A stretch of DNA of 32,627 nucleotides from a bacterium (GTDB lineage Bacteria > Vulcanimicrobiota > Xenobia > Xenobiales > JADMJV01): positions 1 through 32,627 of the forward strand of contig JASBRJ010000338.1 of assembly GCA_030149525.1 (NCBI GenBank), given 5' to 3'. Position 1 is the first letter of the stretch. Every line of letters starts with the position of its first letter. Position numbers and translations under genes: made by a program. The notes beneath the pieces were generated by a model that saw only the letters and a program-made list of their open reading frames with translations, ran no database searches and was not told where the DNA came from. This document shows, one piece after another, positions 1-32,627 of this stretch.

Positions 1-245
1 TTACGCCAACTTCAACCCGCCGTAAACGCCAAATCCAACCCGGCGTGACCCCGTCAGGCGGCCAACCAACGAATTACGCCAACTTCAATCCGCCGTTTAC
101 GCCACTTTCAACCCGGCGTGACCCCGCCAGGCGGCCGACCAACGCGTCACGCCAACTTCAATCCGCCGTAAACGCCACTTTCAATCCTGCGTGACCCCAC
201 CAGGCGGCCGACCAACGAATCACACCAACTTCAACCCACCGATAC
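1..245. repeat. 73-bp tandem repeat array (three full copies plus a partial)
   Basis: Units begin at 1, 74, 147 and 220, an exact 73-bp period. The last copy decays near 245. Each unit holds two similar half-motifs (ACGCCAACTTCAAyCCGCCG and ACGCCAmwTyCAAyCC.GCGT) followed by a GC-rich stretch containing CAGGCGGCC. The ACGCC...GGCGT ends of the second half-motif form a small inverted repeat. Copies differ by a few substitutions. The array runs off the left edge, so its full length is unknown. The period is not a multiple of three and stops occur in the frames, so it is unlikely to be coding. Function unknown. Confidence 0.85.
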
Positions 246-292
246 CACCCCTTTAGAAAACCGTTTAGAAACCCCACCCCTAAACTCAATCC

Positions 293-655
293 ATGACCTC
301 TCCAACTCTAAAAAGCGAACTCCGCCGAGGCGTCAACGCCTTCAATCTCACCGTCGGCTTTCTAACCTCAATCACCCTGGGAGCTCTAGCCTACTTCACA
401 GTCCCACCCCTCCACAGCCTCACCCACTCGGGTCTCCTCGCCCTTTTGGTGATGTTTCTTACGACAGGCCTTCATACCGCAGGTCACGCCTATTTCGGCT
501 GGCGGTTCGAAAAAGGAATCAGAGCTTTTCAGGAGGGACGCTTCCAAGAGGCGGTGATGCTTCTTGGCGTGGTGGAGAGAAAGGAAATGGACCACTTCGA
601 TCCCGACGGAGTGGCCCTTAGGGCTCTTCAAGAGAGTCGCGCAATGCTGGCTTAA
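293..655 (+). CDS. Small two-TM membrane protein, unknown function
   Basis: A 120-residue ORF. It has two hydrophobic segments, about residues 17-40 and 45-66. A soluble tail follows (GIRAFQEGRFQEAVMLL), which resembles a single TPR-like helix pair. The ATG has no clear Shine-Dalgarno sequence. The gene meets the minus-strand DUF2807-like gene tail to tail, with a 4-bp overlap of stop codons. I recognise no family. The membrane topology and TPR-like tail would fit a small inner-membrane protein, but no function can be assigned. Coding is plausible because the membrane segments are continuous and nothing better lies on the other strand. Confidence 0.55.
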   Translation: MTSPTLKSELRRGVNAFNLTVGFLTSITLGALAYFTVPPLHSLTHSGLLALLVMFLTTGLHTAGHAYFGWRFEKGIRAFQEGRFQEAVMLLGVVERKEMDHFDPDGVALRALQESRAMLA

Positions 656-1395
656 ATCTGAGAAACGCTACCGCTTCCAGAAATGGTCTTCTGAACAGAT
701 CGGGCCGGTCCCACATGATTGACATTGCCCGAACCGGCGAGAACAGCATTGAGGTCTCCGGTGACAGTCACGACACAGTTCCCAGACCCCGATGATGTGA
801 CCGAAGCCGTTTCACTACAAACCATATCCCGGGCGCTCAAGGAACCCGAGCCGTTCAATTGCACAGATAGCTCATCGCAGGTTCCCTTGAGGTCGATATT
901 CCCTGAACCGGCCACGCTGAGGGAGATTTTCTCGTACTCCGCTTCCAGTTCCACCTCGCTGGAGCCCCGAGAGGCCACGGTCAACTCCTGACCGGTGAAG
1001 ACTCCAGAGCCCTTCACGCTTCCCGAACCTTTCAGTCGGACCACTTTGAGTTCCGGCAAGCTTGTCGAGACGGTGAGACCCAATTGAGTGCTGTACGACT
1101 CGCTAGTCTCCACTATCAACACTCCGTCTTCCACCCGAGTCTGAACCAACTCCAACAGATTGTCGTCGCCGGTAATTTTGAGAGGACCCGGCTCGCCCTG
1201 GGCGATTTCGATGTTCACCGAACCGCGAGACTCCACACCGACAAACGGTTCCGATTCTTTGCTGAGCGTCGACGCAACACCTGAGCCCTTCACCCCGGTC
1301 CTCACAAAGAACTGAACGGAAACCAGAACCATAAGTGTGGCTACAGCCGCCAGGAAAGGTTTCCAGCTTTTTGGTGTTGGGTGGACTTCAGGCAT
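652..1395 (-). CDS. DUF2807-type (GIN domain) membrane-anchored beta-helical protein
   Basis: A 247-residue protein with an N-terminal membrane anchor or uncleaved signal (about residues 14-32). The rest is dominated by Gly-Ser turns spaced about every 20 residues (KGSGSVKGSG, VAGSGNIDLKG, LNGSGSLSA, LAGSGNVNHVG, ISGSGSVSQI). This pattern is typical of the DUF2807/GIN family, which folds as a right-handed beta-helix outside the cytoplasm. The biochemical role of the family is not settled. Its ATG lies 3 bp after the acyltransferase stop codon, so the two are almost certainly co-transcribed. An exported partner for a lipid-modifying enzyme is inferred from context only. Confidence 0.8.
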   Translation of the reverse strand: MPEVHPTPKSWKPFLAAVATLMVLVSVQFFVRTGVKGSGVASTLSKESEPFVGVESRGSVNIEIAQGEPGPLKITGDDNLLELVQTRVEDGVLIVETSESYSTQLGLTVSTSLPELKVVRLKGSGSVKGSGVFTGQELTVASRGSSEVELEAEYEKISLSVAGSGNIDLKGTCDELSVQLNGSGSLSARDMVCSETASVTSSGSGNCVVTVTGDLNAVLAGSGNVNHVGPARSVQKTISGSGSVSQI

Positions 1396-1398
1396 GGT

Positions 1399-2640
1399 TT
1401 ACTCCGGCTTCTTTCCGCTTTCCTGAATCGGGACCCACTCACGCTCAGCGTTACGCTCCACGCGCACCCACTTCCCGTCGGGCTGAAGACCCCATTCGTT
1501 GCCTTCCTGATCCATCTTGAAACGCTGCTCTTCACCGGTGATGTTAAACTTGGCTTGAGCCATGGCCGCGTGATGATCGGCGGTCAGCTTAGCGCCTTCT
1601 TTCCAGGCCGCTTTGGGGTCGTCGGAAGCGGCGGCTCGTTCCCGATAAGGAGCTACTTCGATAGGCTTCCCCACCTCCATGAAGGCCACCGGTCGGTGAG
1701 TCCAGTGATAGGTCATTCCTAACCCGGCGGCGCCGGTTAGACCTGCCGCGGCCGGAACCAGGATGTCGGTGGGAATCTGAGACGCTCCCACTGTGGCGCC
1801 GAGGGCCGCTCCGCCCACGGCTCCAAGGCCCGCTCCAAGAACTGTCTGAATGGTGGTGCGAGCGTTGTCGTCCTTCGGTCCCGTGAGGTATCCCGCCAGT
1901 CCGCCCACGGCCGCACCGGCGATCACACCGCCCAATCCGCCCATCACTCCGGGCATTCCCGCAAGCCCCACATAGACACCGGCACCTGCCGCAGCGGAGA
2001 GAAGTCCGCCTACGAAGGTCTCACCCCAGCGAGACTTGGTATCTTTGCCGAAGTGTTGAGCGACAGGGAGAGTGTAGTCCACCTTCGAGTTCATGGCGAT
2101 TCGGCCGATGCCCGACTTCAGCGGATAGACCTGTTTGTCGGCGTAAATGCGCCCTTCTGGATAGAAGGCGAAAGGTTTTCCTTGATCACAAATCTCGGCA
2201 GCATGCTCCACCGGGTCGGGAAAGTCACCTTCATACTCGCCGTATCGGTCGACCGGGAAGGTCCCGTAGTCTCGGAGCAGTTTACCGATGGGTCCGCGAA
2301 ACTCTTCGATGGCAGCCATGGAGCCGAACGGTCTCTTGCCCGGAACCTCAGCCACGAAAACGGCATCGAACATGGATTGGTGGGTGGAACCCACGATATA
2401 ACTTTTGTCTTCACCGGGGATGTTTTCGAGCCCCGTGTACTCGCGACGAAACATCAAGGGAATCGCCACGTCTTTGAGTCGACGGACCCACTTGGCCTTG
2501 TCTTCGTCCCAATAGTGTCGTGCATTGGGAGGCAGATTGAGTCCTTCGGTGCTCTTCTTCGGCTTGTCCGCCGGAGGCTGCTCTACAGCTTTTCTGGCGA
2601 CCGTTCTAGTGGGCCCCATCGAGGATGACGGTATATTCAT
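1399..2640 (-). CDS. PlsC-like 1-acylglycerol-phosphate acyltransferase with glycine-zipper insert
   Basis: A 413-residue protein likely to transfer an acyl chain to a glycerophospholipid or lyso-lipid. PlsC/LPLAT motifs appear in order: the catalytic HX4D box (HQSMFD, H87 and D92), block II GTFPVDR (126-132), block III FYPEGR (159-164) and the LPVAQ strand (190-194). The expected closing strand, FMEVGKPIEV, comes only at 320-329. Between them lies an insert of roughly 110 residues (about 206-312) with about four hydrophobic stretches full of GxxxG and AxxxG spacings. The N-terminal 30 residues look disordered. The C-terminal 45 residues hold two similar W/G motifs (GNEWGLQPDGKWVRV and REWVPI). 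AAGGA precedes the ATG with good spacing. The gene is divergent from the acyl-CoA synthetase, whose N-terminus also begins MNI.SS. The exact acceptor is unknown. Confidence 0.85.
   Translation of the reverse strand: MNIPSSSMGPTRTVARKAVEQPPADKPKKSTEGLNLPPNARHYWDEDKAKWVRRLKDVAIPLMFRREYTGLENIPGEDKSYIVGSTHQSMFDAVFVAEVPGKRPFGSMAAIEEFRGPIGKLLRDYGTFPVDRYGEYEGDFPDPVEHAAEICDQGKPFAFYPEGRIYADKQVYPLKSGIGRIAMNSKVDYTLPVAQHFGKDTKSRWGETFVGGLLSAAAGAGVYVGLAGMPGVMGGLGGVIAGAAVGGLAGYLTGPKDDNARTTIQTVLGAGLGAVGGAALGATVGASQIPTDILVPAAAGLTGAAGLGMTYHWTHRPVAFMEVGKPIEVAPYRERAAASDDPKAAWKEGAKLTADHHAAMAQAKFNITGEEQRFKMDQEGNEWGLQPDGKWVRVERNAEREWVPIQESGKKPE
1705..2025 (-). other. Glycine-zipper hydrophobic insert within the acyltransferase
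   Basis: Encodes about residues 206-312 of the acyltransferase. Four hydrophobic runs can be seen, at about 209-228, 230-253, 264-286 and 292-312. They are rich in Gly and Ala at four-residue spacing (for example GGLGGVIAGAAVGG and GAGLGAVGGAALGATVG). A short charged loop, GPKDDNAR, separates the second and third. Canonical PlsC proteins connect the flanking strands with a short loop, so this is an insertion. The membrane or oligomer role is inferred from glycine-zipper precedent. Confidence 0.75.
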
Positions 2641-2849
2641 AATGCGGTCCTTCTTTCAAGTGCATGAGATGGCACAGTAGGCCCACAGTTGCCCAAATTT
2701 TGCGCTTCTGGCCTGAAATAAATCTGAAAACGCAATTTAACGCGAATTTGACACTTCGAGGTTAATGTAATGTTGCAATTTGAACTTAACCGCATCGGGT
2801 TCACGGCCCACAGTGACTCTGCCAACTACGTCCGATGCCAGGGGACCAT

Positions 2850-5057
2850 ATGAATATTCAAAGCTCGAACCCGTTCAACAAGCTCACTTCTCAACCACAA
2901 AAAAAATCGGCGGCATCCTCGCAGGAGCCGCAGGAACAGCTGGATCTTTTCTCTCAGGCTAAGCAAGACTTCGCCGTTTTCAAGCCTTCGGTCGCCCTTA
3001 AGAAATGGGCCGACGAAGCGGAGATTAAAACCATTCCGCAGATGTTCGAAATGGCTATGGCAAAGGATCCCGATGCCGACTTCTTAGGCAAGAAGGTCAA
3101 CGGAAAGTTCGAGTACCTCACCTACGCCCAGGCCAACGAGCAACGCAAAAATTTCGCTTCCGGACTGATCGAACTGGGCCTTTTGACCGGTGAGAGAGTA
3201 GCGACCTACGCGGAAAACTCTCCCGAGTGGATGGTGGCCGATCTCGGCTCCATCACCGCTGGAACCGTTCACGCCCCGCTCTATCGCGATTCCAAAGCCG
3301 ACGCCATCGCTTTCAATCTTCAAAACGCCAAAGCCAAGCTGGTGGTGGTGGATGACGAGAAGCGACTCAAGGAACTCTTAGAGATTGAGAGCGAACTCCC
3401 CGATCTTCATACCATTGTGGTGAAGAACAAAGAGGGAGTGGAAAGTTCCAAGCGCCTGGTGACCTGGGACGAGGTCATGGAGATGGGGGCTGCCAACCGA
3501 GACAAGAACGCTTCCGAGCTTCAGCGTCGGGGCAAAGAGATGAAAGCCACCGATGTCGCCTCTATTGTTTTCACCTCCGGAACCACCGGAACTCCCAAAG
3601 CCGTCCTCCACACTCACGGTTCGTTGCTGAGTTCTGTAGAAGGCGCCCTCAAGATTATCACCAACGATCCCGAAGCGAATCTGAAAGACATCCACCTCAA
3701 AGGTGACAGCGAACTGGCACTCCTGCCTCTCGGACACATCTTCGAACGGATTGTGGCCTACTCTTTGACCGCCACCGGAGCCTCACTGGCCTATCCCAAC
3801 GGACACAAAGAGTTTCTCGACGACGTCAAGCAAACCCAGCCCACAGTCCTTGCGGCCGTGCCCAAGCTTTACAACACCATTATGGAAAAGGCCAGGGACA
3901 AAGCTCACGCCACTCCTCTGGTTTCTAAACCCGCCGGATACCTCGGGGGCGCCCTTGTCGGAGCTGCCGGAGGTGCCTTGGCCGCCGGTGGTGCCGGACT
4001 GGTGAGTTCCGTCCTCAACGGGGGAGACATTCTGGGTAACTTTATGAGCGGTCTCGGACCGGTTGGTGCGGCTGTGGGTGGAGCCGTCGGTCTTGGCCTG
4101 GGAATTTACGCCGCAAGCAAGACTCAAGGCGACATGTTCGACTGGGCTCTCAAAACCAGCGAGCAATACTACACGGAGCGAGATTCCGGTAGCGTTTCCA
4201 CAACGACCGGTCTCAAGCACGGTCTGGCCAAGAAATTGGTCTATAAGAACAGCAAGAAAGCTATGGAAAAGGTTCTGGGCAAGAATGTCCGGGCTATGAT
4301 TTCCGGTGGCGCGCCGCTACCGGACCAAACGTCCGTCTTTTTCTGGGACAACGGAATTCAGCTGAGCAACGGTTACGGAACGTCGGAAATGGGCGTCACC
4401 AATGTCAACCCTCTGAATAAGCAGAAGCTCGGTACTGTCGGGCCCGCTGTTCCCGGAGTGGAGATGGAGATTACCCCCGATCCGGATTTGGGTCAGGACC
4501 AGGGTGAGATTCGCTATCGCGGTCCGAACCTGATGCTCGGCTATCTCAACGATCCGGAGAAGACCGCTCAGGCGTTCGACAACACCGGCGCATACCTCAC
4601 CGGGGATATCGGGAAGACCGACAAAGACGGACATCTTCTCATCACAGGACGTTTGAAAAACTACATCGCGCTGGCCAGTGGAAAGAAAATCGCCTCCGAG
4701 CCGTTGGAGCAGATGTTGGAGCAAAGCCCTTTTATCGAGCAGTCTCTCGTGGTCGGCGAATCAAGACCGTATGTCGGTGCTCTCATCGTTCCGAATTTCG
4801 AGAAATTGGGCCAATGGGCCGCCGCCAACGGACATTCCTCCGAACCTGAGTCCATGGCTAAGAATCCTGCTGTCAAAGATTTCCTGGCTGGAGAGACCAA
4901 GCGCCTCACTGCCGAGAACGACCGTCACGAACAGATTTGGAAGATCGGGGTTGTGGGGCGAGAACTCACCGAGGAAGAACTCGCCAAAGGTGAGCCCAAG
5001 CGACCCGTGATGCTCAAGAACTTTGCCGACCTGGTGGATTCCATCTACGAGAAATAA
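2850..5057 (+). CDS. Long-chain acyl-CoA synthetase (AMP-binding) with glycine-zipper insert
   Basis: A 735-residue ANL-superfamily ligase that would activate fatty acids with ATP to acyl-AMP and then the thioester. Seen in order: P-loop TSGTTGTPK (242-250), LPLGHIFER (292-300), SGGAPL (485-490), NGYGTSEMG (507-515), YLTGDIG (582-588) and the hinge-lysine region ITGRLKNYIALASGKKI (598-614). This matches the FadD15/FAA class. Between the helix VPKLYNTIMEKA and the segment MFDWALK lies an extra Gly/Ala-rich hydrophobic block (about 360-423). I chose the ATG at 2850 because AGGGGA sits just upstream; an in-frame ATG at 2835 lacks one. It is divergent from the acyltransferase, and together they resemble a split version of the Aas ligase/acyltransferase fusion. 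PilZ follows after 75 bp. Confidence 0.9.
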   Translation: MNIQSSNPFNKLTSQPQKKSAASSQEPQEQLDLFSQAKQDFAVFKPSVALKKWADEAEIKTIPQMFEMAMAKDPDADFLGKKVNGKFEYLTYAQANEQRKNFASGLIELGLLTGERVATYAENSPEWMVADLGSITAGTVHAPLYRDSKADAIAFNLQNAKAKLVVVDDEKRLKELLEIESELPDLHTIVVKNKEGVESSKRLVTWDEVMEMGAANRDKNASELQRRGKEMKATDVASIVFTSGTTGTPKAVLHTHGSLLSSVEGALKIITNDPEANLKDIHLKGDSELALLPLGHIFERIVAYSLTATGASLAYPNGHKEFLDDVKQTQPTVLAAVPKLYNTIMEKARDKAHATPLVSKPAGYLGGALVGAAGGALAAGGAGLVSSVLNGGDILGNFMSGLGPVGAAVGGAVGLGLGIYAASKTQGDMFDWALKTSEQYYTERDSGSVSTTTGLKHGLAKKLVYKNSKKAMEKVLGKNVRAMISGGAPLPDQTSVFFWDNGIQLSNGYGTSEMGVTNVNPLNKQKLGTVGPAVPGVEMEITPDPDLGQDQGEIRYRGPNLMLGYLNDPEKTAQAFDNTGAYLTGDIGKTDKDGHLLITGRLKNYIALASGKKIASEPLEQMLEQSPFIEQSLVVGESRPYVGALIVPNFEKLGQWAAANGHSSEPESMAKNPAVKDFLAGETKRLTAENDRHEQIWKIGVVGRELTEEELAKGEPKRPVMLKNFADLVDSIYEK
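3927..4118 (+). other. Glycine-zipper hydrophobic insert within the acyl-CoA synthetase
   Basis: Encodes about residues 360-423, counted from the ATG at 2850. Two hydrophobic segments (GGALVGAAGGALAAGGAGLV, and GPVGAAVGGAVGLGLGIYAA) are separated by a short polar linker with NGGD. The flanking sequence is ordinary acyl-CoA synthetase on both sides. The reading frame is uninterrupted, so this is a genuine in-frame insert and not a frameshift artefact. Confidence 0.75.
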
Positions 5058-5132
5058 CAAAACATAGGGTTTTCCCCCACTTACGGCTCCATGTGTCTCT
5101 CCGATACCTTTCACGACAAGGAGAGCTAGACC

Positions 5133-5828
5133 ATGCAACATCGTCAATGTGATCGAGTCGGGGTACCTTTACATAAGACCATACCAGTGAGGATGCGCAC
5201 GGAAAGTGGCACGATTTGTCACCGCTACGTGCGCTTTCTCGATCTCTCCGAAGGTGGCCTAAAGTTAAGTGGAGACTTACCGCCGCCTGACGAGCCCTTC
5301 TCTCTGGAGTTCAACGCCCGTCTTCTTTCTAAAGGGGCTCCCAAGGGTGTGGAAGAGGTTCACCTCAAGGTGGAGGCTCGATGGCAAAAAGACATCTATG
5401 GCGACATGTGGGTGGGCGGTTTCCAATTTCTGGAAGCCGACGAGGAGCAAGATGAAACCATCCGGCGACTCCTCCAAGAGCACAACGGCAACAGCCGCCC
5501 TCGTGCTCAACTGGAGAAGTATCTCAATGTCGGCCTGGTGCGACCGGGACGAGTGCAGTGGTACTATCCTCTGGTCAGCGAACTCGACGCCGAGCACATC
5601 GAACTTCAGAGTACCGAAGCTCTTCCGCTCAAGGAAACGTGTCAACTGGCCCTCTCTTTCAAGGAGGCCAACGTGGTCCACAAGGTGGATGCGGTCTTGG
5701 AGTTAAGGCATGACCTGGGCAGCACTTCTCGCTACAGGTTTACCTTCAAGAACCCCTCCGAAAGGCTTCAGAAAGAGATCCAGAGGTGCCTGAAGCTCGG
5801 TTCTCCCGGAGTTGATTCGGCAGCGTGA
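5133..5828 (+). CDS. Tandem PilZ-like c-di-GMP effector, second domain degenerate
   Basis: A 231-residue soluble protein. The N-terminal half has both PilZ c-di-GMP motifs: RxxxR (R4 and R8) and DxSxxG (D37, S39, G42). The second half (about 115-231) has the same length and beta-rich look, but I cannot find an intact DxSxxG, so it is probably a degenerate PilZ fold. AAGGAG stands 9 nt before the ATG. It follows the acyl-CoA synthetase in the same direction. It has the same size and layout as the minus-strand PilZ gene at 31409-32110. The output target is unknown. Confidence 0.8.
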   Translation: MQHRQCDRVGVPLHKTIPVRMRTESGTICHRYVRFLDLSEGGLKLSGDLPPPDEPFSLEFNARLLSKGAPKGVEEVHLKVEARWQKDIYGDMWVGGFQFLEADEEQDETIRRLLQEHNGNSRPRAQLEKYLNVGLVRPGRVQWYYPLVSELDAEHIELQSTEALPLKETCQLALSFKEANVVHKVDAVLELRHDLGSTSRYRFTFKNPSERLQKEIQRCLKLGSPGVDSAA

Positions 5829-5863
5829 AGTAGACTTGGCCTCGCTGTTCGAATGAGCGCCGA

Positions 5864-6289
5864 GTGCCCGATGAAATTGAAGAGAGAGGTCCCGAATGCT
5901 CCTATGAGGAGGCGTTCATCGAACCGATTTGGAGCCGCGAGTGGTTTCACGGTACGGGGGACCTTCTTTTTCATATTGAAGAATTGGCGGAGGCGCGCTC
6001 CTGTCCCGGACGGGGATTAGACGAACCGTTCCAATTTCGAGTGAGTCCGAACAGTATCAAGACTCTCACCCTGGGCCAGGGGAAGACTCTCTCCGAGCTG
6101 CTTGAAACCCAGGATCGGCTCCCTGAAGAGAAGGCTCGCCACATTCTCGAAGGGATCTGCGGCGGCCTTCGGCGACTCAAGCAGGGGTTGAAGCTCAGTC
6201 ATGGGCACATTGCTGAGATGTTTTTCAGGGCAGCCTTACTCGGGCGGGATAGAGAACTTCTTGACCTCTCTTTGGCTTCAGGTGCCTGA
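5864..6289 (+). CDS. Degenerate protein-kinase-like ORF (pseudokinase fragment)
   Basis: A 141-residue ORF with a GTG start. Residues about 72-139 read like the front of a Ser/Thr kinase C-lobe: TLSELLETQDRLPEEKAR, then a helix ending in LKLSHGHIAEMFF, then RELLDLSLASGA. Compared with the intact kinase at 10012 (HRDIKPSNILL...LIDFGIA), the catalytic Asp (HGH for HRD), the Lys and Asn of the loop, and the DFG motif are all replaced. The glycine loop and VAIK lysine are also not apparent. It is therefore predicted to be catalytically dead and truncated. Its stop overlaps the likely GTG start of the TPR gene by 8 bp. It could be a relic of a kinase-TPR fusion or a small binding protein. The GTG has only a weak ribosome site. 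Confidence 0.5.
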   Translation: MPDEIEERGPECSYEEAFIEPIWSREWFHGTGDLLFHIEELAEARSCPGRGLDEPFQFRVSPNSIKTLTLGQGKTLSELLETQDRLPEEKARHILEGICGGLRRLKQGLKLSHGHIAEMFFRAALLGRDRELLDLSLASGA

Positions 6290-7034
6290 GACGCTGCAAG
6301 CGAGAATCCCCGACGGTTGCCGAGCGGTCGAAGAGGGAGCCAGACTCTTTCAAAGAGGCCTTTTTGCCCAGGCCAGAACGCTTTGGGAGCACGCCGCCGA
6401 AGTCGACCCGGGATCCGTTGCCGCATGGAACAATCTCGCTGTGGCTCGACTGGCGCGAGGAGATTGGGAGCCCGCCCTTTTCGACCTGGAAAAGGCCTAC
6501 GGGGCCACCTCGGCACATCCCGTCATCGATCTGAATATAGGGACCTGTCTGCTTCACATGGGCGATCTCGCGTCGGCTCGGGTCTGGCTCACCAGAGCCC
6601 GAGAGATGAACCCCTGGTTAGGCGCGGCTTACCGGCTTCTCTCGGAACTGGCTATCTCGGAAGGAGACTTCGCAGCCGCTGAGCGCTGGGCCCGCCGAGG
6701 AGTCCTGGTCGATGAGAACTCTCGAGAGAGCAGGGGGCAACTGGCCCGTGTTCTGCAGGCCCAGTACAGACTCGCAGAAGCCCGGTTGCAGGCGGAATTC
6801 CTCCGCCGCCTCCCCATGCGAGCTCCTTTGCTGGATAATTTGATCGGCGCCGAGAGTGAGCCTCCCTGGGGCCGGATTCGTCTGGACGACGATGGAGGAG
6901 ACGGAGATGGAGGAGACGGAATTCCAGAACCTGTGTCCCCCTTTCCAAAGCGGCCTCTGCGCAGGTCGGTCTACGAGATCCCTGCGCGAAAAGGGGCTAT
7001 GACAGGCGAAGGTAGTCTGCCGTCTCTCTCATGA
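6282..7034 (+). CDS. TPR-repeat protein with acidic Gly-Asp tail
   Basis: About 250 residues from the GTG at 6282, which overlaps the upstream stop (GTGCCTGA). An in-frame ATG at 6201 is possible, but it would overlap the pseudokinase ORF by 89 bp. Several consecutive TPR units follow (GLFAQARTLWEHAAEVDPGS, then AAWNNLAVARLARGDWEPAL, IDLNIGTCLLHMGDLASARV, ELAISEGDFAAAERWARRGV). These imply a protein-protein interaction scaffold. The C-terminal part is low-complexity, with a DGGDG repeat, and lacks TPR character. The last 38 bp overlap the 3' end of convergent tyrA. No signal peptide is seen. Its binding partner is unknown; the adjacent kinase-like ORF is a candidate from context. Confidence 0.7.
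   Translation: MPETLQARIPDGCRAVEEGARLFQRGLFAQARTLWEHAAEVDPGSVAAWNNLAVARLARGDWEPALFDLEKAYGATSAHPVIDLNIGTCLLHMGDLASARVWLTRAREMNPWLGAAYRLLSELAISEGDFAAAERWARRGVLVDENSRESRGQLARVLQAQYRLAEARLQAEFLRRLPMRAPLLDNLIGAESEPPWGRIRLDDDGGDGDGGDGIPEPVSPFPKRPLRRSVYEIPARKGAMTGEGSLPSLS
6891..6920 (+). repeat. Perfect 15-bp tandem duplication inside the TPR gene
   Basis: GATGGAGGAGACGGA occurs at 6891-6905 and again at 6906-6920. It encodes the DGGDG pairs in the tail of the TPR protein. The period is a multiple of three, so copy-number change would keep the frame. Confidence 0.9.
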
Positions 7035-8097
7035 GTTGATGGAACCGGGTTCCGTCTTCGGCTTTAGCGGCTTCGCAAAACTCTGCCAGAGATTCGTTAA
7101 CGTCGTTGAGCATATCTTCGGTGTAAGTGTTGAAATATTGAATTTCGTGGTAGAGAAAAGGGTTTTCCTCGGCGACTTCGGCTGCGGTCTTAATCTGCTT
7201 GGCGAAGGTGGTACTGGCCACTTTGCCCAGAAGTTCGAAGGGGAAGCTTGAGCGGGAGACAGCACGACCGAAGATGAGATTTATCAAGTGACTCATCCCC
7301 AGGACTACGGTCATAAGTCGATCATGCTCTTCCAGGGCTACTTCATAGAGACCCAAGGCTGTATCGGCAAAGAGTGAGCGGGCAAGATCGGTGGCCTCTC
7401 GGTTTCCGCAATCGCAGACCAGAACCGCTCGACCGCTCAATAGGACCGTTCCAGGGGCGAACATGGGGTGAATCGAGGTGACTCGCGCCCCCTGGGAAGT
7501 CGCTTCCCTGAGCGGTTTCACAAGCTCGGCTTTCAGGCTTGCGATATCAAAGATAACTGGTTGTTGCTTTCTCCCTTCCACCAAACCCAGGAGTTCTTCC
7601 AGGATGGTAGGGGTGGCGGAAAGGGTGGTGGCCAGAACAATGACGTCGGCAGAACGGGCCGCTTCTTCAAGCGAGAGAGCGATTTCCGAGAACGGCCCGG
7701 GATGAGGGTCGGTAATGCTCACCTTGTGACCTTGTGACTCGAAGAAACGGGTTAGCCAGGTGCCCATGCGGCCGTGTCCCCCCACGACATGAATCCATTT
7801 TCGGGGACTCGCGTGAACAACGGGAGGAAGTTCAGCTTGAGTTTGCACGGCGGCCCGCATCAGAAGTTCCGAGATCTCTTCTGCGACTCGCTCGTCCAAT
7901 CCAACCTGGCGTGCCCGCTCTCGAGCCCGCTTAAGGACCTGGACCTCCACCGTGAAATCTCGGATAGGGAGGCCTTTCTTCTGCTTGATCTCGCCGATGG
8001 CTTTGGTGGTTTCCAGTCGCTGGGAAACGAGTTGAAGTATCTGTTTGTCTAATTCGCCAACCTTTTGGCGCAGTTCGGAAAGGTCCATATCTGACAT
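6997..8097 (-). CDS. tyrA: Bifunctional chorismate mutase-prephenate dehydrogenase (T-protein type)
   Basis: Converts chorismate to prephenate and then, with NAD, to 4-hydroxyphenylpyruvate for tyrosine synthesis. The N-terminal AroQ chorismate mutase domain is about residues 5-90. It has LRQKV, QRLETTKAIGEIK, the Asp of IRDF, the Glu of VEVQVL and the distal Gln of VQTQ. The Arg that normally precedes that Glu is Val, and the Ser four residues before the Gln is Ala. The dehydrogenase half has the Rossmann motif VVGGHGRMG, SIHPMFAP and EEHDRLMTVVLGMSHL, most like enterobacterial T-protein. I prefer the ATG at 8097 (MSDMDLSEL); a GTG at 8115 adds six residues, and neither has a good ribosome site. 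It is divergent from folB and converges on the TPR gene. Confidence 0.92.
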   Translation of the reverse strand: MSDMDLSELRQKVGELDKQILQLVSQRLETTKAIGEIKQKKGLPIRDFTVEVQVLKRARERARQVGLDERVAEEISELLMRAAVQTQAELPPVVHASPRKWIHVVGGHGRMGTWLTRFFESQGHKVSITDPHPGPFSEIALSLEEAARSADVIVLATTLSATPTILEELLGLVEGRKQQPVIFDIASLKAELVKPLREATSQGARVTSIHPMFAPGTVLLSGRAVLVCDCGNREATDLARSLFADTALGLYEVALEEHDRLMTVVLGMSHLINLIFGRAVSRSSFPFELLGKVASTTFAKQIKTAAEVAEENPFLYHEIQYFNTYTEDMLNDVNESLAEFCEAAKAEDGTRFHQLMRETADYLRLS

Positions 8098-8152
8098 TTG
8101 GGCTCGGTTTGCCACGAGGAGGAATAATCCTAGAATCCGAAGCGCCTCACCA

Positions 8153-8515
8153 GTGCGGGATTATCTGTTTTTTGAAGGTATGTCCATCGACTGCATCATC
8201 GGCTTGGCCGAATGGGAGCGGATGGTTAAGCAAACAGTCATTCTGGACCTGAAGCTCGGGGTAGACATCCGGAAGGTAGCCTCCACCGACCAGGTCTCGG
8301 AGGGTGACTTCAATACCAAGAAGTTGTCCAAAAGGCTCCGGGCCTTCGTGGAGAACAGCCAGTTTCAGCTGATCGAAACTCTAGCTGAGAAAGTTGCCGC
8401 GCTGATCCTGGAGGAGTTTCCCGTCACTTTCGTGGAACTCCGCCTATCGAAACCCGGAGCCATTCGTGGTTCCGACAACGTTGGGGTCGTAATTTTTCGA
8501 GGAGATGACATATGA
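8153..8515 (+). CDS. folB: Dihydroneopterin aldolase-family protein
   Basis: A 120-residue protein of normal FolB length. The family makes 6-hydroxymethyl-dihydropterin from dihydroneopterin in folate synthesis. Recognised features: FFEGMSIDCIIGLAEWER with the conserved Glu (E22), FVENSQFQLIETLAEKVA, and LSKPGAIRGSDNVGV with the catalytic Lys (K100). The usual catalytic Tyr of the D-x-[VL]-x-Y motif appears to be Thr (DFNTKKL, T55). The GTG start is chosen because the family begins about eight residues before EGM. The open frame continues upstream, but that part does not look like FolB. It is coupled to folK through an ATGA overlap. FolX-like epimerase or altered activity is possible. Confidence 0.88.
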   Translation: MRDYLFFEGMSIDCIIGLAEWERMVKQTVILDLKLGVDIRKVASTDQVSEGDFNTKKLSKRLRAFVENSQFQLIETLAEKVAALILEEFPVTFVELRLSKPGAIRGSDNVGVVIFRGDDI

Positions 8516-9066
8516 CTTTGGTAGTTCTTGATTTGGGAACCAACATCGACCGCGAGGAGTCCCTGGCCGCCGCCTTAGAACACTTGGCCGACCATTTTGA
8601 ACTCAAAAGGGCTTCCTCCGTATTTCGCACCACCCCTGTGGGAATGCTGAATCAACCTGACTTTTACAACGTCTCTCTCGAGGTGGAGACAGACAAATCC
8701 ATCGATCAGATTCGAGACATTGTCCGCAGTATCGAAGACAAAATGGGCCGTGACCGAACCGGCCCGAAGTTCGGACCTCGAAATATTGACATCGACATTG
8801 TCGTCTACGGTGACACGGTGGACGAAGAGAAGAGAGTTCCTCACCCCCAGTCATCCAGTGAACTCTTCGTCGTGGCCCCTATTGCCGAACTTTGCCCGGA
8901 TGGAAAGCATCCCAAAACCGGGGAGACGTGGAAAGACTTGCGAAGCAAGCTTGTCAACGGCCGAATTCCTAAGGACGCGGGGGTAGACCGTCAGTGCGAT
9001 CTCGCGGCGCTGCCTCTGGGGGAGAAGGCTAAGAGCGCTCTCGTCAAGGGTGGAAGCGTCGTCTAG
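8512..9066 (+). CDS. folK: HPPK: 6-hydroxymethyl-7,8-dihydropterin pyrophosphokinase
   Basis: Transfers pyrophosphate from ATP to hydroxymethyl-dihydropterin, the step after FolB. Diagnostic features: LDLGTNIDREESL at the N-terminus, SSVFRTTPVGMLNQPDFYNV, then GRDRTGPKFGPRNIDIDI with the two Mg-binding Asp residues, VPHPQ and LFVVAPIAEL. The catalytic core is intact. A tail of about 35 residues beyond the usual end is unassigned. The ATG overlaps the folB stop (ATGA), and GAGGAG lies 7 nt upstream, so translation is coupled. No folP or folE is in the window. The gene ends just before a bidirectional terminator. Confidence 0.93.
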   Translation: MTLVVLDLGTNIDREESLAAALEHLADHFELKRASSVFRTTPVGMLNQPDFYNVSLEVETDKSIDQIRDIVRSIEDKMGRDRTGPKFGPRNIDIDIVVYGDTVDEEKRVPHPQSSSELFVVAPIAELCPDGKHPKTGETWKDLRSKLVNGRIPKDAGVDRQCDLAALPLGEKAKSALVKGGSVV

Positions 9067-9091
9067 TCGAGGTCTTTCCTGTAAGTAAGAG

Positions 9092-9128
9092 TTTAGGCCC
9101 TGAGCGTCAGTGACACTCGGGGCCTAAA
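9092..9128. terminator. Bidirectional hairpin terminator between folK and the SDR gene
   Basis: A 13-bp stem pairs 9092-9104 (TTTAGGCCCTGAG) with 9116-9128 (CTCGGGGCCTAAA), with one G-T wobble and an 11-nt loop. It sits exactly between two convergent genes. The AT pairs at the base give short A and U runs for both directions, though the U tract is weak. Confidence 0.8.
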
Positions 9129-9133
9129 TTGTT

Positions 9134-9865
9134 CTACAGGTTAACCGTTCTTCCGCCGTCTACCGCGACTATTTGGCCGGTAATGTAGTCGGCTCCGGTC
9201 AAAAAGACCACCGTATCGGCGATAGAGTCGGCTCCACCGAACCTCCCCATAGGAACCTGCGATAACATCTTGTCCATGTTGTCACCGGCGTTGGGAGGAG
9301 GGAGGGCCGCACCAGGGGAGACTCCGTTGACCCGAACATCGGGCGCAAGTTCGAGGGCCATGCTCTTGGTCAAGGCTTCCAATCCGGACTTGGCCACCGA
9401 GTACGGGAGGTGTCTCCTGAGGGGGAAGCGAGCCCAAATATCGACGATGTTCACGATGCATCCCTTCTCTTGTTTGAGCAAAGGCAAGCAGTGCATAGAC
9501 AGAAGAAAAGGCGATTTGAGGTTGACCATCTGAAACCGATCCCAATGCTCCACCCATTGCTCCGGTTGAGGGGTAGGATAAAAGATGGAGGCGTTGTTGA
9601 CCAAAACTTTTAAGCCTTGGTCGAGAGAGAGCACTTGGTCGGCGAGTTTACGGATCTCAGATTCCTGGGAGAGGTCGGCCTGGACCAAATGGGCTTTTCT
9701 TCCAGCTTGTTCCACGGCGGCAGCCGTCTCGAGGGCGGGTTGACGGGAGCTGTTGTAGTGAACCAGGATGTCGTATCCGGCCTTTGCTAATTGAATTGCC
9801 GAGGCTTGTCCCAATCGTATGCCGGCTCCTGTGACCAGGGCCAATGGGGAAGGATTGTCTGTCAT
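9134..9865 (-). CDS. Pteridine reductase-like short-chain dehydrogenase (PTR1/FolM type)
   Basis: A 243-residue NADPH-type SDR. PTR1/FolM hallmarks rather than generic SDR ones are present: TGAGIRLG for the nucleotide loop with the early Arg, HYNSSRQPA, NNASIFYPTP, and the catalytic set with Asp in place of Ser (NIVDIWARFP) followed by YSVAK. The C-terminus closes with ITGQIVAVDGGRTVNL. The family reduces dihydropterins or dihydrofolate. Its position facing folB-folK supports a pterin substrate. GAGGAA lies about 11 nt upstream of the ATG, within a small hairpin (9881-9894). The exact substrate (dihydrobiopterin, dihydrofolate or other) cannot be told from sequence. Confidence 0.85.
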   Translation of the reverse strand: MTDNPSPLALVTGAGIRLGQASAIQLAKAGYDILVHYNSSRQPALETAAAVEQAGRKAHLVQADLSQESEIRKLADQVLSLDQGLKVLVNNASIFYPTPQPEQWVEHWDRFQMVNLKSPFLLSMHCLPLLKQEKGCIVNIVDIWARFPLRRHLPYSVAKSGLEALTKSMALELAPDVRVNGVSPGAALPPPNAGDNMDKMLSQVPMGRFGGADSIADTVVFLTGADYITGQIVAVDGGRTVNL

Positions 9866-9880
9866 GTTGAGCGAGGTTCC

Positions 9881-9894
9881 TCGCCCACCGCTCC
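9881..9894 (-). promoter_or_regulatory. Small hairpin overlapping the ribosome site of the SDR gene
   Basis: GCGAGG-TT-CCTCGC is a perfect 6-bp inverted repeat. On the minus-strand mRNA it contains the GAGGAA ribosome site of the pteridine-reductase-like gene, so it could limit initiation. The 2-nt loop means fewer pairs would form in practice. The regulatory role is inferred. Confidence 0.35.
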
Positions 9895-10011
9895 GGCGCC
9901 TTTTGCAACAGATTCGAAACCGGTATTTGTTCCCATGGGAGGCCAGGGGCCACCCTTGGGGAATATCGGCTCATTGCAGGTTTATGCTGCGTGAGAGATT
10001 AGGTAGAGACG

Positions 10012-11190
10012 ATGGATTACGCGCAGATCCCTCCGGGCGAGGTCCTCGACGGCCGCTTTGAAGTCCGCCGCCTCATTAAGTCCGGAGGCATGGGGGCAGT
10101 ATACGAGGTTTCCGACCGCCTACTGGGCGGTAAAACTTTTGCCGTAAAACAGATCCGCCCCTCCGCCGACCCCAAAGAGTTTCAACAGGCCAAGAGCCAC
10201 TTCATCGGCGAGATCGGCGTGATGCAATCTCTTCACCATCCCAACATCCCGAAGATCATCAGTTCCTTTTTTCTGGGCGACTCGTTCTTTTTTGTGATGG
10301 AGTTTGTGGACGGAATCGATCTGTCGGCTTATCGTAAGAAGCACGGCCCGAACGGACTTCCAGTGGCCAAGGTAGTAGGATGGGCGATTCAGGTTCTAGA
10401 CGCTCTGGATTATGTTCATGACCGCCAGAATCCGGTGGTGCATCGCGATATCAAGCCCTCCAACATTCTGTTGGATGAAGTCAATAACCGCATCGTTCTC
10501 ATCGACTTCGGAATCGCTCACGCAACCGATCCCGCCGATGGATGGATCGGCACTCCAGGATACGCCGGCGTGGAACAACAGTTAGGGAAACCGGAGCCTC
10601 GCTCGGATCTCTACGCCCTGGCCGCCACCATGCATGAACTGCTCACCGGCCTGAAGCCTAAGAGCTTTGATTTTGTGACCCTGGCAGACCTTAAAGTGGA
10701 GGCTCCGGAAGGTTTGCAGGACATCCTCGATTACGCCCTGGAACCTTACGCCGAGGAGAGGATCGCCAGTGCGAAGGAAATGAAGGAAGCTCTCCTTCGC
10801 TTGCCCGGGCTTTCCATCGAAGGTCCTTCGGAGAATCGCGAGCACGCTTTCGATGTGGCGGCCAACACCATTAACCGCGAAGCCATCGTTCCGGGTCTCA
10901 AGGAGTTGATCGAGCGTTTTGGGAACGAGTGCCAGACACCGTATCTCCCGGCCACCCTCTCTTTTAATCGCTTCGTCCTAGGGGCCATGACGTCGTTCGA
11001 GCTAGTTATCACAAAAGACGACCAGCGTGAGTCGATCCGTTTTGAAGAAAAGCAAGGTCTTCTGGCTCCCGTGCTTTTGGGAGAAGTGTTTCCTCTCAAG
11101 AATCCGTCGCCCGAACCGGTGAAAGAGATCATCGAGCGGTTTGCCGCCGACTATGAGCAGTTTAAGAACTCTTCTTGGCAGATTCTCTAA
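10012..11190 (+). CDS. Hanks-type Ser/Thr protein kinase with unassigned C-terminal domain
   Basis: A 392-residue soluble kinase. The catalytic domain spans about residues 14-265. It has the glycine loop KSGGMGAVY, the ATP-binding Lys in FAVKQI (K46), a helix-C Glu (E67), HRDIKPSN (D146, N151) and IDFGIAH (D165). The activation segment GTPGYAGVEQ has GVE where APE or PPE is usual. The kinase is predicted active. Residues about 270-392 form a separate mixed alpha/beta region that I do not recognise. There is no membrane segment, unlike PknB/PASTA kinases. AGGTAG precedes the ATG. The gene is divergent from the SDR and followed by 238 bp before the wecA-atp unit. Substrates unknown. Confidence 0.92.
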   Translation: MDYAQIPPGEVLDGRFEVRRLIKSGGMGAVYEVSDRLLGGKTFAVKQIRPSADPKEFQQAKSHFIGEIGVMQSLHHPNIPKIISSFFLGDSFFFVMEFVDGIDLSAYRKKHGPNGLPVAKVVGWAIQVLDALDYVHDRQNPVVHRDIKPSNILLDEVNNRIVLIDFGIAHATDPADGWIGTPGYAGVEQQLGKPEPRSDLYALAATMHELLTGLKPKSFDFVTLADLKVEAPEGLQDILDYALEPYAEERIASAKEMKEALLRLPGLSIEGPSENREHAFDVAANTINREAIVPGLKELIERFGNECQTPYLPATLSFNRFVLGAMTSFELVITKDDQRESIRFEEKQGLLAPVLLGEVFPLKNPSPEPVKEIIERFAADYEQFKNSSWQIL

Positions 11191-11368
11191 ACATCAACAC
11201 TTTTTAAGGGTCGCTCGATAGAGTCAAGGCGGAGAAGTGATTCGAATATTCCTGGGCAATAGTTAGAAATGACCTCTCCAAAGCAGGGTGCATTGAAAAA
11301 TCTTCTAAGAAACAAGCCGAAGCAGATTTGACCTGCAAACCCGCTGTCGGCATGTTAACGCTGGATGC

Positions 11369-11397
11369 TTTACTTTCCAGCAAAACATTGCTAGACT
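11369..11397 (+). promoter_or_regulatory. Candidate sigma70-type promoter of the wecA-atp-murA unit
   Basis: TTTACT (11369-11374), a 17-nt spacer, then TAGACT (11392-11397) preceded by TGC as an extended -10. Start of transcription would be near 11404, giving a short leader before the GTG at 11429. A weaker alternative, TTGACC at 11328 with CATGTT at 11351, is also present. The rest of the 11191-11428 gap shows no ORF or strong structure. Confidence 0.45.
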
Positions 11398-11428
11398 TCG
11401 GGCGACTCTCTCGAGAGGACGAAAGATT

Positions 11429-12403
11429 GTGACTGTCATTACGGTAGCAACCGCGTTTCTCATAGGTTTCGGTCTCACCTTGTGGGCAACACCACAGGTG
11501 AAAAAGCTTGCCACTCGTTGTGGGGCTTTGGACCAACCCGACGCGCGAAAAGTGCATAACACCCCCATGCCTTTATGGGGCGGATTGGGAGTTTCTCTCT
11601 CCTGCACAATTGCTTTTCTCATAGCGCTCTTCGGCGTAAGCAATATCGCCATGTCGCCGCGCCAATTTTCCGGAGTCATCGCCACGGTGGTCTGTACCAT
11701 GCTGATCGTGGTCATCGGAATGGTGGATGACCGATTTGGAATGGCTGCCAAGACCAAGTTGATGGCTCAGATAGGGCTTTCGCTTATTCTGGTCGGCGCA
11801 GGCGTGAAGATCGATTACTTTAGCCTTCCCTTTGTAGACGGTGTTGTCTACTTGAGTGCCTGGCAAAGCCTTGTCATCAGTATGCTCTGGCTAGTAGGCG
11901 TTACCAACGCCGTGAATCTGCTAGACGGCCTCGACGGCCTGGTGGCCGGTGTGGCTTGCGGCTCGGCCGTGATTCTGGCTCTGGTGGCTGCCGTCAACGG
12001 TCAGCCTCTGCCGGTGCTGGCGATGGCTGCTCTGGCCGGCTCAGCTCTCGGTTTTCTGCGCTACAACTTCAATCCCGCGCAGATTTTTATGGGGGACACC
12101 GGAAGCCTCTTCCTGGGGATGATGTTCGCCAGCTGGTCGCTCCTCGGTTACCTTAAAACCACGGCCACCGTCGCCCTGACGGTGCCTATCTTGCTGGTCA
12201 TGGCAGTGCCGCTCCTGGATACGAGCTTCGCCATTCTTCGCCGTGGCCTGGCGCGCCAGCCTATCTTTAAGCCGGACAAGGGGCACTTGCATCACCGCCT
12301 TCTGTCCACAGGGATGACTCAGAAGCAGGCTGTGGTCACTATCTACGCCATCAACACTGCCTTCGGTCTAGCCGGTCTAGCCATGGCCTGTGTTGTTAAC
12401 TAA
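11429..12403 (+). CDS. wecA: UDP-GlcNAc:undecaprenyl-phosphate GlcNAc-1-phosphate transferase (WecA/TagO family)
   Basis: A 324-residue polytopic inner-membrane enzyme. It likely starts a surface polysaccharide by moving GlcNAc-1-phosphate to undecaprenyl phosphate. Family motifs: DQPDARKVH (35-43), the Mg-binding Asp pair in GMVDDRF (D100, D101), NAVNLLDGLDGL (160-171), MGDTGS (221-226), and the His-rich HLHHRLL (286-292), which separates WecA/TagO from MraY. About ten hydrophobic helices can be counted. The start is GTG, with AGAGGA 9 nt upstream. It is the first gene of the long unit, 31 bp before wecB. Confidence 0.9.
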   Translation: MTVITVATAFLIGFGLTLWATPQVKKLATRCGALDQPDARKVHNTPMPLWGGLGVSLSCTIAFLIALFGVSNIAMSPRQFSGVIATVVCTMLIVVIGMVDDRFGMAAKTKLMAQIGLSLILVGAGVKIDYFSLPFVDGVVYLSAWQSLVISMLWLVGVTNAVNLLDGLDGLVAGVACGSAVILALVAAVNGQPLPVLAMAALAGSALGFLRYNFNPAQIFMGDTGSLFLGMMFASWSLLGYLKTTATVALTVPILLVMAVPLLDTSFAILRRGLARQPIFKPDKGHLHHRLLSTGMTQKQAVVTIYAINTAFGLAGLAMACVVN

Positions 12404-12434
12404 AAACCTGTCCAAATAACCAAGGAGGCGATTC

Positions 12435-13613
12435 GTGTCGCAAGAGCCGCTCCGCGTACTCACAGTTTTTGGTACTCGGCCTGAAGCTATCAAAATGGCG
12501 CCTGTAGTCAAGGCGCTGCAAGCTCACCCCATGACCGATGTCGAAGTCGTCGTCACCGGTCAGCATCGGGAGATCCTCGATCAGGTCTTGGAGTTGTTTG
12601 AGATCGATCCCGACGATGATCTCAATATCATGAAGCCTCGGCAGACTCTCTACGGTCTCACGGCCAACGCTCTCAACGGGATGGCTCCTGTTTTGGAGAA
12701 GTCCCGTGCCGAGGTGACTCTGGTGCAGGGGGACACGACAACGGCTTTTGCCGCCGGCCTGGCTAGCTTCTATGCCAAGATACCGGTGGGTCATATCGAG
12801 GCCGGCTTGCGTACCGAAGATGTCTACGAGCCGTTTCCTGAAGAGATGAATCGTCGTCTTCTTTCAACGCTCTGTCACTTTCATTTTCCCCCCACTCAAG
12901 GATCGCTTGAGAACTGTCTGGCTTGCGGGATTCCTAGGGAAAGAATCTATGTCACCGGTAACACTGTGACCGATGCTCTCTTGCATGTGGCTAACGGGCT
13001 GCCGTCGGGTCTTCCTGAAGGGCTTGTGGATTTGCCTGAAGGGGCTCGCTACATCCTGGTGGAGACCCATCGTCGAGAGAATCTCGGCGAGCCCATGCGG
13101 GATGTCTGTATGGCTCTCAAGGATCTCGTGGCGAAGCATTCCGATCTCCATATCGTTTTCAGTGTTCATCCAAATCCGGCGGTGAGAGATGTTGTCTTTC
13201 CTGAGCTGAAGGGTCGTGAGCGGGTTCATCTTTTGGAGCCTGTGGATTATCCCATCTTGATTCGGTTGATTCGCGAGTGTGCTCTCATTCTGACCGACAG
13301 TGGTGGGATTCAGGAGGAGGCGCCCAGTTTAGGGAAGCCTGTTCTCGTCTTGAGAAGGCAGACCGAGCGTCCTGAGGGCGTGGATGCCGGTGTGGCCGAG
13401 TTGATGGGGACGGATCGGGCAAAAATTGTGGAGCGAGCTTCTCAGCTATGGACCGATGCGGCTGCCTATACGCGAATGAGTCAGATAGCCTCTCCCTATG
13501 GGGATGGTGAGGCGGCCAGAAGGACGGTTGAGGCGCTTCTTTATGAATTGCGCGGAATCGGCCCTAGACCCACGGAGTTTCTGCCCGCTGCGGTAGGTGT
13601 CGGTGGAGCCTGA
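12435..13613 (+). CDS. wecB: UDP-N-acetylglucosamine 2-epimerase (non-hydrolysing)
   Basis: A 392-residue cytosolic enzyme interconverting UDP-GlcNAc and UDP-ManNAc. Motifs: FGTRPEAIKMAPV (12-24), TGQHREIL, VQGDTTTA (97-104), GHIEAGLRT (119-127), PFPEEMNRRL, VETHRREN with the catalytic-region His (H212), and DSGGIQEEAPSLGKPVLVLR followed by TERPEG. AAGGAGG precedes the GTG start. It follows the wecA-like gene, which also uses UDP-GlcNAc, so the two may supply a ManNAc-containing surface glycan. Its end overlaps atpZ by 17 bp, tying it to the ATP synthase genes. Confidence 0.95.
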   Translation: MSQEPLRVLTVFGTRPEAIKMAPVVKALQAHPMTDVEVVVTGQHREILDQVLELFEIDPDDDLNIMKPRQTLYGLTANALNGMAPVLEKSRAEVTLVQGDTTTAFAAGLASFYAKIPVGHIEAGLRTEDVYEPFPEEMNRRLLSTLCHFHFPPTQGSLENCLACGIPRERIYVTGNTVTDALLHVANGLPSGLPEGLVDLPEGARYILVETHRRENLGEPMRDVCMALKDLVAKHSDLHIVFSVHPNPAVRDVVFPELKGRERVHLLEPVDYPILIRLIRECALILTDSGGIQEEAPSLGKPVLVLRRQTERPEGVDAGVAELMGTDRAKIVERASQLWTDAAAYTRMSQIASPYGDGEAARRTVEALLYELRGIGPRPTEFLPAAVGVGGA

Positions 13614-13935
13614 AGAGCCGGAAAAGGTTGTTTCTGAAGAGGAAGCTCAGCTGGCACAAAGTGAGGCTGAGCTTCAGGCTTTAGAGGAGCGGTTGGATAA
13701 GATCAAAGGGCCTGTCTCCAAAGGGGATAAGCAGTTTGCTCGAGGCCTGGCTCTAGTGGCTAGTTTCGGCTTCGTCCTAGCCGGTTGTCTGGTGGGCGGA
13801 TTGATGATAGGGGACTACCTGGTGGCTCAGAGCGGCCATAAGATTTTTCGGTTGGTCGGGCTCTTTCTAGGGTTGTTTACGGCCCTCTTCGCTGGGGTAA
13901 AGCTCATGAAGCCCTTGATGAGGTCGGATAACTAA
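13597..13935 (+). CDS. atpZ: AtpZ-like F1Fo ATPase accessory membrane protein
   Basis: A 112-residue protein. A charged heptad-like coiled coil (about residues 13-37) is followed by two membrane segments (about 49-72 and 83-103), the usual AtpZ layout. GTG starts exist at 13597 and 13603. The former overlaps wecB by 17 bp. Small AtpZ proteins precede atpI in many atp operons and are thought to help assembly or ion supply. The precise role is not established here. Confidence 0.75.
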   Translation: MSVEPEEPEKVVSEEEAQLAQSEAELQALEERLDKIKGPVSKGDKQFARGLALVASFGFVLAGCLVGGLMIGDYLVAQSGHKIFRLVGLFLGLFTALFAGVKLMKPLMRSDN

Positions 13936-13936
13936 A

Positions 13937-14218
13937 GTGACTGCTCTGATGCCTATAATGTCCTTTCTGTCTGGTTACGCTCTCGGTGTTATCAACTACC
14001 GAATGTTTGTCAGGATGATTGAGCAAGTTGCTTCCGAGCCCGTAGAAAAAGGCGTTCGTAACAAAGTTGTGAAGGCCGGGATTTTTCGTCATCTTTTTGT
14101 TTTTCTTGCAGGAATTTATCTAGTTCGGGGAGCAGGCTTCGCACCGTTTGGCCTGTGTGGCGGACTCCTGTTGGCGACTTACATGTGTCGGTATCGATCA
14201 TGGCGCGCACAGCAGTAG
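13937..14218 (+). CDS. atpI: ATP synthase protein I (AtpI-like)
   Basis: A 93-residue hydrophobic protein with about three membrane segments, including SGYALGVINYRMF and FVFLAGIYLVRGAG. It lies between atpZ and atpB, the usual position of atpI, whose product assists c-ring assembly. The GTG start follows the atpZ stop by 1 bp; an in-frame ATG at 13949 is an alternative. Assignment rests on position and membrane pattern more than on strict motifs. Confidence 0.75.
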   Translation: MTALMPIMSFLSGYALGVINYRMFVRMIEQVASEPVEKGVRNKVVKAGIFRHLFVFLAGIYLVRGAGFAPFGLCGGLLLATYMCRYRSWRAQQ

Positions 14219-14239
14219 TGAGAGGATTTTTCAGTCGAT

Positions 14240-15271
14240 ATGAATTTTGCGACAATGTTATTGGCAGCGGCCGGTTCTCACGGTAGCTTTAGCTTCCATC
14301 ACCAGTTGATCGTAGCGTCAACTGTGATTGTAGTGACCGTGCTGATTCTGCTTGGTGTACTGGCTCGGGGACAGATCGGAATCGTTCCTCGAGGCTTTGG
14401 GGCCGCCTTTGAGCACGTATTTGACTGGATCGACGGATTGAGTCAGGACATGATAGGGCCCGGATCGCGTCAGTATGTTCCGATCCTGATGTCATTTTTT
14501 CTGTTTATCCTGGCCTCCAACTGGAGCGGTCTGTTGCCGCTTCCGGTTTTCAATGTTGATTCGGCCTACGCGTCTCAATTGAGTGCGCATTCTAATGAGG
14601 GGCACGCTCAGCCTGACCCCGCCACGGTGATTGAGGGTGAGACTCCCGTTGAGTCGGAAGATCACCACCTTCACTTCGCCTACGAGGCTCCCACGGTTTC
14701 ATTTAACACCACCTTGGCTCTCGCTGTGATCTCCTTCTTGGCTTTCAATTTTTATGGAATCAAGAAGAATGTGATGCCTTCTGCCGGAGGGCATCATCAC
14801 GACCACGAGGGAGATGAGCATCACGCTCACTCTTCGGGCGGCATCGGCGGAATCTTCACCTGGTTGGGCCACTTTATTCAGCCGACTCCCATGTTGTGGA
14901 ACTCCCTTGAAGGGGTAGCGCGCTACGCTCTCGTCCCCTTGCTTCTGGTGTTGTTTCTCTGTCTGAATATCGTGGAAGAGGTTGCACGGATCTTGAGTCT
15001 CTCGATTCGACTTTTCGGCAACATCTCGGGTGAGCACTCTGTTAAGGTGAACCTCTTAGGGGTTCTAGGGAAATTTTTGAATCAGTCACTTTCGGCTCTC
15101 AAAGTGGGAGGAATTGGAAGCGGCGTGTTTCATTTCGGATTGGCCGGCTTGATTTGGGGAGCATCGGTCTTCGCAACCCTTTTGGGTGCGTTGGCCGGCT
15201 TCATTCAAGCGATGGTCTTCATGATCTTAAGTTTGGTGTACATAGCCCACGCAGTGGCTGATGAACATTAA
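14240..15271 (+). CDS. atpB: ATP synthase Fo subunit a, with two extra hydrophilic inserts
   Basis: The proton-channel stator of Fo. At 343 residues it is much longer than the usual 220-280. The essential Arg is present in LSLSIRLFGN (R257), followed by the expected C-terminal helices (FATLLGALAGFIQAMVFMIL). Two inserts explain the length. One is about 40 residues, acidic and His-containing (about 107-150), after LLPLPVFN. The other is a His cluster with seven His in 13 residues (185-197, HHHDHEGDEHHAH) after FYGIKKNVMPS. The rest of the fold aligns normally (PTVSFNTTLALAV). It follows atpI by 21 bp. Confidence 0.93.
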   Translation: MNFATMLLAAAGSHGSFSFHHQLIVASTVIVVTVLILLGVLARGQIGIVPRGFGAAFEHVFDWIDGLSQDMIGPGSRQYVPILMSFFLFILASNWSGLLPLPVFNVDSAYASQLSAHSNEGHAQPDPATVIEGETPVESEDHHLHFAYEAPTVSFNTTLALAVISFLAFNFYGIKKNVMPSAGGHHHDHEGDEHHAHSSGGIGGIFTWLGHFIQPTPMLWNSLEGVARYALVPLLLVLFLCLNIVEEVARILSLSIRLFGNISGEHSVKVNLLGVLGKFLNQSLSALKVGGIGSGVFHFGLAGLIWGASVFATLLGALAGFIQAMVFMILSLVYIAHAVADEH

Positions 15272-15280
15272 GAAAAAAAA

Positions 15281-15296
15281 GAAGCCGCTCGGCTTC
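15281..15296 (+). promoter_or_regulatory. Intercistronic hairpin before atpE
   Basis: GAAGCC-GCTC-GGCTTC forms a 6-bp stem with a tetraloop. It is preceded by an A-rich run and followed by an AU-rich stretch and a strong AAAGGAGG ribosome site at about 15317-15324. It is not a plus-strand terminator because no U run follows. Many organisms boost translation of the multi-copy c subunit through this leader; that role is inferred here. Confidence 0.5.
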
Positions 15297-15330
15297 ACAA
15301 TTTATTGATTGGACTCTAAAGGAGGAAACG

Positions 15331-15654
15331 ATGAAAAGTCTCTATGGACATTTCTCGAAGGTTTGTTGGATTTTGTTGGCGCTGGTTGTTCCCGCGCTGG
15401 CGCAAGAAGGTGGCGCAGCAATGAGTGCTGACGGCATGATCGCTATCGGTGCCGGACTGGCTATCAGTGTTGGTACCATCGGCCCTGGTCTGGGTCTTGG
15501 TAACGGTGTAGGTAAAGCGATGGAAGCTATCGGTCGCAACCCCGAAGCTGAACCCAAAATCAAGAACAACATGATTGTTGGTCTGGCGTTTATTGAGGCT
15601 CTCTCCATCTACGCTCTGGTAATCGCTTTCATTCTGAGCGGAAATATCGGATAG
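15331..15654 (+). CDS. atpE: ATP synthase Fo subunit c with N-terminal signal-like extension
   Basis: The rotor-ring proteolipid. The core (residues about 34-105) is a normal helical hairpin: AIGAGLAISVGTIGPGLGLG, the RNP loop (69-71), and AFIEALSIYALVIAFIL with the ion-binding Glu (E89). Na-type ligands are missing: Leu56 stands where Na-rings have Gln, and Ala90 follows the Glu where Ser is needed. Proton use is therefore predicted. Residues 1-25 look like a cleavable signal peptide (positive start, hydrophobic core, ALA-Q), which is extra. An excellent AAAGGAGG site supports the upstream ATG; an internal ATG at 15421 (M31) is the only rival. Confidence 0.95.
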   Translation: MKSLYGHFSKVCWILLALVVPALAQEGGAAMSADGMIAIGAGLAISVGTIGPGLGLGNGVGKAMEAIGRNPEAEPKIKNNMIVGLAFIEALSIYALVIAFILSGNIG

Positions 15655-15681
15655 TTTCAGAGTCTGATTTAGGAGTCAAGT

Positions 15682-16185
15682 ATGGAAGTCGTCGGTAAAG
15701 TTCTCGCAAGCCTTGACTTTGATACCACGACCTTTATCTGCCAAGCGTTTCTGTTTTTCGTCCTTCACTTTTCGCTCAATGCGTTGGTGTATCAGCCGAT
15801 TATGCAGATTCGCGATAGTCGCGACAAGAAGATTGCCACCAGTCTGGCTGCAGCGGAAGCTGCCAAGGACGAGGCGCGGCGTCTCAAGGAAGACTATGAG
15901 CAGAAGGTCCGTGGTGCCAGGGCTGATGGACAATTGGCGCTCCAGAAAGCTACCGAATCTGCCGAAGCCGAGCGCAAGACTCGCGTAGAGAAAGCGCGTC
16001 AGGAAGCAGCGGACATATTGCAAGCGGCTCGCAAAGAGGCCGATGCCATGTTGGCGAAGGCTGAAGGGTCTCTCGAGACTCAGTCTGAGCAAGTCGCGAA
16101 AGCGATTGTGTCCAAGCTACTGACCGCTTCTCTGGGCGAGGAAGATAGCAAGGCTATTGTTGCAACGTTGGGAGGTGCTTCGTGA
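15682..16185 (+). CDS. atpF': ATP synthase Fo subunit b' (first b-type stator)
   Basis: A 167-residue peripheral-stalk subunit. One N-terminal membrane helix (about 15-37) is followed by a long charged coiled coil rich in Ala, Glu, Lys and Arg. It is the first of two unequal b-type genes, the arrangement seen where the stalk is a b/b' heterodimer. TTAGGAG precedes the ATG. Its stop overlaps the GTG of the next gene (GTGA). Confidence 0.9.
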   Translation: MEVVGKVLASLDFDTTTFICQAFLFFVLHFSLNALVYQPIMQIRDSRDKKIATSLAAAEAAKDEARRLKEDYEQKVRGARADGQLALQKATESAEAERKTRVEKARQEAADILQAARKEADAMLAKAEGSLETQSEQVAKAIVSKLLTASLGEEDSKAIVATLGGAS

Positions 16186-16706
16186 GTCTAAGTTTGTTCA
16201 ATCATCTTGGCATGACCGGAGCTCAGGTCTTCGATTGGCTAGTCTCCATCGCGAACTTCGGCATTATGTTTATCCTCTTTCGTCTGGTTGTGATCATCCC
16301 GATGCAAGAGGCCGTGAAGCTCAGAGAACAGAGGGTCGCTCTCAGGCTCAAGGAGATCGATAAGATCGCCAAGGATGCCCAGGAGACGAAAGAGACTTTT
16401 CAAGCTCGCTTCGGACAGGTCGATACCGTCCTTGCCGAGGTGAAAGAGGCTTCCGACCGCTCGCTTGCACAAGTGAAGCAGCGGCTGGAAGAGCGCGCCG
16501 AGGCTGAAGAGAAGTACATCTTGGAAAAAGCCAAGGCGGAAGCTGAAGCGCTCAAGCGTGAAGCGGAAGTCCGTGTTCGTTCTCAGGTGGCCGATAAGGC
16601 TGTGGCGCGGGCGGAAGTTCTTTTGAATTTCGCACTCGACGCCGGTTCTCAGAATAAGATTCTCACCGCTTCGGTGAAGAAGATGGGAGAGCTAAGTGCT
16701 TCTTAG
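16182..16706 (+). CDS. atpF: ATP synthase Fo subunit b (second b-type stator)
   Basis: A 174-residue subunit with an N-terminal membrane helix (about 17-40, ending VVIIPMQEAV) and a long coiled coil to the C-terminus. It starts with GTG overlapping the b' stop by 4 bp, which couples the two. It overlaps atpH by 11 bp. Which of the two genes is b and which is b' is set by position only. Confidence 0.9.
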   Translation: MSLSLFNHLGMTGAQVFDWLVSIANFGIMFILFRLVVIIPMQEAVKLREQRVALRLKEIDKIAKDAQETKETFQARFGQVDTVLAEVKEASDRSLAQVKQRLEERAEAEEKYILEKAKAEAEALKREAEVRVRSQVADKAVARAEVLLNFALDAGSQNKILTASVKKMGELSAS

Positions 16707-17238
16707 AGCTGTTGCGGTAAGATATGCTGACGCCCTGATGTCGTTGGCCGACAAAGCTGGTGGTTTGGAGAAGTTGGACGCAGATCTGGGGTTAGTCGCG
16801 TCCACCATCGCCGAGCACGAAGGCCTTCGGTCGGCTCTCGAGTCTCCTACTGTGCCGAGCACCAAAAAGCACGCTGTCTTGAAAGCGGTCTTTGAGGGTA
16901 AGGTCTCATCTACCATAGTGAACTTCTTGTATGTTCTGGTGGATAAGAAGCGGGAAGAGTATCTGGGCAAGATTTTGGAAGTCTTTCAGGAGCGTCTGCG
17001 CGAGGCGCGGGGCGAGGTTGCCTGTCACGTTGTGTCGGCCAAACCCCTCACCGCCGCTATTCGCAAGGATTTAGAAAAGAACCTCAAGTCGTTCTCTGGG
17101 CGTGCCGTCCAGTTGACGGAAGAGGTCCAGCCCGAGTTGCTGGCCGGTATGGTCGTGACTGTGGGTGACAGAGTAATAGATACAAGTTTTCGGAATCAGC
17201 TGCGCGAGATCGGGGAACGTCTCTCGCGGGTTGATTGA
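16696..17238 (+). CDS. atpH: ATP synthase F1 subunit delta
   Basis: A 180-residue OSCP/delta subunit that joins the b stalk to the top of F1. The N-terminus has the typical AVAVRYADALMSLADKAG helix. The middle has NFLYVLVDKKREEYLGKILEVF. The C-terminal domain ends in ELLAGMVVTVGDRVIDTSFRNQL, a diagnostic delta motif. The GTG start lies inside the atpF end, with GGGAGA upstream. Confidence 0.95.
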   Translation: MLLRAVAVRYADALMSLADKAGGLEKLDADLGLVASTIAEHEGLRSALESPTVPSTKKHAVLKAVFEGKVSSTIVNFLYVLVDKKREEYLGKILEVFQERLREARGEVACHVVSAKPLTAAIRKDLEKNLKSFSGRAVQLTEEVQPELLAGMVVTVGDRVIDTSFRNQLREIGERLSRVD

Positions 17239-17256
17239 ATATGATGGAGGATTAGA

Positions 17257-18783
17257 ATGGCGATTCGAGCCGAAGAGATCAGTGATATTCTCGTAAAAGA
17301 GATCGAGGGATATGATCCCGAGGTCAAGGATCTCCCGTACGGGACGGTCGTGCAGGTGGGGGACAATATTGCAACTGTCTACGGTCTGCGCGATGCCCGA
17401 GCCGGTGAGTTGCTCTCCTTCGCTGGTGGCGAACTCGGTATCGCCATGAACCTCGAAGAAGACACAATTGGTGCCGTTATCATGGGTGACGACACCGAGA
17501 TTAAAGAGGGTGACCGAGTAGAGAGCACCGGCAAAATTGCCGAGGTTCCTGTAGGTGAAGCCCTCCTGGGGCGCGTTATCGACGCCCTTGGTAACCCCAT
17601 CGACGGCCGGGGTCCTATTGAGACCACCGAAACCCGTACGATTGAGTTTACCGCTCCCACTGTTCCTGAAAGGGAGAGTGTACACGAGCCTCTGCAAACC
17701 GGTATTAAAGCGGTAGATGCTCTGATTCCCATCGGTCGCGGTCAGCGTGAGTTGATCATCGGTGACCGCCAAACTGGTAAAACTGCTATCGCGGTCGACG
17801 CCATTGTGAATCAGCGCGATACGGACTGCTACTGCGTTTACGTGGCTATCGGTCAAAAGACCAACAACGTAGCGGCTGTTGTGGACAACTTGAGAGAAGC
17901 GGGCGCCCTGGACGGCAAAACCGTAATCGTTTCGGCTAGTGCCAACGAGTCTCCCTCGATGCTCTATCTCGCCCCCTACACAGGTTGCGCTATCGCCGAG
18001 CAGTTAATGTACGAAGGTAAGCACGTCCTCATCGTTTATGACGACCTTACCAAGCACGCTAACGCGTACCGCGAGATTTCCCTCTTGCTGCGTCGTCCTC
18101 CGGGACGGGAAGCGTATCCTGGTGACGTATTCTTCTTGCACTCACGTCTTCTGGAAAGAGCAGCTAAGCTGCACAAGAGCCTGGGCGGTGGTTCTATGAC
18201 CGCACTGCCCATCATTGAGACTCAACTCGGCGACGTATCGGCTTACATTCCCACTAACGTAATTTCCATTACCGACGGTCAGATCTTCCTCGACAACGAC
18301 TTGTTCTATCAAGGTATCCGACCGGCTGTGGATGTTGGTATCTCGGTATCTCGCGTGGGTGGTTCGGCTCAGATCAAAGCTATGAAAAAAGTAGCCGGTC
18401 CTCTGCGTCTCGACCTTGCTCAATATCGTGCGCTGGCTGCTTACGCTAAGCTGTCCGCCGACGAACTCGATAAGCAGTCCCGAGAGCAGCTGGCTCGCGG
18501 TGCTCGTTTGACCGAGATTCTCAAGCAGAAGCAGTTCGACGTTATGCCGGTTGAGCTACAGGTGTGTATCCTGTACGCTGCAACTCAGGGTCACCTCGAC
18601 GACATTGAAGTGGAAGACATCAAAGAGTTTGAGAACGGCTTCCACGACTACGTTAAGGCCAATCACGCCGACATCCACAAAGAGCTGGTTGAGAAGAAAT
18701 CTCTCTCTGATGAGTTGAACGCCAAGTTGGACGCAGCGATTAAGTCGTACAAAGAGGAGTTTCTCGCCGGCCGCAACGCTTAG
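17257..18783 (+). CDS. atpA: ATP synthase F1 subunit alpha
   Basis: A 508-residue non-catalytic nucleotide-binding subunit of full normal length. Walker A is GDRQTGKT (169-176). The [11 protein letters not shown] segment carries the arginine finger that completes the beta catalytic site. GGAGG precedes the ATG. The sequence is highly conserved, with no odd substitutions noticed. Codon use looks more biased toward a few codons than in the flanking accessory genes, as expected for a highly expressed gene. Confidence 0.98.
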
Positions 18784-18796
18784 GAGTAGTTAAACG

Positions 18797-19651
18797 ATGT
18801 CGAGTCTTAAAGACATAAAGAACCGCATCAAATCTGTTCGAAACATTCAGCAGATCACCAAGGCCATGAAAATGGTTGCGGCGTCGCGGATTCGTAAGGC
18901 TGAGGAACAGCTGAAGGCGGCTCGGCCTTATGCGGAAAAGCTGAAAGAGGTCGTGTTCGATCTGACGGCCGGGTTGGATGAAGTTCTTCATCCTCTCATG
19001 GAGGTTCGCAAGGTCGAGAACATCGCCGTGATCGTGGTCTCCTCTGACAAGGGTCTCTGTGGTGCGTACAACAACAACCTGCTGCGAATGGCCTGGAAAG
19101 AACTCAGCGAGAATCCTCCGGATAAACTGGTCGCCATCGGCGCCAAGGCTAACAAATACCTTGCGCGTCGTGGTGTGAAGCCCGATGAGAGTCGTATTAA
19201 CTGGGAGCCCGAATTCGAGCTCGCGCAGGAGTACGCTACACTGGTGGCTGATTGGTTTGTCTCCGGTGAGGTTGATCAAGTCGTGGTGTACTACACCCAG
19301 GCAGTGACCTCCATGACTCAAGAGCCTGTTCGTGAGGTCGTCCTTCCGGTGAAGAAGGAAGGTCTGGATCAGGAGACCGGAGTTATTCCTTATGACTTCG
19401 AGCCCTCCGCCGACGCGGCTCTCGATGTGCTGCTGCCGCGCTATGTGAGAAACGTTATCTTCAAGATTCTTATGGAATCCAAAGTGGCGGAGCTTGCAGC
19501 GAGGCTCAAGGCGATGAGCAATGCGACCGATAACGCCGATAAGCTGGCAGATGAGCTGACATTGCAGTTCTTCCGTCTGCGTCAGGAAGCGATTACCACC
19601 GAGATCCTCGAGATCTGTAGTGGTGCAGAAGCTCTGGCTCAATCGAGCTAG
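18797..19651 (+). CDS. atpG: ATP synthase F1 subunit gamma
   Basis: A 284-residue central-shaft subunit. The N-terminal coil (IKNRIKSVRNIQQITKAMKM) and C-terminal coil (RLKAMSNATDNADKLADEL, ending ITTEILEICSGAEAL) form the rotor shaft. VVSSDKGLCGAYNNNL is the conserved globular motif. No chloroplast-type redox Cys pair insert is seen. It follows atpA by 13 bp. Confidence 0.97.
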   Translation: MSSLKDIKNRIKSVRNIQQITKAMKMVAASRIRKAEEQLKAARPYAEKLKEVVFDLTAGLDEVLHPLMEVRKVENIAVIVVSSDKGLCGAYNNNLLRMAWKELSENPPDKLVAIGAKANKYLARRGVKPDESRINWEPEFELAQEYATLVADWFVSGEVDQVVVYYTQAVTSMTQEPVREVVLPVKKEGLDQETGVIPYDFEPSADAALDVLLPRYVRNVIFKILMESKVAELAARLKAMSNATDNADKLADELTLQFFRLRQEAITTEILEICSGAEALAQSS

Positions 19652-19670
19652 GGCGAAATAGAAACGAAGA

Positions 19671-19686
19671 ACCAGCCTCGGCTGGT
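19671..19686 (+). promoter_or_regulatory. Intercistronic hairpin between atpG and atpD
   Basis: ACCAGCC-TC-GGCTGGT is a perfect 7-bp inverted repeat in the 95-bp atpG-atpD gap, the largest gap within the F1 genes. No U tract follows, so it is unlikely to be a terminator. It may stabilise or process the mRNA for beta. The core GCC.CTCGGC resembles the hairpin before atpE. Confidence 0.45.
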
Positions 19687-19710
19687 AAGAGAAATAATGA
19701 ATTTGCATAA

Positions 19711-21198
<1,488 letters not shown>

Positions 21199-21220
21199 CG
21201 ACAGGAAGGCATAGGTCCCA

Positions 21221-21628
21221 GTGTATACCAAGGACTTTACAGTAGAGATCGTCACCCCGGTCCGAACCAAATTCGAGGGTACCTGTCAGGAAATTATCCT
21301 GCCCGGTATCCAAGGAGAAATGGCTGTTTTGGGCGGCCACGCTCCGCTGCTTACCATGCTGAGTCCCGGTATCACCGTGACCAAGCAGGGCGACAAAGAG
21401 CAGGTCCTGACCACAGGGGAAGGCTTTGCAACTATCGCCGAAAATCGCGTGGTTTGTCTGGTGGATTTCGCCCACGAGATCAGTGAGCTGGACTTCGACG
21501 CCCTTCGCGCAGAGCGCGACGGGCTTCAGTCCGAGCTCAACGCCGACCCGGGCAACGCACATATTCGAAATAAGAAGCAGCAAGTTGAGGCCAAACTCAG
21601 AGCTGAGAATTACGGCAAGAACAGCTAG
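21221..21628 (+). CDS. atpC: ATP synthase F1 subunit epsilon
   Basis: A 135-residue subunit linking gamma to the c-ring and often restraining ATP hydrolysis. The N-terminal beta-sandwich shows VEIVTPVRTKFEG, LPGIQGEMAVLGGHAPLL and ENRVVCLVDFAHEI. The C-terminal part (about 90-135) is the expected helical hairpin. The start is GTG. The stop codon is directly followed by the murA ATG with no gap. Confidence 0.94.
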   Translation: MYTKDFTVEIVTPVRTKFEGTCQEIILPGIQGEMAVLGGHAPLLTMLSPGITVTKQGDKEQVLTTGEGFATIAENRVVCLVDFAHEISELDFDALRAERDGLQSELNADPGNAHIRNKKQQVEAKLRAENYGKNS

Positions 21629-22900
21629 ATGGCTCGTATCCTCGTAAAAGGCCCAACACCCCTCAGGGGCAAGATCAAGGCAAGCGGCGCGAAAAACGCC
21701 TGCTTGCCTATTCTTGCTGCGTCCATTTTGGCCAAGGGCAGAGTGCTCTTGAAGCGAGTACCAAACATCTCCGACGTCCACACCATGCTGGGAATTCTCC
21801 AAGGCATGGGAGTTAAAGCAGAGTGGAAAGGTCGCGAAGAGCTGGAGCTTGATACCAGTTCCGTCATCACCACGGCTCCGGAAGAGTTGGTGAGGCAAAT
21901 GAACGCGAGCTTCGACGTGGCCGGTCCTTTGCTGGCTTGCTACGGAGAGGCTAACATCTCGCTGCCCGGCGGCTGTCGTCTAGGGCCCCGCCCGGTGGAC
22001 CTCCACCTCATGGGGTTCAAGAAGCTTGGAGCCTCCGTCACTTCCGAACATGGCGTGGTACACGCTCGGGCGAAGAAGCTTGTAGGAGCTCGAATCACCT
22101 TCCCTAAAGTGTCTGTAGGCGCTACGAAGAACTGCTTGATGGCTTCGGTTTTAGCCGAAGGCACGACAGTCTTGGAAAATTGCGCCAAGGAACCCGAGAT
22201 TGTCGACCTCGCGAACTTCCTAGTTGCCATGGGTGCCAAAGTGAGCGGACAGGGTACCTCCAAACTGACCGTAGAGGGAGTTTCCGAACTTCACGGCGTG
22301 GAGTACTCCGTTCTGCCGGATCGTATTGAGGCAGGAACTTTCCTTATCGGTGCGGCCATGACCGGCGGCGAGGTTACCGTCGAAGACTGCAAACCGGAAG
22401 ACATCAGTGCCCTCATCAGCGTTCTTCGTGAGGCCGGCCAACAGGTGGATGTAGGGGAAGACTACGTCACAGTGAAAGCAGTGCGTCCCATCCAGCCGGT
22501 GGAGGTTGCCACAGCCCCTCACCCCGGTTTCCCCACCGATATGCATCCGCAAATGGTAGCGATGCTCGGCCTTGCCGACGGGGCGAGTTTGCTCAACGAG
22601 ACGATCTTCTCCGGCCGTTTCATGTACGCCATGGAGCTGGTTCGCTTAGGAGCTCAACTGAGGGTTTCCGATCGCCAAGTGTTCATCCGAGGCGTGCAGC
22701 AGTATAGCGGCGCTCCGGTTGACGCACCGGACTTACGGGCTGGGGCGGCACTCATTCTGGCAGGAATGGCTGCAGAAGGGGAAACTCTGATTTCCGGAAT
22801 TCATTTCATAGACCGGGGTTATCAGGATCTCGAGGAGCGACTTCGCTCGCTGGGGGCCGACATTGTTCGATTGGAAAAGCCTGTCCCGGCGAGATCCTAG
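21629..22900 (+). CDS. murA: UDP-N-acetylglucosamine 1-carboxyvinyltransferase
   Basis: The first committed step of peptidoglycan synthesis, joining PEP to UDP-GlcNAc. A 423-residue protein with GAKNACLPIL (K22, N23), the fosfomycin-target Cys in LPGGCRLGPRPVDLH (C116), DRIEAGTFLIGAA, GFPTDMHPQM, DLRAGAALILAG and HFIDRGYQDLEERL. Two positions that are Arg in E. coli MurA (R91 and R103) are Asn and Cys here (QMNASF, LLACYG). The other active-site Arg and Asp residues seem retained. The ATG abuts the atpC stop, so translation is probably coupled. It ends before a strong terminator and is the last gene of the unit. Confidence 0.95.
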   Translation: MARILVKGPTPLRGKIKASGAKNACLPILAASILAKGRVLLKRVPNISDVHTMLGILQGMGVKAEWKGREELELDTSSVITTAPEELVRQMNASFDVAGPLLACYGEANISLPGGCRLGPRPVDLHLMGFKKLGASVTSEHGVVHARAKKLVGARITFPKVSVGATKNCLMASVLAEGTTVLENCAKEPEIVDLANFLVAMGAKVSGQGTSKLTVEGVSELHGVEYSVLPDRIEAGTFLIGAAMTGGEVTVEDCKPEDISALISVLREAGQQVDVGEDYVTVKAVRPIQPVEVATAPHPGFPTDMHPQMVAMLGLADGASLLNETIFSGRFMYAMELVRLGAQLRVSDRQVFIRGVQQYSGAPVDAPDLRAGAALILAGMAAEGETLISGIHFIDRGYQDLEERLRSLGADIVRLEKPVPARS

Positions 22901-22927
22901 AGCAGCAAGCCGGCCTTCGCAAAAAAG

Positions 22928-22952
22928 ACTCCCGTCAGGGAGTTTTTTTTTT
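22928..22952. terminator. Intrinsic terminator after murA
   Basis: A 6-bp stem, ACTCCC (22928-22933) with GGGAGT (22938-22943), has a GTCA loop and a run of ten T. Six A residues precede the stem, so it may also work on the other strand. It ends the wecA-atp-murA unit. Confidence 0.93.
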
Positions 22953-22954
22953 GC

Positions 22955-23012
22955 CGGAGTTTCCCGGACTAGAGGCGTCTTCACGGAGTTTCCCGGACTA
23001 GAGGCGTCTTCG
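22955..23012. repeat. 29-bp direct tandem duplication downstream of murA
   Basis: CGGAGTTTCCCGGACTAGAG plus nine more bases occurs at 22955-22983 and again at 22984-23012, identical but for the last base. A third, diverged start (CGGAGAAACCGGGG) follows at 23013. It lies between the murA terminator and tamB. It could be a protein-binding site in the tamB upstream region. No ORF is seen here. Confidence 0.85.
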
Positions 23013-23103
23013 CGGAGAAACCGGGGTAAGTCACAGTAGTTAGATTGCACACCCCACACAGGACGTGCGCGCTTTTGCGGGAACGTTGAATTTTTGTCAC
23101 TAA

Positions 23104-26100
23104 ATGAAGTTTCGTCAACTGGCCATAAAGCTCTTCAAGCGGGGAGTACCGATACTGGCTCTGCTGCTACTGGTAGGGTTCGTGCTGTTTCTCATGTTTT
23201 TCGACAGCATCGGCCAGACAGTTCTTGACCGAGTCGAACAGAGCATCCCCGGGAACCTTACGGTCAAGCGTTTTTCCCCCTCCTTGGGCGGTCTTACCCT
23301 CAACGGAGTGAAGTGGAATCTCGATAGCAAGGAGCCGATTCTGGAAGCCTCCGAGATCGACGTGAATCTTCGTTTCGGACAGCTTCTGAAGGGGCGTTGG
23401 AATCACGCCGTGTCCGAGGTCGTCCTTCACAAGCCTGGTCTGCGCGTGGTTGTCGACCCTAACGGCAATCTCAATCTCTTAGACTTGCTCAATGTGAGTT
23501 CTGATGAGCCGGCTATCGATCTCAGCGAGATCCGTATGTCCATTCGCCTGGAAGATGGATGGATTCTTTACAACGATCGACGCGATGCCGGATTTCTGTA
23601 TGAACTGTCCGATTGGAACGGGCTCTTTGCCTTTGAGGACGGCAAGCATTTGGATTATCAAATGTCCGGTGCCCCCAATAGGAACGAGGACAGTCGCCTG
23701 TCTCTCTCCGGTCGCGTTGCATTGAACGAACCGAGAGCTCTCGTGACTCTTGGTTTGACCGACCTCCAACTCGAGCCATTCGCCGGATTTCCGGGGTTTG
23801 GACCTGGATTGACCCTAGTCAGGGGAAAAGTGAACGGATCGGTGCGAGCTTCAGGAGAGGGAGACAACTGGAACGACTTGTTGGCGAATCTGTTCCTAGT
23901 GGGTCATCTCGATCTCGATAACGGCGCTTTCCGTTCCCCTGAAATGCCGGCCGCTCTGGAAAAGATGGAAGGTCGCGTCGAGCTTCTCGGCTCCCAATTA
24001 GATGTCAACAACTTTCAAGGCTCGGTGCTTGAGATCCCGTTTCAGGCCGGCGGTGAAGGCGAGCTTGGGTCAGGCGGACAGTTGGAAGGCTGGGTTCAGA
24101 CACCTCGCTTCCCGCTTGCGAGACTCAACCCGCTCCTAAAAGAACCTCTTCCCATTAAGGGGGAAGCCGAAGCTCGAGTGAGAGCCAGAGCCAACCAAGG
24201 TAATATTCTTCTCCAGGGTACCCTGAAAGGCTACGACCTTCAGGCGGAAGGAGAGAGGATCGCCCATGCAGAGGCGGACTTTCTCAAGACCGAAGACCTC
24301 ATCCATCTCTCTCGACTCGAGGCAGAAACTTCAGCAGGACTTGTTTCCGGAGAAGGCTGGGTTTTTCTTGGCGAAGAGCCTCGCGTGCTTATCGACCTGG
24401 AAGGGCAGGACGCCGATCCGGAAGTGGTTCTTCCGGGCCTGGCCCAAAAAGCCGACTTCAAGGTGAAGGTGATGGGTTCGCCTCTCACTCCGCTCATCTT
24501 TGGCGGAGGAGAACTCAAGGGACTTGGTTCCTGGGCCCAGGGCATGAACGACGCCATCGGGCAGTTTGTCTACTCCGGTGACAACCTGCTTCTCTATGAT
24601 GGGAAAGCCTCCAAAGGGCAAAGTGCCGTCAACCTCAAGATGGGCATTTATGATCTCCAAGAGCAACTGTTTTCAGGAATCTTGAGCGCCACCGGATTTC
24701 GTTTGGAAGATCTGCCCGGAGTGAAAATCGACGGCGTCAGCGGGCAGTTCACAGGATCGGCTGTGGTGGATGCAGACCTCTCCGGCGAGACTCCAAAGGT
24801 GGAAGCCCAGGCTTTCCTCGAGCGCGGAGATTTTCGCTCGGGTGGACTGGAGGCGACCGATACCTCGGGTGAGTTCTTTTTTGATGGAAACCAGGTGGTT
24901 GTTCCACGTCTAGAAACAAGTGTTCTGGGCTCCAACTTCGGTCTTGCAGGGGCCTATGACCTGAGAAATGACGCGGTCCAAGTCGTGGGGCAAGGCAAGA
25001 ATGTCGATCTCTCCACAGTGGGTCTTTCCGGTCAGCGTGCCGATCTTGCGGTCACAGCCCAGGGTACACTTGGAGGACGAATCGGGGTCTACGGCCTAGC
25101 CGAATCCCAGTTGGGTAGAGTCGCTCTATCCGGCTTTCAGCGAGAAAACGGTGAGGTCGCGGGAGTGGCATGGGTTCAGGGAGAAAAAGATCAGGTCGCG
25201 GTCAATACGACTGTTGTCGCTAACGGGAGTTTGGACAACCTTTCTCTCGAGTACAACGGTCATCTTGATGGAGAGGGCCTGGCCAATCTCGGTCCCGTGT
25301 CTCTGTTCGGGTCGGCTCTTCTCAAAGACAGCACCCTCACTATTCAACCCACCATTTTTTCAGGTCTCGAAGCCCCCTCCGATGCTCGACTCTACCCCAT
25401 GATGACTTACCGAGGCGTAGCTTATACCTTCTTCGGTCCTCTGATGTCCGGGCCGCTGGAGAAGGTGGTTTTAGAGGAATCTCCTTTTCCCCGAGCACGG
25501 AACTTCATACTTGCCGGAGACGCCAATCTGGCGAGTGGAGAACTCGACCTGGGATTTCAGATGCACGCGGCGGGATTGGAAGAAGTTCCGCTTCCGGCGA
25601 TCGCAGAGAAACTTCCCTTCGAGCTTCTGGGCGGTTTTGGGAATTTCCAGGGGCGCGTAGTAGGCAATCTTAGCGATCCGATTGTCCAGGCGAACTTCCT
25701 CTTTCCCTGGTTGATGCTGGGCGATGAGACGGATCAGCGTCTGGCTCTGGGGGCTCGAGGTCGCTTGGAGTTTGCCAAAAACATGCTGAAGGTTCGGAAT
25801 GTAGCGGTCTCTCAAGCGTCCTTCGATTCAAGGCTTTCCGAGCGACGCACTCAGCGCGGGTCTCGGGATGGTTTGATTCGTTTGCGCGGCTTTTTGGCTG
25901 CCGACGAAAGCTTCGACCTGCGGGTGCGCACCGAAGGATTCTCTCCTGACTTTTTTGCTTTCTTTGCCCCTCCGGCCATTCGAGACTATGTACCTAGCGG
26001 TCGACTCTCCACCAAGAACCTTCACCTCTGGGGCACTCTCGATTCTCCATCCGCCTCCGGCCGGGTGGAGCTTCGGCGGGGCGGGATCATGTTAGCCGGA

Positions 26101-28920
26101 GGGCCTTACCCAATCACCTCCGCTTTCGCTGAACTGTCCAGTCAGAACGGGGAGGTTAGGGTCTCAGATCTCGGCCTGGTGGCACCGGGAGTGAAACTTT
26201 CCGGCGCCTTGACCCGCAGAGCCAACGGCAAACTGTCGGGCGAACTCTTTGCCGATGATATCGAACTTGATCGTCTGGAACGGTTTGGGGGGGCTCTGGC
26301 CGGGCTTGACGGCACGGCCGATCTGTTGGTGAACCTGAGCGGGCGCTTCCCCAGCGCACCGATCATGGAAGTGGGCTTGAGGACGAACGGGCTCACCTGG
26401 AACCCCTTCTCTATCGGTGGCAAGAATGAGGTGATCTCTATCCAGGAACTGGTTCTGGGAGAGTTCGATCCTGAGCGGGAGAATCGGCTCCTCTCAGGTC
26501 TCACCATTGCGCCAACCGACGACGGACTCTTTCTCGACTTCGAAGGTGAAGGCTTCAGATTCCGACGAGCCGACGACGGTTTAGGTCTGCAGCTAAGCGG
26601 CGCTGTCACCCTCCCCAGTCGGGGTGTCGACGCTTCCCCTTTCAAGACTTTCCGCGAGATGGCCGAATATTTTGCCTCTCCCGTTGGCCCCGACTTTGGC
26701 TCTCAAGGCGAACCTTTCCGGTTGGCCGTGCAGAATCTTAGCACCACCGAAGTGGCCGCGCTTTTGGGAGCGCAACGAACGAACATGGAGTTGGAATCAA
26801 GTTTTGAGCTGAGTCTTCTTGGCCAGTGGTGGAGAGATCATCAGCTCAAGGCAGGCGACAGTCTTCCTCACTATCGACTTGCCTTCGACGACCTTGCTGT
26901 TGCCAGCAAGACCGAAGGACCGGAGTCCGGCTTTAAGCTCACCACTGATCCTGTTCTTTCCTACCAAAGAGAAGGTCTGGCGGGATATCTCAACATTGAG
27001 AACTGGAACCTTGGATTCTTTAGAGAAGAGGATGTGGAGAACGAAGAGACCGGGACGGTGGACCGAAAGGTGGTCGATCAGGGAGTGATTGAAGCCTCCG
27101 GGCGCCTTGCTCTGGCGACGCTCGCCGGGACGGAACCGGTGAGCCGTCTGAAGGTGAGCGGCACCGACATTCCTCTCGCAAACCTAGCCTTTCTTCTGCC
27201 TAGCAACAGCGGGCTTTCCGGACTGGTGGATTCCATGCAGTTGGAGCTTGAAGGAGTACTTCCCAATCCGCGACTCAAGATGTCGGGGCTGGCTTCCAAT
27301 CTGAGCTTCGGGCCCCTCAAGAACATGCGTTTGGAGGGTGATATCAGCGGGATGCAAGAGAACGGTGCCTACCGGATTGTGGTGGGTGAGGAGGTCAATA
27401 AGGGGATCGCCTTCACCTTCAACGAGGCCGACCCCAAAGACCACTCGGTCACTGTAGACGGCGAGGCCATTCTGTTCTGGACCAGAGACGAGAGCAACAT
27501 CAGCAAAGACCGTCTGGAGCTTTTCGCCAAGAACCTCGGCGTCTCTTTGGAGAGTCCTATCGATCTCACGCTCGACATTATCGACAAGAATCTGGGCATT
27601 CTCGCCAATATGGTGGAGGGTAAGGTTGAAGCTCGGGGAGATTTTCTGGGCAAACTCGCTGTGACCGGGACTTTGCGAAGACCCGAGTTCGAAGGGCGGG
27701 CAAATCTCGATGACGGGCGTTTCATTTCCAGGGATTACGGACGCTTTGAGAATCTCAATCTCGATGCACGGCTCAACAGAATTACCAGAGCGGAAGCCAC
27801 CGAGTCACCTGTATTGCAGGCCTCTTCCAGCGGATTTCTTACTCGTTTAGCCATCGTCACGGCAGAAGGCACCTTGGGGGGGCAACCGTTTTTTGCCAAC
27901 GGCACAGCCGAGTTTGCCGGGCTGGCTCCCACTCTCCTGGACCTTTTCTTCGTTGGCGAATCCTTACCGGTTCGACTGCCGGGGCTCTTCTCAGGAACAG
28001 TTGACGTCGATCTTGAGATGAACGGCGAAGTCAAATCCGAAGACGGACAGCCCTATCTTCAGCCCCAGTTGTCTGGAATCGTGGTCATCCCTAACGGAAC
28101 CTTCGACATCCCGGTGGGCGGCAGCAGCCCCGCCACTGCTGAGGCTCTCAGCGAGTCAGGCCCCCAAGTTCCCGTAGACTTGTCGCTCGATATCTCACTG
28201 GGTAAAGAGTTCTTTGTTCAGGCCTACGACGCCAGGGTTCGGGCCCTTGGCGATCTCAACTTGAGAACGGAGCAAGGTGCCGCACGTCTCTTTGGAAGAG
28301 TGGAACTCAACAGAGGATTGATCAATATTCCTCTCTACGACGCCGCCTTCCGACTGCGTTCCGGCTTGGCCATCTTCGACGGTCCCTTCATCCCTGTTCT
28401 GCGGGGAGTGGAAGCGGTTGTGGATCTGGCCGGTTACCGGATCACGGCCCAGGTGGATGGCCGATATCCAGACACTCTCAACGTAGAGTTGATATCTGAC
28501 CCGCCGCTTCCGAAATCAGAGTTGGCCCGCGTGGCCATCTCCAGCGGCTTGCCCTCTCAGCAGATCTCAGGTGACCCCACATCGGACACCAGCACATTTG
28601 GCTCCCTCTCCAGCACAGGAGTCAACTTTCTGTCCGGTCTTCTCACCAGTAAGCTCACGAGAGAGATAGGGAACTTCCTCTTTCTGTCCGAGCTAACATT
28701 CGACTATATTCCACCCGCCACTTATGCCGTCAAGGTAGCCAAGGCGCTCGACCCCAACGACACCTTCCTAGTCACCGTAACTCGGATCATTCGAGATGAG
28801 GGCTTAAGTGAGAATCTCTTCGGGGTCGAGTGGCGATTCACCCGATCACTTCTCGTCCGGCTTGCCTTCGATCAACTTTCACGTATCCGTTTCTGGTTTC
28901 AAAGCATCAATCGGTTCTGA
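23104..28920 (+). CDS. tamB: TamB/AsmA-like inter-membrane protein (DUF490)
   Basis: A 1938-residue protein anchored in the inner membrane by one N-terminal helix (about 14-34), followed by a very long periplasmic stretch of beta-strand repeats. The C-terminal 250 residues carry the TamB signature: ISLGKEFFVQAYDARVRALG, GRVELNRGLINIPLY, a FDGPFIPVLRG segment, LISDPPLPKSELARVAISSG and an amphipathic end. Family members bridge inner and outer membranes as hydrophobic-groove lipid conduits or aid outer-membrane protein assembly with TamA. No BamA-family partner is in the window. The ATG lacks a Shine-Dalgarno sequence. The gene implies an outer membrane. A stable hairpin follows within 10 bp. 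Confidence 0.92.
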   Translation: MKFRQLAIKLFKRGVPILALLLLVGFVLFLMFFDSIGQTVLDRVEQSIPGNLTVKRFSPSLGGLTLNGVKWNLDSKEPILEASEIDVNLRFGQLLKGRWNHAVSEVVLHKPGLRVVVDPNGNLNLLDLLNVSSDEPAIDLSEIRMSIRLEDGWILYNDRRDAGFLYELSDWNGLFAFEDGKHLDYQMSGAPNRNEDSRLSLSGRVALNEPRALVTLGLTDLQLEPFAGFPGFGPGLTLVRGKVNGSVRASGEGDNWNDLLANLFLVGHLDLDNGAFRSPEMPAALEKMEGRVELLGSQLDVNNFQGSVLEIPFQAGGEGELGSGGQLEGWVQTPRFPLARLNPLLKEPLPIKGEAEARVRARANQGNILLQGTLKGYDLQAEGERIAHAEADFLKTEDLIHLSRLEAETSAGLVSGEGWVFLGEEPRVLIDLEGQDADPEVVLPGLAQKADFKVKVMGSPLTPLIFGGGELKGLGSWAQGMNDAIGQFVYSGDNLLLYDGKASKGQSAVNLKMGIYDLQEQLFSGILSATGFRLEDLPGVKIDGVSGQFTGSAVVDADLSGETPKVEAQAFLERGDFRSGGLEATDTSGEFFFDGNQVVVPRLETSVLGSNFGLAGAYDLRNDAVQVVGQGKNVDLSTVGLSGQRADLAVTAQGTLGGRIGVYGLAESQLGRVALSGFQRENGEVAGVAWVQGEKDQVAVNTTVVANGSLDNLSLEYNGHLDGEGLANLGPVSLFGSALLKDSTLTIQPTIFSGLEAPSDARLYPMMTYRGVAYTFFGPLMSGPLEKVVLEESPFPRARNFILAGDANLASGELDLGFQMHAAGLEEVPLPAIAEKLPFELLGGFGNFQGRVVGNLSDPIVQANFLFPWLMLGDETDQRLALGARGRLEFAKNMLKVRNVAVSQASFDSRLSERRTQRGSRDGLIRLRGFLAADESFDLRVRTEGFSPDFFAFFAPPAIRDYVPSGRLSTKNLHLWGTLDSPSASGRVELRRGGIMLAGGPYPITSAFAELSSQNGEVRVSDLGLVAPGVKLSGALTRRANGKLSGELFADDIELDRLERFGGALAGLDGTADLLVNLSGRFPSAPIMEVGLRTNGLTWNPFSIGGKNEVISIQELVLGEFDPERENRLLSGLTIAPTDDGLFLDFEGEGFRFRRADDGLGLQLSGAVTLPSRGVDASPFKTFREMAEYFASPVGPDFGSQGEPFRLAVQNLSTTEVAALLGAQRTNMELESSFELSLLGQWWRDHQLKAGDSLPHYRLAFDDLAVASKTEGPESGFKLTTDPVLSYQREGLAGYLNIENWNLGFFREEDVENEETGTVDRKVVDQGVIEASGRLALATLAGTEPVSRLKVSGTDIPLANLAFLLPSNSGLSGLVDSMQLELEGVLPNPRLKMSGLASNLSFGPLKNMRLEGDISGMQENGAYRIVVGEEVNKGIAFTFNEADPKDHSVTVDGEAILFWTRDESNISKDRLELFAKNLGVSLESPIDLTLDIIDKNLGILANMVEGKVEARGDFLGKLAVTGTLRRPEFEGRANLDDGRFISRDYGRFENLNLDARLNRITRAEATESPVLQASSSGFLTRLAIVTAEGTLGGQPFFANGTAEFAGLAPTLLDLFFVGESLPVRLPGLFSGTVDVDLEMNGEVKSEDGQPYLQPQLSGIVVIPNGTFDIPVGGSSPATAEALSESGPQVPVDLSLDISLGKEFFVQAYDARVRALGDLNLRTEQGAARLFGRVELNRGLINIPLYDAAFRLRSGLAIFDGPFIPVLRGVEAVVDLAGYRITAQVDGRYPDTLNVELISDPPLPKSELARVAISSGLPSQQISGDPTSDTSTFGSLSSTGVNFLSGLLTSKLTREIGNFLFLSELTFDYIPPATYAVKVAKALDPNDTFLVTVTRIIRDEGLSENLFGVEWRFTRSLLVRLAFDQLSRIRFWFQSINRF

Positions 28921-28929
28921 CAGCGGGCA

Positions 28930-28972
28930 GGGTAGGGTTTTCCCTCCATCTCGTGGAGGGAAAGCCCTACCC
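28930..28972. terminator. Long palindrome (19-bp stem) downstream of tamB
   Basis: Arms 28930-28948 and 28954-28972 pair over 19 positions, with one G-T wobble and a 5-nt TCTCG loop. No U run directly follows. A second weak hairpin (GGGGA 28977-28981 with TCCCC 28988-28992) follows, then CC and TTTTT. The pair may act as a compound terminator, or the palindrome may be a mobile REP-like unit. Confidence 0.7.
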
Positions 28973-29076
28973 AACCGGGGAGAGGTATCCCCCCTTTTTA
29001 CTAGGGGCGTGTCCCGAAAAAAGTTGTCCGGGTTCTCCGCGTCCAATTCTTCTCACATAATGGAGGGATTGATACT

Positions 29077-29715
29077 GTGAGTAAATCTGAGCATGCTGTG
29101 AGAGAAGTTGCCAAGCGACTGTGTTTCGAAGAGTTGGACACGAGAGCGTTCACGAGCCTTGAGTCCTTCCTGGAGTCTATAGACGAACCGGAGTCGCTTT
29201 CGGACCAAGAGCTCAAAGGGCGGTTTTTGGACTTCGAATCGAAATTCTACAATCTAGAACTGCTGGAAGGCTACGAAAATCTCCGGGACAGTCTCAATAT
29301 TTCGTCTGTCATGAACCGGAATATCCTGACGGTCCAGGCCACCGACTCCGCCACCAAAGTGGCAGCTCAGTTGACTCGGCGTATGATCACGGGACAACCT
29401 GTGGTCGATAGGAACGGTCAACTCTGTGGTGTTATCTCGGTGACCGACTTTGCAGGCCTTGTGGCAAGGCCGGAGTTGGTGGCCAGGTTGAGTGAGTTGA
29501 AGGTAGGGGACATTATGACAAAATATCCCATCACCGCCACCGTCAAATCGGAGTTGCTGGAGGTCTTGCATCTCATGATGAGCTTTCGACTGCACCGAAT
29601 CATCATTGTCGACGAGCACAGGCGACCGGTCGGAATCATCACCAGCCTGGACGTGACGAAGATTTTTCGTGAGATTCTCAAGTCGACCGGTCGAGGCGGC
29701 CAAGTTGCCCGCTGA
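29077..29715 (+). CDS. Two-CBS-domain protein
   Basis: A 212-residue protein. An acidic helical N-terminal part (1-70) precedes two CBS domains. These are about 78-127 (VMNRNILTVQATDSATKVA...GQPVVDRNGQLCGVISVTDF) and 146-197 (IMTKYPITATVKSELLEVL...RIIIVDEHRRPVGIITSLDV). Such pairs bind adenine nucleotides and regulate partner proteins. GGAGGG lies about 10 nt before the GTG. The end overlaps the HD-GYP response regulator, so a shared signalling task is likely. Ligand unknown. Confidence 0.88.
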   Translation: MSKSEHAVREVAKRLCFEELDTRAFTSLESFLESIDEPESLSDQELKGRFLDFESKFYNLELLEGYENLRDSLNISSVMNRNILTVQATDSATKVAAQLTRRMITGQPVVDRNGQLCGVISVTDFAGLVARPELVARLSELKVGDIMTKYPITATVKSELLEVLHLMMSFRLHRIIIVDEHRRPVGIITSLDVTKIFREILKSTGRGGQVAR

Positions 29716-30799
29716 GGCCCAAAAGTCCACAGAATTGTCCGGGCTCCGAGGCGGAGGCGGTCTGGATGTCAAATCTGCCCAGATACTGGTCGTAGACGAC
29801 GAGACTCAGGTGACCCGGCTGATTGAGAGGATTCTGCATCGGGAAGGTTATCTTCATGTGACAACTCTTAATGAGCCGGAGGCAGTGGTGCCTCTCTGCC
29901 GGGAGCTCAAGCCGGATCTGGTTCTCCTGGATCTCAACATGCCCAACCTCTCGGGTTTTGAAGTCTTGGCCCAGATCCAGCTGGAGGATTACGATTTCGA
30001 AACGACCCCCGTCGTGGTCCTCACCGGAGAGCGAGGTCGCGAGCCACGGATGAGAGCCTTGAATTTGGGAGCGAGGGATTACATTTTCAAGCCGTTCGAC
30101 TTCGAGGTTCTGGCCAGGATTCGGAACCTCTTGGAGCACCGCTTGCTGAGTAAGCGTCTTTTTTTTCAGAATCAGATTCTAGAGGAACGTGTACAGCAGA
30201 GAACCTTCGAGCTGCAAGAGGCTCATATCGAGACCGTGCGCAGGCTCGGCCTGGCCGCCGAGTTTCGGGATGATGATACAGGTGAGCATGTGGTAAGGAT
30301 CTGCGAGTCGACGCGTCTCTTAGCAACGGCTCTTGGCGAGGACAAAGAGCGGGCTGTCCGTTTTGGGCTTGCCGCCAAATTGCACGATATCGGGAAGTTA
30401 GGAATCCCTGACTCTATTCTCCTCAAGCCGGCTCGACTCAGTGAAGCGGAGTTTGAGGTGATGAAAACCCACACCACGATTGGAGCTCAGATCCTCTCCG
30501 GCGCCCATTCTACCCTTCTCCAGACCGCCAAGGTCATAGCTTTGAGTCATCACGAAAAATGGGACGGTACCGGATACCCTGAGGGCTTGGAAGGAGAGAA
30601 CATTCCTTACTCTGCGCGACTGGTGGCGGTTTGCGATGTCTTTGATGCGCTCACTTCAAGTCGACCCTATAAGGAGCCTTGGACCGTTGAGCGAGCTGTC
30701 TCACACATTCAAGAGCAAAGCGGACGGCACTTCGATCCCACAATGGTCGATGCGTTTCTGTCCGTCTTGGACGATATTTTGAAACTGAGGAAAGCCTGA
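29705..30799 (+). CDS. REC-HD-GYP response regulator, predicted c-di-GMP phosphodiesterase
   Basis: About 364 residues from the TTG at 29705, which has GAGG 8 nt upstream; a GTG at 29669 in the same frame is an alternative. The receiver domain shows ILVVDDE, the phospho-acceptor Asp in LLDLNMPNLSG, VVLTGERG and DYIFKPF. A coiled linker leads to an intact HD-GYP domain: EHVVRI, KLHDIGKLGIPDSILLKP, KTHTTIGAQIL, LSHHEKWDGTGYPEGLEGENIP, VAVCDVFDALTSSRPYK. All metal ligands and the GYP triad are present, so c-di-GMP hydrolysis controlled by phosphorylation is predicted. It lies between the CBS gene and a DHp-like protein. Confidence 0.94.
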   Translation: MPAEAQKSTELSGLRGGGGLDVKSAQILVVDDETQVTRLIERILHREGYLHVTTLNEPEAVVPLCRELKPDLVLLDLNMPNLSGFEVLAQIQLEDYDFETTPVVVLTGERGREPRMRALNLGARDYIFKPFDFEVLARIRNLLEHRLLSKRLFFQNQILEERVQQRTFELQEAHIETVRRLGLAAEFRDDDTGEHVVRICESTRLLATALGEDKERAVRFGLAAKLHDIGKLGIPDSILLKPARLSEAEFEVMKTHTTIGAQILSGAHSTLLQTAKVIALSHHEKWDGTGYPEGLEGENIPYSARLVAVCDVFDALTSSRPYKEPWTVERAVSHIQEQSGRHFDPTMVDAFLSVLDDILKLRKA

Positions 30800-30800
30800 G

Positions 30801-31397
30801 TTGGAGGACGACCACTTCCGGGAGGTTGGCGGGTCTCTTTTCCCCTTTATTCGATGTCTGGCTCATGACATGGCAACACCGCTGCTCACCGTTTTGGGCT
30901 ACAGTCAGATGCTGCTCTCCGATTTGGAGGGTCAGCAGATGGAGGACGTTCAGGTTATCGAGGCCTCGGCGCAGCGGCTCCGGAGTCTTCTCGCTCTTCT
31001 CTCGAGACTCTCTCGATTTCTCCCCGAGGAGAACTCTTGTTCAGCCCACGAGTTTTGTGAAGATCTCAAGTTTCTCGTGCTTTCCGCAGCCACCGGTGGC
31101 CGCTGCCGGGTGAATTGGGAGGAGGAAGGGTTGGAGCAGGGCGGCGAGCTCCCCTACAATCCGTGGAAGATTCGGGCGGCCGCGCTGAACTTAATGTCCT
31201 GTTTCCTAAAGAACGACTCCCTCTTAGTGAAAATGGCTCGCTCAACCGAACAACTCAAGTTGGTATTGAAATCTGATGCTCCGCCGCCGGACGAAACCTG
31301 CACTCGAGCGTCCAGGGGCCTGGAATCAGCAGGTGCTTCGGTGAAGAGAATAGACGAGACCACCGTTATCGTCGCACTGGCCATTCACGAGAGCTGA
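30801..31397 (+). CDS. Orphan histidine-phosphotransfer-like (DHp) protein with degenerate ATPase domain
   Basis: A 198-residue protein. Residues 8-72 look like a HisKA/DHp hairpin with an H-box, CLAHDMATPLLTVLGYSQ (H22), and a second helix, VIEASAQRLRSLLALLSRLSRF. The rest has helix-strand character where an HATPase domain would be, but no N, G1 (DxGxG) or G2 box can be found. It therefore should not bind ATP as a kinase does. The architecture recalls Spo0B and ChpT phosphotransferases. The TTG start follows the HD-GYP stop by 1 bp, with GAGGAAAG upstream, so the two are co-translated. It may pass phosphate to or from that REC domain. Confidence 0.7.
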   Translation: MEDDHFREVGGSLFPFIRCLAHDMATPLLTVLGYSQMLLSDLEGQQMEDVQVIEASAQRLRSLLALLSRLSRFLPEENSCSAHEFCEDLKFLVLSAATGGRCRVNWEEEGLEQGGELPYNPWKIRAAALNLMSCFLKNDSLLVKMARSTEQLKLVLKSDAPPPDETCTRASRGLESAGASVKRIDETTVIVALAIHES

Positions 31398-31408
31398 TAT
31401 CAGAATTA

Positions 31409-32110
31409 CTAGGCGTTGGGAAGGAAACTGCTGAGGCCACCCGGCAGAGCCGCACTTCGTTTTTCGGACGACTCGATGTAGCTCTCGATCCTGTCTCGCG
31501 CATGATCGTCGAGGTCGATGAATTGCAAGCCTATAAGATAATGACCGAAGGCGTTCTCTTTCTGCCAACTCACCTTGGAGACGACCTTGACCGGCTCTTG
31601 ACCTGGTTCCAGCAGAATACTGAATTTGAGTTCCCGATCTTCGGGTAGTGGTTCCTCGTGATTTATTCGCATCCCTGAGGCGGACATGTCGAGAGTGAAG
31701 ACACCGAAACGGGAGGTGTAAGAATCGAGTTCCAACTCGACCACCAGAATGCGCTCCAGTCGATACGACTTTCGTCGGTTCTCTTGAAAGCTCTGTTCGA
31801 GAAACTTTTTGAGCTTCTCTCGGGAGGTGTCTAGAAGCTCGTGAAATTGGAGGCCATAGACATTCATTCCACCCACAAGAGGTTTCTCCCAGACTCGGCG
31901 TACCGAGACGTCGATGGGCTCTTCTAGATGAAGTCGGAGGGAAACTGTTTCCCCCGGGGGGAAGTTATATTCCGTATGAACACGCATGCCGCCCTCACTG
32001 AGGTCATGAATATGAACCAAACAATGCTCAACGTCCGACCTTCCTATGATGTCGGCGGCGTAGATTCGTTTGATGGGGGCTCTTCGTCTGGACAGAGCGC
32101 GTCGTTCCAT
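31409..32110 (-). CDS. Tandem PilZ protein with two intact c-di-GMP motifs
   Basis: A 233-residue soluble protein. PilZ domain 1 has RxxxR (R4 and R8) and DLSEGG (D36). PilZ domain 2 has RxxxR (R113 and R117) and DMSASG (D141). Both should bind c-di-GMP. The open frame runs 171 codons further upstream, but that part is antisense to a better gene and has no PilZ character, so the ATG at 32110 is chosen. The ribosome site is weak. It converges with the DHp gene (11-bp gap) and is head-to-head with the thioredoxin-fold gene. It matches the 5133 gene in size and layout. Confidence 0.88.
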   Translation of the reverse strand: MERRALSRRRAPIKRIYAADIIGRSDVEHCLVHIHDLSEGGMRVHTEYNFPPGETVSLRLHLEEPIDVSVRRVWEKPLVGGMNVYGLQFHELLDTSREKLKKFLEQSFQENRRKSYRLERILVVELELDSYTSRFGVFTLDMSASGMRINHEEPLPEDRELKFSILLEPGQEPVKVVSKVSWQKENAFGHYLIGLQFIDLDDHARDRIESYIESSEKRSAALPGGLSSFLPNA

Positions 32111-32524
32111 TTTCAGTGGTTCGTTTCTCAAGTAAGAGTTCCTCGCCTGGGCCTTGCTCGTTGCCTCTCGCTCATTGTTCTCCTCATACTCACTTGTCAA
32201 GCCTGGGCCCTTCCTTCGGTGAGTGAAGACGGCAAAAGAATATATGTTAAACGGATTCTCGTGGAAGAGAAAGAGAATATTCTTTTCTTCCACGCTTCCT
32301 GGAGTAAGACATCCAGCCGATACAAGGTCGAGTTGGAGAAATGGCAAGCGCAGAACCCGGATACGGTGGTTCATCTGGTGGATGTGAAGACGTTGAAATC
32401 TCCCGTGGCTAAGCAGTTTAAGTTGGAGAACGTTCCCGCGTTTCAGATTTATAATAAACGAGGCGAGTTGGAAGAGTCCGGTCAGCAGGCTCACAACACA
32501 ATTTCCAAGCGACTTTCTCAATAG
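32024..32524 (+). CDS. Secreted thioredoxin-fold protein lacking the CxxC cysteines
   Basis: About 166 residues from the ATG at 32024. A signal peptide core (CLSLIVLLILTC, then QAWA before LPSV) is followed by a thioredoxin-like domain: ENILFFHASWSKTS, where WCxxC has become W-S-K-T-S, then VVHLVDVKT, and ENVPAFQIYNKRGEL with the cis-Pro. Without both Cys it cannot be a disulphide oxidoreductase and may be a binding or chaperone-like domain. The start is unsure. Every in-frame ATG lies antisense within the PilZ 5' end, and the only candidate beyond it is a CTG at 32147. It follows no operon partner in the window. Confidence 0.65.
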   Translation: MLNVRPSYDVGGVDSFDGGSSSGQSASFHFQWFVSQVRVPRLGLARCLSLIVLLILTCQAWALPSVSEDGKRIYVKRILVEEKENILFFHASWSKTSSRYKVELEKWQAQNPDTVVHLVDVKTLKSPVAKQFKLENVPAFQIYNKRGELEESGQQAHNTISKRLSQ

Positions 32525-32544
32525 AAGTTTTCGGTCTTTTCTCA

Positions 32545-32566
32545 TCAGGGTTAAATAAATCCCTGA
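32545..32566 (+). terminator. Possible weak hairpin after the thioredoxin-fold gene
   Basis: TCAGGG (32545-32550) and CCCTGA (32561-32566) form a 6-bp stem with a 10-nt AT-rich loop. No U run follows, so termination is uncertain. The remaining 60 bp to the window end show no ORF. Confidence 0.3.
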
Positions 32567-32627
32567 ACCTCCGATAGCTCTCATGGTCGGGAGAATTCGG
32601 AGTTGTTTGTGGGATTGAGTCACTTTT

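Follow-up and report, generated by a model that had tools for sequence, protein, structure and literature searches.

Escherichia coli Aas is a fusion of an acyltransferase and an acyl-ACP synthetase. On eukaryotic lipid droplets, ACSL3 and GPAT4 are held by monotopic hairpin anchors (PMC12687460), and repeated GxxxG motifs are found in membrane-active segments of Tde1, CdzC/D and MamF-like proteins (PMC10240207, PMC5380434, PMC11628618). Gly-zipper inserts in acyltransferases or in PlsC/Aas are undescribed in the open-access literature that we searched. Here we analyze a PlsC-type acyltransferase (AT) and an ANL long-chain acyl-CoA synthetase (ANL), both of which carry such inserts. Both enzymes belong to known families, and the inserts are the new element.

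Results

A divergent pair of lipid enzymes in an Eremiobacterota-type genome

The window, which is the whole stretch of 32,627 nucleotides that we analyzed (G000:C240), comes from an 8.27 Mb genome; among named genomes, its closest relatives are MAGs of Candidatus Eremiobacterota together with isolate SZAS-1 and bin EREM-KAN-1. A contig search with a narrowed query found eight related loci, 8/8 in Eremiobacterota-type genomes. A viral origin was dropped, as the viral contigs that we searched contained no relatives. AT and ANL lie back to back as divergent neighbors, as the preliminary description had it (Table 1), and the 209-bp region between them may house both promoters.

Table 1. Features of the AT-ANL locus, in window coordinates
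Feature	Position	Strand	Evidence
PlsC-type acyltransferase (AT), 413 aa	1399..2640	-	PF01553, Foldseek, invariant HX4D and PEG
AT Gly-zipper insert, aa ~205-316	1693..2028	-	alignment, model, hydrophobicity, dN/dS
AT N-terminal leader MNIPSS and Pro/Lys-rich linker, aa 1-33	2542..2640	-	ortholog leaders, low pLDDT
Intergenic region between divergent genes, 209 bp	2641..2849	.	coordinates
ANL long-chain acyl-CoA synthetase, 735 aa	2850..5057	+	PF00501, PF23562, ortholog starts
ANL N-terminal leader MNIQSS and Gln/Ser/Pro linker, aa ~1-36	2850..2957	+	MNITS in orthologs
ANL Gly-zipper insert, aa ~356-427	3915..4130	+	alignment, hydrophobicity, dN/dS

AT matches PF01553 over aa 66-187 (E 4e-14; 52.8 bits against a gathering threshold of 23), and its HX4D (H87, D92) and PEG (P161-G163; E162) motifs are invariant among orthologs. 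Against TIGR00530, PlsC sensu stricto, it scores 40.2 bits, below the NCBIfam cut-off of 102.95, and the top Foldseek match of its model is TmPlsC 5kym (E 1e-4). ANL matches PF00501 (E 9e-73) and PF23562 (E 9e-12), with intact P-loop (TSGTTGTPK), YGxSE and TGD motifs and a C-terminal domain of the AMP-binding_C_3 type. The first ATG of its reading frame is at 2835, and we set the start at 2850 because all orthologs begin at that MNI.. methionine; with this start, the shared MNI.SS opening previously reported for the two proteins is confirmed as MNIPSS in AT and MNIQSS in ANL.

Both enzymes are interrupted by Gly/Ala-rich inserts between their catalytic motifs, and the same insertion sites in orthologs bear out this early observation. 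The in-frame AT insert of ~112 residues is flanked by strand LPVAQ and the GKPIEV strand, and occupies the same site in 8/8 AT homologs (44-51% identity; orthologs and close paralogs). It carries invariant glycines at a spacing of four, G234/G238/G242/G246 (GxxxGxxxGxxxG). AlphaFold, run on nine AT sequences, built a PlsC core with four helices in the insert at pLDDT ~40-53 (205-227, 230-253, 259-285 and 294-314); in this low-confidence model they pair as two hairpins, and the charged loop is PKDDNAR. The leader (aa 1-33) is predicted to be disordered (pLDDT 34-67), with MNIT, MKIQ, MKVQ, MKLT, MQIT and MQIM as its counterparts in orthologs.

The ANL insert, also in frame and Gly/Ala-rich, measures ~68-72 residues, so that the sizes first given, 107 and 64 residues, were close for both proteins. 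It sits in the loop that follows the PKLYNTIMEKA helix and adds ~68 aa relative to an insert-free paralog on G000:C241 (205 aa where the paralog has 137). In 3/3 ANL orthologs (61% identity), which have the leader MNITS, the insert is at the same site, and ordinary ANL proteins of the phylum align in two pieces that flank it. Two hydrophobic segments make up the insert, with Pro404 at the turn and invariant G406/G410/G414/G418. As structure prediction from four ANL sequences failed to resolve (pLDDT 40), we rely on sequence here: the insert reads as a single two-segment hairpin of putative helices. Paralogous ANL proteins of G000:C235 and G002 have a second hairpin ahead of the C-terminal domain, as does the partial ANL of G006.

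The inserts are constrained and marginally hydrophobic

Invariant positions include 11 of the 28 glycines of the AT insert, compared with 16 of its 84 other residues, and 13 of the 21 glycines of the ANL insert, compared with 13 of 50 others. The excess of invariant glycines at a spacing of four is weakly above chance (p 0.05 for AT, 0.13 for ANL). dN/dS was 0.12 in the AT insert vs 0.06 in the core, 0.03 vs 0.02 in the AT2 paralog, and lower in the insert than in the core of ANL (0.046 vs 0.113), while leaders are loosely conserved (0.18-0.31). Tandem-repeat scoring at the lowest threshold returned a single marginal array, of 19 bp, for the ANL insert; the AT insert had none. Insert dN/dS values of 0.03-0.12, together with the lack of a large DNA repeat array, indicate that the inserts are functional. 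The Gly/Ala richness, and the variable size among orthologs (the ANL insert is ~20 aa shorter in G001, G003 and G004), might suggest that low-complexity sequence simply expanded in this lineage, giving inserts and leaders with no specific role; this constraint largely refutes the idea, which the invariant glycines and conserved insertion sites also contradict, and we regard it as very improbable.

On a simplified scale, the four AT and two ANL segments have a hydrophobicity between that of TM helices and soluble segments. With simplified free energies of +2.4 to +4.2, they are borderline candidates for inserting on their own, and they contain runs of ~20 residues or longer with hardly any charge. 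Such segments, helical where modeled, would fit membrane anchoring. Marginal hydrophobicity and a position within catalytic folds would also suit a soluble domain, or an insert that lengthens the acyl-binding tunnel so that very long or unusual chains fit, lying outside the membrane. We consider this unlikely, in view of the long runs nearly without charge and of similar segments in small stand-alone proteins.

The two inserts largely co-occur

Insert-bearing ANL proteins are present in G000 (two), G001, G002 (two), G003, G004 and G006, where a contig end cuts the copy. A search at E<=1e-20 found none in the remaining 11 genomes of the class, and G005 (82% complete) is without one. The insert-bearing AT occurs in G000-G006 and G015, including every genome that has an insert-bearing ANL. 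In G015, which is 100% complete, no insert-bearing ANL was found at E<=1e-20. By this distribution, the AT insert also exists without the ANL insert. Homolog searches further indicated that these inserts are not common in ordinary PlsC and FadD proteins of the phylum.

The genes are divergent in G000, G001, G003 and G004, and directly adjacent in the window. Paralogous pairs at G000:C235 and G002:C119 are arranged in tandem (ANL-AT), with inserts in both proteins. AT2 copies with the insert stand without ANL on the stretch examined (G001:C33, G003:C118, G004:C75 and G005:C35), and the ANL of G002:C170 is an orphan that lacks a linked AT. An acyl-CoA oxidase (PF22924/PF01756) is encoded between or beside AT and ANL in G001, G003 and G004, and adjoins AT in G005; its G000 homolog (70%) is on another contig and starts M-N-V with a Ser/Ala linker.

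The co-occurrence proposed at the outset is therefore upheld in large part and fails as strict co-dependence, given the AT2 copies without a nearby ANL and the lone AT insert of G015. These patterns bear on whether the inserts are helix-helix modules that join AT and ANL into a candidate split, Aas-like acyl-channeling complex. The conserved neighborhood, the joint presence in G000-G004 and G006, and the second pair, whose AT and ANL each carry the insert, speak for such a role, but AT inserts without ANL on the stretch in four genomes, G015, the orphan ANL, and segments of the same kind in unrelated proteins argue against it and make it improbable. Joining of AT and ANL and membrane anchoring are compatible with each other.

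Leaders and Gly-zipper segments recur in unrelated proteins

In this lineage, an M[NQK][IV].. start, a linker of Pro/Gln/Ser and Gly-zipper segments come together in proteins of diverse kinds. In G001, on contigs not picked for AT/ANL, with home-made gene calls and after several rules had been tried, a zipper was found in 4 of 9 proteins with M[NQK][IV][QTSAN] starts vs 15 of 1048 others (Fisher p 9e-6). A second, non-random set of loci from other genomes, fetched for other reasons and with AT/ANL excluded, gave 2/4 leader starts vs 4/295 (p 0.002). The stricter first definition of the leader gave 1/6 vs 18/1051 (p 0.10), and the broader rule was adopted after this value was known. Similar zipper segments also occur in small stand-alone proteins, and leader-type N-termini are also found on some putative wall hydrolases.

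The pairing of AT and ANL is real, but it is no arrangement private to these two enzymes, since leader and Gly-zipper segments are also combined in unrelated proteins of this lineage, and AT2 lacks a nearby ANL; the co-occurrence of the AT and ANL inserts is largely part of something wider. Judged from sequence features, the proteins of the lineage that share leader, linker and hairpins would share one location. We tentatively propose, as a possibility that we rate well below even, that leader and Gly-zipper hairpins, some of them inside catalytic folds, tag unrelated proteins (lipid enzymes, a metallopeptidase-like protein and small oleosin-like proteins) for one common compartment, for example a lipid droplet, in a bacterial targeting scheme that is undescribed.

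In G003, a leader and zipper protein is encoded beside a stand-alone FlhA homolog. This would agree with another candidate role for the leader, as a type III (flagellar-type) export signal, with zipper hairpins of low hydrophobicity as membrane domains that avoid inner-membrane targeting and enzymes that act as secreted lipid modifiers. Short polar N-termini with disordered linkers, also on the putative wall hydrolases, would agree with export, as would the moderate hydrophobicity reported for exported TM segments (PMC6110835). Against it, the scanned FlhA homologs fit FlhA over SctV, with none at the SctV cut-off, the enzymes are predicted to require CoA and ATP, both cytosolic, the leaders are only loosely conserved, and VipB (T6SS) was found in 0/8 genomes, with a sheath only in G004. 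We therefore think export quite unlikely. Cargo of a T6SS or eCIS was rejected on the same VipB and sheath counts.

Lipid storage genes match the distribution of the ANL insert

A wax-ester/TAG synthase (WS/DGAT, PF03007) is encoded in 7/7 genomes of families f1 and f2 (G000-G006), and PF03007 is absent from the other 11 class genomes. This pattern is that of the insert-bearing ANL, with the exception of the incomplete G005, and the match is confounded with phylogeny and genome size. The G003 WS/DGAT scores over the TIGR02946 cut-off, and the WS/DGAT locus is unlinked to the AT-ANL locus. In G003, the gene of a hydrophobic 138-aa protein with a leader has a fatty acyl-CoA reductase on one side and an alpha/beta hydrolase-WS/DGAT run on the other; its G004 homolog sits elsewhere, and the placement next to WS/DGAT was seen in one genome only. 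PHA granules were discarded as a candidate, the AT-ANL genomes showing only fragmentary, sub-threshold PhaC_N matches.

Discussion

The reading that we favor, at an even level of confidence, is that the hairpins serve as docking elements that bring cytosolic acyl-CoA enzymes to a membrane or a neutral-lipid droplet. In the scheme that we infer, for membrane insertion and droplet location as for substrates and co-operation of the enzymes, the two AT hairpins and the one ANL hairpin would act as helical Gly/Ala anchors to a membrane; the likeliest surfaces are those of the cytoplasmic membrane and/or of neutral-lipid droplets, and the catalytic folds would remain in the cytosol. ANL would turn free fatty acids into acyl-CoA, and AT would move acyl groups onto a (lyso)lipid acceptor; in relatives, the acyl-CoA oxidase encoded between the two could send acyl-CoA to oxidation.

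For docking we counted the same-site inserts, purifying selection, the low-confidence four-helix AT model, the intermediate hydrophobicity of the segments and neighboring genes in two arrangements, as well as the oxidase with its own leader, the leader-zipper association, the WS/DGAT match and the 138-aa protein of G003. Against it we counted the marginal free energies, the ANL model at pLDDT 40, the unlinked WS/DGAT locus, confounding of the WS/DGAT match by phylogeny and genome size, the single-genome placement of the 138-aa protein and the post hoc leader rule. Conserved hydrophobic hairpins within two soluble-type folds would be an unusual route to membrane-bound lipid enzymes. If the set of leader-hairpin proteins were a lipid-body proteome, it would make lipid storage traceable from sequence in a phylum that is largely uncultured, and the droplet anchoring of ACSL3 and GPAT4 would have a counterpart in bacteria.

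AT has the core fold and the HX4D and EG(R) motifs in common with PlsC (PF01553; Thermotoga PlsC 5kym), to which it adds the ~112-residue insert ahead of the GKPI strand, the leader and a C-terminal extension of ~90 residues. ANL shares the core motifs and the AMP-binding_C_3-type C-terminal domain with synthetases of the FadD/ACSL type (PF00501 and PF23562), and adds a Gly-zipper hairpin and the leader, with a second hairpin in its paralogs. The two activities are those of E. coli Aas, here encoded by neighboring, unfused genes with Gly-zipper inserts. ACSL3 and GPAT4, again a synthetase and an acyltransferase, offer a parallel in how the system would work, with no claim of homology; the hairpins described here are bacterial, Gly/Ala-rich and inside the catalytic fold, and their droplet location is putative. 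Finally, while Tde1, CdzC/D and MamF-like proteins are toxins or organelle assembly proteins, at this locus GxxxG repeats lie inside metabolic enzymes.

Leader-bearing proteins and neighboring genes

The leaders of the three acyl-CoA oxidases read MMNTNNN.. or MNVHQK..; the oxidase gene adjoins the acyltransferase or acyl-CoA synthetase genes in the relatives and lies on a separate contig from them in the window's genome. Each synthetase of the paralogous tandem pairs carries two Gly-zipper inserts, the second directly N-terminal of the C-terminal domain.

Features by locus (L, loci; G000, the window's genome)
Feature	Position	Strand	Remarks
Acyl-CoA oxidase	L066:11989-14091	-	leader, Ala/Pro/Ser linker
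Acyl-CoA oxidase	L064:8653-10761	-	leader, Ala/Pro/Ser linker
Acyl-CoA oxidase	L153 ~7830-9829	-	leader, Ala/Pro/Ser linker
DUF2807 (head GIN domain) protein	window 652-1395	-	immediately downstream of acyltransferase gene
Paralogous ANL-AT tandem pair	L067:3210-5525, 2168-3208	-, -	
Paralogous ANL-AT tandem pair	L068:7616-9916, 9925-11103	+, +	
MQIQ-start leader protein, 138 aa	L235:3259-3675 (G003)	-	small-residue hydrophobic segments
Fatty acyl-CoA reductase and WS/DGAT domains	L238:763-3378 (G000:C313)	-	single reading frame
M28/M42-peptidase-like protein	L074:1-1523 (G003)	-	MKIQSS leader, Pro-rich linker, hydrophobic Gly/Ala segments
Adjacent protein pair	L160:10725-12383, 12413-13483	+	leader and Gly-zipper segments in each
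MKVAS-leader proteins	L097:9965-11302, 17684-18574	+, -	weak matches: glucosaminidase/CHAP, C39-peptidase
Leader and Gly-zipper protein, 189 aa	L149:3749-4318	+	
Stand-alone FlhA homologue	L149:5437-7542	+	adjoins 189-aa protein

An AT2-type (paralogous acyltransferase) gene lies near the peptidase-like protein in G003. The adjacent pair at L160 gave no Pfam match, and its first member has a long charged tail that is probably coiled-coil.

The G001 copy of the stand-alone FlhA homologue scored 740 bits, below the FlhA cut-off, and the numerous partial PF00771 matches in G000-G006 were confined to positions ~328-654.

The 138-aa protein is oleosin-like in build; a fatty acyl-CoA reductase flanks it on one side, a hydrolase-WS/DGAT run on the other.

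What the first reader, a model, noticed from the sequence alone, without database searches (positions are those of the whole stretch)
14780..14850. Histidine cluster and acidic insert in ATP synthase subunit a
Seen: seven His in 13 residues (185-197) plus a separate insert of about 40 residues with more His, in a protein far longer than usual. Both sit in loops between membrane helices, and the essential Arg is intact. Inference: a metal-binding or proton-buffering loop at the channel entrance, or a contact with the extra stalk parts.
Basis: partly seen in the sequence, partly recalled or inferred. Interest (0 to 1): 0.55.

Follow-up and report, generated by a model that had tools for sequence, protein, structure and literature searches.

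The report
Histidine-rich cytoplasmic loop in ATP synthase
The membrane subunit that lets protons through this bacterium's ATP-making enzyme carries an extra, histidine-packed loop that, by homology, lies on the inner side next to where protons leave; the loop recurs in related families, so it probably helps to accept protons or hold metal there, but this is untested.

Summary
AtpB (14240-15271, 343 aa) has seven His in residues 185-197 and a Lys/Arg-free 50-residue stretch (101-150; 5 His, 9 Asp/Glu); the essential Arg is R257. By alignment to solved homologues the two sit on opposite sides: the His cluster in the cytoplasmic helix 4-5 loop (proton exit), the acidic stretch in the periplasmic helix 3-4 loop, whose variability is already published. 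So 'channel entrance' is wrong for the His cluster. A long 4-5 loop occurs in all 17 class reads, in 2 of 53 from elsewhere in the phylum, and in 0 of 128 from two other phyla; four or more His there in 9 of 17 against 0 of 182. Sequence and length turn over, even within a genus, but His richness persists in three of four class families and is lost in the fourth (f3). The insert lies just before the segment with two ligands of the metal cap of the Pseudomonas aeruginosa exit channel, which meet the C-terminal tail; in two other phyla that tail is sometimes or often His-rich. Most likely: a flexible imidazole brush taking up protons at the exit mouth; metal binding is the main rival. A new variant of a known subunit; function untested.

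The parts
14240..15271 (+). atpB, F-type ATP synthase subunit a, 343 aa
   Evidence: PF00119 133.5 bits, above cut-off; only AtpB found in the genome; inside an F1Fo operon
14759..14848 (+). cytoplasmic helix 4-5 loop, residues 174-203, extended to 30 residues (4 in E. coli between the same columns)
   Evidence: alignments; begins with K175 K176 (positive-inside)
14792..14830 (+). His cluster, residues 185-197 (7 His in 13)
14540..14689 (+). periplasmic helix 3-4 loop, residues 101-150: acidic insert with 5 His, 9 D/E, 0 K/R
   Evidence: loop placed in the periplasm by homology with Bacillus PS3
14870..14872 (+). His211, conserved His next to or in the column of Pseudomonas aeruginosa metal ligand Glu182
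   Evidence: H in 52 of 53 reads of own phylum outside the class, 12 of 17 in the class; P. aeruginosa segment
15008..15010 (+). essential Arg257 (E. coli Arg210)
15260..15268 (+). C-terminal Asp341-Glu342-His343; the tail has 9 residues after Tyr334, as in P. aeruginosa (8 in E. coli), which puts Asp341 and His343 at the places of metal ligands Asp287 and His289
   Evidence: for the window and E. coli; P. aeruginosa tail (to residue 286) and the residues named in PMC12796488
15331..15654 (+). atpE, subunit c
   Evidence: PF00137
15682..16185 (+). first subunit b (b'-like), peripheral stalk
   Evidence: PF00430; best NCBIfam match subunit B', below cut-off
16182..16706 (+). second subunit b, peripheral stalk
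   Evidence: PF00430

Best explanation
The His cluster is a natural insertion in the cytoplasmic loop between helices 4 and 5 of subunit a, at the mouth of the proton exit half-channel. It most likely works as a flexible, disordered imidazole brush: with pKa values near cytoplasmic pH, a handful of His can take protons as they leave (or supply them in hydrolysis) and pass them on to bulk buffer, together with the conserved His211 and the C-terminal Asp/Glu-His. Because a buffer needs enough imidazoles rather than fixed positions, the loop can change length and order while its His richness is kept. Shown here: the cluster, its site, its recurrence in the class, and its absence elsewhere in the sample. 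From the literature: the equivalent segment and the C-terminal tail meet at the exit channel in P. aeruginosa. Inferred: topology by homology, disorder, and the proton role.
For: Site: the insert follows the end of helix 4 (...YGIKK) and precedes GIGG...HFxxP. In P. aeruginosa the same segment (KGIGGFLGELTLHP) holds Glu182 and His186, which with the C-terminal Asp287 and His289 cap the cytoplasmic channel. In PS3, His231 of a 237-residue chain is named as close to the same half-channel. Recurrence: a loop of 20 or more residues in 17 of 17 class reads and 2 of 182 others; 4 or more His in 9 of 17 and 0 of 182. With His-rich meaning 7 or more, the label needs 2 changes on the tree (8 of 22 rows; bootstrap 2-3; shuffled mean 6.8; 0 of 500 shuffles as low). 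Turnover with retention: rows L014, L015 and L019 differ by about 0.03-0.05 changes per column in the core, yet their loops are 38, 40 and 46 long with 12, 15 and 17 His. Six of the nine His-rich loops were tested against the window genome's hydrophilic background of 2.6% His: binomial P 6e-5 to 1e-15. His at the same mouth recurs by another route: the C-terminal tail has 4 or more His in 43 of 76 reads of one other phylum and 5 of 52 of another. As cited by PMC12796488 (passage; the paper itself is not held), a His-rich C-terminal extension from an ice worm raised ATP synthesis when moved to the E. coli enzyme.
Against: Eight of 17 class reads (all of family f3) have 0-3 His in the loop and evidently make do. 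No single His of the cluster is conserved. The one structure prediction failed (mean pLDDT 43.5), so geometry and distance to the channel were not computed. At three times the background His content the probabilities are weak (0.007-0.04 for five of the six loops tested, 3e-8 for L019), so relaxed low-complexity drift is not fully excluded. Five class genomes also hold a second ATPase operon whose subunit a lacks the insert, so the cell does not need it for every Fo. The P. aeruginosa authors themselves say their mutant effects may reflect disturbed proton translocation rather than ion binding. Proton buffering predicts nothing that metal binding excludes.
Confidence: 0.38

Rival explanations
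1. Metal-binding cap or sensor: the His cluster binds Zn2+ (or Ni, Cu, Co) at the exit mouth, ordering or throttling the channel as the metal cap does in P. aeruginosa, or tuning the enzyme to free metal.
For: P. aeruginosa precedent in the same loop segment and C-terminal tail, with 25-45% less synthesis on losing a ligand. Counted from the conserved Tyr, the window tail (DEH) is as long as that of P. aeruginosa and has its Asp and His ligands in place; 36 of 53 own-phylum reads outside the class have the same tail length, 34 of these with E/D at the Asp place and 33 ending in His. His211 lies at or next to the place of Glu182. HHHDH and HHAH patterns are good ligands (general knowledge).
Against: His186 is Gln214 here, and Glu182 is His211 or Gly210. 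That tail pattern is common without any His-rich loop, and PMC12796488 reports no like site in the other species it compared. His number (7-17) and spacing vary too much for one defined site. I made no search for metal genes.
Confidence: 0.3
2. Neutral low-complexity expansion: once the class had a long tolerant loop, His/Asp codons expanded by slippage, and the content is drift without function.
For: Length and sequence vary quickly within genus g2. His codons (CAY) and Asp codons (GAY) differ by one base. Family f3 lost the His.
Against: His-rich in f1 (two genera), f2 and f4 although the loops no longer align between families; no tandem repeat in the window gene (other genes not tested); CAC and CAT mixed (77 and 27 of 104); no other ORF of the 299 sampled from the window's genome has such a cluster.
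Confidence: 0.2
3. Docking loop: the insert contacts the peripheral stalk (b, b'), F1 or an accessory protein.
For: The loop faces the cytoplasm, and many class members have long loops on both sides of the membrane. In PS3 the other loop (helix 3-4) does contact subunit b.
Against: No conserved sequence in the cluster that could form an interface; partners were not tested by co-variation.
Confidence: 0.1

Closest known systems
[quoted passage not shown] PMC12796488)
   Same: Same loop segment, and a C-terminal tail of the same length with Asp and His at two of the four ligand places; His chemistry at the exit mouth.
   Different: P. aeruginosa has no insert and four defined ligands. Here 7 His lie in a long insert; the other two ligand places are His211 or Gly210 (Glu182) and Gln214 (His186), and Glu342 stands at the Asn288 place.
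Ice worm (Mesenchytraeus solifugus) ATP6 with His-rich C-terminal extension (Dunkley et al. 2025; seen only as cited in PMC12796488)
   Same: His-rich addition to subunit a; the extension raised ATP synthesis in the E. coli enzyme.
   Different: At the C-terminus, in a mitochondrial protein; here in the helix 4-5 loop of a bacterial protein.
His-rich C-terminal tails of AtpB in two other phyla (this survey: phyla of G149 and G150)
   Same: His/Asp/Glu-rich segment on the cytoplasmic end of subunit a, e.g. AHEGGHDGHELEASGHH.
   Different: The tail is lengthened, and the helix 4-5 loop is short (3-5 residues) in all 128 reads.
Solved ATP synthase subunit a 9itj_T (Chloroflexus aurantiacus; organism name recalled, the PDB table gives only the molecule)
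   Same: Insert of similar length in the periplasmic helix 3-4 loop, with acidic residues and some His, aligned with window residues 103-147.
   Different: It also carries Lys; the aligned parts show no His-rich helix 4-5 loop (the alignment does not cover the whole of that loop).
Bacillus PS3 ATP synthase (6n2d_a; PMC6377231)
   Same: Fold, half-channels, variable periplasmic helix 3-4 loop.
   Different: No His-rich cytoplasmic insert is described in the passages read.

Membership tests
F-type ATP synthase subunit a (PF00119) | Pfam family above curated cut-off | tested here: met
   133.5 bits against 33.9; the match falls in two stretches
F-type ATP synthase subunit a (PF00119) | essential Arg and the N and Q of the a/c interface | tested here: met
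   R257, N261, Q323 present
F-type ATP synthase subunit a (PF00119) | F1Fo operon context | tested here: met
   a-c-b'-b-delta-alpha-gamma-beta-epsilon order, 14240-21628 (a, c, b', b, epsilon by Pfam; delta, alpha, gamma and beta recognised from their sequences, no family search run on them)
F-type ATP synthase subunit a (PF00119) | helix topology with the 4-5 loop in the cytoplasm | tested here: inconclusive
   by homology and K/R distribution only; predicted model of low confidence
NCBIfam equivalogs for F0F1 subunit A (TIGR01131 and others) | score above curated cut-off | tested here: not met
   TIGR01131 96.9 against 102.6 bits; all 13 families matched are below their cut-offs. The inserts probably lower the scores; the protein diverges from the curated models
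P. aeruginosa-type metal-capped exit channel | ligands Glu182, His186, Asp287, His289 plus inserted Asn288 | tested here: not met
   His211 or Gly210, Gln214, Asp341, His343; Glu342 at the Asn288 place: two of four ligands the same
P. aeruginosa-type metal-capped exit channel | bound metal | not testable with these tools
   needs purified enzyme
N-ATPase (alternate F1Fo) subunit a, TIGR03306 | family score above cut-off | tested here: not met
   52.6 bits against 302.1

The most novel reading that the evidence does not exclude
Bacterial ATP synthases have repeatedly turned the proton exit mouth of subunit a into a His-rich proton-accepting or metal-responsive brush, by lengthening either the C-terminal tail (two other phyla here, and the ice worm) or, in this class, the helix 4-5 loop; the brush raises the rate or shifts the pH range of proton release and so of ATP synthesis.
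Probability: 0.25. Interest if true: 0.7.

Novelty: new variant of a known kind. Interest (0 to 1): 0.45.

Why it matters
Whether proton release from the exit half-channel can limit ATP synthase, and whether metals act there, is open; recent work on P. aeruginosa and the ice worm points to His at this mouth. A natural series with 0 to 17 His at one site in one class, some genomes with an uninserted second enzyme as control, makes the question testable by loop grafts and deletions in a laboratory enzyme.

Tried and rejected
Structure prediction: AlphaFold2 on the window protein with the two relatives allowed by the tool (A3) gave mean pLDDT 43.5. Helix borders agree with expectation, but I drew nothing else from it and ran no fold search. 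A scan of viral contigs to enlarge the permitted alignment found no relative. The genome-contig scan found only two distant relatives.

Channel entrance for the His cluster: rejected by topology. An assembly artefact: rejected, the long loop recurs in 16 other class genomes and is His-rich in 8 of them. A genome-wide taste for His: rejected on a 4% sample. I first took the Asp of the PTRD motif before helix 4 for E. coli Asp119; the numbering puts Asp119 in NLMDLLP, so I dropped any claim that the class lost a known half-channel residue. Exact equivalence of His211 with P. aeruginosa Glu182: two MAFFT alignments place His211 in the column of the E. coli Glu, whereas counting back from the conserved Pro puts Gly210 there; I claim only neighbourhood.

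Rows set aside: the 18th class genome, G016 (61% complete), had no match. L006 (a run of N; my reading ran on into AtpE, so its C-tail is void) and L013 (contig end) were dropped from the C-terminal count, and L013 from the tree. The class figures in the raw output ('ending in H: 12', 'H in last 3: 13', of 17) must be read as 12 of 15; the class rows for columns 323, 342 and 343 include the L006 artefact. Four of 80 genomes of the G150 phylum (G216, G246, G258, G277) and 71 of the 124 own-phylum genomes outside the class with a match were not read; in the own phylum I took mostly one to a few per genus, not at random. In the G149 phylum all 51 genomes with a match (of 79 searched) were read; G307 gave two reads.

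Literature: searches (15 of 16 hits listed; 10 of 17 listed; 8 of 8; no hit) showed, by title and start of abstract, no paper on a His-rich helix 4-5 loop in subunit a; only open-licence papers are held, so this is no proof of absence. Searches were for structures and half-channel work; 42 for the ice worm.

Full report
What was checked. The + strand ORF 14240-15271 is AtpB, subunit a of an F-type ATP synthase, in an operon with two small upstream membrane proteins, then a, c, b', b, delta, alpha, gamma, beta, epsilon (delta, alpha, gamma and beta were recognised from their sequences, without a family search). It is the only AtpB found in its 8.27 Mb genome. It passes the Pfam cut-off but falls below every NCBIfam subunit-a cut-off, the nearest being TIGR01131 at 96.9 against 102.6 bits. 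Seven of residues 185-197 are His, exactly as reported, and the acidic stretch is residues 101-150, with 5 His, 9 Asp/Glu and no Lys/Arg. Shuffling the protein reaches 7 His in 13 in 7 of 20,000 trials. In 334 kb of the same genome (the window plus 20 stretches), 1 of the other 298 crude ORFs reaches 6 and none reaches 7; 0 of 726 hydrophilic 30-residue windows outside AtpB, taken every 10 residues, hold 7 His, with 2.6% His on average.

Which side. Aligned with E. coli and other relatives, the His cluster lies after helix 4, whose end carries K175 K176, and before helix 5; the acidic stretch lies between helices 3 and 4. The Bacillus PS3 paper (PMC6377231; passages) calls the helix 3-4 loop periplasmic, larger in bacteria and chloroplasts, variable in sequence, unlikely to serve core proton translocation, and in contact with subunit b. 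The P. aeruginosa paper (PMC12796488; passages and part 1 of section 8) has Glu182 and His186 bind a metal, inferred to be zinc, at the cytoplasmic channel together with C-terminal Asp287 and His289. The P. aeruginosa chain reads SIKVKGIGGFLGELTLHP there; the window reads GIKK-insert-GIGGIFTWLGHFIQP. So the His cluster is cytoplasmic, at the exit, inserted about eight residues before the place of Glu182, and the acidic insert is periplasmic. The charge pattern of the window protein agrees. The predicted model was too poor to add to this.

How it is distributed. I read 199 AtpB sequences: 17 of the class (18 genomes searched; G016 had no match), 53 of the own phylum outside the class (of 124 genomes with a match), 52 of the phylum of a Limisphaerales genome (G149; all 51 genomes with a match, one giving two reads), 76 of the phylum of an Ignavibacteriae genome (G150; of 80), and E. 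coli. Between the same two conserved Gly columns the loop is 21-51 residues in all 17 class reads, 4 in 51 of the 53 others of the phylum (27 in L011 and 21 in L018), and 3-5 in all the rest. Four or more His: 9 of 17 in the class, 0 of 182 elsewhere. The nine are both genera of family f1 (window 7 His; g2 7, 10, 12, 15, 17), f2 (8) and f4 (8, 9). The eight f3 reads have 0-3 His. On a tree of the core without the loops, the label 'seven or more His' needs two changes, for which one gain and one loss suffice (bootstrap 2-3; shuffled mean 6.8, 0 of 500 as low). That tree does not resolve the order of families in the class, and midpoint rooting is for drawing only.

What the variation says. In genus g2 the cores of L014, L015 and L019 differ by about 0.03-0.05 changes per column, while the loops differ in length (38, 40, 46) and His number (12, 15, 17). 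Across families no position of the cluster is conserved. Against the 2.6% background of the window's genome, six of the nine His-rich loops were tested and have binomial probability 1e-15 to 6e-5; at three times that background the values are 0.007-0.04 except for L019 (3e-8), so the case for selection rests on recurrence in several lineages. His codons are mixed, 77 CAC and 27 CAT over the class, and the window gene has no tandem repeat.

The neighbourhood. His211 (in HFxxP) is present in 52 of 53 own-phylum reads outside the class, 64 of 76 and 21 of 52 in the other two phyla, and 12 of 17 in the class. The five without it are genus g2 (Arg/Lys). They also have Pro for the exit-side Arg250, whose P. 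aeruginosa counterpart by E. coli numbering, Lys214, is called a proton-shuttling residue in PMC12796488; yet four of the five have more loop His than any other read. The protein ends in His in 12 of the 15 class reads with a readable end; the three that do not (L009, L010, L017) are f3 reads with 0-2 loop His. The window tail has nine residues after Tyr334, as in P. aeruginosa and unlike E. coli (eight), so that Asp341 and His343 stand at the places of ligands Asp287 and His289; 36 of 53 own-phylum reads outside the class share that length (P. aeruginosa tail and the paper). Elsewhere the C-terminal tail itself can be His-rich: 4 or more His in 43 of 76 and 5 of 52 reads of the two other phyla, 1 of 53 in the own phylum outside the class, and none in the class (counted from the column of window Leu330). 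That pattern suggests that His is added at one mouth by two routes, but the class is a single clade, so it counts once. Five class genomes carry a second ATPase operon (in L245, the one read in full, beta comes first, as I recall for N-ATPases; no family search was run); the subunit a in all five has a short loop there and no C-terminal His.

How it most likely works. I favour a proton-accepting brush: several imidazoles beside the exit cavity raise the chance that a proton leaving the c-ring is taken up and handed to bulk buffer. This needs number, not order, which fits the turnover. The P. aeruginosa mutants (25-45% less synthesis, little effect on hydrolysis, though the authors allow that this may not be due to ion binding) and the cited ice-worm graft show that changes at this mouth can alter synthesis. 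A metal cap is the main rival; two of the four P. aeruginosa ligand places are the same here, but that tail pattern is common in the phylum without the loop. Drift is the null. No experiment on this protein exists to my knowledge, and I could not compute distances.

Verdict. The acidic insert is a known kind of variable periplasmic loop, with one of similar length in a solved structure (9itj_T).

Noticed in passing
[quoted passage not shown]
   Followed up: partly
L012, L014, L015, L016, L019: Genus g2 has lost His211, Glu247 and Arg250 of the exit side and has AKH in place of GEH after the essential Arg, while four of its five loops are the most His-rich of all.
   Followed up: partly
window 14699-14701 (S154) and 14684-14686 (E149): The Asp before helix 4 (PTRD motif, 52 of 53 in the phylum outside the class) is Ser/Asn/Gln in all 17 class reads, and an acidic residue five positions upstream (E/D149) is present in 16 of 17. 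In the other two phyla that Asp is 29 of 52 and 9 of 76, so it is not universal.
   Followed up: no
L243, L244, L245, L246, L247: Five class genomes carry a second ATPase operon (L245, the one read in full, is beta-first with a small protein, a, c, b); the subunit a of all five lacks both inserts.
   Followed up: partly
window 15331-15654: Subunit c begins with a signal-peptide-like extension (MKSLYGHFSKVCWILLALVVPALAQEGG) before the usual hairpin (judged by eye).
   Followed up: no
window 13597-13935 and 13937-14218: Two small membrane proteins precede atpB; the first has only weak Pfam matches below cut-off, ATPase_gene1 among them, the second matches no Pfam or NCBIfam family. Possibly AtpZ and AtpI.
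   Followed up: no
window 23104-28920: A 1938-aa ORF with a weak C-terminal TamB match (42.7 bits, cut-off 825).
   Followed up: no
window 2835-5057: A 740-aa acyl-CoA ligase-like ORF whose matches fall mostly in two separate stretches (about 60-360 and 434-739), suggesting an insert between them.
   Followed up: no
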